Assembly: GCF_015694735.1 (NCBI RefSeq)
Contig: NZ_JADQDP010000001.1
Coordinates: 1,178,001 to 1,242,000 of the forward strand
Origin: Hymenobacter properus
Lineage (GTDB): Bacteria; Bacteroidota; Bacteroidia; Cytophagales; Hymenobacteraceae
Reading direction: 5' to 3'
DNA length: 64,000 bases
This document shows, piece by piece, positions 1-64,000 of this stretch; position 1 is the stretch's first letter, and each line of letters starts with the position of its first letter. The translations under genes and the position numbers were made by a program. The notes below the pieces were generated by a model, which did no database searches, was not told where the DNA came from, and saw nothing but the letters and a program-made list of their open reading frames with translations.

Positions 1-328
1 CGCCAGCCAGGCCAGCGGCCGCCGCCTCGCCCAGCGCTACGCCAACCGCTACTTTGGCCTGCTCCGGGCCCTGCGCAGCAGCGGCGACGGCCACAGCCCC
101 GCCACGGCTTTTGTGGTGCCCACGGTAGACGACGAGTACACCCTGATGGGCTATTACAACCTGGATTTTAGCGAGCAGTCGCGAACGGGCACCACCGATG
201 TCTTCACTTTGAAGCCCATGGCCGAAGCCTCGGCGGGTGATGCCCAGCAGCACTTTAATGGCAATAGAATCTACTTCAATGTCAGTCAGCCGCTGAATTA
301 TTTGGGTGGGCTGATTAAAGACAAGTAG
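1..328 (+). CDS. DUF4919-family protein, C-terminal part (5' end outside window)
   Basis: The reading frame is open from base 2 to the stop at 328, so the gene enters from the left and only its last 108 residues are visible. The segment around SSGDGHSPATAF, followed by a short beta-rich tail with IYFNVS near the end, resembles the C-terminal part of Bacteroidota DUF4919 proteins as I remember them (SGDG..TAF, later YFNV). The function of that family is unknown. No start or signal peptide can be judged. The family call rests on motif memory, not on a search. Confidence 0.6.
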   Translation, partial: ASQASGRRLAQRYANRYFGLLRALRSSGDGHSPATAFVVPTVDDEYTLMGYYNLDFSEQSRTGTTDVFTLKPMAEASAGDAQQHFNGNRIYFNVSQPLNYLGGLIKDK

Positions 329-350
329 CTTTTCTAATTAAGTAATCGTC

Positions 351-953
351 TCACCCATTCAGCAGCTTGTAGCGCCGGATGGGCCGGCCGCGCCGCAGCT
401 GCCAAGCGTGGTAGGCGGTGGGGACGTCGTTGGTCCACCGCCGCAGCAGAAGCACAATGACCACAATTTCAAGCCGGCTGGCCACGCCAATGCCGAATGA
501 GGCTTGAAATAACCACCCGGCGTCGCCAGTGGTCAATAGCTGAATGAGAGCGGCCAGCGAAACTAGCACCCAGGCCTTAGCGCCCCACGAATGTGTGGCC
601 ACCTCCTTGCGAAACCGTAGCAGCGAAACGGCATACGTCAGCCCTTCCAGCAGCACCAGCAGCCAAAGCTGCGCTGTGTGCCGTGCGAAAAAGCCCGGCC
701 AGGCCAGGTAAGTGGCTCCGAGCACCAATACCCAAAAAATCTGGTCAACTGCGGAATCGAGCCGGCGCAGCTTTTCGGTGGAAAGGCTCAGGTGGCGGGC
801 CACGATGCCATCAAACACATCGGTGAGCACGCCCAGGGCCAGCAGCCCCACGGCTAGGGCGGCAAAGTGGGCCACAGCCTGGTAGCTAAGAACCAGCAGC
901 GCCCCGCCGATGACCAGCCGGGAATAGATAAGCAACAGTGGAACTTGCTTCAC
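351..953 (-). CDS. CDP-alcohol phosphatidyltransferase family membrane protein
   Basis: This multi-spanning membrane protein carries a CDP-alcohol phosphatidyltransferase signature, DVFDGIVAR then LDSAVD. The family consensus is D-x2-D-G-x2-A-R-x8-G-x3-D-x3-D. All four aspartates and the AR are present, but the consensus glycine is leucine. Such enzymes transfer a phosphoalcohol head group from a CDP-alcohol to a lipid or other alcohol acceptor in the inner membrane; the substrate cannot be told. I chose the GTG at 953, which gives 200 residues and leaves a 34-bp gap after the YiaA-like gene. The ATG at 1058 would overlap that gene and add a proline/arginine-rich stretch that does not look like a signal or membrane segment. 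It probably follows the YiaA-like gene in one transcript. Confidence 0.75.
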   Translation of the reverse strand: MKQVPLLLIYSRLVIGGALLVLSYQAVAHFAALAVGLLALGVLTDVFDGIVARHLSLSTEKLRRLDSAVDQIFWVLVLGATYLAWPGFFARHTAQLWLLVLLEGLTYAVSLLRFRKEVATHSWGAKAWVLVSLAALIQLLTTGDAGWLFQASFGIGVASRLEIVVIVLLLRRWTNDVPTAYHAWQLRRGRPIRRYKLLNG

Positions 954-987
954 AGCGGCCTTGGGGCAAAGTGAGCGGCGCGGCAGG

Positions 988-1428
988 CTACTGGGCGAGG
1001 TCGGCCGACGTGGGCGGGTTGGCGTGTAGGCTGTCGCGGGTGTTTTTCTGCACGGCAATGGCCCCGAACAAGCTCAGCACGAAGGCCATGCCGTAGAATC
1101 CCTTTTCACTCAGCGTGAGCGTGGCATTCCACAAACCGACTGTGAGTAGCAGCACCGTGAGTAGCACCGACACCCAGCTAATGCCGTAATAGAGGTTCGT
1201 AACGGGAATGCCTTCGAGGCGGTCGCGCACGCTTTTCTGCACCGAAATGGCGGCGAACAGGCCGTACATCAGCACGGTGAAGTAGTAGCCCTTTTCATTC
1301 AGGGCCATTTGCGCATTCCAGAGGCCGATGTTGAAGGCAACGATGCCCAGAAGCAAGGCCACCCAGGAGGCGGCGATGAAGGCCGAAGAAGTTTGCTGAA
1401 GGCGCGGGTTGGTGGCAGCGGGACTCAT
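988..1428 (-). CDS. YiaA/YiaB family inner membrane protein
   Basis: The protein has two tandem copies of the YiaA/YiaB two-helix unit. Each has an SWV motif, a hydrophobic helix ending in GLWNA, an EKG[YF]Y turn and a second helix ending in QK.xRD (VQKSVRD, then VQKNTRD). That gives four predicted membrane segments. Family function is unknown. The start at 1428 (MSPAATNP) is preferred because the 29 residues upstream in the longer frame are not membrane-like and come from intergenic-looking sequence. The neighbour on the same strand is the phosphatidyltransferase. Confidence 0.8.
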   Translation of the reverse strand: MSPAATNPRLQQTSSAFIAASWVALLLGIVAFNIGLWNAQMALNEKGYYFTVLMYGLFAAISVQKSVRDRLEGIPVTNLYYGISWVSVLLTVLLLTVGLWNATLTLSEKGFYGMAFVLSLFGAIAVQKNTRDSLHANPPTSADLAQ

Positions 1429-1604
1429 AGGAATTAGGGGGGCAAGGTCGTGGTTATGGCTTGCGACCCACGCGGCGTTGCGTTTTGGCCGAAGCGCTGC
1501 AAACGTACTCCCCACCTACTCCCGGCCGCCAGCTGATTTTTGCTTTTTCCAGACTTTTCAGGTTGCTCTCTTGGCTTCCTCGCAGCCTACAAAATACCAC
1601 AAAC

Positions 1605-1650
1605 AAGAAACCCAGGCCTTATTTTGGCCTGGATTTCTCTTTTTTTCAAG
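1605..1650 (-). terminator. Hairpin terminator after mutS2
   Basis: A perfect 7-bp stem (CCAGGCC, 1612-1618, with GGCCTGG, 1626-1632) has a 7-nt loop. It lies about 55 bp beyond the mutS2 stop. On the minus strand it is followed by a U-rich run (GTTTCTTGTTT). On the plus strand it is followed by an even longer T run (1633-1650), so it could work in both directions, although only mutS2 transcription points into it. Confidence 0.6.
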
Positions 1651-1685
1651 GACATTAGTGGCGTCCCGCCGCCAAGTAAAATACG

Positions 1686-4127
1686 CTACTTCAGCACGGC
1701 AATGGTGACGCCGTCGCCGCCGCGGTCGGCGTGCTCGTCGGCCACGCTGGCCACGGCGCGCTGCGAGCGCAGATAGTCGCGCACCACCTGGCGCAGCACC
1801 CCATTGCCGCGGCCGTGAAGGAACTTGATTTCGGGCATGCCCAGCATCACGGCGTCGTCCACGAAGCTCATGGTTTTGGTGAGGGCGTCTTCGGCACGCT
1901 CGCCGCGCAGGTCGAGCGTGGGGCTGAAGCCGGCCATGCGGTCGGTGATGTTGAGGCCGTTGCCGCCCCCTCCGCCGCCACCCAGCTTGCCGGCTTTGGC
2001 CTTGGCGGCCTGCTCCCGCTCGCGGATTTCGGCGCGGCCCAGCTTTTCGAGCTGGTTCACCTTCACCAAGGTTTTGAGACCGCCGAACAGCACTTCGGCG
2101 GTTTTACCTTTCACGCTCACCACCTCGCCGTGGCCTTCCTGCCCGTAGAGGGCCACCTTGTCGCCGGGCTGCAGGCCGCCGGTTTCGGCGCGCTCGCGGG
2201 TGGCCTTGGGCTTGGGCGGCTCAATCTGCAACTCCTTCCGCACGAAGTTGTCGAGCTTCTCGCGGGCGGCTTTGTTCACCTCCTTCTCAGCGTTGCCGCG
2301 GCGGATTTCGCCAATGGTGGCCTCAATCTGCTGGTTGGTGTTCACCAACAGGGCTTTGGCTTGCTGCTTGGCCGTGCGCAGGGTTTCGATTTTCGTGTCT
2401 TCGAGGTGCTGCTTGAGGTCCTGGTATTCCTGGGCGGCCTTCTTGAGTCGACGCTCGGCTTTGGCAGCTTCGGCGGTGCGCTGCTCTAGCTCGGTTTTCT
2501 CCTTTTCAAGGCCTTCGAGCAGGCGGTCGTAGCGGATTTTGTCCTTGCCCACCAGCTGCGTGGCGCGCTCCACCACCTCCTTGGGCAGGCCAATTTTGCG
2601 GGCTATTTCGATGGCAAACGACGAGCCCGGCTTGCCCACCTCCAGTCGGTAAAGCGGCTGCAGCTTCTCCGGGTCGTAGCGCATGGCCCCGTTGATGAGG
2701 TGCGGGGTGCGCTCGGCAAAATTCTTCAGATTAGTGTAGTGCGTGGTGATGACGCCATATACTCTTGCTCTATTCAGCTGGTCGAGCACGGCCTCGGCAA
2801 TGGCGCCGCCCAGGCTGGGTTCGGTACCGGTGCCGAATTCGTCAATCAGTACCAGGCTTTTCTTGCCGGCCAGGGTCAGGAACTGCTTCATGGCCAGCAA
2901 GTGCGAGGAGTAGGTCGACAGGTCATTTTCCAGGCTCTGCTCGTCGCCGATATCCAGGAAAATGTCCTCGAACACGCCGGCTTCGGAGTTGTCGGCACAG
3001 GGAATCAGCAGGCCCATTTGCAGCATGAACTGCACCAGGCCCACCGTTTTCAAGCTCACCGACTTACCGCCGGCGTTGGGGCCGGAAATCACCAGAATGC
3101 GCTGCTCGTGATTTAGCTCCAGGTCGAGCGGCACCACTTCGCGGGCGTCGCCGTTCTCGCGCTTGTGCTGGGCGAATGCCAGTTGCAGCAGTGGATGGCG
3201 CACGCCGTGCCACTTCAGCAGCGGCTTGTTGTGCAGCTTGGGCAACTGGCAGTCGAGCGTGACGGCCAGCCGTGCCTTGGCCCGAATGAAGTCAATCAGC
3301 CCGAGGTAGGAATAGGCCTTGCGCAGGTCCGGAATGTGGGGGCGCAACTGGTTGGTGAGGGCCGTAAGGATGCGAATCAGCTCGCGGTGATAGGCGTTGT
3401 CGAGGTCCTTGATGTCGTTGTTGAGCTCGAACACCTCGGCCGGCTCGATGTACACGGTCTGGCCCGAGGCCGACTCGTCGTGAATCAGGCCCTTCACCTT
3501 TCGCTTGTGCTCGGCAATGACGGGCAGCACCAGGCGGCCGCCCCGAATGGTGGGCTCGGCATCGCCCGGAATCCAACCCTCGGTTTTGGCGTGGCGCAGG
3601 ATGCCGGCAATCTGGCGGCGCAGCTGGCCTTGGCGGGCAATCAGCTCCTGCCGAATCTGGCGCAGCAGCGGCGAGGCATCGTCGCGCACGCCGCCCTCGT
3701 CGTCTACTACTTTGTCCATGGCGGCCAGCAGGTTGCGGTCTACCTGCACGCCGATGCCCAGCAGGCGCAGCGTGGGGTACAGTTCCTCGTCGGCTTGGGT
3801 GAAGAAGGTAAGCGCCTCCCGGATGGTGCGCAGGCTCATCTTCACCTCAAAAAACGCGGCCACGTCGAGGTAGGCGCCTGGCAGAGCAGCGCGCTTGAGG
3901 TGCACCTTGGCGTCGTGGTAGTGCGAAGCCGGAAAATCGGCCCCGGAGCGCAGCAGGTAGGCGAATTCATCGGCTTGCTGCAGCAGTTTCAGCAGGGGCT
4001 CGTGCTTGGTTTGGAACTCCATGCGGGCCACGTACTGCCGGCCCAGGGCCGATAGGCAATTGGCTTCGAGCTGCTCGCGCAGGGTGTTGAAGCCAATTTT
4101 TTGTTCAAAGTGTTGGGGTAAAAGCAA
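1686..4127 (-). CDS. mutS2: Endonuclease MutS2
   Basis: This 813-residue protein has full MutS2 architecture. An N-terminal MutS core/clamp region comes first. An ABC-type ATPase follows, with Walker A GPNAGGKS near residue 350 and Walker B VLIDEFGTGTEPS. Next are a long charged coiled-coil region (about residues 520-640), a KOW-like segment, a glycine-rich linker (GGGGGGG) and a C-terminal Smr domain with LDLRGERAEDA and HGRGNG. MutS2 proteins lack the mismatch-recognition domain of MutS; they are linked to suppression of homologous recombination and, in some bacteria, to rescue of collided ribosomes. The LDLR and HGxGxG motifs of the Smr nuclease are intact. It appears to be a stand-alone unit with a terminator downstream. 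Confidence 0.95.
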   Translation of the reverse strand: MLLPQHFEQKIGFNTLREQLEANCLSALGRQYVARMEFQTKHEPLLKLLQQADEFAYLLRSGADFPASHYHDAKVHLKRAALPGAYLDVAAFFEVKMSLRTIREALTFFTQADEELYPTLRLLGIGVQVDRNLLAAMDKVVDDEGGVRDDASPLLRQIRQELIARQGQLRRQIAGILRHAKTEGWIPGDAEPTIRGGRLVLPVIAEHKRKVKGLIHDESASGQTVYIEPAEVFELNNDIKDLDNAYHRELIRILTALTNQLRPHIPDLRKAYSYLGLIDFIRAKARLAVTLDCQLPKLHNKPLLKWHGVRHPLLQLAFAQHKRENGDAREVVPLDLELNHEQRILVISGPNAGGKSVSLKTVGLVQFMLQMGLLIPCADNSEAGVFEDIFLDIGDEQSLENDLSTYSSHLLAMKQFLTLAGKKSLVLIDEFGTGTEPSLGGAIAEAVLDQLNRARVYGVITTHYTNLKNFAERTPHLINGAMRYDPEKLQPLYRLEVGKPGSSFAIEIARKIGLPKEVVERATQLVGKDKIRYDRLLEGLEKEKTELEQRTAEAAKAERRLKKAAQEYQDLKQHLEDTKIETLRTAKQQAKALLVNTNQQIEATIGEIRRGNAEKEVNKAAREKLDNFVRKELQIEPPKPKATRERAETGGLQPGDKVALYGQEGHGEVVSVKGKTAEVLFGGLKTLVKVNQLEKLGRAEIREREQAAKAKAGKLGGGGGGGNGLNITDRMAGFSPTLDLRGERAEDALTKTMSFVDDAVMLGMPEIKFLHGRGNGVLRQVVRDYLRSQRAVASVADEHADRGGDGVTIAVLK

Positions 4128-4230
4128 GAAGGTAGTCTTTCAGTATTTCGGAAATTGGATACGAAGGTAAACAGCTAAGCGGGCGGGAAGATTCGCCGGT
4201 TTATTACTTAAATGTGCCCTATGCTGCCGT

Positions 4231-4905
4231 CTACCGTTTCCATTGCATGCGGGCATGGCGCCAGGCCAGGGCATAAATAGTGAGCAGCAGACTTGCAAAG
4301 AGGAAACCGCCCCAGGTGCCTTCGCTGGCCAGCGGCTGCCCGGCCCGCCAGCCCAGCCACCCCACGAAGGTGGCGAAAACAACCAGCCAAAACGCCCCAG
4401 CCGGCCGCTCCAGAAAGCCAAGGTTAGCTATTTGCGGCTGTTGCGGGTGCTGCCGCTGATAGGCTGCCACGATGCTTTCAAAAGCGTTTATCAGCGCCCA
4501 CATCTTGCCCATGCCCTGCGGGTGTAGCCGGCTGTTGAGGTGAAGGCACAGCGTACGGCCCCGGCGCGGCCTGATGGTTAGGCCGGAGTTAAAATAAGTG
4601 CTGTAAGAGACCATGTCGGCAAACGCAAGATGCTGCACGGTGCCAGTTGTCTCGTAGCAGACCGTCAGCCCCGTCTCATCCAGCGTAGCAGTGGCCAGGC
4701 TGTAGGCAACTTTTTTGCCCAGCCGCTCTGGCAAAACCCATAAGCCCGCAAACCACAGCCCCAGTCCGACAATGCCCAGCAGCGGATAGAGAGCGGCCGC
4801 AAAGCCAATCAGTCCCATTGTCGCCAGCGCTACCACTATGGTAGCAAGTACAAAGCTTGTGGCCTTCCACCGGTTGGTCAGGACGAGAGGGAAGCGTTGC
4901 TCCAT
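4231..4905 (-). CDS. Hypothetical membrane protein (2 TM - soluble - 2 TM)
   Basis: This 224-residue protein has two hydrophobic segments near residues 15-60, a soluble beta-rich middle (TLDETGLTVCYETTG and following), and two more hydrophobic segments near residues 165-215. It has no recognisable catalytic motif. The layout matches the upstream gene at 4936-5700, 30 bp away on the same strand, so the two probably form an operon. The soluble middle could be a small bacterial PH-like or YcxB-like domain; that is inference from size and layout only. Confidence 0.6.
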   Translation of the reverse strand: MEQRFPLVLTNRWKATSFVLATIVVALATMGLIGFAAALYPLLGIVGLGLWFAGLWVLPERLGKKVAYSLATATLDETGLTVCYETTGTVQHLAFADMVSYSTYFNSGLTIRPRRGRTLCLHLNSRLHPQGMGKMWALINAFESIVAAYQRQHPQQPQIANLGFLERPAGAFWLVVFATFVGWLGWRAGQPLASEGTWGGFLFASLLLTIYALAWRHARMQWKR

Positions 4906-4935
4906 AAGGCAGTTGGCAGCCCAGCGTAAACTTGA

Positions 4936-5700
4936 CTATTTGGCCTCGGCCGGAGCAGCCGAGTCGTCGGTCTTTTGGTTGCGCCGGTACAGGCCCAGGT
5001 ACAAAGCCGTGAACGTGAACAAGCGCAACGAAACCGTCCATTCCACACCGGGTACGAGCAGGAGCACCACGCCCAGCGCCATCAGCGCGTAGCACAGCCA
5101 CGCTAAGGCTCGGCCCAGCCCACTCTGGTAGAAATTGGGGCGATGCAGGCTTTCGGCGGGCGCGCCGGCGTCGGCCACCTGGCCCTGCATCGCCTCGCTC
5201 AGGCTGAGGGCATCCACCAGGCCGGGCAGGTTGGCCTCGGCGGCTGAGATGCCGCGCTTGGGGCGGTCGGCCAGCTGCAGCATGGGGCCGTTGGCGCGGT
5301 AGAGCTTGATGTGACTGCCGCCCTGCGACAGGATTTCGCCAAAGCCGGTGAAGTCGCCCAAGGGGTATTCGGCCGGGGCCAGGCCGTAGGCTACGCTGCG
5401 GTCGCGGGGCTCGAGGCGCAGGGCCGCGGGCGTGAGGGTGGCCAGCACGGGCAACATGCTGCGGCGCAACAGCGGCCAGGCCGCAGCCAGCATCAGTAGG
5501 CCGAGCAACAGCAGCCCCCCGCCCCACGCCAGGTTGCCTTCGCTCAGCAACAGGCAGGCGCCAATGAGTACCGGCAGCCCAAACGCCGGGATAAGGATGC
5601 CAGCCAGCATCAGGCCCATGCGCACCAGCACGAGGTGACTCCGCAAGGTGGTGGGCTGGGTGGCAATTGATTCAGCAGTAGCGGGTAGCGGTGCGCTCAT
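4936..5700 (-). CDS. Hypothetical membrane protein (2 TM - soluble - 2 TM)
   Basis: This 254-residue protein has two adjacent hydrophobic helices around residues 25-80 (AGILIPAFGLPVLIGACLLL, then GGGLLLLGLLMLAAAW), a soluble region of about 100 residues, and two further helices near residues 190-235. The C-terminus is short and charged. I do not recognise the family. It is the first gene of a probable two-gene unit with 4231-4905, which has the same topology. The 156 bp upstream (5701-5856) hold no gene I can support. Confidence 0.6.
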   Translation of the reverse strand: MSAPLPATAESIATQPTTLRSHLVLVRMGLMLAGILIPAFGLPVLIGACLLLSEGNLAWGGGLLLLGLLMLAAAWPLLRRSMLPVLATLTPAALRLEPRDRSVAYGLAPAEYPLGDFTGFGEILSQGGSHIKLYRANGPMLQLADRPKRGISAAEANLPGLVDALSLSEAMQGQVADAGAPAESLHRPNFYQSGLGRALAWLCYALMALGVVLLLVPGVEWTVSLRLFTFTALYLGLYRRNQKTDDSAAPAEAK

Positions 5701-5856
5701 AGCAGATAACGTTGGGGTGAGAGGGCAGCCAAATTATCTGTCTGTCAGTGAAAAAGCAAATTGCGGTAGCGGGCCCGAGCGGCACAGGGTGAAGACCATG
5801 CCCAGATTTTATTCCCAGAGCGGGGACAAGAGTCAAATATGCGCCCGGCCGAAATC

Positions 5857-6297
5857 TCAGGTAGCTTTTGCGGCGCGATATACTTTGAAAAAAAGTCCAG
5901 CCATTAGGAGAGCACCGCCCGCCACAAGGGCGTGTACAGTCCAAGTGTTTCGCTCCCACTTATCGTCCATCATTGCCACCTGGGGTGCGGCAGCCGCATA
6001 GAGCACGGGCACCAAGTCGTTGAGCTGGTGCCGCTGGTCGTTGCTCGTGAACCGGTTGGTGACTTGGTAGTGGGTGTGGCCCACGGCGTATTCTACCGTG
6101 TAGATGGTTGCAGCGTACCAGCCTCGCTGGTAAAAAACATCGACCACTTTGCCCTGAGTGCGGGTCCCGTTGGAAAGTAGTGCATTGGCAAACCGAAAAT
6201 CCTGCCACGACAAATAAGCCAAGAAGAGCGCCACGGCAAGCAGCAAAAAGCAGGAATACAGGAGCCAGCGAGGCGCTACTGGATGGTTTGGTTTCAT
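5857..6297 (-). CDS. DUF3592-like membrane protein
   Basis: This short protein has an N-terminal membrane helix (LLYSCFLLLAVALFLAYLSW), an extracytoplasmic domain with TQGKVVDVFY near its start, and a C-terminal helix (ALVAGGALLMAGLFF). The layout of helix, G-x-V segment, beta domain and helix resembles DUF3592 proteins, which have no defined role. The start at 6297 (MKPNH) is preferred over 6342, whose extra 15 residues would overlap the preceding gene. It is probably co-transcribed with the lipoprotein upstream. Confidence 0.55.
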   Translation of the reverse strand: MKPNHPVAPRWLLYSCFLLLAVALFLAYLSWQDFRFANALLSNGTRTQGKVVDVFYQRGWYAATIYTVEYAVGHTHYQVTNRFTSNDQRHQLNDLVPVLYAAAAPQVAMMDDKWERNTWTVHALVAGGALLMAGLFFKVYRAAKAT

Positions 6298-6331
6298 GCC
6301 GGGTGCACTTGTGCGGCCGCGTTCCGGAGAG

Positions 6332-6832
6332 TTATTCCCCATCAGAAGAAAATGGCTTTAGGTCCAGAATAACGGCCCGACGCGGCAATGCAAGCGACTG
6401 TTTGCTTGCATGTTCCAAATCAGCAACTTCATAAACAAGCACTTGTTCGTGCTCCCCACTTTCCCCGCTGTAAGTAAAATGCAGCCGTGTATTCTTAGCA
6501 AGTAGCGGCGCAAAGGCTGCGGTTCCGGGGCTTGCGTCGTTGCAGGTGGCCAGCACAGTATCGCGGGCGTCAACCGTTAGGCATTGGTCGAATATTCGGA
6601 CACTATAGTTCCGGTGGTTAACAGAATCAACGGTGAATTTTGGCTGGCCTTGGGTGTAGTGGCCGAAGGTTTGCGTTGCACTCGCCCCCACCCAGTAGAA
6701 CAGCGCCCCACTTTCAATCGGGTCGTCTGCAGGCCGGGACTTGCGACCGGCAGCGCCGCTGTCTTGGTGTGATTGACATGCGACCACCGCCAGCGGCATC
6801 AGGCAAAGGAGACGCAGGGCATAACGGAGCAT
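6332..6832 (-). CDS. Putative lipoprotein of unknown function
   Basis: Starting at 6832, the protein begins with a short basic-hydrophobic segment ending in LAVVAC, a plausible lipobox with the lipidated cysteine at about residue 19. The mature part of roughly 145 residues is polar and I recognise no domain in it. It contains two further cysteines (DQC, ATC) that could form a disulfide outside the cytoplasm. An upstream ATG at 6868 exists but would put an acidic stretch before the signal. The next gene on the strand is the DUF3592-like protein. Confidence 0.55.
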   Translation of the reverse strand: MLRYALRLLCLMPLAVVACQSHQDSGAAGRKSRPADDPIESGALFYWVGASATQTFGHYTQGQPKFTVDSVNHRNYSVRIFDQCLTVDARDTVLATCNDASPGTAAFAPLLAKNTRLHFTYSGESGEHEQVLVYEVADLEHASKQSLALPRRAVILDLKPFSSDGE

Positions 6833-6968
6833 AGCGCGCAAGATATTTTCTTCGACCATTTGGCCCAAGCTGCCGCTAGCCGCCCCAAATGCTTAATGTG
6901 CAGGCAAATTAAATTTGAGGCACCAGACTAGCTGGTGTGTAGCACGCGCGCCAGCGACGCCATTTGCC

Positions 6969-7721
6969 CTACTTATCCACCCCCGCCCCAAACAGCGCGA
7001 AGTCATATTTCACCGGGTCGGCGGGGTCGAGTTGGCGCAGGTTGGCGGTGAGTTCTTCGGCAGCTTCCCAGTCCACGAGTTTGCGGGTGAGCAGGCCCAG
7101 GGGGCGGGCCTGCCGCTCCACGTGCAGGTCGATGGGCATGATGAGGTCGGCGGGCGAGAGGCGCGTCCAGAGGCCGAAGTCTACGCCGTGGTCATCGCGG
7201 CGCACCAGCCAGCGCAAGTACATGTTCACGCGCTTGCAGGCCGATTTGCGGGCCGGCGTGGCCACGTGCTTGCGGGTGCGCTGGGGTGCATCGGGCAGGC
7301 TAAAGAAGCGGTTGTGGAAGTTGATGAGCCGCTCGCGCTGTGAGTGCCCCACCAGAAACGCGGTTTCCAGCGAATCGTGCTGCCGGTACCAGTCGCGCAG
7401 AAACTCCACGAAATACAGCAAGTCGGTGTCGCAAAACGTGCGGTGGCAGAAACCCAGCAGGCGCTTGAGGTCCTCGTCCTGGTGCTGCGTCACGAACTGG
7501 TAGGGCGTGTCGTCCATGCGGCGCAGCAGCTCGTTGCACTTGTTGATGATGGTGGGCCGCTGCCCCCAGGCCAGCAGTGCCGCAAACAGGGCCGAAATCT
7601 CAATATCCTGCTTCTGGGTGAAGCGGTGCGGGATTTGAATGGGGTCGTTCTTAATGAAATCGGGCCGGTTGTAGCGCTCGTACTGGGCGTCGAGTTGGCG
7701 GCGGAGTTGGGCGATGTTCAA
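6969..7721 (-). CDS. TIGR02757 family protein (DUF2400)
   Basis: The sequence fits the TIGR02757/DUF2400 family: an N-terminal LRRQLDAQYERYNRPDFI, a central ALLAWGQRPTI, and a C-terminal DLIMPIDLHVERQAR. The family is frequent in Bacteroidota and its function is not established. The frame also opens at an ATG at 7760, but that ATG lies inside the arm of a palindromic repeat. The TTG at 7721 gives LNIAQLRRQLDAQ, matching where family members usually begin, so I annotate 250 residues from there. If the ATG at 7760 is used, the first residues are repeat-derived. Confidence 0.8.
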   Translation of the reverse strand: MNIAQLRRQLDAQYERYNRPDFIKNDPIQIPHRFTQKQDIEISALFAALLAWGQRPTIINKCNELLRRMDDTPYQFVTQHQDEDLKRLLGFCHRTFCDTDLLYFVEFLRDWYRQHDSLETAFLVGHSQRERLINFHNRFFSLPDAPQRTRKHVATPARKSACKRVNMYLRWLVRRDDHGVDFGLWTRLSPADLIMPIDLHVERQARPLGLLTRKLVDWEAAEELTANLRQLDPADPVKYDFALFGAGVDK

Positions 7722-7744
7722 CGAGGTAAGTATAAATGCATGAA

Positions 7745-7850
7745 ATAACACGCCTGTCATCCTGAGCGCAGCGAAGGACCTTCTAACGGCTGAACTGTCG
7801 TTCCAACGTAAGAAGGTCCTTCGCTGCGCTCAGGATGACAGGCGTGTTAT
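7745..7850. repeat. Palindromic intergenic repeat, copy A
   Basis: Two perfect 40-bp arms (7745-7784 and 7811-7850) flank a 26-nt loop. The arm core is GTCATCCTGAGCGCAGCGAA followed by GGACCTT. The element sits between the LysM gene and the TIGR02757 gene and belongs to the family also found at 9783, 39527, 43060, 44568, 50785, 56775, 62887 and 63491. The arm contains an ATG that opens the TIGR02757 frame. Confidence 0.95.
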
Positions 7851-7863
7851 AATGACAACCGCC

Positions 7864-8826
7864 CTACTGCGGAATGTAGTTCGTCTCCACCCGGAAACGG
7901 GCATCGGAGGTGCCTAGCTTCTGCACGGCGCGGGGCGAGAGGCGCACCAGAATGTTGTTGTTCTCTCCCGTATCGGGCAGCTTGCCGATTACGCGCACAT
8001 ACACCGACAGACCATTCATGCTGTTTTTCACCTGCATGATGGTGCCCACCGGCGCGGTTTTGTGCAGCGCCAGGTACTTGTCGGTCACGTTGTTTTCGAT
8101 GGACGCGCCCAGGCCATTTTCCACCACGCGGGAGAGCAGCTCGCCGGCGCGGGTAGGCGTGCGCTCGGTTTTTTCCTCGCGCTCTTCGCGCTTTTCTTCT
8201 TTCTCTTTCTCAGCCGGTGCCGTAGAGGTCACAGTAGCAATTTGCGCGGGCTTGTCGGGAGCCGGCGGGGGCGTTTTGGCCACCGTGGTGGTGGGCACGG
8301 CCTCCACCTCGGCGGCGCGCACTGGTGCAGCCGCGGGCTCGGCCGTGGCGCTGCTGCCCGAGAGCACCAGCTGCTGGCCCACGCGCACCGCACCGCCGGC
8401 GGGCAGCTTGTTCAGGCGAATGAGTTCGTCGGGCGTGAGCTGGTACTTGCGGGCAATGCCAAACAGCGTTTCGCCCTTGGCCACGGTGTGGCGGGCGGGC
8501 ACAACAACAGCAGCGGGTGCGGTAGCCTTGCTGGCCGTCGTTGCCGCAGCCGTTTTGCCGGCTGCCGGGCGCGGCACGTACACGATTTGGCCAATGCCCA
8601 GGCCGTTTTTAATCTGCGGGTTGGCCGCCGTGAGCTGGTCGAGGCTGACGTGGTAGCGGCGGGTGAGGGCGGTGAGGGTTTCGCCGGCCGTCACGCGGTG
8701 CTTCACGAAGCGCTGGCCGCCGCGCATCTCCACGCCAATAGAATCGGTGGGCGCAGCCTTGGCAGCTGAGCCCTTGCCCGGGCCGCCGAGGGCCAGCACC
8801 GTGAATAACGAAAGAAGTACAGTCAT
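7864..8826 (-). CDS. LysM peptidoglycan-binding protein with RlpA-like C-terminal domain
   Basis: This 320-residue exported protein has an N-terminal hydrophobic signal segment and two LysM repeats: one around residues 40-85 (HRVTAGETLTALTRRY to IVYVP) and one around residues 112-155 (HTVAKGETLFGIARKY to QLVL). A low-complexity Ala/Pro/Glu/Lys linker follows, then a C-terminal domain of about 85 residues with YLALHKTAPVGT and VYVRVIGKLPDTGENN. That C-terminal part resembles the double-psi beta-barrel of RlpA-type proteins. A role in cell-wall binding or remodelling is likely, but catalytic activity is not shown. It is divergent from kdsB across a 177-bp gap. Confidence 0.85.
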   Translation of the reverse strand: MTVLLSLFTVLALGGPGKGSAAKAAPTDSIGVEMRGGQRFVKHRVTAGETLTALTRRYHVSLDQLTAANPQIKNGLGIGQIVYVPRPAAGKTAAATTASKATAPAAVVVPARHTVAKGETLFGIARKYQLTPDELIRLNKLPAGGAVRVGQQLVLSGSSATAEPAAAPVRAAEVEAVPTTTVAKTPPPAPDKPAQIATVTSTAPAEKEKEEKREEREEKTERTPTRAGELLSRVVENGLGASIENNVTDKYLALHKTAPVGTIMQVKNSMNGLSVYVRVIGKLPDTGENNNILVRLSPRAVQKLGTSDARFRVETNYIPQ

Positions 8827-9003
8827 AAAATCAACCTGGCAAAATCAGCGCCACTCCAGCAAAAACCGATTGGGTGGGCAGTTGAGGCAAAATAACGCAA
8901 AAACCAGCGGGTAATTGGCCGCGCCCCGAAAGCATTTCAAGTTAAAGCCGTGGTTTGCCCCCTATTTTTGGTGCTTTCACCGGATTTTATCTTCGCGCTC
9001 CGC

Positions 9004-9759
9004 ATGGTTCTTGGCCTTATTCCCGCCCGTTTTGCCTCCACCCGCCTGCCCGGCAAGCCCCTCGTCGACCTGGGCGGGCGCAGCATGATTCGGCGCGTGG
9101 TGGAGCAGGCCCGGCAGGCCAACCTGGCCCGCGTGGTGGTGGCCACCGACGACGCCCGCATCCAGCAGCACGTGCAGGAATTCGGCGGCGAGGCCGTGCT
9201 CACCCGCCCCGACCACCCCAGCGGAACCGACCGCCTGTGGGAAGCCTTCCAGCAGCTGGGCAGCCCGGCCGACGTGCATTGCATCGTCAACATCCAGGGC
9301 GACGAGCCCTTCATTCACCCCGGCCAAATCAACGCCCTGGCCGACCTGTTTGCCGACGCCGCCACCGCACCCGACATCGCCACGCTGGTCAAACCCGTGC
9401 TGACGGACGAGGAGTTGTTCAGCCCGCACCTGCCCAAGGTGGTGCTCAATCAGCTGGGCCACGCCATGTATTTCAGCCGCCACCCCCTGCCCTACCAGCG
9501 GGGCCGCGTGCCCGAGGAGTGGCTGGCGCACCACCGCTACCTGCGCCACCTGGGCCTCTACGCCTACAAGCCCACCGTGCTGGAGCAGCTCACCCGCCTG
9601 CCCGTGTCGCCCCTCGAATCCGCCGAGAGCCTGGAACAGTTGCGCTGGCTCGAAGCCGGCTTCCGCATCCAATGCGCCGAAACCGAGCTCGAAGCCTTCG
9701 GCATCGACACGCCGGAGGACGCTGAGCGGGCAAAGGAGCGGTTGAGAAATGAGAAGTGA
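9004..9759 (+). CDS. kdsB: 3-deoxy-manno-octulosonate cytidylyltransferase (CMP-KDO synthetase)
   Basis: The enzyme activates KDO with CTP to give CMP-KDO for the lipopolysaccharide core, so the host is Gram-negative. At 251 residues it is the usual length. It shows the nucleotide-binding start GLIPARFASTRLPGKPL, the RxDHPSGTDR block, NIQGDEPFI and a C-terminal PESAESLEQLR-like motif. The ATG at 9004 is chosen because it directly precedes VLGLIPAR; the upstream ATG at 8950 adds an unrelated hydrophobic stretch. Its last codons lie in a 7-bp tandem repeat. It is the only plus-strand gene in its neighbourhood. Confidence 0.95.
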   Translation: MVLGLIPARFASTRLPGKPLVDLGGRSMIRRVVEQARQANLARVVVATDDARIQQHVQEFGGEAVLTRPDHPSGTDRLWEAFQQLGSPADVHCIVNIQGDEPFIHPGQINALADLFADAATAPDIATLVKPVLTDEELFSPHLPKVVLNQLGHAMYFSRHPLPYQRGRVPEEWLAHHRYLRHLGLYAYKPTVLEQLTRLPVSPLESAESLEQLRWLEAGFRIQCAETELEAFGIDTPEDAERAKERLRNEK

Positions 9760-9777
9760 GAAGTGAGAAGTGAGAAA
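9743..9777 (+). repeat. Five 7-bp tandem repeats (TGAGAAR) across the kdsB stop codon
   Basis: Five consecutive units TGAGAAA, TGAGAAG, TGAGAAG, TGAGAAG, TGAGAAA run from 9743 to 9777. The kdsB stop codon (9757-9759) is inside the array, so the final residues of KdsB (NEK) come from it. A change in unit number would shift the frame of the tail, but only beyond the conserved domain. Confidence 0.85.
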
Positions 9778-9782
9778 AGAAA

Positions 9783-9979
9783 CGTCCTGCTGAGCGCAGC
9801 CGAAGCATCTCTACCACTTCGTCTGTCATTCTGAGCATTCTGCGGCTCAAGCAGAGACGAAGGACCTTATCACGTCAGTCCGAATCGTTCAGCGGGGAGA
9901 AGATGCTTCGCAAGCTCAGCATGACAATCGAATGGATTACTGCTGGGGCAGAGATGCTTCGACTGCGCTCAGCAGGACG
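9783..9979. repeat. Palindromic intergenic repeat, copy B (composite)
   Basis: Outer arms of 30 bp (9783-9812 and 9950-9979) match with one G-T difference. The core is CTGCTGAGCGCAGCCGAAGC. Inside the loop are further partial copies: TGTCATTCTGAGC near 9824, a GACGAAGGACCTTAT segment near 9868, and a GAAGATGCTTCGCAAGCTCA segment near 9899. It therefore looks like one or more repeat insertions nested inside another. The 237 bp between kdsB and the DUF1622 gene hold nothing else that I can see. Confidence 0.85.
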
Positions 9980-9996
9980 TGCTGTCTTCTACTCTT

Positions 9997-10425
9997 TCAT
10001 TTATCAGCCCGCTCCACCACCGCTTTTTCGGGTGTGGTTTCACGGCGCTCCTCGCGCATTTCGCGGGAGAGGAAGTAGTTCAATGCCGTCCGGATGACGG
10101 CAATGGCGCCCAATTTGCCTATTTGCTCCCAACTCGGCGCAATTGCCGTAGAGAGAATATCTGCCCCCAGTTGAAACTCCAGCGCCAGGGCTAGGTAACG
10201 CGCCAACGCCAACCGGATGGCCGTAAAATCAGCCGTCTGTCGTTTGAGCAGCGCTTTCAACAGCAGCCAGCCAGCGCTGAGAATGCCCAGCACAATGATG
10301 GTGGCCCCCACCGCTTCCACTCCCAGCTTCAGCCACTGCACGGCGTTGATGACGGTGTCTTCGGCCTGGCCGTGTAAGGAGGTCACGTCGCGGGCTGTTT
10401 CGGGCAGGGCGGGTAGCTGTGGCAT
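9997..10425 (-). CDS. DUF1622 domain-containing membrane protein
   Basis: This 142-residue protein has a hydrophobic helix (VEAVGATIIVLGILSAGWLL), a basic turn, then RLALARYLALALEFQLGADI and a C-terminal helix around IGKLGAIAVIRTALNYFL. The sequence RYLALALEFQLGADIL is a strong hallmark of DUF1622, a small inner-membrane family of unknown function. The charged tail (SREMREERRETTPEK) is probably cytoplasmic. It lies 9 bp after the HPP gene on the same strand, so they are likely co-transcribed. Confidence 0.85.
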   Translation of the reverse strand: MPQLPALPETARDVTSLHGQAEDTVINAVQWLKLGVEAVGATIIVLGILSAGWLLLKALLKRQTADFTAIRLALARYLALALEFQLGADILSTAIAPSWEQIGKLGAIAVIRTALNYFLSREMREERRETTPEKAVVERADK

Positions 10426-10434
10426 GGCAGTAAA

Positions 10435-10968
10435 TTAGAACGAAGGCAAGGACGCGGCGCGCGTGAGCCGGCCCAACACGTAGGCCGAGCCGCGTTGCAC
10501 GGCCAGCAGCACCAGCACCAAGCCCACGGCCAGCCCAAACAACAGCAAATTACCTTCGCCCGCGCCGGCGCGGAATGCAAAATTCAACGCCGTGGCCACG
10601 GCCGGCGGGTGCATGGCATCGGCGGCTATCATCACCCCAATCACGCTCAGGAGCGCCAGAGCCGCTCCAAGGTAGCCCGGCCCCAGCCAGGCATGAAACG
10701 CAAAACCCAGAATTGCCCCCGACAGCTGGCTAATCACCAGCGTGCGCCCGCTATTGGTGGGATGCCCAGGGTCGAGGTAAATCAAAAAGCAACTCGACGC
10801 CAGCGAGGCAAACAGGAGCTGCTGGTTACTCAGGAGTTTGAGCAGCCAGAGCAAGCCCAGCACCGTAATTACTGGCAGCACCGCCAGTAATAACTCGCCG
10901 CGCCGGCTCAGCAGCCGACGGGCCGACGAATTAATGGGAGCAGGCGCGGGCAACTCGGGCATGAGCAT
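10435..10968 (-). CDS. HPP family integral membrane protein
   Basis: The protein has about five hydrophobic segments and the family's name-giving motif in DAMHPPAVATAL, with a glycine-rich helix just before it. HPP-family proteins are membrane proteins; plant and cyanobacterial members have been linked to nitrite transport, but the role here is unknown. The start at 10968 (MLMPELPAP) is chosen because the 15 residues before it in the longer frame (from 11013) contain two cysteines and look non-coding. It is upstream of the DUF1622 gene. Confidence 0.8.
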   Translation of the reverse strand: MLMPELPAPAPINSSARRLLSRRGELLLAVLPVITVLGLLWLLKLLSNQQLLFASLASSCFLIYLDPGHPTNSGRTLVISQLSGAILGFAFHAWLGPGYLGAALALLSVIGVMIAADAMHPPAVATALNFAFRAGAGEGNLLLFGLAVGLVLVLLAVQRGSAYVLGRLTRAASLPSF

Positions 10969-11023
10969 CAAGTGTAAAGCCCGGCATACGCAAACCCCAC
11001 CGCCGGGGTGCATCCGCTTAGCG

Positions 11024-11359
11024 TTAACCGCCCGCTTTTTTGGCTTTGTAACCTTCCTTCAGCAACACTTCCAGCACTTTGTCGCGGAAGTCGCCTTGCA
11101 CCACTACCTCGCCATCCTTTGCGCTGCCGCCCACGCCGCATTTGGTTTTTAGCAGCTTACCCAAAGCTTGTAGGTCCGCATCGGTGCCCACAAAGCCGGT
11201 CACAAGCGTCACCTGCTTGCCGCCGCGCTGCTTTTTGTCGAGTTGCACACGCAGCTGCTGTTGCTGCGGCGGCAGCGTAGTGGCCTCCGCCGGCTCGTTG
11301 CTTTGGTAAGAGAAATCGGGGTTGGTCGAGTACACGACCCCGGTACGGTTCTGTTTCAT
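11024..11359 (-). CDS. Translation initiation factor SUI1/YciH family
   Basis: The 111-residue product has a variable N-terminus and a C-terminal SUI1 domain: [33 protein letters not shown], then [19 protein letters not shown]. This is the bacterial homologue of eukaryotic eIF1; E. coli YciH is its best known relative, proposed to monitor initiation fidelity under stress. The start at 11359 (MKQNRTG) is chosen because the 15 residues before it come from an inverted repeat. It is 35 bp before the lipid kinase gene's stop-side repeat and on the same strand as it. Confidence 0.88.
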
Positions 11360-11369
11360 GGTTCTAGTT

Positions 11370-11445
11370 GTCAGTTGCTCGTTGTCCGTTGTTAGCATTT
11401 GCATCAGCGTATCGAGTTGCTAACAACGGACAACGAGCAACTGAC
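11370..11445. repeat. 28-bp inverted repeat, family unlike the main palindromes
   Basis: Perfect 28-bp arms occupy 11370-11397 and 11418-11445, separated by 20 nt. The arm contains CAGTTGCTCGTTGTCCGTTG. It fills the gap between the lipid kinase gene (upstream on the minus strand) and the SUI1 gene. It could terminate the kinase transcript or be an independent intergenic repeat; there is no T run directly after the stem. Confidence 0.85.
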
Positions 11446-11454
11446 CACCAAAAT

Positions 11455-12324
11455 CTAAACCGCCACGGCCAGCGCCAGCGGCATTAGCTCCACTTCAAAC
11501 TCTGTAGCGTGGCCCAGGTAGTCGCCATCGACGTGGAAGCCGATGGGCGCCGCGGCTTGCACCCGTGCCTGTGGCACCCGAAAATACTCGGCCGCCTTGC
11601 TCTGGGGCAGCGTGCCCAGGGCCATGGCCAGGCTCACGCGGAAGGCCCGGCCGGCCGGCAGCGCGTCAATCAGGCACACATCGAGTTGGCCGTCGCGCAA
11701 GTCGGCCAGCGGGGCGATGTAGGCGTTATTGCCGTACTGCGAGGCGTTGGCAAAGGCCAGCACGTAGCAATCGGTGGCCAGGTGCTGCCCGGCGAGGTCT
11801 ACTTCCACAGGCACGGCGCGAAAACGGCGGTATTCGCGCAGTGTCACGCGCAGGTAGGTGCTCAGTCCTCGCGAGCCGGCCTGGGCAAAGTGCTGGCTCA
11901 CGTGCGCGTCGAACCCTAGCCCGGCCGTGCAGAAAAACGGGTGCCCGTTCATCACGCCCACGTCCATGCGGCTGAAAGCGGGCGCAGCCAGCCGGCGCAG
12001 GGCCGCCGGCAAGCCCAGCGGCACTTTCAGGTGGCGGGCCAGGCCGTTGCCCGAACCCTGCGGGATGATGCCCATGGCCGCATCGGTGCCCAGCAGGCCG
12101 CGGCCTACCTCATTCACCGTGCCATCGCCGCCCACCGCGGCCACCACCGCGAACCCTTCCGCCGCGGCCGTCCGTGCGAGCTCCACGGCGTGCCCCGCGT
12201 ATTCGGTTTGCCGGATTTCATAGTCGGCCTCCCGCGCCCCAAAGTGCTGGGCGATGAGCGCCGGCATGTCGTGGCGGCGGCTGGGGCCCGCTTTGGGGTT
12301 GAGGATGAAGCAGGTTTTGGGCAT
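11455..12324 (-). CDS. Diacylglycerol/lipid kinase family protein (YegS/BmrU-like)
   Basis: The roughly 289-residue protein starts with FILNPKAGPSRR, followed by VVAAVGGDGTVNEVGRGL and IIPQGSGNGLARHL. These are the nucleotide- and lipid-binding motifs of the DAGK catalytic domain. The C-terminal half has FFCTAGLGFDAHVSQ and FHVDGDYLG, as in YegS/BmrU-type lipid kinases that phosphorylate diacylglycerol or related lipids at the inner membrane. The start is either 12333 (MRTMPK) or 12324 (MPK); I chose the latter because it sits directly before the conserved beta strand. It lies downstream of gap, separated by a likely terminator. Confidence 0.88.
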   Translation of the reverse strand: MPKTCFILNPKAGPSRRHDMPALIAQHFGAREADYEIRQTEYAGHAVELARTAAAEGFAVVAAVGGDGTVNEVGRGLLGTDAAMGIIPQGSGNGLARHLKVPLGLPAALRRLAAPAFSRMDVGVMNGHPFFCTAGLGFDAHVSQHFAQAGSRGLSTYLRVTLREYRRFRAVPVEVDLAGQHLATDCYVLAFANASQYGNNAYIAPLADLRDGQLDVCLIDALPAGRAFRVSLAMALGTLPQSKAAEYFRVPQARVQAAAPIGFHVDGDYLGHATEFEVELMPLALAVAV

Positions 12325-12385
12325 GGTGCGCACTCAGCTAGCGCTAAGCAAATCAATATAAAAGGTGGAGTCGCCGGGCAGCTAC

Positions 12386-12432
12386 ACGAAAAACGCCGCC
12401 CGCCCCACCACGGATGGCGAAGCAAGCGGCGT
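12386..12432 (-). terminator. Terminator after gap
   Basis: On the minus strand, ACGCCGC (12426-12432) pairs with GCGGCGT (12393-12399) across a 26-nt loop that can itself fold. A T run follows (complement of 12386-12392). It begins 20 bp beyond the gap stop codon and separates gap from the lipid kinase gene. Confidence 0.55.
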
Positions 12433-12452
12433 CTTATTTACGAAGCCGGGAG

Positions 12453-13601
<1,149 letters not shown>

Positions 13602-13729
13602 ACAACCAACTAGCTCCATTGAGGGTTTGCATCCACCAGCCAGCAGCGGGACTTGACATGGTGCGCAAATTTTTCAGCCTGTAAAACAGGCCATTTCCGC
13701 TCACACGCCATTTTTTTTAGGCCCGATAC

Positions 13730-13759
13730 TTGCACGGAAGACTTCGCGCCGTACCTTTG
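13730..13759 (+). promoter_or_regulatory. Bacteroidota-type promoter for tRNA-Glu
   Basis: The -7 box TACCTTTG (13752-13759) matches the Bacteroidota consensus TAnnTTTG, and a TTG (13730-13732) lies 19 bp upstream as a -33 element. Transcription would start near 13766, about a dozen bases before the mature 5' end of the tRNA. The spacing and position support a real promoter. Confidence 0.7.
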
Positions 13760-13778
13760 CATCATCAAAACGAACAAC

Positions 13779-13850
13779 GGTCCGTTCGTCTAGGGGTTAG
13801 GACTGCAGATTTTCATTCTGCCAACAGGGGTTCGATTCCCCTACGGACTA
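13779..13850 (+). tRNA. tRNA-Glu (anticodon TTC)
   Basis: The sequence folds as a 72-nt tRNA. The acceptor stem is GGTCCGT with ACGGACT (first pair G-T). The D-arm starts GTCTAGGGGTTAGGAC. The anticodon stem is GCAGA/TCTGC with loop TTTTCAT, giving anticodon TTC, which reads GAA/GAG. The T-arm is AGGGG, TTCGATT, CCCCT and the discriminator is A. CCA is not encoded, since CAA follows. It has its own promoter and terminator, so it is a single-gene unit. Confidence 0.95.
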
Positions 13851-13856
13851 CAAACG

Positions 13857-13893
13857 ATGCCCTTCCTGCTTGCAGGAAGGGCATTTTCGTTTT
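13857..13893 (+). terminator. Rho-independent terminator after tRNA-Glu
   Basis: A 13-bp perfect stem (ATGCCCTTCCTGC, 13857-13869, with GCAGGAAGGGCAT, 13872-13884) has a 2-nt minimal loop and is followed by TTTTCGTTTT. It begins 7 bp after the tRNA. Confidence 0.9.
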
Positions 13894-14270
13894 CCGGATA
13901 TTCCTTTTTGAGCCCCGCGTGGTCAATGAACGATGCGGCATGGGTACGGCGGCGCAATTTGGGTTAGCTGCACCTGCCCCCTAAGGCTAAACAATGCCAC
14001 GAAGCCCAGAGTGCTTGGCACATTTAATATCAGGGAAACTTCTGTCTCTGTGGCACTTTTTGCCTTGTCTGAATAACAGTGCATGGTCATTAAGGGAGTG
14101 GACGCCCTAGCGCAGGCCTCGCTGGTGGTGTGCCGACAATTCCAAGCTTCGTGCAAGGGCCAACTGTACCGGTGTAATAAGTGGAAAACTGCCTCTGTTT
14201 TGGCGGTACAGCCTTCCGGACTTTTGTCGGGTTCCTGCACCGGCCGTGCTACTACCCTTCTGCTATTACC
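13894..14270. other. Intergenic stretch with no supported gene
   Basis: These 377 bp lie between the tRNA terminator and the NTF2-like gene. Short frames exist on both strands, but none has a domain, a signal or a convincing start, and I see no strong hairpin. It may hold the promoter of the next gene, which I could not locate. Confidence 0.6.
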
Positions 14271-14642
14271 ATGACCCTCGAACAAGCCACCGCCTTCGCC
14301 CACGACTGGGTCGACAGCTGGAATGCTCACGACCTGGACCGCATTATGGCCCATTACGCCGAAGAGCTCGATTTTTGCTCGCCACTCATTAAGCAGCTGG
14401 GCGCGGACGCCAGCGGCGTGCTTCGCAGCAAAGCCGCCTTGCGCGCCTATTTCGCCACGGGCCTGACCCGCTACCCCGACCTGCGCTTTGCGCTACAGCA
14501 GGTGCTGCCCGGCGTGCAGTCGGTGGTGCTCTACTACCGCAGCATCAACGACTGGCCGGCCGCCGAATACATGGAGCTGAACGCCCAGGGCCTGGTGCAG
14601 CGGGTGCGGGCACACTACGCGGCTGCAGCGGCCGGCGCCTGA
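14271..14642 (+). CDS. NTF2-like (SnoaL-type) family protein
   Basis: This 123-residue protein has the fold pattern of the NTF2-like/SnoaL superfamily: an N-terminal helix ending in WVDSWNAHDLDRIMAHYAEE, an F-C-SP-L segment, KAALRAYFATGL, and a beta-sheet C-terminal half ending in VQRVRAHYA. Members are small cone-shaped proteins that serve as isomerases, binding proteins or unknown enzymes. The substrate is unknown. The ATG at 14271 is chosen; the 30 residues upstream in the longer frame are cysteine-rich and unlikely. The next gene starts 57 bp later. Confidence 0.75.
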   Translation: MTLEQATAFAHDWVDSWNAHDLDRIMAHYAEELDFCSPLIKQLGADASGVLRSKAALRAYFATGLTRYPDLRFALQQVLPGVQSVVLYYRSINDWPAAEYMELNAQGLVQRVRAHYAAAAAGA

Positions 14643-14699
14643 TTCGCGATGCATCCCCGACAGGTTTATCTTGCTCATTAGCATTATTCTTGCCTTGCC

Positions 14700-16172
14700 A
14701 TGAACCCTGCACTGCCCGTCGCTGCCCCGCTGCACAAATACCAGGTGGTGGCCCACCACCTGACGGCCCAGATTCGGGGCGGGGTGCTGCGCGCGGGCGA
14801 CAAGCTGCCCTCGGTGCGGGTACTGAGCCGGGAGCAGGGGCTGAGCGTGAGCACCATCTTGCAGGCCTATTACGCGCTGGAAGCGAGCGGGCTGGTGGAG
14901 GTCCGGGCCCAGTCGGGCTATTACGTGCGCCCGGTGGGCCGGCCCGCTCCTGCCCTGCCCACGCCCACACAGCCCGCCGCGCATCCGCCGGAGCTGGCGG
15001 CCTTCAGCGAGGCGGAAGACCTGATTGCTGAGTACTCGGCCCACATGCACCGCCCGGACCTGCTTCCGCTTTCGGTCTCGGTGCCCGACCCCTCGGTGCT
15101 GCCCGTGGCCCGGCTGGCCGAGGCCGTGCGACGGGCCCAGCAACAGCTGCCGCAGGCCGGCACCCGCTACGAGCCCGTGCAGGGCAACCTGCTGTTGCGC
15201 CAGCAGATTGCCCGCTACAGCATGCTGTGGGGTGGCCAGCTCACCGAGCACGAGCTCATCGCCACCGAAGGCTGCATGGCGGCTGTGACGTTGTGCCTGC
15301 TGGCGCTCACTAAGCCCGGCGACACGCTCGCCGTGGAAAGCCCCACCTACCTGGGCGTGCTGCAGCTGGCCCGCGCCTTGGGCCGGCAGGTGCTGGAGCT
15401 GCCCACCCACCCCGACACCGGCGTGGAGCTGGATGCCCTGGCTGCTCACCTGGCGGCGGGCCGGGTGCAGGTGTGCCTGTTCACGCCCAACTTCAACAAC
15501 CCCATGGGCAGCTGCATGCCCGAAGCCCACAAGCGCCGACTGGTGCAGCTGCTGGAGCGCTACCAGGTGCCGCTGATTGAAGACGACCTCTACGGCGACC
15601 TGCACTTCGGCGCCCAGCGACCCAAGCCCTGCAAGGCTTTCGACACCTCGGGGCTGGTGCTTTGGTGCGGCTCGGTGAGCAAGACGCTGGCGCCGGGCTA
15701 CCGCGTGGGCTGGGTGGCCCCGGGTCGCTATGTGGAGCAGCTCAAGCGGCTCAAGCTTTACCAGCAGGTGGCTTCGCCGGGGCTCACGCACCAAGCCATT
15801 GGCTACCTGCTGGCCACTGGCCGCTACGAATTGCACTTGCAGCGGCTGCGGCGCTTTCTGCTGGACAACTACCGGCGCTACGCCCGCGTCATCGAGCAAC
15901 ACTTTCCGGCCACCAAGGTCAGCCGGCCGCAGGGGGGCTTTCTGCTGTGGGTGGAGCTGCCGGCGGGCGTGGACGCCACAGCGCTTTTTCGGCGGGCGGC
16001 GCAGGCGGGCATCAGCCTGGCGCCGGGCCGCATGTTCACGCTGCACGAGCAGTACCACAATTGCTTTCGGCTCAGCTACGGCCTGCCTTTCGGTGAGGAA
16101 GTGGAAGCCGGCCTCATTCGCCTGGCCGGGCTCGTGCGCGAGGCCATCGGCCTGGCCGCGCCGCCTGCTTAA
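14700..16172 (+). CDS. MocR-type GntR regulator with PLP-dependent aminotransferase domain
   Basis: This 490-residue fusion has an N-terminal GntR winged helix (residues about 10-78: QIRGGVLRAGDKLPSVRVLS, then STILQAYYALEASGLVEVR) and a class-I aminotransferase fold. The fold shows NFNNPMGSCMP, the EDDLYGDLHF block and a PLP-lysine motif CGSVSKTLAPGYRVGW. MocR regulators such as GabR and PdxR use the PLP domain to sense amines or vitamin B6 and act as DNA-binding dimers. The ligand is unknown. The amino acid permease two genes downstream on the same strand is a possible target. Confidence 0.9.
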   Translation: MNPALPVAAPLHKYQVVAHHLTAQIRGGVLRAGDKLPSVRVLSREQGLSVSTILQAYYALEASGLVEVRAQSGYYVRPVGRPAPALPTPTQPAAHPPELAAFSEAEDLIAEYSAHMHRPDLLPLSVSVPDPSVLPVARLAEAVRRAQQQLPQAGTRYEPVQGNLLLRQQIARYSMLWGGQLTEHELIATEGCMAAVTLCLLALTKPGDTLAVESPTYLGVLQLARALGRQVLELPTHPDTGVELDALAAHLAAGRVQVCLFTPNFNNPMGSCMPEAHKRRLVQLLERYQVPLIEDDLYGDLHFGAQRPKPCKAFDTSGLVLWCGSVSKTLAPGYRVGWVAPGRYVEQLKRLKLYQQVASPGLTHQAIGYLLATGRYELHLQRLRRFLLDNYRRYARVIEQHFPATKVSRPQGGFLLWVELPAGVDATALFRRAAQAGISLAPGRMFTLHEQYHNCFRLSYGLPFGEEVEAGLIRLAGLVREAIGLAAPPA

Positions 16173-16238
16173 AGCGGGTGGCATCCCCCATTTGGCTTCC
16201 CAAAAACAGGCCTTGCGGCCCCCACCACCCCACTCCGC

Positions 16239-16787
16239 ATGAAACAACTAAAATGGTTTGAACGCGAATTTTCCCAGTCGGCCGACCCGCGCCTGCTGCC
16301 TTCGCTGCTGGAGCGGCTAGCGGGCACGCCGGCCCGGCTGGAAGAAAAACTGGCCGCAATGCCTTCTGAATGGCTGACTGCGCGCGTGGACGGCACCTGG
16401 AGCATTCAGGAAAACGCGGGCCACCTGGCCGACCTGGAACCCCTGTGGCTGGGCCGCCTCGAAGACATCGTGGCTGGGGAAGCCGAGCTGCGCCCGACGG
16501 ATTTGAACAACGAAGCCACCACCCGGGCGGGCCACAACGCCACGCCCCTGCCCACGCTGCTGAGCAGCTTCCGGCAGCAGCGCCTGCGCGCCGTGCAACG
16601 CCTGCAGGCGTTGGACGCAGCCATGCTGGAACGGTCGGCTCTACACCCGCGCATGCGCACGCCCATGCGGCCAACGGACCTGTTTCTGTTTGTGGCCGAG
16701 CACGACGACCACCACCTGGCCCGTATCAGCGAGCTAAGGCGCCAACTTGAAGCCTTCTCCCCTACTCATTCCCTCTCACACTCATGA
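16239..16787 (+). CDS. DinB family protein
   Basis: This 182-residue four-helix-bundle protein has the DinB metal-binding histidine pattern: WSIQENAGHLADLEPLW in the second helix and AEHDDHHLARISELRRQ near the C-terminus. DinB/YfiT-like proteins are putative metal-dependent enzymes, some acting as thiol-dependent S-transferases or in stress responses. Its stop overlaps the start of the permease gene by 4 bp (ATGA), so they are translationally coupled. It is one of three DinB-fold genes within 5 kb. Confidence 0.85.
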   Translation: MKQLKWFEREFSQSADPRLLPSLLERLAGTPARLEEKLAAMPSEWLTARVDGTWSIQENAGHLADLEPLWLGRLEDIVAGEAELRPTDLNNEATTRAGHNATPLPTLLSSFRQQRLRAVQRLQALDAAMLERSALHPRMRTPMRPTDLFLFVAEHDDHHLARISELRRQLEAFSPTHSLSHS

Positions 16788-18346
16788 GCAACATCTTCGC
16801 TACCAAGCCCCTGGCAATCTTGCTGGGCGAGGCCAATGCTTCCGGTCACGGCGCGCTTAAGCGCACCTTGGGCGCGGGCAACCTTATTGCGCTGGGCGTG
16901 GGCGCCATCATCGGCTCCGGCCTGTTTATTCGCACGGCCAACGCCGTGTCGCAGGCCTCGGGGCCGGGCGTGACGCTGGCGTTTGTGCTGGCGGCGCTGG
17001 GCTGCGTGTTTGCGGGGCTGTGCTACGCCGAGTTCGCGGCCATGATTCCGATTGCCGGCTCGGCCTACACCTACGCCTACACCACCATGGGCGAGTTTGT
17101 GGCCTGGGTTATCGGCTGGGCCCTGATTATGGAATACGCCCTGGGCGCGGCCACCGTCAGCATTGGCTGGAGCGAATACCTCAACAAGCTCTTGCAGGCG
17201 TTTGGCATTCAGATGCCCTACGCCTGGTGCCATTCCCCGCTGGAAAGCGCCGTGCTTGGCGGCGTCACGCAGCACGGACTCATCAACCTGCCGGCCGTGC
17301 TGGTGGTGGTGGCCCTGAGCTTGCTGCTTGTGAAAGGCACGCAGGAATCGGCAGTGTTTAATTCGGTGATGGTAGTGGTGAAGGTAGCCGTGGTGCTGCT
17401 CTTCATTGGGGTGGGCTGGCAGTTCATCAACCCCGCCAACCACACGCCCTACCTCATTCCGGAAAATGCAGCGCCGGTGCGGAACGCGGCGGGTGCGGTG
17501 GTGCGCGAGTACTCGGCCTGGAACAAGCACGGCCTGGGCGGTATTCTGGGCGGCGCGGCCATTGTGTTCTTTGCCTTCATCGGTTTTGACGCCGTGAGCA
17601 CGGCTGCGCAGGAGGCCAAGAACCCCAAGCGCGACATGCCGCTGAGTATTCTGGGCTCGCTGGTCATTTGCACGGTGCTTTACATCCTGTTCGGGCACGT
17701 GCTCACGGGGGTGGCCAACTGGCGCGAGTTTGCCGACCCTTCGCTGGGGGCAGAGGCCTCGGTGGCCTATGCCATCCGGGCGCACATGCCGGGCTACGGC
17801 TGGCTGGCCACGGCCGTGACGCTGGCCATTCTGCTGGGTTTCTCGTCGGTGGTGCTGGTGATGCTCATGGGCCAGAGCCGCGTGTTTTTCTCCATGGCCA
17901 AAGACGGCCTGATGCCGCCGGCCTTTGCCGAGCTGCACCCACGTTACCGCACCCCTTACAAGTCCAACCTCATGCTTATGGCCTTTGTGGGCTTGTTCGC
18001 GGCCTTCGTGCCCGGCTCGCTGGCCGGCGATTTAACCTCCTTCGGCACGCTGCTGGCCTTCGTGCTGGTGAGCGTGGGCGTGTGGCTGATGCGCCGCTCC
18101 CACCCCGAGCAGCCCCGCCCGTTCCGTTCGCCGCTGTCGTCGCCGCGCTTCCCGCTGGTGCCCGCGCTGGGCGCCGTCCTCTGCACCTTGCTGATTGTGG
18201 CCCTGGATGCCTTTACCCTGCAAGTGGCCGGGGTGTGGATGCTGCTGGGCTTCGCGGTCTATTTCCTCTACGGCCGCCGAAACTCCAAGCTGCAGCAGGG
18301 CATCGTGGTGGTGCCCGAAGAATTGGCTGAACCAGCCCAAGGGTAG
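16784..18346 (+). CDS. APC-family amino acid permease
   Basis: This 520-residue inner-membrane transporter of the APC superfamily resembles the cationic amino acid transporter branch. The first helix has the substrate-binding GVGAIIGSGLF motif. Later come AAMIPIAGSAYTYAYTTMGE, FFAFIGFDAVSTAAQEAKNP and SRVFFSMAKDGLMP, all diagnostic for the family. About 12-14 membrane segments are predicted by eye. It likely imports amino acids by proton symport, with specificity unknown. It overlaps the DinB gene by 4 bp and may be controlled by the MocR-type regulator upstream. Confidence 0.92.
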   Translation: MSNIFATKPLAILLGEANASGHGALKRTLGAGNLIALGVGAIIGSGLFIRTANAVSQASGPGVTLAFVLAALGCVFAGLCYAEFAAMIPIAGSAYTYAYTTMGEFVAWVIGWALIMEYALGAATVSIGWSEYLNKLLQAFGIQMPYAWCHSPLESAVLGGVTQHGLINLPAVLVVVALSLLLVKGTQESAVFNSVMVVVKVAVVLLFIGVGWQFINPANHTPYLIPENAAPVRNAAGAVVREYSAWNKHGLGGILGGAAIVFFAFIGFDAVSTAAQEAKNPKRDMPLSILGSLVICTVLYILFGHVLTGVANWREFADPSLGAEASVAYAIRAHMPGYGWLATAVTLAILLGFSSVVLVMLMGQSRVFFSMAKDGLMPPAFAELHPRYRTPYKSNLMLMAFVGLFAAFVPGSLAGDLTSFGTLLAFVLVSVGVWLMRRSHPEQPRPFRSPLSSPRFPLVPALGAVLCTLLIVALDAFTLQVAGVWMLLGFAVYFLYGRRNSKLQQGIVVVPEELAEPAQG

Positions 18347-18703
18347 GTTTCCGCCGCTTCACGTTTCCAATTCCGTGCGGGAACGGTTCTACTAGCGCGT
18401 TGCCCAGTACCTGCGGCAACCCTTGGAGGATATTGCCTTTCCTTTCGAGGCACTGCAGAGAGCCCGTTGCTGCATGGGCGTTCACGACACAGCTAACGAG
18501 CAGGCGTTTTGTCCGGGCGCATACCTACTTGGCTGAGAATGCAAGCATTGAGTTGCTTGTAGCCAGTGAATCAGGCCATAGCCGCCTCTTGCGTCACACG
18601 CCGGTGCTGCAGCACGCCAATTTCCTTGAAGCCTGCGTTTGCGGCTTGTTCCCGCTTTGGTCCTTTGGCAGGGCCTTCTCAATCATTTTCATTATGTCCC
18701 TCT
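18347..18703. other. Intergenic stretch with no supported gene
   Basis: These 357 bp separate the permease from the EamA exporter. The frames present are short, out of register with any domain, and cysteine/arginine-rich like random GC-rich sequence. I see no tRNA, no palindromic repeat of the window's main family and no clear terminator. The EamA promoter presumably lies at its right end. Confidence 0.55.
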
Positions 18704-19675
18704 ATGCCCGCGACAGCTGACTCTCCCGTGCGCCGCAGCGGCCCGCTCGCGCCCCGCGTGACCGCACCCGGAGCGGTGGCCCTGGCGTTTGCCGCCATTT
18801 ATGTGATTTGGGGGTCGACGTATTTTGCGGCGCTGGTGGCGCTGGAAACGCTGCCGCCCTACCTGTTGATGGCCGCCCGCCTGCTGCTGGCCGGCGCTTT
18901 GCTGGCCGGCCTGAGCCAGCTGCGCGGGCAGCCGGCCGTGGTGCGGGCCGGGTGGTCCCGCAATGCGGCGTGCGGCGTGCTGATTCTGGGACTCGGTAGC
19001 AGCTCTACGGTGTGGGCCGAGCAGGTGCTGCCCAGCAGCCTAGCCGCCATTCTGGCTACCACGGTGCCGCTGTGGCTGGCGGTGCTCGACTGGCCGCGCT
19101 GGGCGCAGTACCGACGCGAGAAGCTGCGGTTGCTGGGTTTGCTGCTGGGCGCGCTGGGGGTAGCGGGCTTGTTTGGTGGACAGCTCACGGAATCGGGGGT
19201 GCGGGTCCTCAGTCCGGGGTACTGGCTGGGCGTGGGGGCCGTTGTGGGTGGCAGCCTGTGCACTGCGGCCGGGGCCCTGCTCACCCGCTACTGGGTCGCG
19301 CCGGGTTCTGCGCTGCCCAATGCGGCGCAGCAGTTGCTGGCTGCGGGGCTGTTCTGCGGGCTGGTGGGCTGCGGCGCGGGCGAGTGGGCGCGCGTGGCGC
19401 CGGCCCAGGTCAGCGGCCGGAGCCTGTGGGCCTTGGGCTACCTGGTTGTGTTCGGCTCGGGGGTGGCTTATCTGGCTTATCTGTGGCTGCTGCAGGTGCG
19501 GCCGCCGGCCGTAGTGGGCACCTACGCCTACGTCAACCCGGTGGTAGCGGTGCTGCTGGGGGCCGGCCTGGCCCACGAAGCCATTCGCTTGCAACAAGTG
19601 CTGGCCCTGGCGGTGATACTGGGCGGCGTCTGGCTTATCAACCGCCCGGCTCCGGGCCACAAGGCTCCTAATTGA
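18704..19675 (+). CDS. EamA family (DMT) transporter
   Basis: This 323-residue protein has ten hydrophobic segments and two EamA halves. The first half has AFAAIYVIWGSTYFAA and RLLLAGALLAG. The second has YLVVFGSGVAYLAYLWLL, VGTYAYVNPVVAVLLGAGL and VLALAVILGGVWLIN. Family members export amino acids and other small metabolites. The start at 18704 (MPATADS) is chosen because the frame before it lacks coding character. The inserted soluble loop near the middle is short. It is followed 31 bp later by the DUF1572 gene. Confidence 0.88.
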   Translation: MPATADSPVRRSGPLAPRVTAPGAVALAFAAIYVIWGSTYFAALVALETLPPYLLMAARLLLAGALLAGLSQLRGQPAVVRAGWSRNAACGVLILGLGSSSTVWAEQVLPSSLAAILATTVPLWLAVLDWPRWAQYRREKLRLLGLLLGALGVAGLFGGQLTESGVRVLSPGYWLGVGAVVGGSLCTAAGALLTRYWVAPGSALPNAAQQLLAAGLFCGLVGCGAGEWARVAPAQVSGRSLWALGYLVVFGSGVAYLAYLWLLQVRPPAVVGTYAYVNPVVAVLLGAGLAHEAIRLQQVLALAVILGGVWLINRPAPGHKAPN

Positions 19676-19706
19676 ATTCAAGCAACACGACTCTTTTCAC
19701 CCTTCA

Positions 19707-20300
19707 ATGACTATTGCCATGGCTCCGGACTACCTCACCAGTGTCAGAAAACAGTTTGAGTACTACAAGCTGCTCGGCGACCAGACGTTTGCCCAGGTGC
19801 CTGATGAAGCCCTGTTCTGGCAATACAACGCCGAGAGCAACAGCATCGCCATCATTGTGCAGCACCTGTGGGGCAACATGCTCTCGCGCTGGACCGATTT
19901 CCTCACCTCCGATGGCGAGAAGCAGTGGCGCAACCGCGACGCGGAATTTGAAGCCCACATCCTGACCCGCGACGACTTGCTGGCCAAGTGGGAAGCCGGC
20001 TGGGCATGCTTATTCACGGCTTTGGATTCCATCACCGAAGCCAACCAGGGCACCACGGTGTACATCCGCAACCAAGGCCACAGCATCACCGAAGCCATCA
20101 ACCGGCAACTGGCGCACTACCCCTACCACGTGGGCCAAATTGTGTTTCTGGGCAAGATGGCGCTCGATAGCCAGTGGCATTCCCTGTCCATCCCGCGGGG
20201 CCATTCGCAGGGCTACAACGCCGAGAAGTTTGCCCAGCCCAAGCGCACCGCCCACTTCACCGACGAGTACCTGCAGGGGCGTAAGCCCGCCGCCTCCTAA
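19707..20300 (+). CDS. DUF1572 (DinB-like) family protein
   Basis: This 197-residue protein fits DUF1572, a DinB-superfamily branch: VRKQFEYYKLLGDQTFAQVP, then NSIAIIVQHLWGNMLSRWTD, then RQLAHYPYHVGQIVFLGKM. The histidines in QHLWGN and the HYPYH segment fall where DinB proteins bind metal. Its function is unknown; it is cytoplasmic with no signal. It precedes a GNAT acetyltransferase and another DinB gene on the same strand with short gaps, so the three are probably an operon. Confidence 0.85.
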   Translation: MTIAMAPDYLTSVRKQFEYYKLLGDQTFAQVPDEALFWQYNAESNSIAIIVQHLWGNMLSRWTDFLTSDGEKQWRNRDAEFEAHILTRDDLLAKWEAGWACLFTALDSITEANQGTTVYIRNQGHSITEAINRQLAHYPYHVGQIVFLGKMALDSQWHSLSIPRGHSQGYNAEKFAQPKRTAHFTDEYLQGRKPAAS

Positions 20301-20332
20301 CAACAGTGCCTTCCCCTTATTCGCCTGCACTC

Positions 20333-20887
20333 ATGCACGCCTCCACCACCCCTGCCCAACCCGGACCAGCGGCCCGCTCCCAGGCGGAAAACCTCCGCAT
20401 CCTCACTTTCCAGCCCGAGTACGCCGCGGATTTCAAGCGCCTCAATGCAGAATGGATTGAGAAGGACTTCGTGCTCGAAGACCACGACCTAGAGATGCTC
20501 GACCATCCCGAAGCCTACGTGCTGCAACGGGGCGGCCAAATCCTGCTGGCCGAGCATCAGGGTCGAATTGTTGGGGCCTGCGCGTTGCTGCGCATGGGTG
20601 CCGATACGCTGGAGCTGGCCAAAATGGCCGTGTCGCCGGCGGCGCAGGGGCTGGGCATTGGCCAGCGCCTGGCCCAGGCCGCCCTCGACGCGGCCCGCAG
20701 CATGGGCGCGCGGCGCGTGTACCTGGAAAGCAACACCGGGCTCACCGCGGCCATCGGGCTCTACCACAAGCTGGGGTTCCGCCAGATTGAGCCCGACCGG
20801 CCCTCGCCCTACGAACGGGTCAACATCCACATGGAGCTGCTGCTGGATGAAAGCCCGGCCGCGGCGTCTACTTCGTTGAACTCCTGA
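20333..20887 (+). CDS. GNAT family N-acetyltransferase
   Basis: The GNAT fold is clear. Motif A reads LAKMAVSPAAQGLGIGQRLA (acetyl-CoA pyrophosphate loop), followed by ARSMGARRVYLESNTGLTAA and LYHKLGFRQIE. The acceptor is unknown. The start could be GTG at 20306 or ATG at 20333; I prefer the ATG. The stop overlaps the next gene's ATG by 1 bp (TGATG), so translation is coupled to the DinB gene. Confidence 0.85.
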   Translation: MHASTTPAQPGPAARSQAENLRILTFQPEYAADFKRLNAEWIEKDFVLEDHDLEMLDHPEAYVLQRGGQILLAEHQGRIVGACALLRMGADTLELAKMAVSPAAQGLGIGQRLAQAALDAARSMGARRVYLESNTGLTAAIGLYHKLGFRQIEPDRPSPYERVNIHMELLLDESPAAASTSLNS

Positions 20888-21390
20888 TGGAAATTCGCAC
20901 CATTGCCTCATTCCTCGATTACCACGGGAAAATCCGTCAGCGAACCGACCGCCTGGTTGCGCTGCTGCCCCCCGACCAGCTGGACTGGCGCTGCCGGCCC
21001 GGCAGCTTAACCCTCGGCGATACCGTGCGCCACCTCGCGGCCATCGAGCGGTACTTGTACGCCGAAGTAGCGGCGGGCCGACCGAGTGCCTACGCGGGCT
21101 GGGGCCGGGAACTGGCGGCGGGCCCTGCCGAGGTGCTGCACTACTACCACCGGTTGCGGGCCGAATCTGCCGCCATTCTCGGCAGCCTGACCGACAGTGA
21201 ACTTCAGCAGAAACGCCTCATGCCGGGCAACGCGCCGATTACGCTGTGGAAATGGCTCCGGGCCCTTCTGGAGCACGAAATCCACCACCGGGGGCAGCTG
21301 TACGTTTATCTGGGGCTACTGGGCGTGCCCACTCCTCCCCTCTTCGGCCTCACCTCCGAAGAGGTAGCTTCCCAAAGCTGCCGGGGTTAG
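20887..21390 (+). CDS. DinB family protein
   Basis: This 167-residue DinB-fold protein has GDTVRHLAAIERYLYAEV in the second helix and LLEHEIHHRGQLYVYLGLLG near the C-terminus, the typical metal-ligand histidine positions. It ends the GNAT-DinB pair and faces the ABC permease gene convergently 41 bp away. The biochemical role is unknown. Confidence 0.85.
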   Translation: MEIRTIASFLDYHGKIRQRTDRLVALLPPDQLDWRCRPGSLTLGDTVRHLAAIERYLYAEVAAGRPSAYAGWGRELAAGPAEVLHYYHRLRAESAAILGSLTDSELQQKRLMPGNAPITLWKWLRALLEHEIHHRGQLYVYLGLLGVPTPPLFGLTSEEVASQSCRG

Positions 21391-21430
21391 GTGCGTGGCT
21401 GGTGCGGCTGCCAGGCACGCGCAGGAATCC

Positions 21431-23860
21431 TTACTGCGCTCGCAGGTTAGAAACCGGGTTCATGGTAGCGGCGCGCACGGCCTGGTAGCCCACCGTGAGA
21501 AAGGCCACAGCGGCCGCAGCCAGCCCGGCCACCAGGAAGGCCCACAGCGGCATATCGATGCGGTATGCAAAGTCCTGCAGCCAACGGTTCATGGCCAGCC
21601 AGGCGGCCGGGAAGGCAATGACGGCCGCCACCAGCACCAGCACCAGGAATTCCTTCGAGAGCAGGCCCACGATGCTGCCCACGCTGGCGCCCAATACCTT
21701 CCGGATGCCAATTTCCTTCTTGCGACGCTCGGCCGCGTAGGTGGCCAGGCCGAACAAGCCCAGGCAGCCCACGAAGATGGCAATGCCGGTGAATAGCCAG
21801 AGCAGCGACTTGAGCTTATCCTCGGCTTTGTACATCTGGTCGAAGTTGTCGTCAAGAAACTTATACTCAATGGGGCTGTCGGGGCTGAACTTGGCCCACA
21901 CCTGCTTCACGCCTTCCACCGAGCTGCCGATGTTGTCGGCCTTGAGCTTCACGGCCACTTTCCAGTAGGCGCCGGGGAAAATCTGGAGCACGGCGGGTTC
22001 CAGCCTGTCGTAGAGGCTCTTGTAATGAAAATCCTTCACCACGCCGATAACCTTGCCCACTTTCAGCGAGTCGGGGTTTTTGTCGTTCCACACCTTCCAC
22101 TTCAGAGGTTGGCCCAGGGCTTTTTCGGGCGTGCCGAAGCCCAGCTCCTTCACGGCCGTTTCGTTGAGGATGAAGGCCTGGTCTTTGTCGGTTTTCAGCG
22201 CCGGCGAGAAGTCGCGGCCGGCGATGAGTTGCATGCCCAGGGTTTTGAGGTAGTCGTAGTCTACCATCAACTGGGTTACGCCGTGCTCCTTGTCCTCGCC
22301 GTTTTTGGGCACGATGATGCCGTCGCCGGCCACCTGGTCGCCGGGGAAGCCGTAGCCGATGCTGGCCGAGGCCACGCCGGGCACCTGCGCCAGCTCGTTC
22401 TTAAAGGCGTCGTAGTGCTCCTTCATGTTGTCGCCGCGCATGGGGAAAAACATGATTTGGTCGCGGTTGAAACCCAAGTCCTTGTTGTGCAGGAAGCTCA
22501 CCTGCCGAAACACCACCAGCGCGCACACAATCAGGAACACCGACAGCGCGAATTGCACCACAATCAGCCCGTGCCGCAGCCACTGCACCCGGCCAAACAC
22601 ACCGTCCGTGACCACGGCACTTTTCAGCACTTTTACCGGCTGAAAACCTGACAGCACCAGCGCCGGGTAGAAGCCCGCCACCAGCCCCACCACCACGGTC
22701 AGCAGCCCCAGCAAACCCAGCAGTGCCGGATTGGCCAGCAGGTCGAACGTCATGGTTTTGCCCGTGAAGGCATTGAGCGAAGGCAGCAGCAAGGCCGTGA
22801 GCACCGTGGCCAGCACCACGCTCACCAGCGTGAGCAGCACGGTTTCGCTCAGAAACTGCAGCATGAGCTGCTCGCGGCTGGCCCCAATGGTTTTGCGGAT
22901 GCCCACTTCCTTGGCCCGCTGCAGCGATTTGGCCGTGGACAGGTTTACGAAGTTGAAGCCCGCAATCAGCAGAATGAAGACGGCAATGAAGCTCAGGGCC
23001 TTTACGTAGGTGATGTTGCCCTTCGTCGACATGTCGTACTTGAAATTGGCCGAATACAGGTGGATTTGGTGCAGGGGCTGCAGATACGTCACCTCTTTAA
23101 TCTGGTCGTCGGCGGGCAGGGTCGGGTTCACCACCTGCGTCACGTAGCGCTGCAGCTTGGCCTGGGTTTGCTGGGCGTCGGTGCCGGGGCGCAGCTTCAC
23201 GTAGGTGAAAAACTGGTGCCAGCCCCACTTTTTCATGCGCTCCTTGGGCAGGCCGGCCGCCGACAGGGGCAGCACATAGTTGATGGGCAAGTGGAATTTA
23301 GAAAGGCCGCCGCGCAGCACGCCTTTCACCAGCAGGCTCTGCTTGTTCACCTTAATTTCCTTGCCTACCGGGTTTTCCTTGCCGAAAAAGTTGGTCGCCA
23401 CGTCCTCGGCCAGCACAATGGACGTGGGCGCGTCCAGCGCGTGCTCGGCCGAGCCGTATTTGAACGGCAGCTCAAACATGCTGAAGAAGGTAGAATCGGC
23501 AATGACGCTGTTGTCGACGTAGAGCTTTTTGTCGCCCACTTCCACCAGGTTGTTCGAGGCCTGCATCAGGATGCGCATGGTTTGCTCCACTTCCGGAAAC
23601 TCCTGCTTCATGGTGGTGGCGTACATGGGCGGCACCGGCGCGGCAGTTTCCCGGGCATCACCCCTGAAATGGTCGGCGTAGAGGCGGAAAATCCGGTCGC
23701 CCTGCGGCACAAACTTGTCGAATTGCAGCTCGTCGTGCACAAACAGGCCAATGAGCAGGCAGGCCGTGAGCCCCAGCGCCAGCCCTGCAATGTTGAGAAA
23801 AGAAAAGCCTTTGTGCCGGACCAGGTTCCGGTAGGCCACGAGGAAATAGTTCTTGAACAT
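21431..23860 (-). CDS. MacB-like ABC transporter permease (FtsX family)
   Basis: This 809-residue permease has two FtsX units. An N-terminal helix (residues about 20-42, FLNIAGLALGLTACLLIGLF) is followed by a large periplasmic MacB-type domain and three helices with LSTAKSLQRAKEVGIRKTIG. The pattern then repeats with a second periplasmic domain and three C-terminal helices with YAAERRKKEIGIRKVLGASV. This is the long Bacteroidota form with eight predicted helices, thought to drive tripartite export or mechanotransmission rather than import. It is the third gene of an adaptor-ATPase-permease operon, the ATPase being 39 bp upstream. Confidence 0.92.
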   Translation of the reverse strand: MFKNYFLVAYRNLVRHKGFSFLNIAGLALGLTACLLIGLFVHDELQFDKFVPQGDRIFRLYADHFRGDARETAAPVPPMYATTMKQEFPEVEQTMRILMQASNNLVEVGDKKLYVDNSVIADSTFFSMFELPFKYGSAEHALDAPTSIVLAEDVATNFFGKENPVGKEIKVNKQSLLVKGVLRGGLSKFHLPINYVLPLSAAGLPKERMKKWGWHQFFTYVKLRPGTDAQQTQAKLQRYVTQVVNPTLPADDQIKEVTYLQPLHQIHLYSANFKYDMSTKGNITYVKALSFIAVFILLIAGFNFVNLSTAKSLQRAKEVGIRKTIGASREQLMLQFLSETVLLTLVSVVLATVLTALLLPSLNAFTGKTMTFDLLANPALLGLLGLLTVVVGLVAGFYPALVLSGFQPVKVLKSAVVTDGVFGRVQWLRHGLIVVQFALSVFLIVCALVVFRQVSFLHNKDLGFNRDQIMFFPMRGDNMKEHYDAFKNELAQVPGVASASIGYGFPGDQVAGDGIIVPKNGEDKEHGVTQLMVDYDYLKTLGMQLIAGRDFSPALKTDKDQAFILNETAVKELGFGTPEKALGQPLKWKVWNDKNPDSLKVGKVIGVVKDFHYKSLYDRLEPAVLQIFPGAYWKVAVKLKADNIGSSVEGVKQVWAKFSPDSPIEYKFLDDNFDQMYKAEDKLKSLLWLFTGIAIFVGCLGLFGLATYAAERRKKEIGIRKVLGASVGSIVGLLSKEFLVLVLVAAVIAFPAAWLAMNRWLQDFAYRIDMPLWAFLVAGLAAAAVAFLTVGYQAVRAATMNPVSNLRAQ

Positions 23861-23899
23861 GACTTCTGAGCAGAAAATCGGGCGAGATATAAGGGCTGG

Positions 23900-24589
23900 T
23901 TAGGCCGAGAAAGCCGGCTGCCGGTTTTCGAGCACCACCTGCCCGTCCAGCAGCCGCACGACGCGGTGGGCATACCGCGCGTCGTGCTCCGAGTGGGTCA
24001 CCATCACAATGGTGGTGCCGCCTTCATTGAGCTCGGTGAGCAGCTCCATCACCTCGTTGCCGTTACTGGAATCGAGGTTGCCGGTGGGTTCGTCGGCCAG
24101 AATCAGGCGGGGGCTGTTTATCACGGCGCGGGCCACGGCCACGCGCTGCTGCTGCCCGCCCGAGAGCTGCTGCGGAAAGTGGTTGCGGCGGTGCATAATC
24201 TGCATCTTTTCCAGCACCGCAGCCACTTTTTCCTTGCGCTCGGCCGCGCCCACGCCCAGGTATATGAGCGGCAGCTCCACGTTTTCGGCCACCGTCAATT
24301 CCTCAATCAGGTTGAAGCTCTGAAACACGAAGCCGATGTGCTTTTTGCGCAGCTCGGCCCGGCGGCGCTCCGAGGCGTGCGCCACCTCCGCCCCCGCAAA
24401 GGCAAACTGCCCGCCGTCGGGCTCGTCAAGCAGCCCCAGGATGTTGAGCAGCGTCGACTTCCCGCAGCCGCTCGGCCCCATGATGGCCACGAACTCGCCT
24501 TCGTTCACGGCCAGCGACACGTTGTTCAAGGCCTTGGTCTGCACCTCGTCGGTGCGGTAAATCTTCTCGAGGTTTTCGATTTTAATCAT
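23900..24589 (-). CDS. MacB/LolD-type ABC transporter ATP-binding protein
   Basis: This 229-residue ATPase has Walker A GPSGCGKST, Q-loop FVFQSFNLIEELT, signature LSGGQQQRVAVARA, Walker B LILADEPTGNLDS and H-loop MVTHSEHDARYAHR. The sequence places it in the MacB/LolD branch that pairs with FtsX-type permeases. The start at 24589 (MIKIENLEKIY) is chosen because the 50 upstream residues in the longer frame cover intergenic DNA. It powers the permease at 21431-23860. Confidence 0.93.
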   Translation of the reverse strand: MIKIENLEKIYRTDEVQTKALNNVSLAVNEGEFVAIMGPSGCGKSTLLNILGLLDEPDGGQFAFAGAEVAHASERRRAELRKKHIGFVFQSFNLIEELTVAENVELPLIYLGVGAAERKEKVAAVLEKMQIMHRRNHFPQQLSGGQQQRVAVARAVINSPRLILADEPTGNLDSSNGNEVMELLTELNEGGTTIVMVTHSEHDARYAHRVVRLLDGQVVLENRQPAFSA

Positions 24590-24675
24590 GGGATGGGAAG
24601 TGGAAGTGGGCTGGTGAACGGGAGAAGGTAATTTTTGCAGAAAAAAGATGGGGTTGTGTTCGCATTCGGTTGTGT

Positions 24676-24795
24676 GGAACGGTCTTGCCGAGTGCCGCCC
24701 AAGCAGCGCTACCGCTTCGTTGCAGCGAAGCCAAAGCACTCACCAAGTACCATTTGTGGCAGCGCCGCTTCGGCCGCGCCCGGCAAGACCGTTCC
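24676..24795. repeat. 15-bp inverted repeat between adaptor and ATPase genes
   Basis: Perfect arms GGAACGGTCTTGCCG (24676-24690) and its complement (24781-24795) enclose 90 bp, which contains a smaller CTTCG/CGAAG hairpin. It occupies much of the 224-bp gap inside the efflux operon. It could be an attenuator, an mRNA processing site or a degenerate repeat; no T run follows either arm closely. Confidence 0.6.
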
Positions 24796-24813
24796 TTTTA
24801 TGTTCGTGCCGGG

Positions 24814-26073
24814 CTAGTTCGACTTGGCGCGCAGCTCTAACTCGCCCATGTTTTCGTAGCCCTCGTAGCTGGAGGTTATCACCCGGTCGCCGGGCTTGAG
24901 GCCTTCCAGCACTTCGTAATAGTCAGGGTTTTGGCGGCCCAGCCGGATGTCGGCTTTGTAGGCCTTGTCGCCGTTTTCGCTCACCTTGAAAATCCAGTTG
25001 CCACCGGTTTTCTGGTTGAAGCCGCCTTTGGGCACGCGCAGGGCCATGGTTTGGTCGCTCAGGGCCAGGCGCACCGGCAACGACTGCCCCTGGGCGAGGC
25101 CGGCAGGCGTTTCGCCGGTAAACTCCAGGTCTACCTGCACGCCCTTGGCCACTTGCGAAAAAATCTTCTTCACGCTCAGCCCATACACTTTGCCGTTGAG
25201 GGTGATATCGCCCTTCTGGCCAGGGAAAATGCGCGAGATGTAGTACTGGTCCACGGTGGCGCGCACCTTCAGGCCGGTCAGCATGTCGAGCTGGCCGATG
25301 CGCTGGCCGCGGGTTTTCAGTTCCCCAATCTCGGCGTTGAGCGATGTGATGCGGCCGGCCGCGGGCGCCCGGATGGTGAGGTCGTCGAGCTTGCGGCGCA
25401 TCAGGGCCAGGTTGCTTTGCATGCGCCCCACCGACTGCTGCATCTGGTTGATTTGCTCCCGAATGACCAGCGAATCGTGCTGCAGGGCCTGCCCGCTGAG
25501 CTGCTTGCGGCGGCGCTGAAAATCGTAGGCGTTTTTGGTTTGCTGGTACTCCTGCCGCGCTATCACCTTTTGGTCGTAGAGGCTTTTGTTGAGGTCGTAG
25601 AGGCGCTTGGCCTCGCGCAGCTGGTTGTCGATTTCGGCCTGCTGATTGAGTTGCGTGATGCGGTTTTGCTGGAGCAGGTTGCGGGTGTTGTGCAGGTTGT
25701 TCATCAGGTCGAACACGGCGGTTTCGCGGTTCACCATTTCGAGCTGCAGGTCGGTGTTGGCCAGCTGAATGATGGGCTGGCCAGCCTGCAGGGCCGCGCC
25801 ATCTTCCACCAGGATGCGCTGCACCGTGCCGCCCTCCGGCGCGTCGAGGTAAATGGTTTTGATGGGCATTACCACGCCATCCACGGGCACAAACTCCTGA
25901 AACGGCCCGCGCGACACGGTGCTGATGGTGATACGCTCGGGGTCGATGTTGAGCTTGGCCGGGCCGGCCGAGGTGAGCAGCAGGGCCGCCACGGCCACCA
26001 CCACCAGGGCCAGCGCGCCCAGCAGCAGCAGCTTAGCTGGGGTCCAGGTTTTCTTTTGAATCAGTTCGTCCAT
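24814..26073 (-). CDS. HlyD/MacA-like periplasmic adaptor subunit
   Basis: This 419-residue membrane-fusion protein has one N-terminal anchor helix (residues about 15-35, LLLLGALALVVVAVAALLL). Half of a lipoyl-like motif (VDGVVMPIKTIYLDAPEGGT) follows, then a long coiled-coil hairpin (residues about 110-230, rich in Q, N, L and R), the second lipoyl half with LDDLTIRAPAAGRI, a beta-barrel with KGDITLNGKVYG, and a C-terminal GLKPGDRVITSSYE. It should link the inner-membrane FtsX permease to an outer-membrane channel. It heads the operon and is divergent from the sigma-54-type regulator gene. Confidence 0.92.
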   Translation of the reverse strand: MDELIQKKTWTPAKLLLLGALALVVVAVAALLLTSAGPAKLNIDPERITISTVSRGPFQEFVPVDGVVMPIKTIYLDAPEGGTVQRILVEDGAALQAGQPIIQLANTDLQLEMVNRETAVFDLMNNLHNTRNLLQQNRITQLNQQAEIDNQLREAKRLYDLNKSLYDQKVIARQEYQQTKNAYDFQRRRKQLSGQALQHDSLVIREQINQMQQSVGRMQSNLALMRRKLDDLTIRAPAAGRITSLNAEIGELKTRGQRIGQLDMLTGLKVRATVDQYYISRIFPGQKGDITLNGKVYGLSVKKIFSQVAKGVQVDLEFTGETPAGLAQGQSLPVRLALSDQTMALRVPKGGFNQKTGGNWIFKVSENGDKAYKADIRLGRQNPDYYEVLEGLKPGDRVITSSYEGYENMGELELRAKSN

Positions 26074-26381
26074 GTGCTTGGCAGCGTTTCAGCGGCCTGA
26101 TTAAAGGCCCATGCCTCGACACACGAAGAACGATGCCACTTTGTCAAATCACTGATTCACAAATTATTAAATTTATAACCAATTAAAGCAGCGCCTAAAA
26201 CGTACGTTTTTGATACACCAACCGTCCGCTTTTGATACAACGCTGCAACACCGCCGGGTTAAAATCATCTATCAGGCGCTGCAAAGGCAATTTTTAGAAT
26301 CTAGTACAATTGTGGCTGGAAATGCGGTGCTTCGCGTCCGCAACGGGCCGCGGGCTTCGATTTGTTTAGCGTTACCGATTC
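26074..26381. other. AT-rich divergent intergenic region, efflux operon / response regulator
   Basis: These 308 bp separate the divergent adaptor and response-regulator genes. The middle (about 26140-26215) is clearly AT-richer than the flanks and ends in a direct-repeat pair listed separately. I searched both strands for a -24/-12 sigma-54 promoter (GG-N10-GC with TGGCA and TTGC) and found none that is convincing. Confidence 0.6.
26201..26240. promoter_or_regulatory. Pair of direct repeats spaced 22 bp, candidate activator binding sites
   Basis: CGTACGTTTTTGATACAC (26201-26218) and CGTCCGCTTTTGATACAA (26223-26240) match at 15 of 18 positions. They start 22 bp apart, about two turns of the helix, so a dimeric regulator could bind both on one face. 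They lie in the divergent region between the efflux operon and its neighbouring NtrC-type regulator gene, where an upstream activating sequence would be expected. Confidence 0.55.
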
Positions 26382-27755
26382 ATGATTCTGAAAAAAGCGC
26401 GCATTTTGGTGGTCGACGACGACACAGACGTGTTGTTTGCCGTGCGCATGCTGCTCAAGCCCGAGGTGCAGGAAGTAGTGACCGAGAAGAACCCCGAGCT
26501 GCTGCTCTCGCTGCTGAGCAAGCAGCGCTTCGATGCCATCTTTCTCGACATGAACTACAAAAGCACCCTCGGCACCGGCAACGAGGGCTTGTATTGGCTG
26601 AGCCGCATCCGCGAAAAAGACCCCAGCGCCACCGTCATCATGATTACGGCCCACGGCGAAATCAGCACGGCCGTGCGCTCCCTCAAGGCCGGCGCCACCG
26701 ATTTTCTGGTGAAGCCCTGGCACAACGCCCAGTTGCTCGAAACCCTGGCCGCGGCTTTAGAGCCCCGCGAGGCCGGCAACGCCCCCAGCGCCCCGCCCGC
26801 GCCCCGCCGCGCGGCCTCTTTTGCCGAGTTTTCCCTGCTCGGCGAATCGGAAGCCATGCAGGAGGTGTTTCACAAAATCGAAAAAGTGGCCCCCACCGAA
26901 GCCAACGTGCTGCTGCTCGGCGAAAACGGTACCGGCAAGGAGCTGGTAGCCAAAGCCCTGCACCAAAAGTCTTTCCGCGCAGCCAAACCCTACGTGACCG
27001 CCGACCTGGCCGCCATGAGCGAGGGCATCTTCGAGAGCGAGCTGTTTGGCCACAAGCGGGGCGCCTTCACCGACGCGCGCGAGGACCGGCAGGGCCGGTT
27101 CACGGCCGCGTCGGGCGGCACGCTGTTTCTGGACGAAATCGGCAACATTTCGCTGGCCCAGCAAGCCAAGCTGCTCACGGCCCTGCAAAACCGGCAGGTG
27201 ATACCGGTGGGCAGCAACGCGCCGGTGCCCATCGACATTCGCTTGATTTCGGCCACCAACGCCCCGCTCTACGAGCTGGCGGCCCGGCAGCAGTTCCGCA
27301 AAGACCTCATTTACCGCCTCAACACCGTCGAAATCACGCTGCCGCCCCTGCGGGCCCGCGGCGATGACGTGCTGCTGCTGGCCCGGCATTTCGCCGGCCT
27401 CTACGCCGCCCGCAACCGCAAACCCACGCCCGCCTTCGAGCCCGCCACCCTGCAAAAACTCAAGCAGCACCCCTGGCCGGGCAATGTGCGCGAGCTGCAG
27501 CACGCCGTGGAGCGGGCAGTCATCCTGACCGAAGGCGAGGTGCTGCGGCCGCAAGATTTCCAGTTTTCGGCCATGGAAAACGTGGCCGCCGGGGCGGCCG
27601 GTGCCGAGGAAGGCCCCTTGCAACTGAGCAAAGTTGAAAAAAACACCATTCTGCGCGTGATTGAGCGCCACAACGGCAACATCACCAAGGCCGCCAAGGA
27701 GCTGGGCCTCACGCGCACTGCCCTCTACCGCCGCCTCGACAAACATGACCTTTAA
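26382..27755 (+). CDS. NtrC-family sigma-54-dependent response regulator
   Basis: This 457-residue protein has a receiver domain (residues about 5-120, ILVVDDDTDVL, phospho-acceptor Asp in AIFLDMNY, conserved Lys in DFLVKPW). A AAA+ domain follows, with Walker A GENGTGKE, ASGGTLFLDEIGN as Walker B, and an R-finger region. The Fis-type helix-turn-helix is at the C-terminus (NITKAAKELGLTRTALYRRL). The sigma-54-contacting GAFTGA loop reads GAFTDA; I recall this Asp form from other Bacteroidota activators, so it may still be functional. The kinase gene overlaps its 3' end by 11 bp. The divergent efflux operon is its probable target. Confidence 0.93.
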   Translation: MILKKARILVVDDDTDVLFAVRMLLKPEVQEVVTEKNPELLLSLLSKQRFDAIFLDMNYKSTLGTGNEGLYWLSRIREKDPSATVIMITAHGEISTAVRSLKAGATDFLVKPWHNAQLLETLAAALEPREAGNAPSAPPAPRRAASFAEFSLLGESEAMQEVFHKIEKVAPTEANVLLLGENGTGKELVAKALHQKSFRAAKPYVTADLAAMSEGIFESELFGHKRGAFTDAREDRQGRFTAASGGTLFLDEIGNISLAQQAKLLTALQNRQVIPVGSNAPVPIDIRLISATNAPLYELAARQQFRKDLIYRLNTVEITLPPLRARGDDVLLLARHFAGLYAARNRKPTPAFEPATLQKLKQHPWPGNVRELQHAVERAVILTEGEVLRPQDFQFSAMENVAAGAAGAEEGPLQLSKVEKNTILRVIERHNGNITKAAKELGLTRTALYRRLDKHDL

Positions 27756-29088
27756 GCGGCTGGAACTTGGCCTGGCGCTGCGCCTGCTGGTGCTTTTTGC
27801 GCTGCTGTATGCGGCCGAACGGCTGTTTGCGCGCGGCCAGTTCGGGCTGCTGGGGCTGGCCGTGTTGCTTCTGGGCCTCGCCGTATGGGAGCTGGGCCGG
27901 CACGTGACCCGGGGCAGTAAGGCCCTGGCCGATTTCATGGCCGGGGTGCAGTACCGTGACTTCTCGCAGCACTACAACGAGGCTCACCCCAACCGCGCCC
28001 TGCGGCCCCTACACGCGGTGTTCAACCAGCTCAGCGCCACTTACCGGCAGCTCAGCGCCGAGCGGGAAGCCCAGTTCACCTACCTGCAAACCGTGTTGCA
28101 GCTCATCGACACGGGCATTATTTCCTACGACGCCGACGGGCAGGTCGAATCCATCAACGAGTCGTTCAAGCGCACCCTGGAACTGCCCTACCTCCGGCAC
28201 ATGAGCACGCTGCAAAAGCGGCTGCCAGCGCTCTACGAAGCCATTGGCCAGCTCCGGTCGGGCGCGGCCACGGTGGTGAAGCTGACCGTGGGCCGCAAGG
28301 CGGTGCAGCTGCTGCTTTCGGCCACCACCTTCCGCCTGCAGGGCCGGGAGTTTACGCTGGTGGCCTTCAAAAACGTGAGCCACGCGCTGGAAGAAAACGA
28401 AACCGAAGCCTGGCAGAAGCTGCTGCGCGTGATGACCCACGAAATCATGAATTCGGTGGCCCCCATTGCCTCGCTGGCCGACACGCTGCGGCGCGACCTG
28501 GGCCGCGAGCTGGAGCTGGCGCCCGCTGCCGTGCGCGCCACCCTGGAGGATGTGGTGGAAGGCGTGGGCATTATTCAGCACCGCAGCGAGGGCCTGCTGC
28601 AGTTTGCGCAGGTTTACCGCGACTTCAGCACCATCAGCGCCCCTCAGCTCACCACCGTGTACGTGCAGGAGCTATTCGATAGCATCCGGGGGTTGATGAC
28701 GACCCAGTTGGCCGAAAAGGGCATTGAGCTCCTGACCACGGTGGAGCCCCACGACCTGTGTATGCAAGCCGACTCACGCCTGATGGAGCAGGTGCTCATC
28801 AACCTTGTGCTCAACGCGGCCTACGCGGTGCGCCTCAGCCCCCAGCCCCGCATTCAGCTGCTGGCTCGCCACTTGGCGGAGGGCCAGGTAGGGCTGGAAG
28901 TAGCCGACAATGGCACTGGCATCGCGCCCGACGTATTGGACAGCATCTTCATTCCTTTCTTCACCACGCGCAAAGGCGGCACGGGCATCGGCCTGAGCCT
29001 GGCCAAGCAGATTATGCACTTGCATGGCGGGAGCATCAAGGTGCAAACCGCCCTGGAAGCAGGCACTACGTTTCTGTTGGAAATGTAG
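27745..29088 (+). CDS. Membrane sensor histidine kinase
   Basis: The 447-residue partner kinase has two N-terminal hydrophobic helices (residues about 8-50), a linker, a PAS-like segment (LQLIDTGIISYDADGQVESI), the H-box VMTHEIMNSVAPIASLAD, N-box NLVLNAAYAVR, G1 VADNGTGIAP, F-box FFTTRKGGTGIGL and G2 SLAKQIMHLHGG. The small loop between the helices leaves little periplasmic sensor, so it may sense membrane or cytosolic signals. The start at 27745 (MTFKRLE) overlaps the response regulator by 11 bp, coupling the pair. Confidence 0.92.
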   Translation: MTFKRLELGLALRLLVLFALLYAAERLFARGQFGLLGLAVLLLGLAVWELGRHVTRGSKALADFMAGVQYRDFSQHYNEAHPNRALRPLHAVFNQLSATYRQLSAEREAQFTYLQTVLQLIDTGIISYDADGQVESINESFKRTLELPYLRHMSTLQKRLPALYEAIGQLRSGAATVVKLTVGRKAVQLLLSATTFRLQGREFTLVAFKNVSHALEENETEAWQKLLRVMTHEIMNSVAPIASLADTLRRDLGRELELAPAAVRATLEDVVEGVGIIQHRSEGLLQFAQVYRDFSTISAPQLTTVYVQELFDSIRGLMTTQLAEKGIELLTTVEPHDLCMQADSRLMEQVLINLVLNAAYAVRLSPQPRIQLLARHLAEGQVGLEVADNGTGIAPDVLDSIFIPFFTTRKGGTGIGLSLAKQIMHLHGGSIKVQTALEAGTTFLLEM

Positions 29089-29120
29089 TGCCCTCTCGCC
29101 CAATGGTGCAGGGCGGCGGC

Positions 29121-32100
29121 TTATTCTTTGGCCTGCACCACTGCGTAGTTGTCGGTCAGTTTCCAATCCACCAACAGATTGCGGGGGTCAATACCAACCT
29201 TAGCAGGCTGGTCAGGTACCGTCACCACGATGGTTTGCTTGCCGGATGCGATGAGGTACTTTTGGCGGTAGAGCGGCTTGCCTACTTCCTTGCCCGCTTC
29301 AGCGGGTGCGAAGACGCCAATTTCCACCCATTCCTTCATCGGTAGCTTGGTCTCGGCCCCCAAGCTATCCACCGCCAGCTTGTTGGCCTTCACAGTGAAC
29401 GTCAGCTGCCAGGCGCCCGTTTTAATTTTTTGGGCGCGGGCGCTTTCCGCCGCAAGCTCCCAAAAGGTGTTGACCTGGAACAGGTCGCGCAACAAGGGTT
29501 TAACCGAGTCCGGCGTTGCCGCCTGCAGCTCGTGGTAGAGGTCGAGCGAAGTGGGCCGGGGCAGCGTGCCGGGGCGGTGCTTCGCCAGCAGCTGCCTCAG
29601 CGCCCCGTTCACTCGGTCTCGGCCTATGTATTGGCTCAGGGCGTACAGGGCCAGGGGGCCTTTGCGGTAGTTTTGGTACCAGTCGTCGGCCTGCAGCAGC
29701 GGCTTGGCGGCCCGGGTGCGCGGGGTTTCGTTTTCTTCCCGCAGAAAACCCAGCAGCGCCTGCAGGTGTTCGGCGCCGTACTTATCCTCCAACACGCCCA
29801 TGGCCGAGTACCACGCCAGGCTTTCGGTAATAAGGCCGGCGCCCTCCACATAGGCTTGCTTGAGCTGGTTGCCCCACCACTGGTGCGCTATTTCGTGTGC
29901 TACCACGGCCGTCACCAGGTCGAAGCCCCGCTCGTCGGCTTTGGGGTTGAGGAGGAAAAAGCCCTCTTCCGTGGTGATGTTGATGGGCGCGGCGTGGTTG
30001 CCAAAATCATTGCTTGAATGGGCCACAAACCGCAGCTGACGGTGCGGGTAGGGCCCAAACTGCCGGGTGTAATAGTCCAGCGAAGCCTGGGCACTGCGGA
30101 CCATACGAGCCGGGTTTTCGGTCAGCCCCCGGGGGTAGTAAACCTGAATGGCAACGTCCTGCCCGCCGGCCGTCGGATTGTGCCATTTCCCCTCATGCAA
30201 CGCGTAGCGCGCCGAGAAAAAAGCGTACTCGTTGCGGATGGGCGCCTCCGAAGCGTAATGGAAGTAGCGGCGGCCGGCTTTGGTCCAGCTCCGGCGCAGG
30301 GTGCCCGGTGCCACCACGGTTTGGTCGGCGTCGGTGCCCACGGTGGCTTCGAAGCGGATTTGTTCAGGGAATGGGGCATACTGCCGGGCCGCCACATCAT
30401 AGAGCGATGCCGTGGCGGGCCGGGGCGGCAAGCCATACGCTTTGCGGGCGCCCGCCTCGTCCAGCTCCCGGTAGGGCTGGTAGCCGATGGTGGGCAGCCA
30501 CTCCAGGTTCCGGAAGGAGCTGGCGTTTGCCGTTATCTGCGCATCGGCGCCGTCGTTGGAAAAGCCCACCGCTTTGTGCGCCACTTCAAAGCGCAGGCGC
30601 AACGAATCGCCGGGCGCCAAGGGCTTGCTCAACGCGTACAGGCGCTGGCCAAGCTCCTCGTCCACGAGCACGGCCTTGGCGGGCAGGCTGAAGGCAACGG
30701 CGCTGGTTGCGACGTCGGCAGTACCAGCGGCCAGCAGCACCGAGTCAATGGGTACCCGGTTGTTGTTTACCAGCAGGTAGGTGCCCTGTATCTGCACCGT
30801 GCCCAGCTTGGGGTACATTTCTACCCCGAGAGTTACGCCGGTCAGCAAGGGTTGGGGCATGCTTTGGTACCGACGGAACCGCTGCTCGTAGGCTGCCCGT
30901 TGCGCGGCGGCGGCCGCGGAGTTGGTATAGGCATGCCGCACGTTGGTGTTGTAGAAAATATACCCTCCCAGCCCCAAAATGCCGACTGCTGCCCCCGCCG
31001 CTACCCCGGCCACAGCCCCCCTGAAGCGCCGACGCGCCAATTGGAACCGGGAAATAACGCCGGCATCGCGGCTGCGCACCCAGAACAGCACCGCCACCAC
31101 CCCTAGCAACAGAGCCCACGCCGCCCAGTAGCTCTTAAACCACAGCCAGGGCGCTACCGACGGGCCAAAGCCCGCTAGGTCGGAATAGGTCCAGCCTGGG
31201 CTGGCGGCATAAATGAGCAGCTTATGCTCGATGCCCAGTTTCGGGGCAAAGCAGAGGCAGCCGTAAAGCAGGAGCGCCACCAGGTGCCCGACGAACTTCT
31301 GATTCACCAGCACGTGCACGGCCAGCGCCAACAGGGGAAAGAGCAGGCAATCGAGCAGGTGCAGCCCGAACAAAACCTGCACGTATAGCCACAGTTCGGG
31401 CCTGAACCCACCCATAGCTACCTGCACGCCCATGCCGGCCACCAGCAGGAAAGCCAGCCAGCTCACCAGCACCAGCACAAGTGCCAGGTACCGACTCAAA
31501 AACTGCACCCATTCCGGCACCGGCGCGGCATTAGAAATCTCATTTAGCCCGGTTTCCCGCTCGCGCCACACCAGCTCCCCGGCGTAGAAAATGGTGAGCA
31601 GGCCGACGACAATCCAGAACTTGTCGGGCTGCGTGATGGGCGCCGTCAGGTAGTCTATTACAAAGTCGGTGCGGGGCAGCAAGGGCACACCCCGAGCCTT
31701 CAGGTTGCCGGGCGAGGCCACGCACATCACCAAAGCCAGCAAGCCCAGCAGCGGCAAGCCCGCCTTGCTTGTAGCGAGCTGCCGAAAGGCCTGGCCAGTG
31801 AGCAAGCGCAGCTGCTGCAGCCACGTAGCCACCCCAAACGTTCCCCGAGGCTGCGGCTGCCCGGCTCCCCAGCTGAGGGCTTCCTGGGCCGGCCCGTTCG
31901 CCTGGGACTGTTCCGCGAGCTTCCGCTTTTGGCGGCTTTCGGGCAACACAAGCTGAAACCGAAAGTAAGTAAAGGCCAGCGAGCCCAGTGCGATGCCAAG
32001 CCACAACAGCCGGTTGACGAGAAAAGCGTCTTCCAGCAGCACGAGGCGCGCATTCAGCTCCAGCGGGCTCCATTTGGACATCAGGCCCATCACCGGGGTA

Positions 32101-32732
32101 AACGCCATGGGGTCGACCAGATTTCCCCATTGCCCCTCGTGCTGCAGCACCTGCCCAACCACGTAGGCCGCTACAAACAGCACCGCCCCGCCCAGGTAGC
32201 TCCCCATGGCCCGGCGGCTGAGGGCAGCTACCGAAAATTGAATGGCCGTGGCGATAAACGCATTGGGCAGCACGATAAAGAAAAAGGCCGTGAGGTAGGG
32301 TGCCCCGCGAAATGGCCCCAGCAGCTCGGGCTCGATGCCGGAGGCATGCATGGCCAACAGCAGCCCCGCCGGCACCGCCAGCAGCACCAGCACATTGAGG
32401 GCCAGGGCCGCCAGCAGCCGCCCGCCCAGGTAGTCGGCTTTGCGGGTGGCGGCCGTATAGGTGAGCAAGTGCATGCGCGTCTGCACGTCGCGGGCGGCGG
32501 CGTCGCCGGCCACCGAGGCTCCTATCAGCAGCCAAAACACGCTGCACAACACCGCCACCGTGGCAATGACCACGGGCGCATTGACCTTAAAATACCCTTC
32601 CTGCGCATCCGACAGGTAATTGGCCGTGACTATCAGAAAGGCAATGGTTCCTATTACCCCAAAGTAGAGCCAGGTGGCGGGCCGGTGCAGCTGGTAGCCA
32701 AATTCCAGCGCGAAAATTCGTTGGAGCTTCAT
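29121..32732 (-). CDS. ABC transporter permease fused to M1-family zinc metallopeptidase
   Basis: This 1203-residue fusion has an N-terminal half (residues 1 to about 600) of roughly 12-13 membrane helices, like ABC-2-type permeases. The C-terminal half is an M1 gluzincin domain with zinc motif VAHEIAHQWWGNQ (His946, Glu947, His950) and TESLAWY supplying a further Glu (about 970). The domain should face the periplasm. The same combination is known in Bacteroidota as ABC permease/M1 family aminopeptidase, but its substrate is not established. I do not see a GAMEN motif. The ATPase gene overlaps its start by 4 bp. Confidence 0.9.
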   Translation of the reverse strand: MKLQRIFALEFGYQLHRPATWLYFGVIGTIAFLIVTANYLSDAQEGYFKVNAPVVIATVAVLCSVFWLLIGASVAGDAAARDVQTRMHLLTYTAATRKADYLGGRLLAALALNVLVLLAVPAGLLLAMHASGIEPELLGPFRGAPYLTAFFFIVLPNAFIATAIQFSVAALSRRAMGSYLGGAVLFVAAYVVGQVLQHEGQWGNLVDPMAFTPVMGLMSKWSPLELNARLVLLEDAFLVNRLLWLGIALGSLAFTYFRFQLVLPESRQKRKLAEQSQANGPAQEALSWGAGQPQPRGTFGVATWLQQLRLLTGQAFRQLATSKAGLPLLGLLALVMCVASPGNLKARGVPLLPRTDFVIDYLTAPITQPDKFWIVVGLLTIFYAGELVWRERETGLNEISNAAPVPEWVQFLSRYLALVLVLVSWLAFLLVAGMGVQVAMGGFRPELWLYVQVLFGLHLLDCLLFPLLALAVHVLVNQKFVGHLVALLLYGCLCFAPKLGIEHKLLIYAASPGWTYSDLAGFGPSVAPWLWFKSYWAAWALLLGVVAVLFWVRSRDAGVISRFQLARRRFRGAVAGVAAGAAVGILGLGGYIFYNTNVRHAYTNSAAAAAQRAAYEQRFRRYQSMPQPLLTGVTLGVEMYPKLGTVQIQGTYLLVNNNRVPIDSVLLAAGTADVATSAVAFSLPAKAVLVDEELGQRLYALSKPLAPGDSLRLRFEVAHKAVGFSNDGADAQITANASSFRNLEWLPTIGYQPYRELDEAGARKAYGLPPRPATASLYDVAARQYAPFPEQIRFEATVGTDADQTVVAPGTLRRSWTKAGRRYFHYASEAPIRNEYAFFSARYALHEGKWHNPTAGGQDVAIQVYYPRGLTENPARMVRSAQASLDYYTRQFGPYPHRQLRFVAHSSNDFGNHAAPINITTEEGFFLLNPKADERGFDLVTAVVAHEIAHQWWGNQLKQAYVEGAGLITESLAWYSAMGVLEDKYGAEHLQALLGFLREENETPRTRAAKPLLQADDWYQNYRKGPLALYALSQYIGRDRVNGALRQLLAKHRPGTLPRPTSLDLYHELQAATPDSVKPLLRDLFQVNTFWELAAESARAQKIKTGAWQLTFTVKANKLAVDSLGAETKLPMKEWVEIGVFAPAEAGKEVGKPLYRQKYLIASGKQTIVVTVPDQPAKVGIDPRNLLVDWKLTDNYAVVQAKE

Positions 32733-33661
32733 TGCGCTGCCTCCTCCGCTTTGCGTTGCTGCTGGGCCGGGCCCAGGCAGCCCGTCAGGGCGCTGAAGTA
32801 CACATCTTCCAGGTCCGGCTGCACCGGTTCAAACCCCGGGCCGGGCCGCTCCTCGCTGTGCACGTGCACCAGGGTGCGGCCACTGAGCATTTTGGCTGAA
32901 ATGACGCGGTGCTCCTGCTCCAGCGCCGGCAGGGCGTGTTTATCAGTCAGCTGGCGCCAGATGCGGCCGTTGAGGGCCGCCACGGCACCCAGCGGCGAGG
33001 CCTCCAGCAAAATTCGTCCTTTGTTGATGATGGCCATGTTGGTGCACAGCTCCGCCACATCGGCCACAATGTGCGTGGAGAGAATCACGATGCTGTTTTC
33101 GCCCAATTCGCTGAGCAAATTGAGGAAGCGCACCCGCTCGGCGGGGTCGAGGCCGGCGGTGGGCTCGTCTACTATCAGCAGGCGCGGGTTGCCCAGCAGG
33201 GCCACGGCCACGCCAAAGCGCTGGCGCATGCCGCCGGAGTAGCCGCCCAGCTTCTGCTGGCGCTTGTCCCACAGGTTGGTTTGCCGGAACAGGGCCTCGG
33301 TGGTGGCCCGGCGCTGCGCCCGGTCGGTCAGGCCCTTGAGCACCGCGAAATAGTCGAGCAGCTCCTCGGCGCTGGCCTTGGGGTACACGCCAAATTCCTG
33401 GGGCAGGTAGCCCAGGGTTTGGCGCACGGCGTCCTTCTGGTTCAGCACGTCGATGTCGCCCAGCAGCAGCTGCCCGGCATCGGGTTCCTGCAGCGTGGCC
33501 AGCGTGCGCATGAGGGTTGATTTGCCGGCGCCGTTGGGGCCCAGCAGGCCGTACATGCCGGGCGGAATGTCCAACGACACATTCTCCAACGCCTGCACGC
33601 CATTCGCATATTTTTTCGAGACGTTGCGAATGGAAAGGCGCAACGAGTGAGGCTTTGTCAT
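32729..33661 (-). CDS. ABC transporter ATP-binding protein
   Basis: This 310-residue ATPase has Walker A GPNGAGKST, Q-loop YLPQEFGVYPKAS, signature GGYSGGMRQRFGVAVAL, Walker B LLIVDEPTAGLDP and H-loop ILSTHIVADV. The C-terminal extension of about 90 residues ends in LEDVYFSALTG, as in CcmA/NatA-type exporters. The start at 33661 (MTKPHS) is chosen over 33745 because the earlier part is arginine-rich with no conservation. It overlaps the permease/M1 gene by 4 bp and forms one transporter with it; the LytS/LytTR pair diverges from it. Confidence 0.93.
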   Translation of the reverse strand: MTKPHSLRLSIRNVSKKYANGVQALENVSLDIPPGMYGLLGPNGAGKSTLMRTLATLQEPDAGQLLLGDIDVLNQKDAVRQTLGYLPQEFGVYPKASAEELLDYFAVLKGLTDRAQRRATTEALFRQTNLWDKRQQKLGGYSGGMRQRFGVAVALLGNPRLLIVDEPTAGLDPAERVRFLNLLSELGENSIVILSTHIVADVAELCTNMAIINKGRILLEASPLGAVAALNGRIWRQLTDKHALPALEQEHRVISAKMLSGRTLVHVHSEERPGPGFEPVQPDLEDVYFSALTGCLGPAQQQRKAEEAAQ

Positions 33662-33920
33662 AGCTGATTTGCTTCGGTGTTTTGGGTGGCCTGAGGGCTG
33701 CAAGCACCCCAGCCGGGGCCTTTTCCTCATTTTGGGTCGAAGCAAGGCTGGCCGGCTGGGAAAGCGAAAAGCGTTATGCTAATGCCGTGAACCGCTCTAC
33801 CAAGTGCGGCTTTGCTGCCGCCAAAGCACTGGCCGGCTACATTTCCCTTTTCGTAGAGGGAGAGCAGCAGCTGGTATAAAGCGGTGCGCCGGCCAGGCCC
33901 GAACGAAACACCTTTGCTTC

Positions 33921-34955
33921 ATGGACCGCATCAAGAAAATCTTCCGGCTGATTCACGTATCCCTCTGGGCGCTGTTCACGCTGCTGGTCGTGCTGCAGCT
34001 GCGAGGGGAAACAAACCCTCATTGGCTGACGCTCACCGTGGGGGTGGTGGCCTCCGCTACGGGAGTGTTCTACAGCCATTTCTACCTGCTTACCCACTAC
34101 ACTGGTACGCGAAAAGGCTATTGGCTGCGGCTGGCGGCCATTTGGCTGATTGGGCCGCTGCCCTTTTTGCTTTTTCACTATAAGGATTTCAGTTTATCGA
34201 ACCCCTTTATCGGGTACTATTGCATGACACTGGTCACGCTGGTGCCCATTTTCATCTTCCTGGGTTGGCTGGCGCGGGTCACCGAGACGCTGGTCATTAA
34301 CACCATCAAAAAAGAGCAGCTCGAGAAGCAGGCCGTGGAGGCCGAGCTGTACTACTTGAAGTCGCAAATCAACCCGCACTTCCTGTTCAACACCCTCAAC
34401 AACATTCACACGCTGGTGTACAAGCAAGCCCCGGCTGCCCCGGAGGCGGTGATGCACCTGGCCTCGCTCATGCGCTACATGATTTACGAGTCTAACGCGG
34501 CCACCGTGCCGCTGGCCCGGGAGCTGGACTATCTGCGCGACTACGTGAGCCTGCAGCAGCTTCGCTATAAAAACAGCCCCATAGTTGACCTGCAGATTAG
34601 TGGCAACGCCACGGCCTGCCGCATTGCCCCCCTGCTGTTCATCCACCTGCTCGAAAACGCCTACAAGCATAGCCCCGCCCGCCTCGAGCCCGGCGACCTG
34701 AAAGTGTGCGTGGCGGTGCAGGAAGACACGCTGACTTTCAGCGTGCAAAACCCCATCGGCCAGCAGGCCACCAGCCCCCTGGAAGGCCCCGGCGGCATCG
34801 GGTTGCCGAATGTTCGGAAAAGGCTGGCGCTGTTGTATCCGGAGCAACATTCGCTCACCATTCAGAACACCGGCCACACCTTTACGGTCAATCTGACCAT
34901 CCACGGCCTGCACGCCCCGGCTCATGAAAGAAAAGCTCAGCTGCTACATCATTGA
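33921..34955 (+). CDS. LytS/YehU-type sensor histidine kinase
   Basis: This 344-residue kinase has four hydrophobic helices (residues about 8-130), a short coiled coil (IKKEQLEKQAVEAELYYLKS), and the His-kinase motif SQINPHFLFNTLNNIHTLVY, whose histidine is the phospho-acceptor. An HATPase with LLENAYKHS and GGIGLPNVRKRL follows. The start at 33921 (MDRIKK) is chosen; a CCTTTG a few bases upstream may be the 3' part of a -7 promoter box, giving a very short leader. The response regulator overlaps by 32 bp. Confidence 0.92.
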   Translation: MDRIKKIFRLIHVSLWALFTLLVVLQLRGETNPHWLTLTVGVVASATGVFYSHFYLLTHYTGTRKGYWLRLAAIWLIGPLPFLLFHYKDFSLSNPFIGYYCMTLVTLVPIFIFLGWLARVTETLVINTIKKEQLEKQAVEAELYYLKSQINPHFLFNTLNNIHTLVYKQAPAAPEAVMHLASLMRYMIYESNAATVPLARELDYLRDYVSLQQLRYKNSPIVDLQISGNATACRIAPLLFIHLLENAYKHSPARLEPGDLKVCVAVQEDTLTFSVQNPIGQQATSPLEGPGGIGLPNVRKRLALLYPEQHSLTIQNTGHTFTVNLTIHGLHAPAHERKAQLLHH

Positions 34956-35652
34956 GGACGAATACCTGGCCCAGGAAATTCTGGAAGAATACATCCGGAA
35001 GGTGCCGTTTCTGGAATTGAAAGGCGCCTATGCCAGCCCCCTGGAGGCCGCCGCCCCGCTGAAGGCCGACCAGCCCGACCTGCTGTTTCTCGACATCAAT
35101 ATGCCGGACCTGGACGGGCTCAGCTTCATCCCGATGTTGAACCCAAAGCCCATGATTATTCTCACCACCGCCTACGACCAGTATGCGCTGAAAGCCTATG
35201 AGCTGGAAGTGCGGGACTACCTGCTGAAGCCCTTCACGTTTGAGCGGTTTTATAAGGCCGTGCTCCGCCTGTACCAGGAACAAAGCTGGCCACAGCTGCG
35301 GGAGAACAAGGAAGCCAGGGCGGAGGCCCGGAATGAGCCGGAGTATGTCTTTCTGAAAGTGGGCCACCGCATTCAAAAAGTAGCCACCCGCGACATACTT
35401 TTTGTGGAGGGCATGAAAGACTACTTACGCATTCATACCAGCACCGAGAAAATTATGACGCTACTGAGCTTTGCCAAGCTGGAAGAGCTGCTGCCCGCTC
35501 AGGACTTTGCCCGCGTGCACCGGTCCTTCCTGGTTGCTATTGACAAAATAGACCACATCGAGAAAAACAGGATTCGAATTGCCGACCAAATCATTCCCAT
35601 CAGCGACACTTATGCCGAGGCCTTTTATAACATGCTGCGGGGATTACAGTAA
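34924..35652 (+). CDS. LytTR-type response regulator
   Basis: This 242-residue regulator has a receiver domain (residues 5-115: YIIEDEYLAQE, phospho-Asp in DLLFLDINMPDLDGL, RDYLLKPF) and a C-terminal LytTR DNA-binding domain (residues about 140-240: YVFLKVGHRIQKV, DILFVEGMKDYLRIHT, FARVHRSFLVAIDKI, IPISDTYAEAF). The start overlaps the kinase by 32 bp, which means coupled expression. Its likely target is the divergent ABC ATPase/permease-M1 operon. Confidence 0.93.
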   Translation: MKEKLSCYIIEDEYLAQEILEEYIRKVPFLELKGAYASPLEAAAPLKADQPDLLFLDINMPDLDGLSFIPMLNPKPMIILTTAYDQYALKAYELEVRDYLLKPFTFERFYKAVLRLYQEQSWPQLRENKEARAEARNEPEYVFLKVGHRIQKVATRDILFVEGMKDYLRIHTSTEKIMTLLSFAKLEELLPAQDFARVHRSFLVAIDKIDHIEKNRIRIADQIIPISDTYAEAFYNMLRGLQ

Positions 35653-35779
35653 GGCGAAGCGGCACCCTGCTGCCCGCCCTGAGGCCACACTGGCCTAAGC
35701 CCGCCGCGAAGCAGGACAGCGCAGGAGAATCCGCTTCGGCCCGGCCGCTACCTTGGCCAGCCAACGCCTTTTCTCCGCC

Positions 35780-37114
35780 ATGCGCCCCCTTGCTCCTGCC
35801 CTGCTCCTGCTGCTGGCCGCCGCTCCCGCCCACGCCCAGGTTAAAACCAACGACACCACCACCCCGCTGCACCTGCTCCGGCCCGACTACCCCGTGCCCT
35901 ACGGCCAGACCAAAGCCGAGGACGTGAAGCAGGTGCTCGACCGCGTGTACGGCTACCTCAATGCCGCCACGCCTGCCGAGCTGGTAGATAAAAAGACCAA
36001 TGCGGCCATCACCGACCGCCGGAAGTTCAACCCCGACGCCATCATAAAGCCCGGCGACTTCCGCCTCACCAGCTACGAATGGGGCGTGACCTATGCCGGC
36101 ATGCTGCGCGCCTCCGAAACCACCGGCGACCCCAAATACGCGGCCTACACCAGCAGCCGCCTCAAGTTTCTGGGCGAGCTGGTGCCCTACTTCCGCGACT
36201 ACCAAACCGCGCACCCCGAGGCGGCTACGCCCGTGCGCTCGGTGCTGCAGCCGCACGCGCTGGACGATGCCGGCGCCATCTGCGCGGCCATGATAAAAAC
36301 GCAGCGCCTCGACCCCAAGGCCAACCTGCGGCCTATGATTGACAACTTCATCGGCTACATCATGACCAAGGAGTTTCGGCTGGCCGATGGCACACTGGCC
36401 CGCAACCGGCCCCTGCCCAACACCCTCTGGCTCGACGACCTGTTTATGAGCGCGCCGGCCCTGGCGCAAATGGGCAAGCTCACCGGCGAGCGACGCTACT
36501 ACGACGAGGCCGTGAAGCAGGTCACGCAGTTTGCCCCGCGCATGTTTGATAAGCAAAAGGGCCTGTATATGCACGGCTGGGTGCAGGGCATGGCCGAGCA
36601 CCCCGAGTTCCACTGGGCGCGGGCCAACGGCTGGGCCATCCTCACCAAGGTAGAATTGCTCGACGTGCTGCCTGCCGACCACCCCGGCCGCCCGGCGGTG
36701 CTGGAGCTGCTGCGCGCCCATGCCCGCGGCCTGGCGGCCCAACAAAGCGGAACCGGTTTCTGGCACCAGCTGCTCGACCGCAACGACAGCTACCTCGAAA
36801 CCTCGGCCACGGCCATCTACGCCTACGCCATTGCCCACGCCGTGAACCAGGGCTGGCTCGATGCCCAGGCCTACGGCCCCATGGCCCTGCTCGCCTGGAA
36901 CGCCGTGAGCACTAAGGTTAACCCGCAAGGCCAGGTGGAAGACACCTGCGTGGGCACCGGCATGGGCTTCGACCCCGCCTTCTACTACTACCGCCCCGTG
37001 AACGTGTACGCCGCCCACGGCTACGGTCCCGTGCTGCTGGCCGGCGCCGAAATCACCCAACTGCTCAAGCAGCACCCGTATGGCATTAACGACAGCTCGG
37101 TGCAGGTGAAGTAG
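35780..37114 (+). CDS. GH105 unsaturated rhamnogalacturonyl hydrolase (YteR-like)
   Basis: This 444-residue protein has a signal peptide (MRPLAPALLLLLAAAPAHAQ) and an alpha/alpha-barrel typical of GH88/GH105: TSYEWGVTYAGML, LDDLFMSAPALAQ, GLYMHGWVQGM, and the diagnostic HWARANGWAI. Family members hydrolyse the unsaturated galacturonic acid that pectate or rhamnogalacturonan lyases leave on oligosaccharides. A TACCTTGG box at 35749-35756 resembles the -7 promoter element. It opens the pectin-related region. The ATG at 35780 fits the signal peptide; a TTG at 35753 is less likely. Confidence 0.88.
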   Translation: MRPLAPALLLLLAAAPAHAQVKTNDTTTPLHLLRPDYPVPYGQTKAEDVKQVLDRVYGYLNAATPAELVDKKTNAAITDRRKFNPDAIIKPGDFRLTSYEWGVTYAGMLRASETTGDPKYAAYTSSRLKFLGELVPYFRDYQTAHPEAATPVRSVLQPHALDDAGAICAAMIKTQRLDPKANLRPMIDNFIGYIMTKEFRLADGTLARNRPLPNTLWLDDLFMSAPALAQMGKLTGERRYYDEAVKQVTQFAPRMFDKQKGLYMHGWVQGMAEHPEFHWARANGWAILTKVELLDVLPADHPGRPAVLELLRAHARGLAAQQSGTGFWHQLLDRNDSYLETSATAIYAYAIAHAVNQGWLDAQAYGPMALLAWNAVSTKVNPQGQVEDTCVGTGMGFDPAFYYYRPVNVYAAHGYGPVLLAGAEITQLLKQHPYGINDSSVQVK

Positions 37115-37140
37115 CTGATTAAGGTTTTAACCTAACTGTT

Positions 37141-37545
37141 TTATTGTAAGAGGTAGACATGGCCATTATTTAGGTTCAGTAGCTCTATACGATTATTAGA
37201 CATCTTCATCACTTTGAAATTAGCTACTCGAACTCTCAAATCATGTCCATTTGCTTCAATACGAACGTCCATTAAGTAGTCTTGGTCATTTCGGCGTAAG
37301 ACGTGAGCATTTAATTCGCTCAATACCAATACAGTTTTATCAAAAGCCTGTACATGGTCAAGGTTTGTCACAACAAAAAGATGGTCATATCTAGGCAGGT
37401 GTTCCCGTAGTTCTTTCGTGTGGATATCAATTACTTCTTGCAAAGAATGAAGCCCAACTATTGGAACAGGTGCAGCCTCTTGTTTCGGAGCCAAGGCGAA
37501 TAACGGCCAAGCGAAAACCCAAAGTGCGCACTGCTTTCTTTTCAT
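37141..37545 (-). CDS. Hypothetical exported protein, AT-rich gene
   Basis: This 134-residue protein has a possible signal segment (ALWVFAWPLFALA) and a mature part with a predicted beta-rich end (NGHDLRVRVANFKVMKM, RIELLNLNNGHVYLL). I recognise no family. The gene and its upstream gap are visibly AT-richer than neighbours and use A/T-ending codons more often, which suggests recent acquisition or weak selection. It is convergent with the GH105 gene (26 bp) and divergent from the GDSL gene. Confidence 0.55.
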   Translation of the reverse strand: MKRKQCALWVFAWPLFALAPKQEAAPVPIVGLHSLQEVIDIHTKELREHLPRYDHLFVVTNLDHVQAFDKTVLVLSELNAHVLRRNDQDYLMDVRIEANGHDLRVRVANFKVMKMSNNRIELLNLNNGHVYLLQ

Positions 37546-37676
37546 GTATCGGCTCCTTCCAAATTGCTGTCTGCGCTAATCTATCAATTAATGCGGCCAA
37601 TAAATCTAATGAGGGAAATACTTAACCCCCTCTGTAATCCATTGCAAAGCAGCACACGCGCCAATTAACATCTGCC

Positions 37677-38360
37677 ATGAAAAAGCTTATCCTGTTTCTG
37701 TTGCTCCTGCCGGCGCTGCTGCCCGCACAAGCCCCGGCGGCATCGGACAAGGCCCTCAACATCTTTACCCTGGGCGATAGCAACGGCACGTTTCCGCACA
37801 GCTGGCCCAAGCAGTTGGAGCTGGCTTTGCCCCGCGCGCAGGTATTCAACATCAGCAAATCGGGCCGCACCATTGGGTTCGTGAACAACGGCGACAGTAC
37901 GCTGAACTCGCTGCTGGTCATCGACGAGAATCTGCGGAAAGCAGCCGAGTTTACCAAGGAGCGTCCATTCGATTTTGTGGTGCTGGAGCTGGGCACCAAC
38001 GACGCCAAAGCCGTTTTTGCCGACCGCCAGGCTGAAGTGCCGGCCAACCTGGAGAAGCTTATCCGCAAAATCAAATCCTGCCCCTACCCCGCCATCCGCC
38101 AGGCACGCATCATCATCGTTTCGCCCCCGCCTTACGGCACAAAGGCCGAGGCCCTGCCCAAATACCAGGGCGGCGACGCGCGAGTGCGCGCCATGAGCAC
38201 CGCCCTCCAAAAAGTAGCGAAACGCACCCACTGCCTGTTCGTGAACGGCTACCAAACACCGGGCCTCGACATCAACGCCATGACCGCCGACGGCCTGCAC
38301 CTCGATGCCACCGCCTCACGGCTGCTGGTGGCGCCCGTGCTCACCATTATGGCGCGGTAG
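37677..38360 (+). CDS. SGNH/GDSL hydrolase, probable carbohydrate esterase
   Basis: This 227-residue secreted protein has a signal peptide (LILFLLLLPALLPAQ) and SGNH blocks: block I FTLGDSNGTFPHSW with the nucleophile Ser, block III LELGTNDAKAV, and block V DGLHLD with the Asp and His. Its place in a pectin region suggests an acetyl or methyl esterase acting on decorated polysaccharide, but the substrate is inferred. It starts a plus-strand run followed by the enolase-superfamily gene 78 bp later. Confidence 0.85.
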   Translation: MKKLILFLLLLPALLPAQAPAASDKALNIFTLGDSNGTFPHSWPKQLELALPRAQVFNISKSGRTIGFVNNGDSTLNSLLVIDENLRKAAEFTKERPFDFVVLELGTNDAKAVFADRQAEVPANLEKLIRKIKSCPYPAIRQARIIIVSPPPYGTKAEALPKYQGGDARVRAMSTALQKVAKRTHCLFVNGYQTPGLDINAMTADGLHLDATASRLLVAPVLTIMAR

Positions 38361-38438
38361 CTTACTCACCTCCTTCCACTCTCTCGCTGGCGCGCCAGCA
38401 ACACTGCTTCTTTACCAAAAACACCTGTTTCCCTTCCC

Positions 38439-39512
38439 ATGCACAAAATCAAAAGCTTCGGCGTGTACACCGCCAAGGCCGACCTGAAAAACCCCATTTC
38501 CGACGCCACGCACACGCTCTCAGAAATCTCGTTTCTGGTGCTGCGCATCACCACCGAAACCGGCGTAGTGGGTGAGTCTTACCTGCTCAGCTTTCAGTAC
38601 AGCCCGCTCGCCATTGCCGGGGCGCTGAAAGACGCCGGCCAGCTGGTGCTCGGCGCCGAAGTGTCGGACACGGTGAAGGTGTTTGAGCAGCTCAACCACG
38701 CCAACGAGTACTTCGGCATGGAAGGCATCAACCGCTGGGCGCAGGCGGCTTACAACATTGCCATGTGGGATGCCTGGTGCAAAATCCTGGGTCAGCCCAT
38801 CTGGAAAGTGCTGGGCACCTCGCGCACCGAAGTGCCCATCTACGGCAGCGGCGGCTGGATTTCTTATTCGGTGGAGGAGCTGATTGGCGAGGTGAGCGGC
38901 TACAAGGCGCGCGGCTTCCAGGCCGTGAAAATCAAGGTGGGCAAGCCCGACTGGCGCGAAGACCTCGAGCGCCTGCGGCTAGTGCGCGAGGCCGTGGGCC
39001 TCGACATCGGCATCATGATGGACGCCAACCAGGGCATGACCGTGCCCAACGCCCTGGCCCTAGCCCGCGCCGCCCGCGAGCTCAACATCCAGTGGTTTGA
39101 GGAGCCCATTGCCCACGACGACTTCCAGGGCTACCAGCTGCTGCGCACCCAGGCGGGCATTTCGCTGGCCATGGGCGAGCGTGAATACTCCACCCTGCCG
39201 CTGCGCGAGCTGCTGCAGCGCAACGCCATCGACATCTGGCAGCCCGACATCTTGCGGCTGGGCGGCGTGGAAGCCTGGCGCAACAGCGCCGCGCTGGCCG
39301 GCAGCTTCAATATTCCTGTGCTGCCGCACTACTACAAAGACTACGACATTCCGCTGCTCTGCACCATCCCCAACGGCGCTGGTGCCGAGTCTTTCGACTG
39401 GATAGACCCGCTCATTGACCACCCGCTGGAAATCGTGAACGGCCTGGCCCGCCCGCACAACCGCCCAGGCTGGGGCTTCGGGTTTAAGGACGAGTGCCTG
39501 ACGGAGATTTAG
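38439..39512 (+). CDS. Mandelate racemase/muconate lactonizing enzyme family protein
   Basis: This 357-residue enolase-superfamily enzyme is of the MR/MLE type. The N-terminal capping domain is followed by a barrel with KxK (VKIKVGKPDW), metal ligands in IGIMMDANQGM, QWFEEPIAHDD and MGEREYS, and a general-base region VLPHYYKDYD. Such enzymes dehydrate acid sugars (for example rhamnonate, fuconate or galactonate) to 2-keto-3-deoxy acids. Next to pectin and rhamnosidase genes, a rhamnonate or galacturonate-derived substrate is plausible but not shown. It is cytoplasmic, with no signal. Confidence 0.88.
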   Translation: MHKIKSFGVYTAKADLKNPISDATHTLSEISFLVLRITTETGVVGESYLLSFQYSPLAIAGALKDAGQLVLGAEVSDTVKVFEQLNHANEYFGMEGINRWAQAAYNIAMWDAWCKILGQPIWKVLGTSRTEVPIYGSGGWISYSVEELIGEVSGYKARGFQAVKIKVGKPDWREDLERLRLVREAVGLDIGIMMDANQGMTVPNALALARAARELNIQWFEEPIAHDDFQGYQLLRTQAGISLAMGEREYSTLPLRELLQRNAIDIWQPDILRLGGVEAWRNSAALAGSFNIPVLPHYYKDYDIPLLCTIPNGAGAESFDWIDPLIDHPLEIVNGLARPHNRPGWGFGFKDECLTEI

Positions 39513-39526
39513 CCCGCCCGCGCCAT

Positions 39527-39614
39527 CTGTCATCCTGAGCGCAGCGAAGGACCTTATCAAGTTTGAATTTTACTCCTAACGTGATAAGGTCCTTCGCTGC
39601 GCTCAGGATGACAG
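39527..39614. repeat. Palindromic intergenic repeat, copy C
   Basis: Perfect 33-bp arms (39527-39559, 39582-39614) surround a 22-nt loop. The core matches copy A (CATCCTGAGCGCAGCGAAGG). It fills the gap between the MR/MLE gene and the SDR gene. Confidence 0.95.
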
Positions 39615-39642
39615 GTGATTAAAGTTATTACTCTCCCCCGCT

Positions 39643-40410
39643 ATGACTTCCAAACTAGAATCCCTGTTCTCCCTACAAGGCAAGCGCATCATCGTCACTG
39701 GCGCTTCCAGCGGCTTAGGCCTCGACCAGGCCCTGACGCTGGCCCAGTGCGGCGCCCAAGTGTTTGCCCTGAGCCGCTCCGGCGGCATCAAGGTGGCCCA
39801 CGATGGATCGGTGCCGGAAAACATCACGTTCATGAAGCTGGACGTGACCGACGAAGCCGCCGTGAAAGAAGTGTTCGACGCCATCGGCACCGACGGCGGC
39901 ATCGATGTGCTGATTAACAATGCCGGCATCACCCAGCGCAAGCGGGCCGAAGCACTGAGCACGGCCGAGTGGGAAGCCATTCATGCCGTGAACGTGACCA
40001 GCGTATTTACCTGCTGCCGGGCCGCGTTTCCATACCTCAGCCAGTCGCCGCACGTCGGCCGCATCATCAACATCTCCTCGATGGCCTCCTACCTCGGGTT
40101 TGCGGAAGTGGTGCCATATAGCTCCAGCAAGTCGGCGGTGCTGGGCATCACCCGGGGCCTGGCCGTGGAGTGGAGCCAGTCGAACGTGCTGGTCAATTCG
40201 GTGTCGCCCGGCTGGTTTCCGTCGGAGATGAGCCAGCAGGTGATGGACGCCGACCGCCGACAGAAAATCCTGCAGCGCATGCCCCTGCACCGCTTCGGCC
40301 GCCCCGAGGAGCTGTCGGCGCTGGTGTGCTTCCTGGCCTCGCCCAGCGCCACCTACATCACCGGCCAGGATTTCAGCGTGGACGGCGGGGCGCTGGCGTT
40401 TGGGTTTTAG
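39643..40410 (+). CDS. SDR-family oxidoreductase
   Basis: This 255-residue classical short-chain dehydrogenase has TGASSGLG for cofactor binding, VLINNAGITQRKRAE, catalytic Ser in INISSMASY, catalytic VPYSSSKSAV (Tyr and Lys), and a C-terminal PSATYITGQDFSVDGG. It looks like gluconate 5-dehydrogenase or 2-keto-3-deoxy-sugar dehydrogenase relatives, which fits a role after the acid-sugar dehydratase upstream. The substrate is inferred. The first ATG gives a full domain. Confidence 0.9.
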   Translation: MTSKLESLFSLQGKRIIVTGASSGLGLDQALTLAQCGAQVFALSRSGGIKVAHDGSVPENITFMKLDVTDEAAVKEVFDAIGTDGGIDVLINNAGITQRKRAEALSTAEWEAIHAVNVTSVFTCCRAAFPYLSQSPHVGRIINISSMASYLGFAEVVPYSSSKSAVLGITRGLAVEWSQSNVLVNSVSPGWFPSEMSQQVMDADRRQKILQRMPLHRFGRPEELSALVCFLASPSATYITGQDFSVDGGALAFGF

Positions 40411-40428
40411 CGCCGACCTCCGGGCACC

Positions 40429-41883
40429 TCACCCCTCCCCCTGCAGCGGCGGCGCCTCCAGCCCGAACACCTCGCGCAGGGCCAGGCGAGCGGCGCGGTA
40501 GCCGCACATGCCGTGCACGCCCCCGCCCGGCGGCGTGGCCGAGGAGCACAGATAGAGCCCACGCTGTGAGGTGCGGTAGTTGGAGGCGCGCAGCGCCGGC
40601 CGGGTGAACAGCTGCCCGATGTCGAGCACACCGCCGTTGATGTCGCCGCCTACGTAGTTGGGGTTGTGGGCCTGCATCTGAAGCGGGTCGAAGGTGTGGC
40701 GGGCGAGAATGCGCTCCCGGAAGCCTGGCGCGAAGCGTTCCACCTGGCTTTCGATGGCGGCGGTCATGTCGTGGCGCGAGCCGTTGGGCACGTGGCAGTA
40801 GGCCCAGGCGGTGTGCTGCCCCGCCGGGGCGCGGGTAGCGTCGAACAGGCTTTGCTGGGCCAGCAGCACAAACGGCCGGGCCGGGTGCTGCCCACGCGCG
40901 GCGGCCTGCTCGCCGGCGGCAATTTCGGCCAGGGTGCCGCCCAGGTGCACGGTGCCAGCCTGCGCACACTCCGGCGCAGTGAAAGGAATGGGCGCGGCCA
41001 GGGCCCAATCGACTTTGAACACGCCCATGCCGTAGCGGTAGCGCCGCAGCTGCCACTGGTAGATGCGGGAGAGGCTATGCCCGGCTATTTCCAACAGCTG
41101 GGCGGGCGTCACGTCGAGCAGCACGGCACGAGCGGCCGGCAGTTGCCCGAGCGAACGCACGAAGGTGCCAGTTTCCACGTGCCCGCCCAGGGCGCGGAAG
41201 TGGGCCACCAGCGCGTCGGCGATGGATTGCGAACCGCCCCGCGCCAGGGGCCAGCCGCCGCGGTGCGCCGCCGTGAGCAGCACCAGGCCAATGGCCGAAG
41301 TGGTGAGGTTGCTGAGCGGCTGAATGCTGTGGGCGGCCATGCCCGCCAGCAGCCCCTTTGCCTTTTCACCCGAAAACCGCCTCGCCAGCACTGTAGCCGG
41401 CAGCAGCGCCGACAGCCCAAACCGAGCCAGCGCCAGCGTCTTGGGCGGCAGGCGCAAGGGCCCCAGCGCGGCACGCACAAGGCTGGGCCACTCGGCCACC
41501 AGTGGGGCCAGCAGGCGGCGGTAGGCGGCGGCATCGGGACCGAGGGTGGCGGCGGTGGCATCAATGGAAGCAAGGACCGCCGCCGCGGTGCCGTCGTCGA
41601 AAGGGTGGGCGGCGGCCACGGGCGGCGTGAGGTATTCCAAGCCGTACTGGGCCAGCGGCAGCGTCTGGAAGTAAGGCGAGGCGACGGCCAGCGGGTGAAT
41701 GGCCGAGCAGATGTCGTGGCGGAAGCCGGGCAAGGTCAGCTCTGCGGTGCGTAGGCCGCCGCCCAGCTCGTTCTTGCCCTCAATCAGCAGCACAGACAAG
41801 CCGGCTTGCTGCATGGCAATGGCAGCCGCCAGCCCGTTAGGGCCGGAACCGACAACAACGGCATCATAGGTGGAATCGGGCAT
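40429..41883 (-). CDS. NAD(P)/FAD-dependent oxidoreductase, phytoene-desaturase-like
   Basis: This 484-residue flavoprotein has an N-terminal dinucleotide-binding fold (AVVVGSGPNGLAAAIAMQQA and LLIEGKNELGGGLRTAE) and a C-terminal FAD motif with LYLCSSATPPGGGVHGMCGY. It belongs to the CrtI/phytoene-desaturase-like group of amine-oxidase-fold enzymes. The role is not clear, and it is convergent with the SDR gene (18 bp). Nothing links it directly to polysaccharide use; it may be an unrelated lipid or carotenoid oxidoreductase. Confidence 0.85.
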   Translation of the reverse strand: MPDSTYDAVVVGSGPNGLAAAIAMQQAGLSVLLIEGKNELGGGLRTAELTLPGFRHDICSAIHPLAVASPYFQTLPLAQYGLEYLTPPVAAAHPFDDGTAAAVLASIDATAATLGPDAAAYRRLLAPLVAEWPSLVRAALGPLRLPPKTLALARFGLSALLPATVLARRFSGEKAKGLLAGMAAHSIQPLSNLTTSAIGLVLLTAAHRGGWPLARGGSQSIADALVAHFRALGGHVETGTFVRSLGQLPAARAVLLDVTPAQLLEIAGHSLSRIYQWQLRRYRYGMGVFKVDWALAAPIPFTAPECAQAGTVHLGGTLAEIAAGEQAAARGQHPARPFVLLAQQSLFDATRAPAGQHTAWAYCHVPNGSRHDMTAAIESQVERFAPGFRERILARHTFDPLQMQAHNPNYVGGDINGGVLDIGQLFTRPALRASNYRTSQRGLYLCSSATPPGGGVHGMCGYRAARLALREVFGLEAPPLQGEG

Positions 41884-41982
41884 GCAGCGGATGGGAGGCG
41901 GGGCAGTGGTCAGGCATAGTTACCATGAAAACCCGACCGGGGTTTGGCGAGCACGGGCTTTTGGGGTACGGCTGCGGAAATG

Positions 41983-43068
41983 TCACTTCACCGCCACGTC
42001 CCACACCTTGGCCATCCGCGCTTTGCCCGCCGGGCCCTCCACTTCCAGCACCACGATGTACTTACCAGCGTCTTTGTAGCGGTGCACCGGGCTTGGCTCG
42101 GTGGAGGTGCTGCCGTCGCCGAAGTCCCAATGCCAGCGCCGGATGGGGCCGCGGCTTTCGTCGCGGAAGCTGACTTGGCGGCGGGCCATATCCGTGACGC
42201 TGAAAGACCATTGGGCCGCCAGTTTCGGGAGGTACTGCTCGGCTAGCGGTTGCAGCGTGAACACAGTGCCCAGGCTGGTGTTGCCGTACATCTTGTGGTT
42301 TTTGGAGAGGTTCCAGAAGCCCTTTTTGCTTTCGTCCTGCACGTCGTCGTAGTCAATCACGGCCCAGGTGAGGCCGATTTTCTTGCCCTCGGTCAACACC
42401 GATTCAACAGCGCGCGCCGGCCCTTCTGCCCCAGCGTAGTCGAAGGGCGTAATCCAGAACTCGGCCGTGAGCCGTCCGCGTTGGCCGGGCCGGAAATCGT
42501 AGTGATAGGCGATGTTGGAATAGGGCAGCTGCTTTATCCAGGGCTGGCTGCCCCAGGCCAGGGCCCAATCCTTGCCCTCGGCGGGCATGAAAATGTGATA
42601 GTTCTGGGCGTGCACGCCGTGGAAGGCGAAGTAGCGCTCCATCAACGGCAAGTCCTGATTGGGGTGCATTTCGGCGGTTAGCGGGCCGCCGGAGAGGTCG
42701 CCGTCCACCACCACTTCGAAGGTGTCGTTGTGCAGGTCGGGCCGACTAAAATCCCAATAGTTGTCATAGGCTTCGTAGAGGAAGTAGAGCCGGTTGAGGC
42801 CCGCCACCCAGGCCACGCGCACCTTCACGTCGAGGTTGGCCGAGTCGGCTTTGGGGTAGTGGCCGGAGTCGTCGCGCAGCTGGTCGGTGCCCACAATGTA
42901 TTCCTTCGGAAACGTGGCCCAATCGTCGGCTTTGCCGTCGATGCGCGGTATCATGTTAGCCGGAAACTGGTATACTTTGAAGCCCCGGTCTTCCTGGGCG
43001 TAGGCGGCGGGGAGACGAAAGAAGCAAAGCAGCACTAGGAGGCAGCATATACCTCGCCGGAACGTCAT
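41983..43068 (-). CDS. Secreted CBM9-like and PKD-domain protein
   Basis: This 361-residue protein has a signal peptide (MTFRRGICCLLVLLCFFRLP, cleavage after AYAQ), an N-terminal CBM9/DOMON-like beta-sandwich (FPANMIPRIDGKADDWATFP, later FEVVVDGDLSGG) and a C-terminal PKD domain (WHWDFGDGSTSTEPSPVHRY to YIVVLEVEG). This suggests extracellular glycan binding; I see no catalytic domain. The ATG at 43068 is inside the arm of palindromic repeat D. The ATG at 43125 would add 19 residues read from that repeat. Confidence 0.75.
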   Translation of the reverse strand: MTFRRGICCLLVLLCFFRLPAAYAQEDRGFKVYQFPANMIPRIDGKADDWATFPKEYIVGTDQLRDDSGHYPKADSANLDVKVRVAWVAGLNRLYFLYEAYDNYWDFSRPDLHNDTFEVVVDGDLSGGPLTAEMHPNQDLPLMERYFAFHGVHAQNYHIFMPAEGKDWALAWGSQPWIKQLPYSNIAYHYDFRPGQRGRLTAEFWITPFDYAGAEGPARAVESVLTEGKKIGLTWAVIDYDDVQDESKKGFWNLSKNHKMYGNTSLGTVFTLQPLAEQYLPKLAAQWSFSVTDMARRQVSFRDESRGPIRRWHWDFGDGSTSTEPSPVHRYKDAGKYIVVLEVEGPAGKARMAKVWDVAVK

Positions 43069-43174
43069 GCCGAGCGGAGCCGAGGCATCTTGCGTGTAGT
43101 AGTAATTAAATCGTTGCTTCATCATTGATTAGTGCTGCACGCGAGATGCCTCGACTCCGCTCGGCATGACGTTC
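43060..43174. repeat. Palindromic intergenic repeat, copy D
   Basis: Arms of 37 bp (43060-43096, 43138-43174) differ at 2 positions. The core GTCATGCCGAGCGGAGCCGA is a diverged form of the family. It overlaps the 5' end of the CBM9/PKD gene and supplies its likely start codon; the other arm is upstream of it, near the stop of the PL22-like gene. Confidence 0.9.
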
Positions 43175-43195
43175 TTTTCCTGTAGAAGGCCAAAC

Positions 43196-44539
43196 CTAAT
43201 ACTTCCGTTTCAGCCACGCCGCCGGCACCGGGATGATGCAGATGTTCATGCTCTTACCATCGGCCGAAAGCATGGCCGACTGGATTTCGATACGGGTGCC
43301 GTCGGGGCTCATGGTGGGGTGCGGGTGGTCGGCAGCGGTGGGTTTGTGGCCGGTGCTGAGCAGCAGCATTTCGTGGCTGTGCCGGTCGATGAGATAGATG
43401 TTGCGGGCGAAGTCGTCGCCTACGGCCCAGCGGCCGTCGGCCGAGCCGCTCACGTGCCAGAGGCCGCTGCCGCTGGGCGTCTGGCCCGCAATGGTTACCT
43501 CGCGGGTGCGGTGGTTCACGATGGCCAGGCCCGTGGGCTTTTCGCGGGTACCGGAGGGGCCCCAGGCGGCCTCCTGGCCGGGGTTGGCGCCGGCTACGGG
43601 GGTGCCGGGGGCCACGTCCTTGGCCACGGCCGGAATGGGACGGTGGCCCATGATGGTAAATGCGGTTTCATCCTTGGTAATCACGGCCTCGTGCGTCACC
43701 CATTCGTACTCGGCCTCGGGGTAGAGCGGGCGCAGGCCGGTGCCATCGGCCTGCACCGTCCAGGTGCGTTGGGGCGACTTCCCGCCGGTTTCCCAGCAAA
43801 ATACGATTTCGCCGGGCACCCAGGGGTTGGTCTGGATGTGCCCAATCTGGAATGGCACCGACACCACGTACTTGATGGCGCCGGTGCGCACGTTCATGGC
43901 CGCAATGCCGGCCGGGCCGGCGCCCATGTGGCGCGGGCCAAACTCCGGTTCCAGCTTGGTGCCGGGGGCCAGATGGCGGGCGGCTTCCTCCTTGCCCACG
44001 CGGAAGTAAGCCCAGTTTTCGTCGCCATCCAGGGCCATGTCGCCGCCGGCCTGCAGCTCCAGCGGCGTGGTGCCGCAGATGCGCTGGTAGGCGCTGGCGG
44101 GCTGCATTTTACCGGCCTTGCTGTCGGCAAACACCTTAGCGAGGTCTACTTCCACAATCTGCACGCCGGCGGGCTGCTCTTTCGTGCTTCCCGGCAGGTC
44201 GCGCATGAAATACAGCTTCATGGCCTTGCGCGCCACGTTCAGCATGCCGGTGTAGCCGCCTTCGCTCACCTGCACGATTTCGCCGGTTTTCTCATTCACC
44301 GCAAGGGCCTCGTTCTTAGCCCGGTTGGAGCGGAAGATGAGCCACTGCAGGTCGGCAGTCCACTGGTTGTGGGTTTGGTAAATCTTGGAATCACCAGCTG
44401 GGGTGCTGGTGAGAAAGGTCAGCGGCGTGCCCGTCACAGGGTCTTTCACAACCTTCTTTTCTGCAGGAAAACGACGGCCGATTTGAGCCTGGGCGGTGGT
44501 AGCCAGGAGCGTGAAAGCCAGGAGTAGCGCTTGTTTCAT
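43196..44539 (-). CDS. PL22-like oligogalacturonate lyase
   Basis: This 447-residue protein has a signal peptide (MKQALLLAFTLLATTAQAQ) and a beta-propeller with motifs that match the oligogalacturonate lyase family: QTHNQWTADLQWLIFRSNR, GHIQTNPWVPGEIVFCWETG, KSPQRTWTV, EYEWVTHEAV and DHPHPTMSPDG. The histidines in those motifs fit the Mn-binding set of PL22. It would cleave short pectic oligosaccharides to unsaturated products. The start at 44539 is preferred to 44656, which lies in a repeat. Neighbouring GH28 and GH105 genes support the role. Confidence 0.75.
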   Translation of the reverse strand: MKQALLLAFTLLATTAQAQIGRRFPAEKKVVKDPVTGTPLTFLTSTPAGDSKIYQTHNQWTADLQWLIFRSNRAKNEALAVNEKTGEIVQVSEGGYTGMLNVARKAMKLYFMRDLPGSTKEQPAGVQIVEVDLAKVFADSKAGKMQPASAYQRICGTTPLELQAGGDMALDGDENWAYFRVGKEEAARHLAPGTKLEPEFGPRHMGAGPAGIAAMNVRTGAIKYVVSVPFQIGHIQTNPWVPGEIVFCWETGGKSPQRTWTVQADGTGLRPLYPEAEYEWVTHEAVITKDETAFTIMGHRPIPAVAKDVAPGTPVAGANPGQEAAWGPSGTREKPTGLAIVNHRTREVTIAGQTPSGSGLWHVSGSADGRWAVGDDFARNIYLIDRHSHEMLLLSTGHKPTAADHPHPTMSPDGTRIEIQSAMLSADGKSMNICIIPVPAAWLKRKY

Positions 44540-44567
44540 GGGGTGGGATTTGTAGAACAAGAAAAAA

Positions 44568-44659
44568 GTCTTGCAGAGCGCAGCGAAGCATATCGTGTGC
44601 TTCGCCCGCACAGTTGATTTACTATTTCGAGCGAGATGCTTCGCTGCGCGCTGCATGAC
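44568..44659. repeat. Palindromic intergenic repeat, copy E
   Basis: Arms of 28 bp (44568-44595, 44632-44659) differ at 3 positions. The core is GCAGCGAAGCATCTCG-like. The loop contains CGCACAGTTGATTTACTA, which recurs in copy F with one change, so these two copies share descent over the whole element. It lies between the GH28 and PL22-like genes. Confidence 0.88.
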
Positions 44660-44705
44660 GTTGGATGGCGCGCAGAACCAAGCCCTGTCGGTTACGCCCC
44701 CGCGC

Positions 44706-46229
44706 TTACTTCGTGCTGGTCGACTTCTTCAGTGCCTCGCTATTTGCCACTTCCAGCCCGCGCACACCGCGCAGCACCAGGAGCGGCGCAGCCCCGGCCT
44801 TGTCGGCCATCACGTTTTGCAGGCGGGCGCCTTCTACATCTGTGAGCATCAGCGCCGGCCGCATTTCGGCCCCCAGCAAGTAGATGTTCATGTTGCTGAG
44901 CTCAATGTTTTTGGCGTGGCGGATGTAGAAGCCGTAGGCCGGGCCTACGCCCAGCTTTTGCGGCTCGGGGTAGCCTTTCTCGTCCTCGGGCAGGTCCTTT
45001 TGAATGGCCGCTGCGGAGGCCGCGTCCAGCGGCCGGTACCAGATGCTGATATTGCTCAGCCGCACATCTTCGATGGGGTGGCCGGGCACGCCGCTCAGGA
45101 GCGTGGCAAAGCGCGCGTCGGCGTTATAAACTGTCACGTTGCTGATATTGATGCGGCGCAGCTGCCCGGTGGCGGTGCCGGCCGGCGCCCGCAACCGGCT
45201 GCTCAGGCGCAGAAAGATGGGCGAGTTCGTGACGTCGCGCATAGTGATGTTCGAGATGGTCACGTCTTCGAGCAGGCCACCGTCGACGGTTTCCAGGGCC
45301 AGGCCGCGGCAGTAGGTGAACACGCAGTTGCTGATGGCGATGTTGCGGAAGCCCCCGTTCGACTCGGTGCCGAACTTGATGCGGCCGGTGGGCCCTTCAT
45401 GGTCGGGTACGAGGGCGGCTTCGTTGCGGCGGTAGGTGCCATCCAGCAGCGAGCCCCGGTCGAAACCGCTTACCTGGCAGTTGGTGATGGTGACATTTTC
45501 GGTAAGGCGGGCGTAGCCCAGGGCGAAGGAGCTTTTCAGGCAAATGGCGTCGTCCCAGGGCGAGTTGACGGTGCAGTTGCTGATGCGGACGTTCTGGCAG
45601 CCGTCGATGTCGAGGCCGTCGCGGTTGGTGTCGAGCTTGAGGTTGTCGATGGTCAGGTTGTCGACGCCGGTGGCCAGCAGGGCAAAGTGGCCCCCCTGCC
45701 GCACCGTAAAATCCTTCAGCATCACGTTGCGACACAGTTTCAGGGCTATGGCCTTGTTGCCCACCGGCGCCTGGTGCGGCCCCTCCCGCGTGAGGCCCTG
45801 CCCATAGATGGTGCCCGGCCCGAGAATGGAAATATCCATCAGCTTCTCGCCCCAAATCAGGCTGTTGTGCCAATGGCTGTGGCCGAAATCCTGAAATTTG
45901 TCGTTGTCGGCCGGCTCGGGAGCGTCGTAGCCGGTGGTGCCTACGGGCGCGGCCGCCAGCAGCACGGCGCCCTGGTCGAGGTAGAGGCTGATGTGGCTTT
46001 GTAGCCGGATAGAGTAGCTGCGGTAGGTGCCCGCCGGGAAATACACCGTGCCCCCGCCCGCTTTGGCCGCCGCGGCAATGGCCCGGTTAATGGCGTCGGT
46101 GTCCAGCGTTGCGCTGTCGCCCCGGGCCCCAAAGTCGCGGATGTTGAAGCCGCCAGCGGGCGGGGCGGCACTGGCATTTCTCAGGCCACCCAGCAACAGC
46201 AGGAGCAGCAAAACGGCGCGTTGTAACAT
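44706..46229 (-). CDS. GH28 polygalacturonase-family glycoside hydrolase
   Basis: This 507-residue secreted protein has a signal peptide (AVLLLLLLLGGL, ending near NASA), then NIRDFGARGDSATLDTDAIN, GGGTVYFPAGTYRSYSIRLQ and the right-handed beta-helix. Catalytic-type Asp residues occur in DTNRDGLDIDGC and SPWDDAICLKS. The usual GHG motif is not evident; in its place is FDRGSLLDGTYRRNEAALVP followed by RIKFGTESNGG. It should act on galacturonic acid or rhamnogalacturonan backbones. It is on the same strand as the PL22-like gene and divergent from GH78. Confidence 0.88.
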   Translation of the reverse strand: MLQRAVLLLLLLLGGLRNASAAPPAGGFNIRDFGARGDSATLDTDAINRAIAAAAKAGGGTVYFPAGTYRSYSIRLQSHISLYLDQGAVLLAAAPVGTTGYDAPEPADNDKFQDFGHSHWHNSLIWGEKLMDISILGPGTIYGQGLTREGPHQAPVGNKAIALKLCRNVMLKDFTVRQGGHFALLATGVDNLTIDNLKLDTNRDGLDIDGCQNVRISNCTVNSPWDDAICLKSSFALGYARLTENVTITNCQVSGFDRGSLLDGTYRRNEAALVPDHEGPTGRIKFGTESNGGFRNIAISNCVFTYCRGLALETVDGGLLEDVTISNITMRDVTNSPIFLRLSSRLRAPAGTATGQLRRINISNVTVYNADARFATLLSGVPGHPIEDVRLSNISIWYRPLDAASAAAIQKDLPEDEKGYPEPQKLGVGPAYGFYIRHAKNIELSNMNIYLLGAEMRPALMLTDVEGARLQNVMADKAGAAPLLVLRGVRGLEVANSEALKKSTSTK

Positions 46230-46322
46230 GCGCGCAAGCACCCACCAGTGCACGCGAAAACCCTCCTGTACTGTGCTGAAATTACATAGCCTATCCGTCT
46301 ATGCTGGCCGCGGCGCCGCCCC

Positions 46323-46565
46323 TTAGCGGCTGGCGGGTGGCGACGGGCTTTTCTCGCCCAGCACTCGTCCGATTTTGGTGGGCGCCACGAAGGGCACCTT
46401 GCTGCCGGGCGTCCGCACCCGCTTCAGGGTATCGGCGCTGCTATCGGCTACCGGGACGGGGGCCTCGGAGGTAGCGGTGGGCTGCGAAGGCTTGTCCTGG
46501 CAGGCTGCGAGCAGCAGGTCCGCCACAAGCAATGCTCCCGCAAAGGCCGTCATTTTCTTTCTCAT
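46323..46565 (-). CDS. Small putative lipoprotein
   Basis: This short protein (80 residues from 46565) has an N-terminal hydrophobic segment ending in LLLAACQD, a good lipobox. The mature chain is Pro/Ser/Thr-rich and has no domain I know. Other starts lie a few codons upstream (46568 or 46586). It is upstream of GH28 on the same strand and could be co-transcribed with it. Confidence 0.5.
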   Translation of the reverse strand: MRKKMTAFAGALLVADLLLAACQDKPSQPTATSEAPVPVADSSADTLKRVRTPGSKVPFVAPTKIGRVLGEKSPSPPASR

Positions 46566-46731
46566 CATCCTTTCAATACTCCCCACGCTGTGTGCCCTGA
46601 GTGGGTGGCTAAACGGGAGGCGGCGCTTTAGGGTTGGCTACAAAAAACGAGGAAACGGCTTCAGCAGGCCGCATGCTAACATCCTACAACAAGATGCCAA
46701 CGCCCGGCACGGGCCCGGCCGGCGCAAATTC

Positions 46732-46739
46732 TACATTTG
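46732..46739 (+). promoter_or_regulatory. Candidate -7 promoter box for GH78
   Basis: TACATTTG matches the Bacteroidota -7 consensus TAnnTTTG exactly and lies 84 bp before the GH78 start codon. I do not see a matching TTG element about 19-21 bp upstream, so only the -7 half is supported. Confidence 0.4.
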
Positions 46740-46823
46740 TCAATGGCCTGCTTCAGGCCCGGTCCAATATTCTGTTCGTCTATCCATTCTGAGCCCAGCA
46801 CCGTCGCAGCCAAATTCAAGGCA

Positions 46824-49640
46824 ATGAAAATAAGGCCATTTCTTTCCTTTCTGCCCTCGCCTGCCGCTGCCCTTCTGCTCACGCTCATTGTACTGATTTA
46901 TCATCCGGCCGCCGCGCAAAAGCTGGCTGTTACCAACCTTCGCTGCGAGTACCAGCCCCACCCGCTAGGCGTGCAAACCCGCACGCCGGCCCTGAGCTGG
47001 CAGCTACGCACCGACCGCCGCAACGTGCGGCAAACGGCTTACCAGATTCTGGTGGCTGACAGCCCCACAAAGCTCAACCAGAACGTAGGCAACGTGTGGG
47101 ATTCCGGCAAAATAATGTCGGACGCTTCCATACAGGTAAGCTACGCCGGCCGCGCCTTGCAACCGGCCACAACTTATTGTTGGAAGGTAAAAACCTGGGA
47201 CAACCAGGGCGTGGCCTCCGGGTGGTCGGCCCCGGCCGAGTGGCAAACGGGTCTGTTTTCTGCTGCAGATTGGAGGGACGCCACCTGGATAGCCTACGAG
47301 CAACTGCCCGCCGAGCGCGTGAACGTGCTGCCCGTAGACGGCAAGAAGGACACTTACACCGGAAACAACGTACTGCCACTGCTACGCAAGCAGTTCGAAG
47401 CCAAAAAGCAGCCTGTTAAAGCCACGCTGTTCATCAGCGGGCTAGGCCAGTTTGAAGCAGTGCTGAACGGCCAGAAAGTTGGCAACCATTTCCTCGACCC
47501 GGGCTGGACGAAGTACGACCAGCAGGCGCAGTACGTGGCGTTCGACGTTACCAACCAGGTGAAAAGTGGCGCCAATGCGCTGGGCGTGATGCTCGGCAAC
47601 GGCTTCTACTACGTGCCGCCGGTGAAGGAGCGGTACCGCAAGCTCAAGTCGGCCTTTGGCTACCCCAAGCTCATTTGCCGGCTGGCGCTGACCTATGCCG
47701 ACGGCACCCAGCAGAATGTGGTGAGCGACCCAAGCTGGCAAACTACCGCCGGGCCGGTCACCTTCAGTAGCATCTACGGCGGCGAGGATTACAACGCCAT
47801 TCTGGAACAGTCCGGCTGGGCCACCGCCGGCTTCGACGCGCGGCAGTGGCGGCCCGTCATCACCGTGGACGGTCCGGCCGAGCTGCTGGCCCAGCAACAA
47901 GAGCCGTTGCGGATGTTCGATACTTTCAAGGCGAAAAGCACCACCCAACCCCAGCCCGGCAAGTGGGTGTACGACTTCGGCCAGAACGCCTCGGGCATCA
48001 TTGAGCTCCAAGTGAAGGGCCGGCGCGGTGATACCGTGCGCATTGCGCCTGCCGAGCTGCTGTCCGTCGATAAAACCATCACGCAGAAGAACATTGGGCG
48101 CGGCTTCTACTTCACTTATGTACTGAAAGGCAGCGACATCGAAACCTGGCGCCCGCGCTTCACTTACTATGGTTTCCGCTACGCGCAGGTGGAAGGCGGC
48201 GTGCCGAAGGGCGAAGCCAACCCGCAAAACCGGCCCGAGATTATCAGCCTCACCGCCCTGCACACGCGCAACGCGGCGGCTTCTGTGGGCGAGTTTTCGT
48301 GTTCCAACGACCTGCTCAACCGCACCAACAAGCTGATTGACTGGTCCATTAAAAGCAACCTAGCCAGCGTGTTCACCGACTGTCCGCACCGCGAAAAGCT
48401 GGGCTGGTTGGAGGAAACCCACCTCATGGGCGCCTCGATGCGCTACGGCTACGACATTGCCACGCTCGGCCGCAAAACCCTGGCCGACATGCGCGCCTCG
48501 CAAACCGCCGAGGGGCTGGTGCCGGAAATTGCGCCCGAGTACGTGAAGTTTGAGTGGGGCGGCGACATTTTCCGCGACTCGCCCGAGTGGGGTAGCGCCA
48601 GCATCATCCTGCCCTGGTACCTCTATCAATGGTACGACGACCGGCCGGCGCTGGCCGAGAACTACGACATGATGCGCCGCTACGTGGCCTACCTCGGCAC
48701 GCAGGCCAACGGCCACATCATCACCAAAGGCCTGGGCGACTGGTACGACCTCGGCCCCAAGCCGCCGGGCACCTCGCAACTCACGCCCATGGGCGTGACG
48801 GGCACCGCTACCTATTACTACGACCTCACCATTCTGGCCCAAATTGCCCGCCTGCTGGGCAAAACCGCCGACGCTACGACTTACGAGCAGCTGGGCGCGG
48901 AAGTGAAAACGGCTTTTAACCAGAAGTTTTTCAACCCCAGCACCAAGCAGTACGCCACCGGCAGTCAGGCCGCCAACGCCATGGCTGTGTACATGGGCCT
49001 GGTGGCTCCGGCCGATAAGGCCGCCGTGGTCGACAACATCGTGCAAGACATCCGCAGCCGCGACAACGCCCTGACGGCCGGCGACATTGGTTACCGCTAC
49101 CTGCTGCGCGTGCTGGAAGATGCCGGCCGCTCCGACGTCATTTTTGCCATGAACAGCCGCACCGACGTGCCCGGCTACGGCTACCAATTGGCCCACGGCG
49201 CCACGGCCCTCACCGAGTCGTGGGCCGCGCTGCCCACCGTATCGAATAACCACCTGATGCTGGGCCACTTGCAAGAGTGGCTGTACGGTGGCCTGGCCGG
49301 GATACGGCCGGCTGAAGGGTCGGTGGCCTTCAACCACATTGACATTAAGCCCGAACCGGTGGGCGACGTGACCAGCGCTAAAGCCAGCCACCAGTCGCCC
49401 TATGGCCTCATTGCCAGCGACTGGAAAAAGTCGGCAAGCGGCTTCGCGCTGACGGTTACCATTCCGGCCAACGCCACGGCCACGGTTTACCTGCCCGCTG
49501 CGGCAGGGGCACGCATCTCAGAGGGCGGCCAGCCGCTGGCGCAGCATCCGGAGCTGCAGTCGCTGGGCATTGACCAGGGCCGGGCGCGCATTAAGGTGGG
49601 CTCGGGCACTTATCATTTTGAGGTTAACTCCTCTTTGTAA
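46824..49640 (+). CDS. GH78 alpha-L-rhamnosidase
   Basis: This 938-residue secreted enzyme has a signal peptide (AALLLTLIVLIYHPAAAQ), an N-terminal Ig-like domain (LRCEYQPHPLGVQTRTPALS), the Bac_rhamnosid_N and concanavalin-like beta domains, and a six-hairpin barrel with the motif FTDCPHREKLGWLEETHLMG and WGDI/SPEW segments. The C-terminal part has the beta-sandwich cap. It hydrolyses terminal alpha-L-rhamnose, common in rhamnogalacturonan I. The start at 46824 (MKIRPF) fits the signal peptide. The next gene follows 4 bp after its stop, so they are co-transcribed. Confidence 0.93.
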   Translation: MKIRPFLSFLPSPAAALLLTLIVLIYHPAAAQKLAVTNLRCEYQPHPLGVQTRTPALSWQLRTDRRNVRQTAYQILVADSPTKLNQNVGNVWDSGKIMSDASIQVSYAGRALQPATTYCWKVKTWDNQGVASGWSAPAEWQTGLFSAADWRDATWIAYEQLPAERVNVLPVDGKKDTYTGNNVLPLLRKQFEAKKQPVKATLFISGLGQFEAVLNGQKVGNHFLDPGWTKYDQQAQYVAFDVTNQVKSGANALGVMLGNGFYYVPPVKERYRKLKSAFGYPKLICRLALTYADGTQQNVVSDPSWQTTAGPVTFSSIYGGEDYNAILEQSGWATAGFDARQWRPVITVDGPAELLAQQQEPLRMFDTFKAKSTTQPQPGKWVYDFGQNASGIIELQVKGRRGDTVRIAPAELLSVDKTITQKNIGRGFYFTYVLKGSDIETWRPRFTYYGFRYAQVEGGVPKGEANPQNRPEIISLTALHTRNAAASVGEFSCSNDLLNRTNKLIDWSIKSNLASVFTDCPHREKLGWLEETHLMGASMRYGYDIATLGRKTLADMRASQTAEGLVPEIAPEYVKFEWGGDIFRDSPEWGSASIILPWYLYQWYDDRPALAENYDMMRRYVAYLGTQANGHIITKGLGDWYDLGPKPPGTSQLTPMGVTGTATYYYDLTILAQIARLLGKTADATTYEQLGAEVKTAFNQKFFNPSTKQYATGSQAANAMAVYMGLVAPADKAAVVDNIVQDIRSRDNALTAGDIGYRYLLRVLEDAGRSDVIFAMNSRTDVPGYGYQLAHGATALTESWAALPTVSNNHLMLGHLQEWLYGGLAGIRPAEGSVAFNHIDIKPEPVGDVTSAKASHQSPYGLIASDWKKSASGFALTVTIPANATATVYLPAAAGARISEGGQPLAQHPELQSLGIDQGRARIKVGSGTYHFEVNSSL

Positions 49641-49644
49641 TCGC

Positions 49645-50778
49645 ATGAAAATCAAGCTTGCCTCCTTCCTGCTAATCAGCGGCATGTGCCAACCGGCTTG
49701 GGCGCAGAAAGTGCTGCCAAAAGAAGTGCCTGCTGCCGAGATGCAGAAGGTGTACGAGGAGGTGAAGACGCCCCACAAATACGGCCTTGTCCTCGTGACG
49801 GATGACAACCAGAAGAAGATGGATTGCCCCAGCGTGTTCCGCAAAAACGGGCAGTGGTGGATGACCTACATCATCTTCGACGGGCGCGGCTACGAAACCT
49901 GGCTGGCCCAGAGCAAAGACCTGCTAAAGTGGGAAACCAAGGGCAAAATCCTGTCCTTCACGGACACCACTGATTGGGACACCAACCAAAAGGCCGGCTA
50001 CGTGGCCCTGCAAGACCCCAAGTGGGGCGGCAGCTACGAGTGGCAGCCTTACCAGGGGAAGTATTGGCTGTCGTACTTCGGCGGTAACTCGCGCGGGTAC
50101 GAAAAAGGCCTACTCTCCATCAGCCTGGCCTCGACCGACAAGGACCCCACCACCCTGCCCACGTGGCAGCGGCTTGCCAAACCGGTGCTGCGCCCCGACG
50201 ACAAGGACGTGCGCTGGTGGGAAAATCACACTATCTACAAAAGCTCCGTGACCTGGGACAAGGCCAAACTCACCGGCCACCCCTTCGTGATGTACTACAA
50301 CGCCAACGGCGACAGCCTCAACGCCAAACGCGGCGCTGAGCGCATCGGCATGGCCGTGAGCGACGACATGACGCACTGGCAGCGCTACCTGCGCAACCCC
50401 GTGCTGAACCACCACACCGGCATCACCGGCGACGCCTATTTGCAGAAGATGGACAGCGGCCTGTGGGTGATGTTCTACTTCGGCGCCTTCTACCCCGGCG
50501 TGAAGGGCGCCGTGAACCGCTTCGCTTGCTCCTACGACCTCACCCACTGGACCGACTGGACCGGTGCTAACCTGGTAGAACCCTCCGAGCCCTACGACGA
50601 GCTGTTTGCCCATAAGTCCTTCGTGCTGAAATACAAAGGCGTGGTGTACCACTACTACTGCGCCGTGAACAAGGCCGACCAGCGCGGCATTGCCGTGGCC
50701 ACGTCGAAGGACTTGGGCAAGAGTGCGGTGGCATTTATCGCGCCGCCGGTGAAGAAGCCGAAAGAGAGTAAAAAATAG
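49645..50778 (+). CDS. GH43/GH130-like five-bladed beta-propeller glycosidase
   Basis: This 377-residue secreted protein has a signal peptide (LASFLLISGMCQPAWAQ) and repeated propeller blades with MDCPSVFRKNGQWWMTYIIF, LAQSKDLLKWE, AVSDDMTHWQRY, and FACSYDLTHWTDW. The DCPS and blade motifs resemble GH43/GH130-type glycosidases, but I cannot assign the exact family or locate all catalytic acids. It starts 4 bp after GH78, so an operon with it is likely. The stop is 7 bp before repeat F. Confidence 0.75.
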   Translation: MKIKLASFLLISGMCQPAWAQKVLPKEVPAAEMQKVYEEVKTPHKYGLVLVTDDNQKKMDCPSVFRKNGQWWMTYIIFDGRGYETWLAQSKDLLKWETKGKILSFTDTTDWDTNQKAGYVALQDPKWGGSYEWQPYQGKYWLSYFGGNSRGYEKGLLSISLASTDKDPTTLPTWQRLAKPVLRPDDKDVRWWENHTIYKSSVTWDKAKLTGHPFVMYYNANGDSLNAKRGAERIGMAVSDDMTHWQRYLRNPVLNHHTGITGDAYLQKMDSGLWVMFYFGAFYPGVKGAVNRFACSYDLTHWTDWTGANLVEPSEPYDELFAHKSFVLKYKGVVYHYYCAVNKADQRGIAVATSKDLGKSAVAFIAPPVKKPKESKK

Positions 50779-50784
50779 GCGGTT

Positions 50785-50870
50785 ATGCAGAGCGTAGCGA
50801 AGCATCTCGCTCGCTTTGTTCGCACGGTTGATTTACTACCCCGAGCGAGATGCTTCGCTGCGCTCTGCAT
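50785..50870. repeat. Palindromic intergenic repeat, copy F
   Basis: Arms of 29 bp (50785-50813, 50842-50870) differ at one position. The core is GCAGAGCGTAGCGAAGCATC. The loop shares CGCAC-GTTGATTTACTA with copy E. It lies between the propeller glycosidase and the first GH2 gene. Confidence 0.93.
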
Positions 50871-50899
50871 GACGTTCTGATATTCCAAAATCCCACCCA

Positions 50900-53320
50900 A
50901 TGCCCCGTCTGCTCGCCCTGTTTCTACTGTTGCTCAGCGCAGCCAATACGGCTTTTGGCGCACAGCCGTCGGCGCGGGTCACGGCTGATTTCAACAAAGG
51001 CTGGAAGTTCTATCTGGGCGACGAAGCCGGTGCGAAAGAATCGGCTTTTGACGATGCCGCGTGGCGAAAACTCACGCTGCCGCATGACTGGAGTATTGAA
51101 GGCAAATTCGATGAGAAGAACCCCGCCAAGCCCGAGGGCGGCGGCTTGCCCACCGGCATCGGCTGGTACCGCAAGACGTTCACGCTACCGGCCACAGCGG
51201 GGCGCAACGTGTTTGTTGAGTTCGACGGCGTGTATAAGCACAGCGAGGTGTGGCTGAACGGTCATTCTCTTGGCTACCGGCCGAACGGCTACATCTCCTT
51301 CCGCTACGAACTGACGCCCTATCTGCGCCCCGCCGGCCAGCCCAACGTGCTGGCCGTGCGCGTCGACAACTCGGCCCAGCCGGACTCGCGGTGGTACACT
51401 GGCTCGGGCATCTACCGCAACGTGCGGCTGGTGACAACGCATCAGGTGGCCGTGGACGAGTGGGGCACCTTCGTGAGTACGCCCGCCGTGAGCGCCCAAG
51501 CCGCTACTGTGGCCGCGGTCACGCAGTTGCGAAATGCCACCGGCAAGCCGCAAACGGTGACGCTGCAAACGGTGCTGTTGGACGCAAGTGGGAAGGAAAT
51601 AGTGCGCCAGTTGACAACGAGCGTGAAACTGAGCGGCGCAACAACCACAGTATCGCAAAAACTTACCCTGAAGAATCCGCAGCTCTGGTCGGTGACCAAG
51701 CCTTATTTGTACCGGGTGAAAACCACGGTGCTGACGGGACGGACAATTGAGGACGAATATGAAACACCGCTGGGCATTCGCACCTGCGTTTTCGATAGCC
51801 AGAAGGGCTTTCTGCTGAACGGCCAGCCGCTGCGCATCCAGGGCGTGAACCAGCACCACGACCTGGGGGCGCTGGGGGCGGCATTTAACGTGCGGGCGGC
51901 TGAGCGGCAGTTGCAGATTTTGCGCGCTATGGGCTGCAACGCCATTCGGATGTCGCACAACCCGCCCGCGCCGCAATTGCTGGATTTGTGTGACCGCATG
52001 GGCTTTCTGGTAATGGACGAGGCGTTTGACATGTGGCAGAAAAAGAAGAACGGCCAAGATTACCACCTTGACTTCAAGCAGTGGCACCAGCGCGACTTGG
52101 AAGACCAGATTCGGCGCGACCGCAACCACCCGAGCGTATTCATCTGGAGCATCGGCAACGAAATTCGCGAGCAGTTCGACAGCACCGGCACCCGCCTCGC
52201 CCGCGAGCTGACCGCCACCGTGAAGCGCCTCGACCCCACGCGCCCCGTCACTTCAGCCCTCACGGAGCAGGAGCCGGCTAAGAACTTCATCAGCCAAGCC
52301 AACGTGCTCGACGTGCTGAGCTTCAATTACAAGCACGCTGACTACCCCAAACTGCCCACCAGCTTCCCCGGTCAGCATTTCCTGGCTACCGAAATAGCGG
52401 CCGCCTACGAAACGCGCGGCCACTACGACCTGCCCTCCGACAGCCTGCGCATCTGGCCCAAAGACGGCAAAACCAAACTCACCACCGGCAACTCCGACTT
52501 CACCGCTTCCAGCTACGACCAAGCCGCGCCCTACTGGGGCGCCACCCACGAGGCAGCTTGGTGGGGCGTCAAGAACAGCCCGTTCATCAGCGGGGCCTTC
52601 GTGTGGAGCGGCTTCGACTACCTGGGCGAGCCCCTGCCCTACCCCTGGCCGGCGCGCAGCTCCTACTTCGGCCTCATCGACCTAGCCGGCTTCCCCAAAG
52701 ACGCCTACTACCTCTACCAAAGCGAGTGGACCAACCAACCCGTGCTGCACCTGCTGCCGCACTGGAACTGGCGCCCTGGCCAAACCGTGGACGTGTGGGT
52801 CTACTACAGTCAAGCCGATGAGGTGGAGCTTTTTCTAAATGGTAAGTCGCTGGGCACGAAAAAGAAAGGCGCCGACGACCTGCACGTGATGTGGCGCGTG
52901 CCTTACGTCCCCGGCACACTGCAAGCCATTTCGCGCCGCGCCGGCAAAACTGTGCTGACCAGCACCGTAAAAACCGCCGGCCCCGCCGCCAAAATCGAGT
53001 TAACCGCCGACCGTAGCCAACTGCAAGCCAACGGCAAAGACTTGTCTTTTGTGACGGTTCGTGTGCTGGATGCGGCTGGCAACCTGGTGCCCGATGCGGC
53101 CAACCTGGTGAAGTTTTCGGTGAGCGGGCCTGGTTTTATTGCGGGCGTGGACAATGGGTACCAGGCTAGCATGGAGTCATTTAAGGCGCCTGAGCGCAAG
53201 ACTTACAATGGGATGGCGCTGGCCATTATTCAGACGATGGAGAAGGGCGGGGCCATTACGCTTCGGGCAGATGCTGAGGGACCGACTAGCGCAACAGTAA
53301 CGCTTCAAAGTCAGCCCTAA
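50900..53320 (+). CDS. GH2 beta-galactosidase family protein
   Basis: This 806-residue secreted GH2 enzyme has a signal peptide (LLALFLLLLSAANTAFG), a sugar-binding jelly roll (KLTLPHDWSIEG, GIGWYRKTF), Ig-like domains and the catalytic barrel. The acid/base is Glu421 in FIWSIGNEIRE and the nucleophile candidate is Glu498 in FLATEIAAAYETRG. The C-terminal part has DUF4982 and Ig-like segments (VDVWVYYSQADEVELFLNGK; LSFVTVRVLDAAGNLVPDA). It likely removes beta-linked galactose from pectic side chains. The second GH2 gene follows 148 bp later. Confidence 0.92.
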   Translation: MPRLLALFLLLLSAANTAFGAQPSARVTADFNKGWKFYLGDEAGAKESAFDDAAWRKLTLPHDWSIEGKFDEKNPAKPEGGGLPTGIGWYRKTFTLPATAGRNVFVEFDGVYKHSEVWLNGHSLGYRPNGYISFRYELTPYLRPAGQPNVLAVRVDNSAQPDSRWYTGSGIYRNVRLVTTHQVAVDEWGTFVSTPAVSAQAATVAAVTQLRNATGKPQTVTLQTVLLDASGKEIVRQLTTSVKLSGATTTVSQKLTLKNPQLWSVTKPYLYRVKTTVLTGRTIEDEYETPLGIRTCVFDSQKGFLLNGQPLRIQGVNQHHDLGALGAAFNVRAAERQLQILRAMGCNAIRMSHNPPAPQLLDLCDRMGFLVMDEAFDMWQKKKNGQDYHLDFKQWHQRDLEDQIRRDRNHPSVFIWSIGNEIREQFDSTGTRLARELTATVKRLDPTRPVTSALTEQEPAKNFISQANVLDVLSFNYKHADYPKLPTSFPGQHFLATEIAAAYETRGHYDLPSDSLRIWPKDGKTKLTTGNSDFTASSYDQAAPYWGATHEAAWWGVKNSPFISGAFVWSGFDYLGEPLPYPWPARSSYFGLIDLAGFPKDAYYLYQSEWTNQPVLHLLPHWNWRPGQTVDVWVYYSQADEVELFLNGKSLGTKKKGADDLHVMWRVPYVPGTLQAISRRAGKTVLTSTVKTAGPAAKIELTADRSQLQANGKDLSFVTVRVLDAAGNLVPDAANLVKFSVSGPGFIAGVDNGYQASMESFKAPERKTYNGMALAIIQTMEKGGAITLRADAEGPTSATVTLQSQP

Positions 53321-53468
53321 TGGCTTACCCCTGCTCCTACTGGAGGAATAAGGGAGCCACGGGATTAAAGAATTGACTAAAATGAGAATGACTAGAATTC
53401 ATATTCCATTTTTTTCCAGAGCGAAATGCCGCCTGGCTCCTCTTCTCCGCTGGAGAGGGGACTGGGGG

Positions 53469-56400
53469 ATGAAGCCCCATGTCTGGTGTATCCTGCTCCT
53501 CCTGCCCTTCCTAGGACGCGCCCAGGAGGCCAGCGTCTATTTCTTCCCCAACGTCTCGCACGCACCAGTCATCTACCCCGGCCCCGAGGCCGACGGCTAC
53601 CAGATTCCGCAGCTTACCGAAATCAACCGCGACCGGGCTCGCGCCACGGCCTACTCATTCGCTTCTGAGAAGGACGCGCTGACGGGCAACCGCAGCCTTA
53701 GCTCGCGTGTGCAGTCGCTCAATGGCTTGTGGGATTTCAGCTTCGCCAGCAAGCCCACTGATGCGCCCCGCGACTTCTACAAAAGCCGCGTGAAGGGCTG
53801 GAAGCAGCTGGCCGTGCCCTCCAACTGGGAGCTGAACGGCTACGACCTGCCCATTTACAAGAGCGCCAAGTACCCGTTTCGGCCCGTTGACCCGCCGTTC
53901 GTGCCGCAGGACTACAACGGCGTGGGCTCGTACCAGCGCAGCTTCACGGTGCCGGCCGGCTGGCAAAGCCAGAACGTGACGCTGCACTTCGGCGGCGTCA
54001 GCTCGGCGTTTAAAGTGTGGGTGAACGGGAAGTTTCTGGGCTACGGCGAGGACAGCTGCCTGCCCTCTGAGTTCAACGTGACGCCTTATTTGCAGGGCGG
54101 CGAAAATGTGGTGTCGGTGCAGGTAATGCGCTGGTCGGATGGCTCCTACCTCGAAGACCAGGACCACTGGCGGCTGAGCGGCATCTTCCGCGAGGTGCTG
54201 CTGCTGGCCGAGCCCAAGCTGCGCATTGCCGACTTCCACTGGCAGGCCAAGCTCGACAAGGACTACAAGGACGCGGTGCTGAGCATCCGCCCGCGCCTCG
54301 AAAATCTGACCGGCAACAACGACCTCGGCGGCTACCAGGTAGCGGCGCAGCTTTATGACCGGCAGGGCAAGCCGGTGCTGGAAAAACCCCTGCAAATCAC
54401 AGCCGACGGCATCCTAAATGAGAAGTATCCGCGCCTCGACAACGCCAAGTTCGGTCTGCTCGAAACCACCGTGCGCAACCCGCTGAAGTGGAGCGACGAG
54501 GCGCCCAACCTCTACACGCTGGTGCTCACCCTCACCGACAAAACCGGCGCGGTGCTCGAAGCCAAGAGCTGCCGGGTAGGCTTCCGTAGCATTGAATTCT
54601 CGAAGGATAACGGCAAGCTGCTCATCAACGGCAAGCTCACCTACCTCTACGGCGTGAACCGCCACGACCACCACCCCGCCAAGGGCATGGCCGTGAGCCG
54701 CGACGACATTCGGGAAGATGTGCGCACGCTCAAGCAGTTTAATTTCAACTGCATTCGCACTAGCCACTACCCCAACGACCCCTACTTCTACGACCTCTGC
54801 GACGAGTACGGCATCCTCGTCATCGACGAGGCCAACCTCGAAACCCACGGCCTGGGCTCCAAGCTGAGCAACGACCCGGCCTGGACCGCCGCCTACCAGG
54901 AGCGCAGCATGCGCATGGCCCTGCGCGACAAAAACCACCCCAGTATCATCTTCTGGAGCCTGGGCAACGAGAGCGGCCGCGGCCCCAACCACGCCGCCAT
55001 GGCTGCCTGGCTGCGCGATTTCGACATCACCCGGCCCATCCACTACGAGCCCGCGCAGGGCGACCCGCACCTGCCCGGCTACATCGACCCCTCCGACCCA
55101 AACTACCCCAAAAACCACGCCTACCGCATCCAGGTGCCGCGCGACCAGCCCTACGTGGACATGGTGAGCCGCATGTACCCCGGCCTGTTCACGGGCGAGC
55201 TACTGGCCAACCAGCCGAACGGCGATACCCGCCCCATTTTCTTCTGCGAGTACGCCCACTCCATGGGCAACGCCACCGGCAACATGAAGGAATTTTGGGA
55301 CGGCTGGCGCGCCACCAAGCGCGTGATTGGTGGCTGCATCTGGGAGTTTAAAGACCAGGGCCTGCTGAAAAAAGACTCGACCGGTACCGCGTTTTACGCC
55401 TATGGCGGCGACTTTCAGGAGAAATACTACGACGACTTCACCATCAAAGGCATCGTGGCTTCGGACGGCAAGCCGCACGCCGCCATCTACGAGTGCAAGC
55501 GCGTGTATCAGCCGCTGGAATGCACCCTGGTGGATGCCGTCAAGGGCCTCGTACGAATAGAAAACCGCGCCGCACTGCTCAACGCCGACACCTACGCCGC
55601 CGCGCTGATTCTGCGCGAGAACGGCCGCATTATCAGCACCAAACCACTTCCCCGACTGCGGTTGGCAGCCGGGCGCGACACGGTAATTTCCCTGGCGAAA
55701 TACCTGCCCAAGCTGAAAGCTGACGCGGAGTACCTGGCTAATATTTCCTTCACCTTGCCCCAACTGACGGCCTGGGCCGCTGCGGGCCACGAAGTCGCTA
55801 CCAACCAGCTGGCCCTCACCGGCCTAGCCCAGCCCCAGGCGGCCTCGGGCAAGCAGCCAGCTGTGGCCGTACGCAACGATGCGACGGCTTACCAGCTAAG
55901 CGGCAAGGACTTTCAGGTAACCATTGACAAGGCCAGCGGGGCCCTCACCTCCTACCGTTACCGCGGCACCGAGCAGCTGGCGGCTCCGCTGCTGCCTCAC
56001 TTCACCCGCCCCCTTACCGACAACGACCGGCGCGGCTGGAAGGCCGACAAGAAGCTGAAAGAGTGGTTTGCGGCCGAGCCCAAGCTGCAAAGCCTGACGC
56101 TGGACCAAAGTAACGCCAGCCGCCCGAGCCTCATGAGCACCTACGCCCTCATCGACGGCAAAACCACCGCGCGCGTGACCTACACGCTGAACGGCGACGG
56201 CGCCTTGAAAGTGGATTACGCCCTCACGCCCGCCGCCGGCCTGCCCAACATTCCGCGCGTGGGCATGCAGCTCGGTATCAAGCGCGCCTACGACAACATC
56301 AGCTTCTACGGCCGGGGCCCCCTGGAAAACTACATCGACCGCCGCTACGGCTTCGACGCGGGCATTTACTCGCAGCCGCTAAGCGAGTTTGCTGACTCCT

Positions 56401-56816
56401 ACGTGGTGCCGATGGAATACGCCAACCGCACCGACGTGCGCTGGATGCAGCTCGCCGACAAGCAAAACACCGGCCTGCTGGTGGTAGCTGACAGCATGCT
56501 GAGCATGAGCGCCTGGCCCTACACCGAGCAGAACATCCGGCAAGCCCGGCACACCAACAAGCTGAAAGACGCCGGCTTTATCACCCTCAACATCGACCTC
56601 GCCCAGATGGGCGTGGGCGGCAACACCAGCTGGGACGCCCAGGCCGCCCCGATTGACAAATACCAGCTGCCCTCGAAACCTTATAGCTACAGCTTCTACC
56701 TGCTACCCGTCAGCGGCAAAAAGGATGCGAGCAAACTGGCTCAAAGCATTCGCTTTGCTAATCAACCCACTGAACGTCATGCAGAGCGCAGCGAAGCATC
56801 TCGCGTGCTGAAGTAA
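53469..56816 (+). CDS. GH2 beta-galactosidase, LacZ type (large)
   Basis: This 1115-residue LacZ-like GH2 protein has a signal peptide (VWCILLLLPFLGRAQ), N-terminal jelly-roll (PSNWELNGYDLPIYKS), Ig-like domain, barrel with VNRHDHHPAKGMAV, acid/base Glu501 in FWSLGNESGRGPNH, nucleophile Glu594 in FFCEYAHSMGNATG, and C-terminal beta-sandwich domains with FYGRGPLENYIDR. The start at 53469 is chosen because the 32 upstream codons cover a common GC-rich intergenic motif. The last 13 residues (RHAERSEASRVLK) come from palindromic repeat G, so the native stop has been displaced. Confidence 0.93.
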   Translation: MKPHVWCILLLLPFLGRAQEASVYFFPNVSHAPVIYPGPEADGYQIPQLTEINRDRARATAYSFASEKDALTGNRSLSSRVQSLNGLWDFSFASKPTDAPRDFYKSRVKGWKQLAVPSNWELNGYDLPIYKSAKYPFRPVDPPFVPQDYNGVGSYQRSFTVPAGWQSQNVTLHFGGVSSAFKVWVNGKFLGYGEDSCLPSEFNVTPYLQGGENVVSVQVMRWSDGSYLEDQDHWRLSGIFREVLLLAEPKLRIADFHWQAKLDKDYKDAVLSIRPRLENLTGNNDLGGYQVAAQLYDRQGKPVLEKPLQITADGILNEKYPRLDNAKFGLLETTVRNPLKWSDEAPNLYTLVLTLTDKTGAVLEAKSCRVGFRSIEFSKDNGKLLINGKLTYLYGVNRHDHHPAKGMAVSRDDIREDVRTLKQFNFNCIRTSHYPNDPYFYDLCDEYGILVIDEANLETHGLGSKLSNDPAWTAAYQERSMRMALRDKNHPSIIFWSLGNESGRGPNHAAMAAWLRDFDITRPIHYEPAQGDPHLPGYIDPSDPNYPKNHAYRIQVPRDQPYVDMVSRMYPGLFTGELLANQPNGDTRPIFFCEYAHSMGNATGNMKEFWDGWRATKRVIGGCIWEFKDQGLLKKDSTGTAFYAYGGDFQEKYYDDFTIKGIVASDGKPHAAIYECKRVYQPLECTLVDAVKGLVRIENRAALLNADTYAAALILRENGRIISTKPLPRLRLAAGRDTVISLAKYLPKLKADAEYLANISFTLPQLTAWAAAGHEVATNQLALTGLAQPQAASGKQPAVAVRNDATAYQLSGKDFQVTIDKASGALTSYRYRGTEQLAAPLLPHFTRPLTDNDRRGWKADKKLKEWFAAEPKLQSLTLDQSNASRPSLMSTYALIDGKTTARVTYTLNGDGALKVDYALTPAAGLPNIPRVGMQLGIKRAYDNISFYGRGPLENYIDRRYGFDAGIYSQPLSEFADSYVVPMEYANRTDVRWMQLADKQNTGLLVVADSMLSMSAWPYTEQNIRQARHTNKLKDAGFITLNIDLAQMGVGGNTSWDAQAAPIDKYQLPSKPYSYSFYLLPVSGKKDASKLAQSIRFANQPTERHAERSEASRVLK

Positions 56817-56870
56817 TTCCTAGCGTCAACAACGAAGCGAGCGAGATGCTTCGCTGCGCTCTGCATGACG
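56775..56870. repeat. Palindromic intergenic repeat, copy G, overlapping a coding end
   Basis: Perfect 30-bp arms (56775-56804, 56841-56870). The left arm lies inside the large GH2 gene and encodes its final RHAERSEASR; the stop codon is at 56814-56816 in the loop. The right arm is just upstream of the solute-binding-like gene. Confidence 0.95.
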
Positions 56871-56893
56871 GCCATCATAAGAAACGCACCCCA

Positions 56894-58051
56894 ATGCCCA
56901 CCGACCACATCCACCTCAAAGGCATCACGTGGAACCACAGCCGCGGCTTCGTGCCGATGGCTGCCACTGCCCAACGCTTCTCGGAGCTGAACCCGAACGT
57001 GAGCATCACTTGGGAGAAACGCTCGCTGCAACAGTTCGCCGACGAGTCGATACAGCAATTGGCCGAGCGGTTCGACTTGCTGGTGATTGACCACCCGTGG
57101 GCCGGCTTTGCGGCGCGTACCGGCTCCATTCTGCCGTTGGATGAGTACCTGCCCGCCGAGTTTCTGGTCGACCAGCAAGCCAACACCGTGGGTCACTCCT
57201 TCGAAAGCTACAGCTTCAACGGCCACCAGTGGGCCTTGCCCATCGACGCGGCTACGCCCGTAGCCGCCAGCCGCCCCGACCTACTGGCCCAGCACGGCCT
57301 GGCCCTGCCCGAAACCTTCGCCGACCTCTTGGCCCTGGCCGACCGCGGCTTGGTGGCCTTCGCGCTCATCCCCATCGACACGCTGATGAGTTTCTACATG
57401 TTCTGCTGCTCGCTGGACGAAGACCCCTGCCAGCGCGAAAACGAAGTGGTGAGCGAGGCCGTGGGCGTGCAGGCCCTGCAGATGTTCCGCGAGCTGGCCA
57501 GCAAGGTGGACCCGGCCTGCTTCCACCGCAACCCCATTCAGGTGTACGAGGCTATGACGCAGACCGACGCGCTGGCCTACTGCCCCTTCGCCTATGGCTA
57601 TTCCAACTACGCCCGCCGCGGCTACGCCCGCCGCCTGCTGCACTTCCACGACATGGTAAGCCTAGCGCCCGGTGGCACCCGCCTACGCAGCACGCTCGGC
57701 GGCACCGGCCTGGCCATCTCGGCCAAGTGCGCCGACGTAGCCACCGCCGTGCGCTACGCCGAGTTCGTGGCCTCGCCCACCTGCCAGCAAACGCTGTATT
57801 TCGACAACGGCGGCCAACCCGGCCACCTCGCCGCCTGGCAGGACGCGCAGGTGAACGCACAGTCCAGCAACTATTTTGCGGCCACGCTGCCGGCTTTGCA
57901 GCGCGCCTTCCTGCGCCCACGCTACCACGGCCACATGTACTTCCAAGACCACGCCGGCGAGCCCGTGCGCCAGTACTTGATGCACGGCGGCGACGAGCGC
58001 GCCCTGCTGCGCGAGCTGAACGAGCTATATGTGAAATCCAGAACGATGTAA
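56894..58051 (+). CDS. Solute-binding-protein-like fold, no signal peptide
   Basis: This 385-residue protein looks like a sugar ABC transporter substrate-binding protein (ITWNHSRGFVPMAATAQRFSEL, LVIDHPWAGFA, ALPIDAATPVAASRPDLL, GGTGLAISAKCADVATAV, EFVASPTCQQTLYF). The start at 56894 (MPTDHIHLKG) has no hydrophobic signal or lipobox, and the longer frame from 56846 is derived from a repeat, so the protein is probably cytoplasmic. No permease or ATPase genes are nearby. It precedes the double CoA-transferase gene, which suggests a metabolic rather than uptake role. No catalytic function can be assigned. Confidence 0.75.
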   Translation: MPTDHIHLKGITWNHSRGFVPMAATAQRFSELNPNVSITWEKRSLQQFADESIQQLAERFDLLVIDHPWAGFAARTGSILPLDEYLPAEFLVDQQANTVGHSFESYSFNGHQWALPIDAATPVAASRPDLLAQHGLALPETFADLLALADRGLVAFALIPIDTLMSFYMFCCSLDEDPCQRENEVVSEAVGVQALQMFRELASKVDPACFHRNPIQVYEAMTQTDALAYCPFAYGYSNYARRGYARRLLHFHDMVSLAPGGTRLRSTLGGTGLAISAKCADVATAVRYAEFVASPTCQQTLYFDNGGQPGHLAAWQDAQVNAQSSNYFAATLPALQRAFLRPRYHGHMYFQDHAGEPVRQYLMHGGDERALLRELNELYVKSRTM

Positions 58052-58157
58052 CGTGGACTCTGCGAGTCCGCGCAACGAGCGTAGCGAGTGACTCGCGCCT
58101 TCACCGTCCTTACGCCAATACTCGCAGTGCTCGTTGCGCGGACTCGCAGAGTCCACG
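58052..58157. repeat. Palindromic intergenic repeat of a second family, copy J
   Basis: Perfect 29-bp arms (58052-58080 and 58129-58157) with core TGGACTCTGCGAGTCCGCGC. The sequence differs from the main family. It begins right after the stop codon of the first solute-binding-like gene and ends 21 bp before the CoA-transferase start. Confidence 0.93.
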
Positions 58158-58178
58158 CAACATCACAACCAACAATCT

Positions 58179-60554
58179 ATGTCTCTCCCCCTCTCCGGCC
58201 TACTAGTCATCGAATTTAGCCAGTTCCTAGCCGCGCCCTCGGCGGGCCTGCGGCTGGCCGACCTCGGCGCGCGCGTCATTAAAATTGAGCGGCCGGGCAC
58301 CGGCGAGGCCGGCCGGCAGATTGCCATCAAAAACCTGTTTGTGGAAGACAGCAGCCTGGTGTTTCACACCATCAACCGCAATAAGGAATCCTACGCCGCC
58401 GACCTCAAGAATCCCGATGACCTGGCCCAGGTGAAGCAGCTGTTGGCCCGGGCTGACGTGATGACCCACAACTTCCGGCCGGGCATCATGGAAAAAATCG
58501 GCCTCGGCTACGACGATGTGCGCGCCCTGAACCCGCGCCTCATCTACGGCGTGGTGACGGGCTACGGACCCACTGGTCCCTGGGCCACCAAGCCGGGGCA
58601 GGATTTGCTGATTCAGTCAATGTCGGGCCTCACATACTTGTCGGGCACGAAGGATGACGGCCCCACGCCTTTCGGTATTGCCGTGGCCGATATTATTTGC
58701 GGCTCGCACTTCGCGCAAGGGCTGCTGGCGGCGCTGGTCCGGCGCGATAAAACCGACCGGGGCGCTCTGGTCGAAGTCAGCTTGCTGGAATCGGTGCTCG
58801 ACATGCAGTTTGAGCTGCTGACCACCCACCTGAACGACGGCGGCCAGCTGCCGCAACGCGGTGCGGCGCGCGGCACCGCTCATCCTTACCTGAGCGCCCC
58901 CTACGGCATCTATCAAACTCAGGACGGCTACCTGGCTCTGGCCATGGGCAACCTGGATAAGCTCGATACCACGCTGAACCTGGGCATTCTGGCTGACTAC
59001 CCCACGGCAAATTCCTGGTTCGACGGCCGCGACGACATCAGTGCCCGCTTAGCCGCAGCCTTGCGCGAAGCCTCCACCGCCACCTGGCTCGCGAAGCTGG
59101 AGCCACTGGGCATCTGGTGCGCTGAGGTGCTGAACTACCAGCAGGCCACCAGCAGCCCCGGCTTCGAGGTGCTGGGAATAAAGCAGCTGGTGAACCTCAG
59201 TAACGGGCAGCAGCTAGCCACCACGCGCTGCCCCATCCGCATTGATGGCGAACGATTGTATTCAGACAAGGCGGCGCCCCGACCGGGAGTTGACACGGAG
59301 GCTATTCGGGCGGAATTTGGTCTTGTGTCAGAGGCTAGCCTCCCCTCTTTGCGTGCTGGCCTTTGGGAGAGTGAGGTTAGTGCAGCGAGCAAACCGCTCG
59401 ATGGCCTGCTGGTAGTTGATTTCAGCCAGTTTCTTTCCGGCCCCTCGGCCGCCCTGCGGCTGGCTGACCTCGGAGCGCGTGTTATCAAAATTGAGCGGCC
59501 CGAAACGGGCGACATCTGCCGACACCTCTACACTTCGAACATCATTATGAACGGCGAGTCGTCGGTGTTTCACGCCATCAACCGCAACAAGGAAAGCTTC
59601 GCCGTCGACCTCAAAAACGAGGACGACAAAGCTCGGGTGTGGGAACTGCTCGCCCGCGCCGACGTGGTGATGCACAACTACCGCCCCGGCGTGATGGAGC
59701 GCCTCGGCTTCGACTACGCCCGCGTGCAAGCGCAGAACCCCAACGTGGTGTACGGCGAAATATCCGGCTACGGCCCCGAAGGCCCCTGGCGCGATAAGCC
59801 CGGTCAGGACCTACTGCTACAATCCGTGTCGGGCCTGACCTGGCTGAGCGGCAACGCCGATGCTGGCCCCGTGCCCATGGGCCTGTCCATCGTGGATATG
59901 CTGGCAGGGGCGCACCTGGCGCAGGGACTGCTGGCCTGCCTCGTGCGGCGCGGCCGAAGCGGCGCGGGCGGGCTGGTGCAGGTGAGCATGCTGGAATCGG
60001 CCTTCGATTTTCAGTTCGAAACCATCACCACCTTCTTCAACGACGGTGGCGCGCTGCCCGAGCGCACCCGACATAATAACGCCCACGCCTACCTTGGCGC
60101 GCCCTACGGCATCTACCAGACCAGCAACGGCTTCCTGGCCCTGGCCATGGGCTCAATTCCCAAGCTGGGCCAGCTGCTGGGCTGTCCGGCGTTGCTGAGC
60201 TACGGGGAAGTGGCGCAGGCTTTCACGCAGCGCGACGAGATAAAAGCCACCCTGGCCGCGCACCTGCGCACCGCCACCACCGAAGCCTGGCTGGCCGTGC
60301 TGGAGCCCGCCGACATCTGGTGCGCCAACGTGCTGACCTGGGACAAGCTGCTGGCGCACGAAGGCTTCGCGGCGCTGAACATGGTGCAAGAGGTGACAAT
60401 GGCTGACGGCTACCGCTACCGCACCACGCGTTGCCCCATCCGCCTCGATGGCGAGTTGCTGACCTCGTCCGTGGGCTCCCCCCAACTGGGCCAGGACAAC
60501 GCCGCCATCCTGGCCGAACTAGCCACTTTGCAACCCGCCCGCCATGACGCCTGA
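58179..60554 (+). CDS. Tandemly fused CaiB/BaiF family CoA-transferase
   Basis: This 791-residue protein is two complete class III CoA-transferase units in one chain. Unit 1 (residues about 5-385) has [20 protein letters not shown] and ends near FGLVSE. Unit 2 (about 407-791) has [20 protein letters not shown]. Each has the CaiB/BaiF signature [16 protein letters not shown] and a catalytic-type Asp (Asp171 in VADIICG, Asp573 in IVDMLAG). Native enzymes of this family are interlocked homodimers, so a tandem fusion could form an intrachain pair. It would transfer CoA between carboxylic acids. It overlaps the next gene by 11 bp. Confidence 0.9.
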
Positions 60555-61785
60555 GCCCACCGTTTTCCGCATTGCCGTGCGCAAGTTTGGCCCGTTCGAA
60601 AGTGCCATGGCGAAGCTGTGGTCGGGCTTCTGCGAGGAAACCGGCTGCCCGCTAGCTGTGGAGATGGTGCCCATGGACCTGCACGAGCTACACGCCAGCC
60701 TGCTCACGGATGAAGGTCTTAAAAATGGCGCCTGGGACGTGGCCCACATCAGCACCGACTGGCTGGCCGAAGCTCAAGCCGTCGATGCCCTAGAAAACCT
60801 CGTGCCCTACCTCACTCCGAACCCGCCAGTTGATTTTCCGCAGGGCTGGAGTCCCTCACTTTTAGGCATGCAGCAATTTGGCGACGCCGTGCTGGGACTA
60901 CCTTTCCACGACGGGCCTGAGTGCCTGATTTACCGCCGCGACTTGTTTGAGAACCCCGCCGAGCAAGCGGCCTTCCAGCAACAGCACGGCCGGCCGCTGC
61001 AAGTGCCCGAAACCTGGGAGGAATTCCAGGCCGTGGCACGCTTCTTCCAGCGCCCTGCCAACAATTTGTACGGCCTCGTAGCCGCTGGCTACCCCGACGG
61101 CCACAACACGGTCTTCGACTTCTGCCTGCACCTCTGGACGCGTGGCGGCCAGCTGGTTGACACCCAAGGTCAGGTGCGCATCGACAGTGCTGCGGCGACC
61201 GAGGGGCTCGCGTTCTACCGGGAGTTGCTCCGCGACCACGCCGCCGCGCATCCACAGACCATGCAGTATGAGTCGGTAACGGCCGGTCAGGCCTTTGCGC
61301 GCGGCGAAGCGGCTATGATGGTTAACTGGTTTGGCTTTGCGGCCGTGTGCGACGTGGATACTGCTTGCCCGGTAAGGGGCCAGGTCGATATTGCCCCAAT
61401 TCCACAGGGCGCGGGCGGGCAGTCGGCTTCGCTGAACGTGTACTGGCTCTACGCCATCGGCGCGGGCAGCCGGTACAAGGATGTGGCCTACGAGTTTCTG
61501 CGCTACGCCACCCGCCCCGAAAACGACAAGTTGCTGACGCTGGAAGGCGGCATCGGCTGCCGGATTTCGACCTGGCACGACGCTGACATTAATGGCCTCG
61601 TGCCCTACTATCACAAGCTGGAGCAACTGCACCAACAGGCCGAAACGCTGCCCCGCCACACCAACTGGGCGCGCATCGCCGCCATTATTGACGAAGTGGT
61701 GCTGCAAGCCATCAACACCGACGCGCCGGTGGCCGAGCTACTCGCCGCGGGCCAACAGAAAATCAACTCGCTTGACCATGTTTAA
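60544..61785 (+). CDS. Second solute-binding-protein-like fold, no signal peptide
   Basis: This 413-residue protein also resembles sugar-type solute-binding proteins: [86 protein letters not shown], and [20 protein letters not shown]. It begins MTPEPTVF with no signal peptide or lipobox, so it should be cytoplasmic. It overlaps the CoA-transferase upstream by 11 bp and the oxidoreductase downstream by 8 bp, which points to tight coupling. It is likely a partner of the first such gene, but the ligand is unknown. Confidence 0.78.
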
Positions 61786-62881
61786 CATCGACAGCCACGA
61801 AATCAACTACCTGCCCGTGCTGCCGCAGCGGCCGTTGCCCATCGTCATCATCGGAGCTGGCGGCATCGTGAACGACGCGCATTTGCCAGCCTACCGCAAG
61901 GCCGGGTTTGAGGTCGTCGGCATCACCAACCGCACCCGGGCCCGGGCCGAAAAGCTGGCCGCTACCTGGGGCATCCCGCACGTGTACGACTCGGTGGCCG
62001 AGGCCGTGGCCCACGCGCCCGCCAATGCCGTGTACGACATCACCATCATGCCCGAGCAGTTTGTAGAAACGCTAAACCAATTGCCTGATGGTGCGGGTGT
62101 GCTGATTCAGAAGCCCATGGGCGACTACTTCTGGCAAAGCCAGGAAATACTGGAGGTGTGCCGCCGCAAGAACCTGGTGGCCGCCATCAACTGCCAGCTG
62201 CGCTTTGCGCCCTACGTGGCCGCCGCCCGCGAAATGCTGCGCCAGGGCCTTATCGGGGAGCTGTACGATATGGAAGTGCGCGTGACACTGGAGACACCCT
62301 GGGAGCTGTTTCCGCACGTGATGGTGCACCCACGCCTCGAAATTCAGTACCACAGCATCCACTACATCGACCTGATTCGCAGCTTTCTGGGCGAGCCCGC
62401 TCGCGTGCTGGCCAAGACGCTGCGGCACCCCGCCAAGGCGCTGTCCTCGTCGCGCTCCACCATTCTGTTCGACTACGGCGACACGATGCACGCCGTCATC
62501 AACACCAACCACGACCATTCCTTCGGCCCCGAAAACCAGGAGAGCTTTATCAAATGGGAAGGCACAAAAGGCGCCATCAAGGCCCGCATGGGCCTGCTGA
62601 TGGACTACCCGAACGGCGTGCCCGACAAGTTTGAGTACTGCCTGCTGCGCGAGGGCGAAAAGCCGGTATGGCACACCGTGGCGTTGGAAGGTTCGTGGTT
62701 TCCGGATGCCTTCATGGGCACAATGGGCAGCCTGATGCGCTATAAAAACGGCGAAACAGACGTGCTGCCCACCAGCGTGGAAGACGTGATAAAAACCATG
62801 GCCGTGGTGGAAGCAGCTTATGCGTCGAGCGACGGCAACGCCACAACAAGTGGCTCTAACCGCGAAAATGTTACGTCATAA
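61778..62881 (+). CDS. Gfo/Idh/MocA family oxidoreductase
   Basis: This 367-residue NAD(P)-dependent enzyme has an N-terminal Rossmann fold (PIVIIGAGGIVNDAHLPAYR, VVGITNRTRARAEKLAATWG), GVLIQKPMGDYF in place of the usual EKP motif, and a C-terminal beta-sheet domain with YHSIHYIDLIRSFLGEP. It most likely oxidises or reduces a sugar or sugar acid. The start at 61778 (MFNIDSH) overlaps the second solute-binding-like gene by 8 bp. It sits between that gene and MaoC, in line with a catabolic operon. Confidence 0.9.
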   Translation: MFNIDSHEINYLPVLPQRPLPIVIIGAGGIVNDAHLPAYRKAGFEVVGITNRTRARAEKLAATWGIPHVYDSVAEAVAHAPANAVYDITIMPEQFVETLNQLPDGAGVLIQKPMGDYFWQSQEILEVCRRKNLVAAINCQLRFAPYVAAAREMLRQGLIGELYDMEVRVTLETPWELFPHVMVHPRLEIQYHSIHYIDLIRSFLGEPARVLAKTLRHPAKALSSSRSTILFDYGDTMHAVINTNHDHSFGPENQESFIKWEGTKGAIKARMGLLMDYPNGVPDKFEYCLLREGEKPVWHTVALEGSWFPDAFMGTMGSLMRYKNGETDVLPTSVEDVIKTMAVVEAAYASSDGNATTSGSNRENVTS

Positions 62882-62886
62882 AGTAG

Positions 62887-62973
62887 GTCATGCAGCGCGC
62901 AGCGAAGCATCTCGTGTGCGCGACGCAATTAGTTACTGCCACAAGCGAGATGCTTCGCTGCGCGCTGCATGAC
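62887..62973. repeat. Palindromic intergenic repeat, copy H
   Basis: Perfect 28-bp arms (62887-62914, 62946-62973) with core GCAGCGCGCAGCGAAGCATC. It starts 5 bp after the Gfo/Idh/MocA stop and lies before the MaoC gene, inside the presumed operon. Confidence 0.95.
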
Positions 62974-63030
62974 GGTCTGGGTTTGACTATCCAGCCCAGC
63001 AACTAAAAACGAGTAATTGACTACCAACTC

Positions 63031-63474
63031 ATGTACTTCAAATCGACTTTTTTCGAAGACTACACCCTCGGCGATAAGCGCGTGACGCTGGGCCGCACCA
63101 TCACCGAAACCGACTTCGTGGTACACGCCGGTCACACGGGCGACTTCTTCCCCCACCACCTCGACGCGGAGTGGAGCAAAACCCAGCCCTTCGGCCAGCG
63201 CATTGCGCACGGCACCATGATTTTCAGCATCGGCATCGGCCTCACCGCCTCGGAAATCAACCCCGAAGCCTTCTCCAAAGGCTACGACCGGCTGCGCTTC
63301 GTGAAACCCGTTTTCATTGGCAACACCATCCACTCAGAAGTTACGATTTCGGCCAAGGAAGAAGGCAAAAAGCCCGGCTACGGCACCGTTACTGAGCACG
63401 TGGAAGTCATCAACGAGCGCGGCGAAGTGGTGCTGGCCTGCGACCACCTGCTGGTGGTGAAATTGCGCGCTTGA
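63031..63474 (+). CDS. MaoC family dehydratase (hot-dog fold)
   Basis: This 147-residue protein has a MaoC/R-hydratase hot-dog domain: [20 protein letters not shown], then [18 protein letters not shown] and [17 protein letters not shown]. The family hydrates or dehydrates acyl-CoA thioesters. Next to a CoA-transferase it could act on a CoA-activated sugar-derived acid, which is inference. The Asp and His of the hydratase-2 motif region are conserved. It is cytosolic with no signal. Confidence 0.88.
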
Positions 63475-63490
63475 GACCATCAATAAAACG

Positions 63491-63579
63491 GTCATGCTGA
63501 GCGCAGCCGAAGCATCTCTACCGCATTGGTAATTGATTGCATTGCGCGGTAGAGATGCTTCGGCTGCGCTCAGTATGAC
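63491..63579. repeat. Palindromic intergenic repeat, copy I
   Basis: Arms of 34 bp (63491-63524, 63546-63579) differ at one position. The core is CTGAGCGCAGCCGAAGCATC, close to copy B. It lies between MaoC and the sugar permease. Confidence 0.95.
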
Positions 63580-63616
63580 GCCCTTTTTCTCATTCTTGTA
63601 ACTCAAATCCCACCCC

Positions 63617-64000
63617 ATGGCCCTTGCTCCTGCTTCCACCCCGCCACCCGTTGCTACCGGCAGCCCCGCCAGTGGCCGCGCCTACCTGCTGCCGTTTATT
63701 CTGGTGGTGGGTGTGTTTTTCCTGTGGGGCATGGCGCATAGCCTCGACTCCATCCTGATTCCGCACCTTCAGAAAGCCTGCCAACTCAACAACCGGCAGT
63801 CAACCTTCGTGGACACGGCCGTGTTTCTGGCTTACTTCCTGATGGCCATTCCGGCCGGGATATTGCTCAAGCGGCTGGGCTACAAGGCCACCATCATTCT
63901 GGGGCTGCTGGCCTTTGCGGGCGGGGCGTTTCTGTTCGTGCCGGCTGCTGACGCCCGCTCCTACGGCCTGTTTCTGGCCGCGCTGTTCATCATTGGCTGC
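63617..64000 (+). CDS. FucP-like MFS sugar permease (3' end outside window)
   Basis: Only the first 128 residues are visible; the gene runs off the right edge. They show the start of an MFS sugar:proton symporter of the FucP type: LLPFILVVGVFFLWGMAHSL, DSILIPHLQKACQLNNRQST, VDTAVFLAYFLMAIPAGILL and KRLGYKATIILGLLAFAGGA. This is typical of Bacteroidota L-fucose/L-rhamnose/galactose permease homologues. It fits uptake of a sugar released by the secreted enzymes upstream. The substrate is unknown. Confidence 0.88.
   Translation, partial: MALAPASTPPPVATGSPASGRAYLLPFILVVGVFFLWGMAHSLDSILIPHLQKACQLNNRQSTFVDTAVFLAYFLMAIPAGILLKRLGYKATIILGLLAFAGGAFLFVPAADARSYGLFLAALFIIGC

Follow-up and report, generated by a model that had tools for sequence, protein, structure and literature searches.

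The closest described systems to the locus studied here are a sugar pathway, a family of CoA-transferases and several kinds of proteins with a solute-binding-protein (SBP) fold. The oxidative (non-phosphorylative) pathway for L-fucose and L-rhamnose contains, to our knowledge, no CoA-transferase, MaoC or SBP step, and needs no CoA. Class III CoA-transferases, such as the formyl-CoA:oxalate and succinate:HMG enzymes, transfer CoA between acids, and none is known to us to depend on an SBP. Proteins of the MaoC and crotonase families work on acyl-CoA, the hydratase domain of PaaZ hydrates a ring enol ether, and Gfo/Idh/MocA enzymes oxidise sugars. The SBP fold is that of CUT1-type ABC receptors (SmoF, TMBP, MalE3), and also that of MqnA, MqnD and thiaminase I, which are cytosolic enzymes and thus a precedent for a receptor fold turned to catalysis. 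The D-apiose/D-apionate pathway (ApsD, OiaK, OiaX) is a further system to which the locus can be compared.

The locus lies at the end of a stretch of 64,000 nucleotides from Hymenobacter properus (contig NZ_JADQDP010000001.1, positions 1,178,001 to 1,242,000), here called the window. The genome assembly comprises 5.54 Mb in 9 contigs. The relevant features of the window are the following:

38439..39512, + strand, enolase-superfamily (MR/MLE) sugar-acid dehydratase-like gene (Pfam MR_MLE; 32.5% to the MR/MLE protein of the Ensifer cluster)
39643..40410, + strand, SDR dehydrogenase (Pfam adh_short; 31.6% to the SDR of the Ensifer cluster)
44706-46253, GH28-like gene
46737..56816, + strand, co-oriented glycoside hydrolases: GH78-type alpha-L-rhamnosidase, a weak GH32-like one and two GH2 (Pfam)
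56894..58051, + strand, SBP1, signal-less solute-binding-protein fold, 385 aa (ATG at 56894, stop at 58051)
58179..60554, + strand, double class III (CaiB/BaiF) CoA-transferase, halves A and B (PF02515 twice, 636 bits)
60544..61785, + strand, SBP2, second signal-less solute-binding-protein fold, 413 aa (Pfam, model, Foldseek and tree)
61778..62881, + strand, Gfo/Idh/MocA oxidoreductase, probable sugar dehydrogenase (Pfam GFO_IDH_MocA; ATG at 61778)
63031..63474, + strand, MaoC hydratase/dehydratase (Pfam MaoC_dehydratas)
63617..64000, + strand, leaving the window, FucP-like MFS symporter (MFS_1; FucP models matched with the partial protein)

The CoA-transferase and SBP2 genes overlap by 11 bp, and those for SBP2 and the Gfo/Idh/MocA enzyme by 8 bp; this arrangement, with its coordinates and families, had been described in an earlier note on this DNA and was borne out by the sequence and by Pfam, where both SBPs match SBP_bac_1/SBP_bac_8. 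The FucP-like permease is whole at L004 (7618-8922), and past it there are frames for GH106 (assigned from the scan of a relative, L118), for GH127 and for two further proteins, an acetylesterase and one with DUF5703. As the earlier note had also claimed, no ABC permease or ATPase gene was seen by eye in the 18 kb from SBP1 onwards, which reach 10 kb beyond the permease; two ABC-ATPase-like frames are found 23-33 kb upstream, inside the window. The MR/MLE and SDR genes of the window possibly belong to the same pathway as the SBP operon.

The conservation of this operon was studied in 80 named Bacteroidota loci, the best of a named-genome scan with an SBP1 alignment, which are therefore the most similar matches and lean towards Pedobacter. 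SBP1, CoA-transferase, SBP2 and the Gfo/Idh/MocA gene follow in this order on one strand in 77 of them, and all six genes, including MaoC and the MFS symporter, in 66. Two of the three shorter loci are on small contigs of 5.7-6.3 kb, and the third, from Pedobacter (L088), is a real exception in which SBP1 and the CoA-transferase match and the other core genes are absent. MaoC is present in 72 loci, lying 2-5 kb farther along in two cases (L130, L133), and in four Hymenobacter loci (L058, L059, L060, L064) SBP2 had been missed by ORF picking and was found by tblastn. A fairer rate is given by an even draw of 395 Bacteroidota genomes, 21 of which match, 19 with this type of gene (the own genome included) and two weakly, at 27-30% identity. 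The CoA-transferase lies within 1.5 kb of SBP1 in 17 of the 18 other genomes of this draw, the exception being G342, where SBP1 is about 60 kb away from CoA-transferases that lie together with SBP2 and MaoC. Within the genus the distribution is patchy, with 5 of 36 other genomes showing a CoA-transferase match of at least 81% that spans half or more of the query. On these data, the conserved order in 77/80 loci and the adjacency in 17/18 genomes, a chance cluster was rejected, and the conservation of gene order in relatives, on which the earlier note had made its proposal depend, was found. The symporter in or beside the operon is of the MFS type in 66 of the 80 loci and RhaT-like in 11, the RhaT-like gene replacing the MFS one in all 11 flavobacterial loci of the set; other even-draw genomes keep the MFS gene. 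No ABC permease or ATPase was seen, either by eye or in the scanned representatives, among the neighbour clusters shared by at least three of the 80 loci.

The earlier note had read neither SBP as carrying a signal, and had placed both inside the cell. A hydropathy heuristic (not SignalP), applied to frames taken from the longest start, supports this: a mean of at least 2.0 over 12 residues within the first 50 was reached by 0 of 79 SBP1 and 0 of 74 SBP2 frames, in comparison with 7 of 11 ABC receptors. A loose lipobox expression matched 10 of 74 SBP2 and none of 79 SBP1 sequences, and no matching SBP2 reaches the hydropathy threshold. A longer start of SBP1, at 56846, adds only MLRCALHDGHHKKRTP, which derives from a dispersed inverted-repeat element and brings no hydrophobic stretch, so that the signal-less claim also stands in this respect. 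Both proteins are accordingly predicted to be cytosolic across relatives. The AlphaFold2 models (mean pLDDT of 88.6 for SBP1 and 93.2 for SBP2) were shown by structure comparison to be full two-lobed sugar-receptor folds, as the binding-protein assignment of the earlier note would have it, with an E value of 9.4e-31 for SBP2 against 6dtq_A in Foldseek. In SBP1, R341 aligns with R356 of 6jai, a residue that is mutated in the ligand complexes of that receptor (the roles of the residues being taken from entry titles), and the position of W287 is a Thr.

In the tree, in which several branches are long and gave a program warning, SBP1 from three phyla, Actinomycetota being represented by one sequence, forms one side of a 100/100 branch, and SBP2 groups on the ABC-receptor side, apart from SBP1. 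From their placement, SBP1 and SBP2 are of separate origins, and a duplication of one into the other, paralleling that of the CoA-transferase, was rejected. SBP1 is a single signal-less group in Bacteroidota, Pseudomonadota and Actinomycetota that nearly always adjoins a class III CoA-transferase. SBP2 has no special alphaproteobacterial relative, since the Ensifer ABC receptor is 26% identical to it and is outscored by a R. etli receptor of a different cluster. Unlike CUT1-type receptors, the SBPs of this operon lack a recognisable signal and an ABC partner in the operon and are fixed beside a CoA-transferase, with SBP1 separate on a long branch. Matches at E 1e-3 or better numbered 5,754 for SBP1 and 2,559 for SBP2, not all of this type, and among the best 120 of each the names, where given, are "extracellular solute-binding protein" or "multiple sugar transport system substrate-binding protein"; for the group described here, predicted to be cytosolic and metabolic, such transport names are probably wrong.

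The CoA-transferase resembles the class III enzymes in its two PF02515 domains and in the catalytic-type Asp, which the alignment shows to be kept in 79/79 A domains, 79/79 B domains and 10/10 other CoA-transferases, at a column with Ala in 5yiy and Asp in 5yit. It differs from them in being paired with an SBP, in having two paralogues in Bacteroidota and in its NCBIfam scores, every one of those listed being under the cut-off. Among its nearest solved relatives are 10uh, 4hl6 and 9br6. The tree joins the A and B domains as sisters, at a moderate support of 92/81, which makes a duplication within Bacteroidota probable. The fusion of both halves, which the earlier note had taken as part of the system, is present here but occurs in only 7 of the 80 loci, most having separate genes; the A-B fusion is a local detail.

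For the Gfo/Idh/MocA enzyme, the best solved relatives (E 1.3e-14, residues 25-356) were 5uhw and four more entries, which we take to be apiose dehydrogenases. The nearest solved chain to MaoC is 4ffu_A (E 6e-65), and the PaaZ hydratase domain is among its named relatives. The Asp/His pair of the GD..PHH motif is kept in 65 of 67 MaoC sequences, the two exceptions being members of a second type, MaoC2, which adjoins the CoA-transferase in Ensifer, Labrenzia and two Flavivirga loci. An annotated enoyl-CoA hydratase goes with the SBP1/CoA-transferase pair in one Streptomyces and two Sinorhizobium records. A hydratase thus accompanies the pair in most settings read, its family varying; none was seen in the stretches read of S. 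meliloti CP140955 and Microvirga.

Beyond Bacteroidota, SBP1 was found in 145 plasmid records with identities of 31-62%, 144 of them at a coverage of at least 80%, in hosts such as Sinorhizobium, Ensifer, Shinella, Labrenzia, Azospirillum and Streptomyces. A query joining the CoA-transferase and SBP1 was covered to at least 80% in 141 plasmid records, and the comparison of both lists, made by count and not record by record, suggests that the pair is nearly always together. In Ensifer (PDNC004), about 15 kb hold MaoC2, CoA-transferase, SBP1, an amidohydrolase, an IclR gene and a full ABC sugar transporter, and in addition an enolase-superfamily enzyme, L-rhamnose mutarotase, Gfo/Idh/MocA, MaoC, SDR, an FAH hydrolase (427 bits against NF053535, cut-off 500) and L-fuconate dehydratase. 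The ABC transporter has its own receptor, with a hydrophobic N-terminus, separate from SBP1. Labrenzia holds all of these genes, and Qingshengfaniella, Shinella, Ponticoccus and a record named Roseateles hold most of them. Identities between Ensifer and Hymenobacter are 74% for MaoC, 51% and 56% for the CoA-transferase halves, 45% for Gfo/Idh/MocA and 38.5% for SBP1. In S. meliloti CP140955 (pSymB) SBP1 and CoA-transferase overlap by 4 bp and the other cluster genes are absent within 12 kb; an amidohydrolase about 10 kb from the pair in S. meliloti 1021 and a MaoC about 18 kb off in CP140883 indicate that the lone pair results from the splitting of a cluster and does not stand as a unit of its own. 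In Microvirga (L140), SBP1 is present and no CoA-transferase was found in the 19 kb read. The unit is therefore real, conserved, cross-phylum and more than chance. The operon of the earlier note stands, but the system is wider than described there, extending to Alphaproteobacteria and a Streptomyces, and SBP1 plus the CoA-transferase, the part that is constant across variants, is its core.

The setting is a sugar pathway of a known type. In the Ensifer and Labrenzia loci, the genes for the mutarotase, the amidohydrolase, the fuconate dehydratase, the SDR and the FAH hydrolase resemble the oxidative L-fucose/L-rhamnose pathway, and so does a set found in 8 of 18 sampled Bacteroidota divergent from the SBP operon, with SDR and amidohydrolase genes, FAH in 7 of the 8 and, by eye, an alcohol-dehydrogenase-like frame. 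In Hymenobacter a candidate SDR, FAH and amidohydrolase set is located outside the SBP operon, about 77 kb beyond the window end; the nearest model to its FAH protein is 2,4-didehydro-3-deoxy-L-rhamnonate hydrolase (343 bits against a cut-off of 500), and that to its amidohydrolase is L-fucono-1,5-lactonase (297 bits against 400). Thalassospira marina has the same transporter as Ensifer (63-75%), along with the mutarotase, SDR, FAH and dehydratase genes. Over the 13 kb read, CoA-transferase, SBP1, Gfo/Idh/MocA and MaoC were not found, and at the place of the missing module there is an aldo/keto reductase that was not found in six module-bearing loci (L147-L150, L152, L153). The module therefore seems either to supplement an L-fucose-type pathway or to bypass it.

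Hydrolase clusters near the 80 loci, each named from one scanned representative, include GH106 (52 loci), GH2 (51), GH78-type rhamnosidase (48) and a rhamnosidase-like family (24), with one more cluster (28 loci) outside the scan, and a GH29 fucosidase is present in three flavobacterial loci. These neighbours point to 6-deoxy-L-sugars of the fucose or rhamnose type rather than to galacturonate, which was rejected as the substrate in view of the rhamnosidases, fucosidases, RhaT/FucP symporters and fucose-type genes. Pectin may still be the polymer, because of the GH28-like gene. O-methyl-fucose or -rhamnose, L-aceric acid, D-apiose and L-galactose were considered as other possible substrates, and, speculating by analogy with PaaZ, an enol-ether or O-alkyl sugar acid could also be one. 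Of the route proposed in the earlier note, the CoA thioester is still the best inference, but the neighbours do not favour galacturonate.

In our main reading, to which we give a probability of roughly 0.45, SBP1 and SBP2 would be cytosolic substrate-binding partners of a CoA-transferase that puts CoA on a 6-deoxy-sugar acid for MaoC. The glycoside hydrolases and the FucP- or RhaT-type symporter would supply the sugar, the Gfo/Idh/MocA enzyme would convert it into a lactone, and the lactone would be opened by a lactonase, either the amidohydrolase or an activity of SBP2 in its stead. SBP1 would then hand the sugar acid to the CoA-transferase. At the carbon so activated, water or some other group would be eliminated or added by MaoC, MaoC2 or a crotonase, and the products would enter the oxidative L-fucose/L-rhamnose pathway. 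Activation of an acid followed by elimination or hydration, with SBP1 as a dedicated binding partner, is the simplest reading, although the partner complex, the substrate and the reactions are those we infer. It is favoured by the pairing across phyla, the conservation of the Asp, the accompanying hydratase and the fucose/rhamnose-type neighbours. It is weakened by the separation in G342, by the Microvirga locus without CoA-transferase, by the Pedobacter locus L088 without the other core genes and by the lone S. meliloti pair being a split cluster. That the known fucose pathway needs no CoA and that Thalassospira has the set without the module also speak against it, as does the lower conservation of SBP1 between phyla (38%) than that of the enzymes (45-74%). 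More tentatively, this may be extended to a history in which ABC-type sugar receptors entered the cytosol at least twice as CoA-transferase subunits, SBP1 as an ancient substrate-loader and SBP2 as a later lactonase replacement, maybe an enzyme, in a CoA-dependent 6-deoxy-sugar (or O-modified) route of three phyla.

One or both SBPs could instead be enzymes with an SBP fold, SBP2 perhaps a sugar lactonase or another hydro-lyase, a reading that we consider unlikely. It draws on the position of SBP2, which is absent in 6 of 18 sampled Bacteroidota genomes: in four loci (L170-L173) an amidohydrolase directly follows the second CoA-transferase at the usual place of SBP2. These amidohydrolases are 49-55% alike and 29-30% like the Hymenobacter one, the two scanned have L-fucono-1,5-lactonase as best NCBIfam model (151 and 159 bits, cut-off 400), and no locus with both this subtype and SBP2 was seen among the 101 tabulated (about 20 kb or less each). 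Yet the swap is limited to these four, two more loci (L180, L184) have SBP1 and both CoA-transferases with neither SBP2 nor the amidohydrolase, carrying enoyl-CoA-hydratase-like and aldehyde-dehydrogenase-like frames (named by resemblance to scanned flavobacterial proteins), and in eight loci SBP2 occurs along with another kind of amidohydrolase, one that belongs to the adjacent gene set, so that the lactonase may come from elsewhere. For SBP1, many polar residues, H15, R17, D66, H67, D118, R127 and R341 among them, are invariant in 47 aligned Bacteroidota sequences, although residue conservation alone is no proof of catalysis. MqnA, MqnD and thiaminase I offer the same turn of the fold, but with different partners, and none of them was among the sequence matches listed or the 50 structural rows listed, an absence that does not count against this reading.

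A role of the SBPs as non-catalytic intracellular buffers or sensors of sugar, tuning the operon or the CoA-transferase by inducer binding, appears improbable: the SBP fold is a binding fold and 39 of the 80 loci have an IclR-type gene no more than 10 kb away, but the pair persists in S. meliloti CP140955, where the 25 kb read contain no IclR gene (the distance to a LysR-type gene is 4.7 kb), and is also found in different sugar clusters. Least of all do we expect ordinary ABC receptors with a missed signal or unusual export and a transporter elsewhere. By sequence family and by fold the SBPs belong with ABC sugar receptors, public records annotate them so, and two loci (L089, L101) show by eye ABC-permease- or ATPase-like frames on the opposite strand, 7-10 kb downstream of SBP1; nevertheless, a hidden signal was rejected on the hydropathy result for both proteins, the alphaproteobacterial clusters hold SBP1 in addition to a separate receptor with hydrophobic N-terminus, permeases and an ATPase, and the Bacteroidota operons have their MFS or RhaT-like symporter.

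As the earlier note supposed, a pathway of this make-up, or an SBP–CoA-transferase unit, was not found described in open-licence PMC papers, the literature covered here. Passages of PMC11378808 and PMC9007349 discuss fucose transport and catabolic gaps and do not mention such a unit. What is new is the intracellular receptor–CoA-transferase pair, the parts being of known families. It is likely that, in soil and marine bacteria of several groups, an SBP encoded next to a CoA-transferase and near plant- or algal-sugar genes helps to attach CoA to a sugar acid; if the main reading is true, the breakdown of deoxy sugars, both terrestrial and marine, would gain a CoA-thioester branch, and the SBPs would be a clear case of a transport receptor become enzyme partner.

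In L171 a single run contains MaoC, SBP1, both CoA-transferases, the amidohydrolase, a RhaT-like frame, Gfo/Idh/MocA, MaoC2 (74% to that of Ensifer), SDRs and FAH (53%), which ties together the Bacteroidota and alphaproteobacterial versions. The likeness to the D-apionate pathway seen in the Gfo/Idh/MocA enzyme does not extend to OiaX or OiaK genes after the Hymenobacter operon in the stretch read; by contrast, six loci from Mucilaginibacter and Arcticibacter have the operon extended by OiaX-like (517 bits) and OiaK-like (481 bits) genes, one protein of each scanned and both cut-offs being 700, which resemble 3-oxo-isoapionate kinase and its decarboxylase, and the acids handled may therefore differ between lineages.

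A dispersed repeat was detected in the window, where the 21-bp sequence CTTCGCTGCGCTCTGCATGAC matched 12 times with up to two mismatches, against 0.01 matches expected. At this threshold the copies form six inverted pairs, with 63-73 bp between the starts of the paired copies, located as follows:

7756-7839, inverted pair 1
39529-39612, inverted pair 2
44568-44659, inverted pair 3
50782-50873, inverted pair 4
56776-56869, inverted pair 5
62887-62973, inverted pair 6

Their layout resembles that of a palindromic element dispersed through the DNA, and the repeat gives rise to false upstream starts, MLRCALHDG for example. The window also encodes an enolase-superfamily protein (38439-39512), and its closest solved relative is a 3,6-anhydro-L-galactonate cycloisomerase (E 2.5e-51).

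Different arrangements of the module were observed in relatives. In six Mucilaginibacter/Arcticibacter loci (L114, L119, L121-L123 and L079) the operon continues 3' of the MFS symporter gene with genes for an OiaX-related RuBisCO-like protein, an OiaK-related kinase and a protein resembling Asp/Glu racemases, these assignments being based on the scan of a single representative of each. Variant operons in two sampled Bacteroidota loci (L180, L184) carry SBP1, the first of the two signal-less solute-binding-protein folds, and both CoA-transferases; no SBP2 (the second such fold), Gfo/Idh/MocA or MaoC gene was seen in them, and they have a crotonase-like and an aldehyde-dehydrogenase-like frame instead. 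The module is split in another sampled Bacteroidota genome (G342; L169, L177), in such a way that SBP1 has a fucosidase-like frame and an IclR gene beside it, and MaoC, SBP2 and both CoA-transferases are found on that contig at a distance of around 60 kb.

By eye, genes at 1630-4425 of locus L136, 5' of the Flavivirga algicola operon, resemble cytochrome P450 and ferredoxin reductase genes, and sugar kinase-, ABC permease- and ABC ATPase-like frames were seen near 17.7-21.1 kb in loci L089 and L101, on the strand opposite to the operon.

Among the Alphaproteobacteria, the Thalassospira locus L165 (3801-4844) has the oxidative L-fucose/L-rhamnose-type cluster found in module-bearing loci, with an aldo/keto reductase in the module's stead; no module was present in the 13 kb read. 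In Sinorhizobium meliloti 1021 (pSymB; L168, 9301-10457) the CoA-transferase match is split over two frames, unlike the other S. meliloti entries among the matches listed, where it is in one piece.
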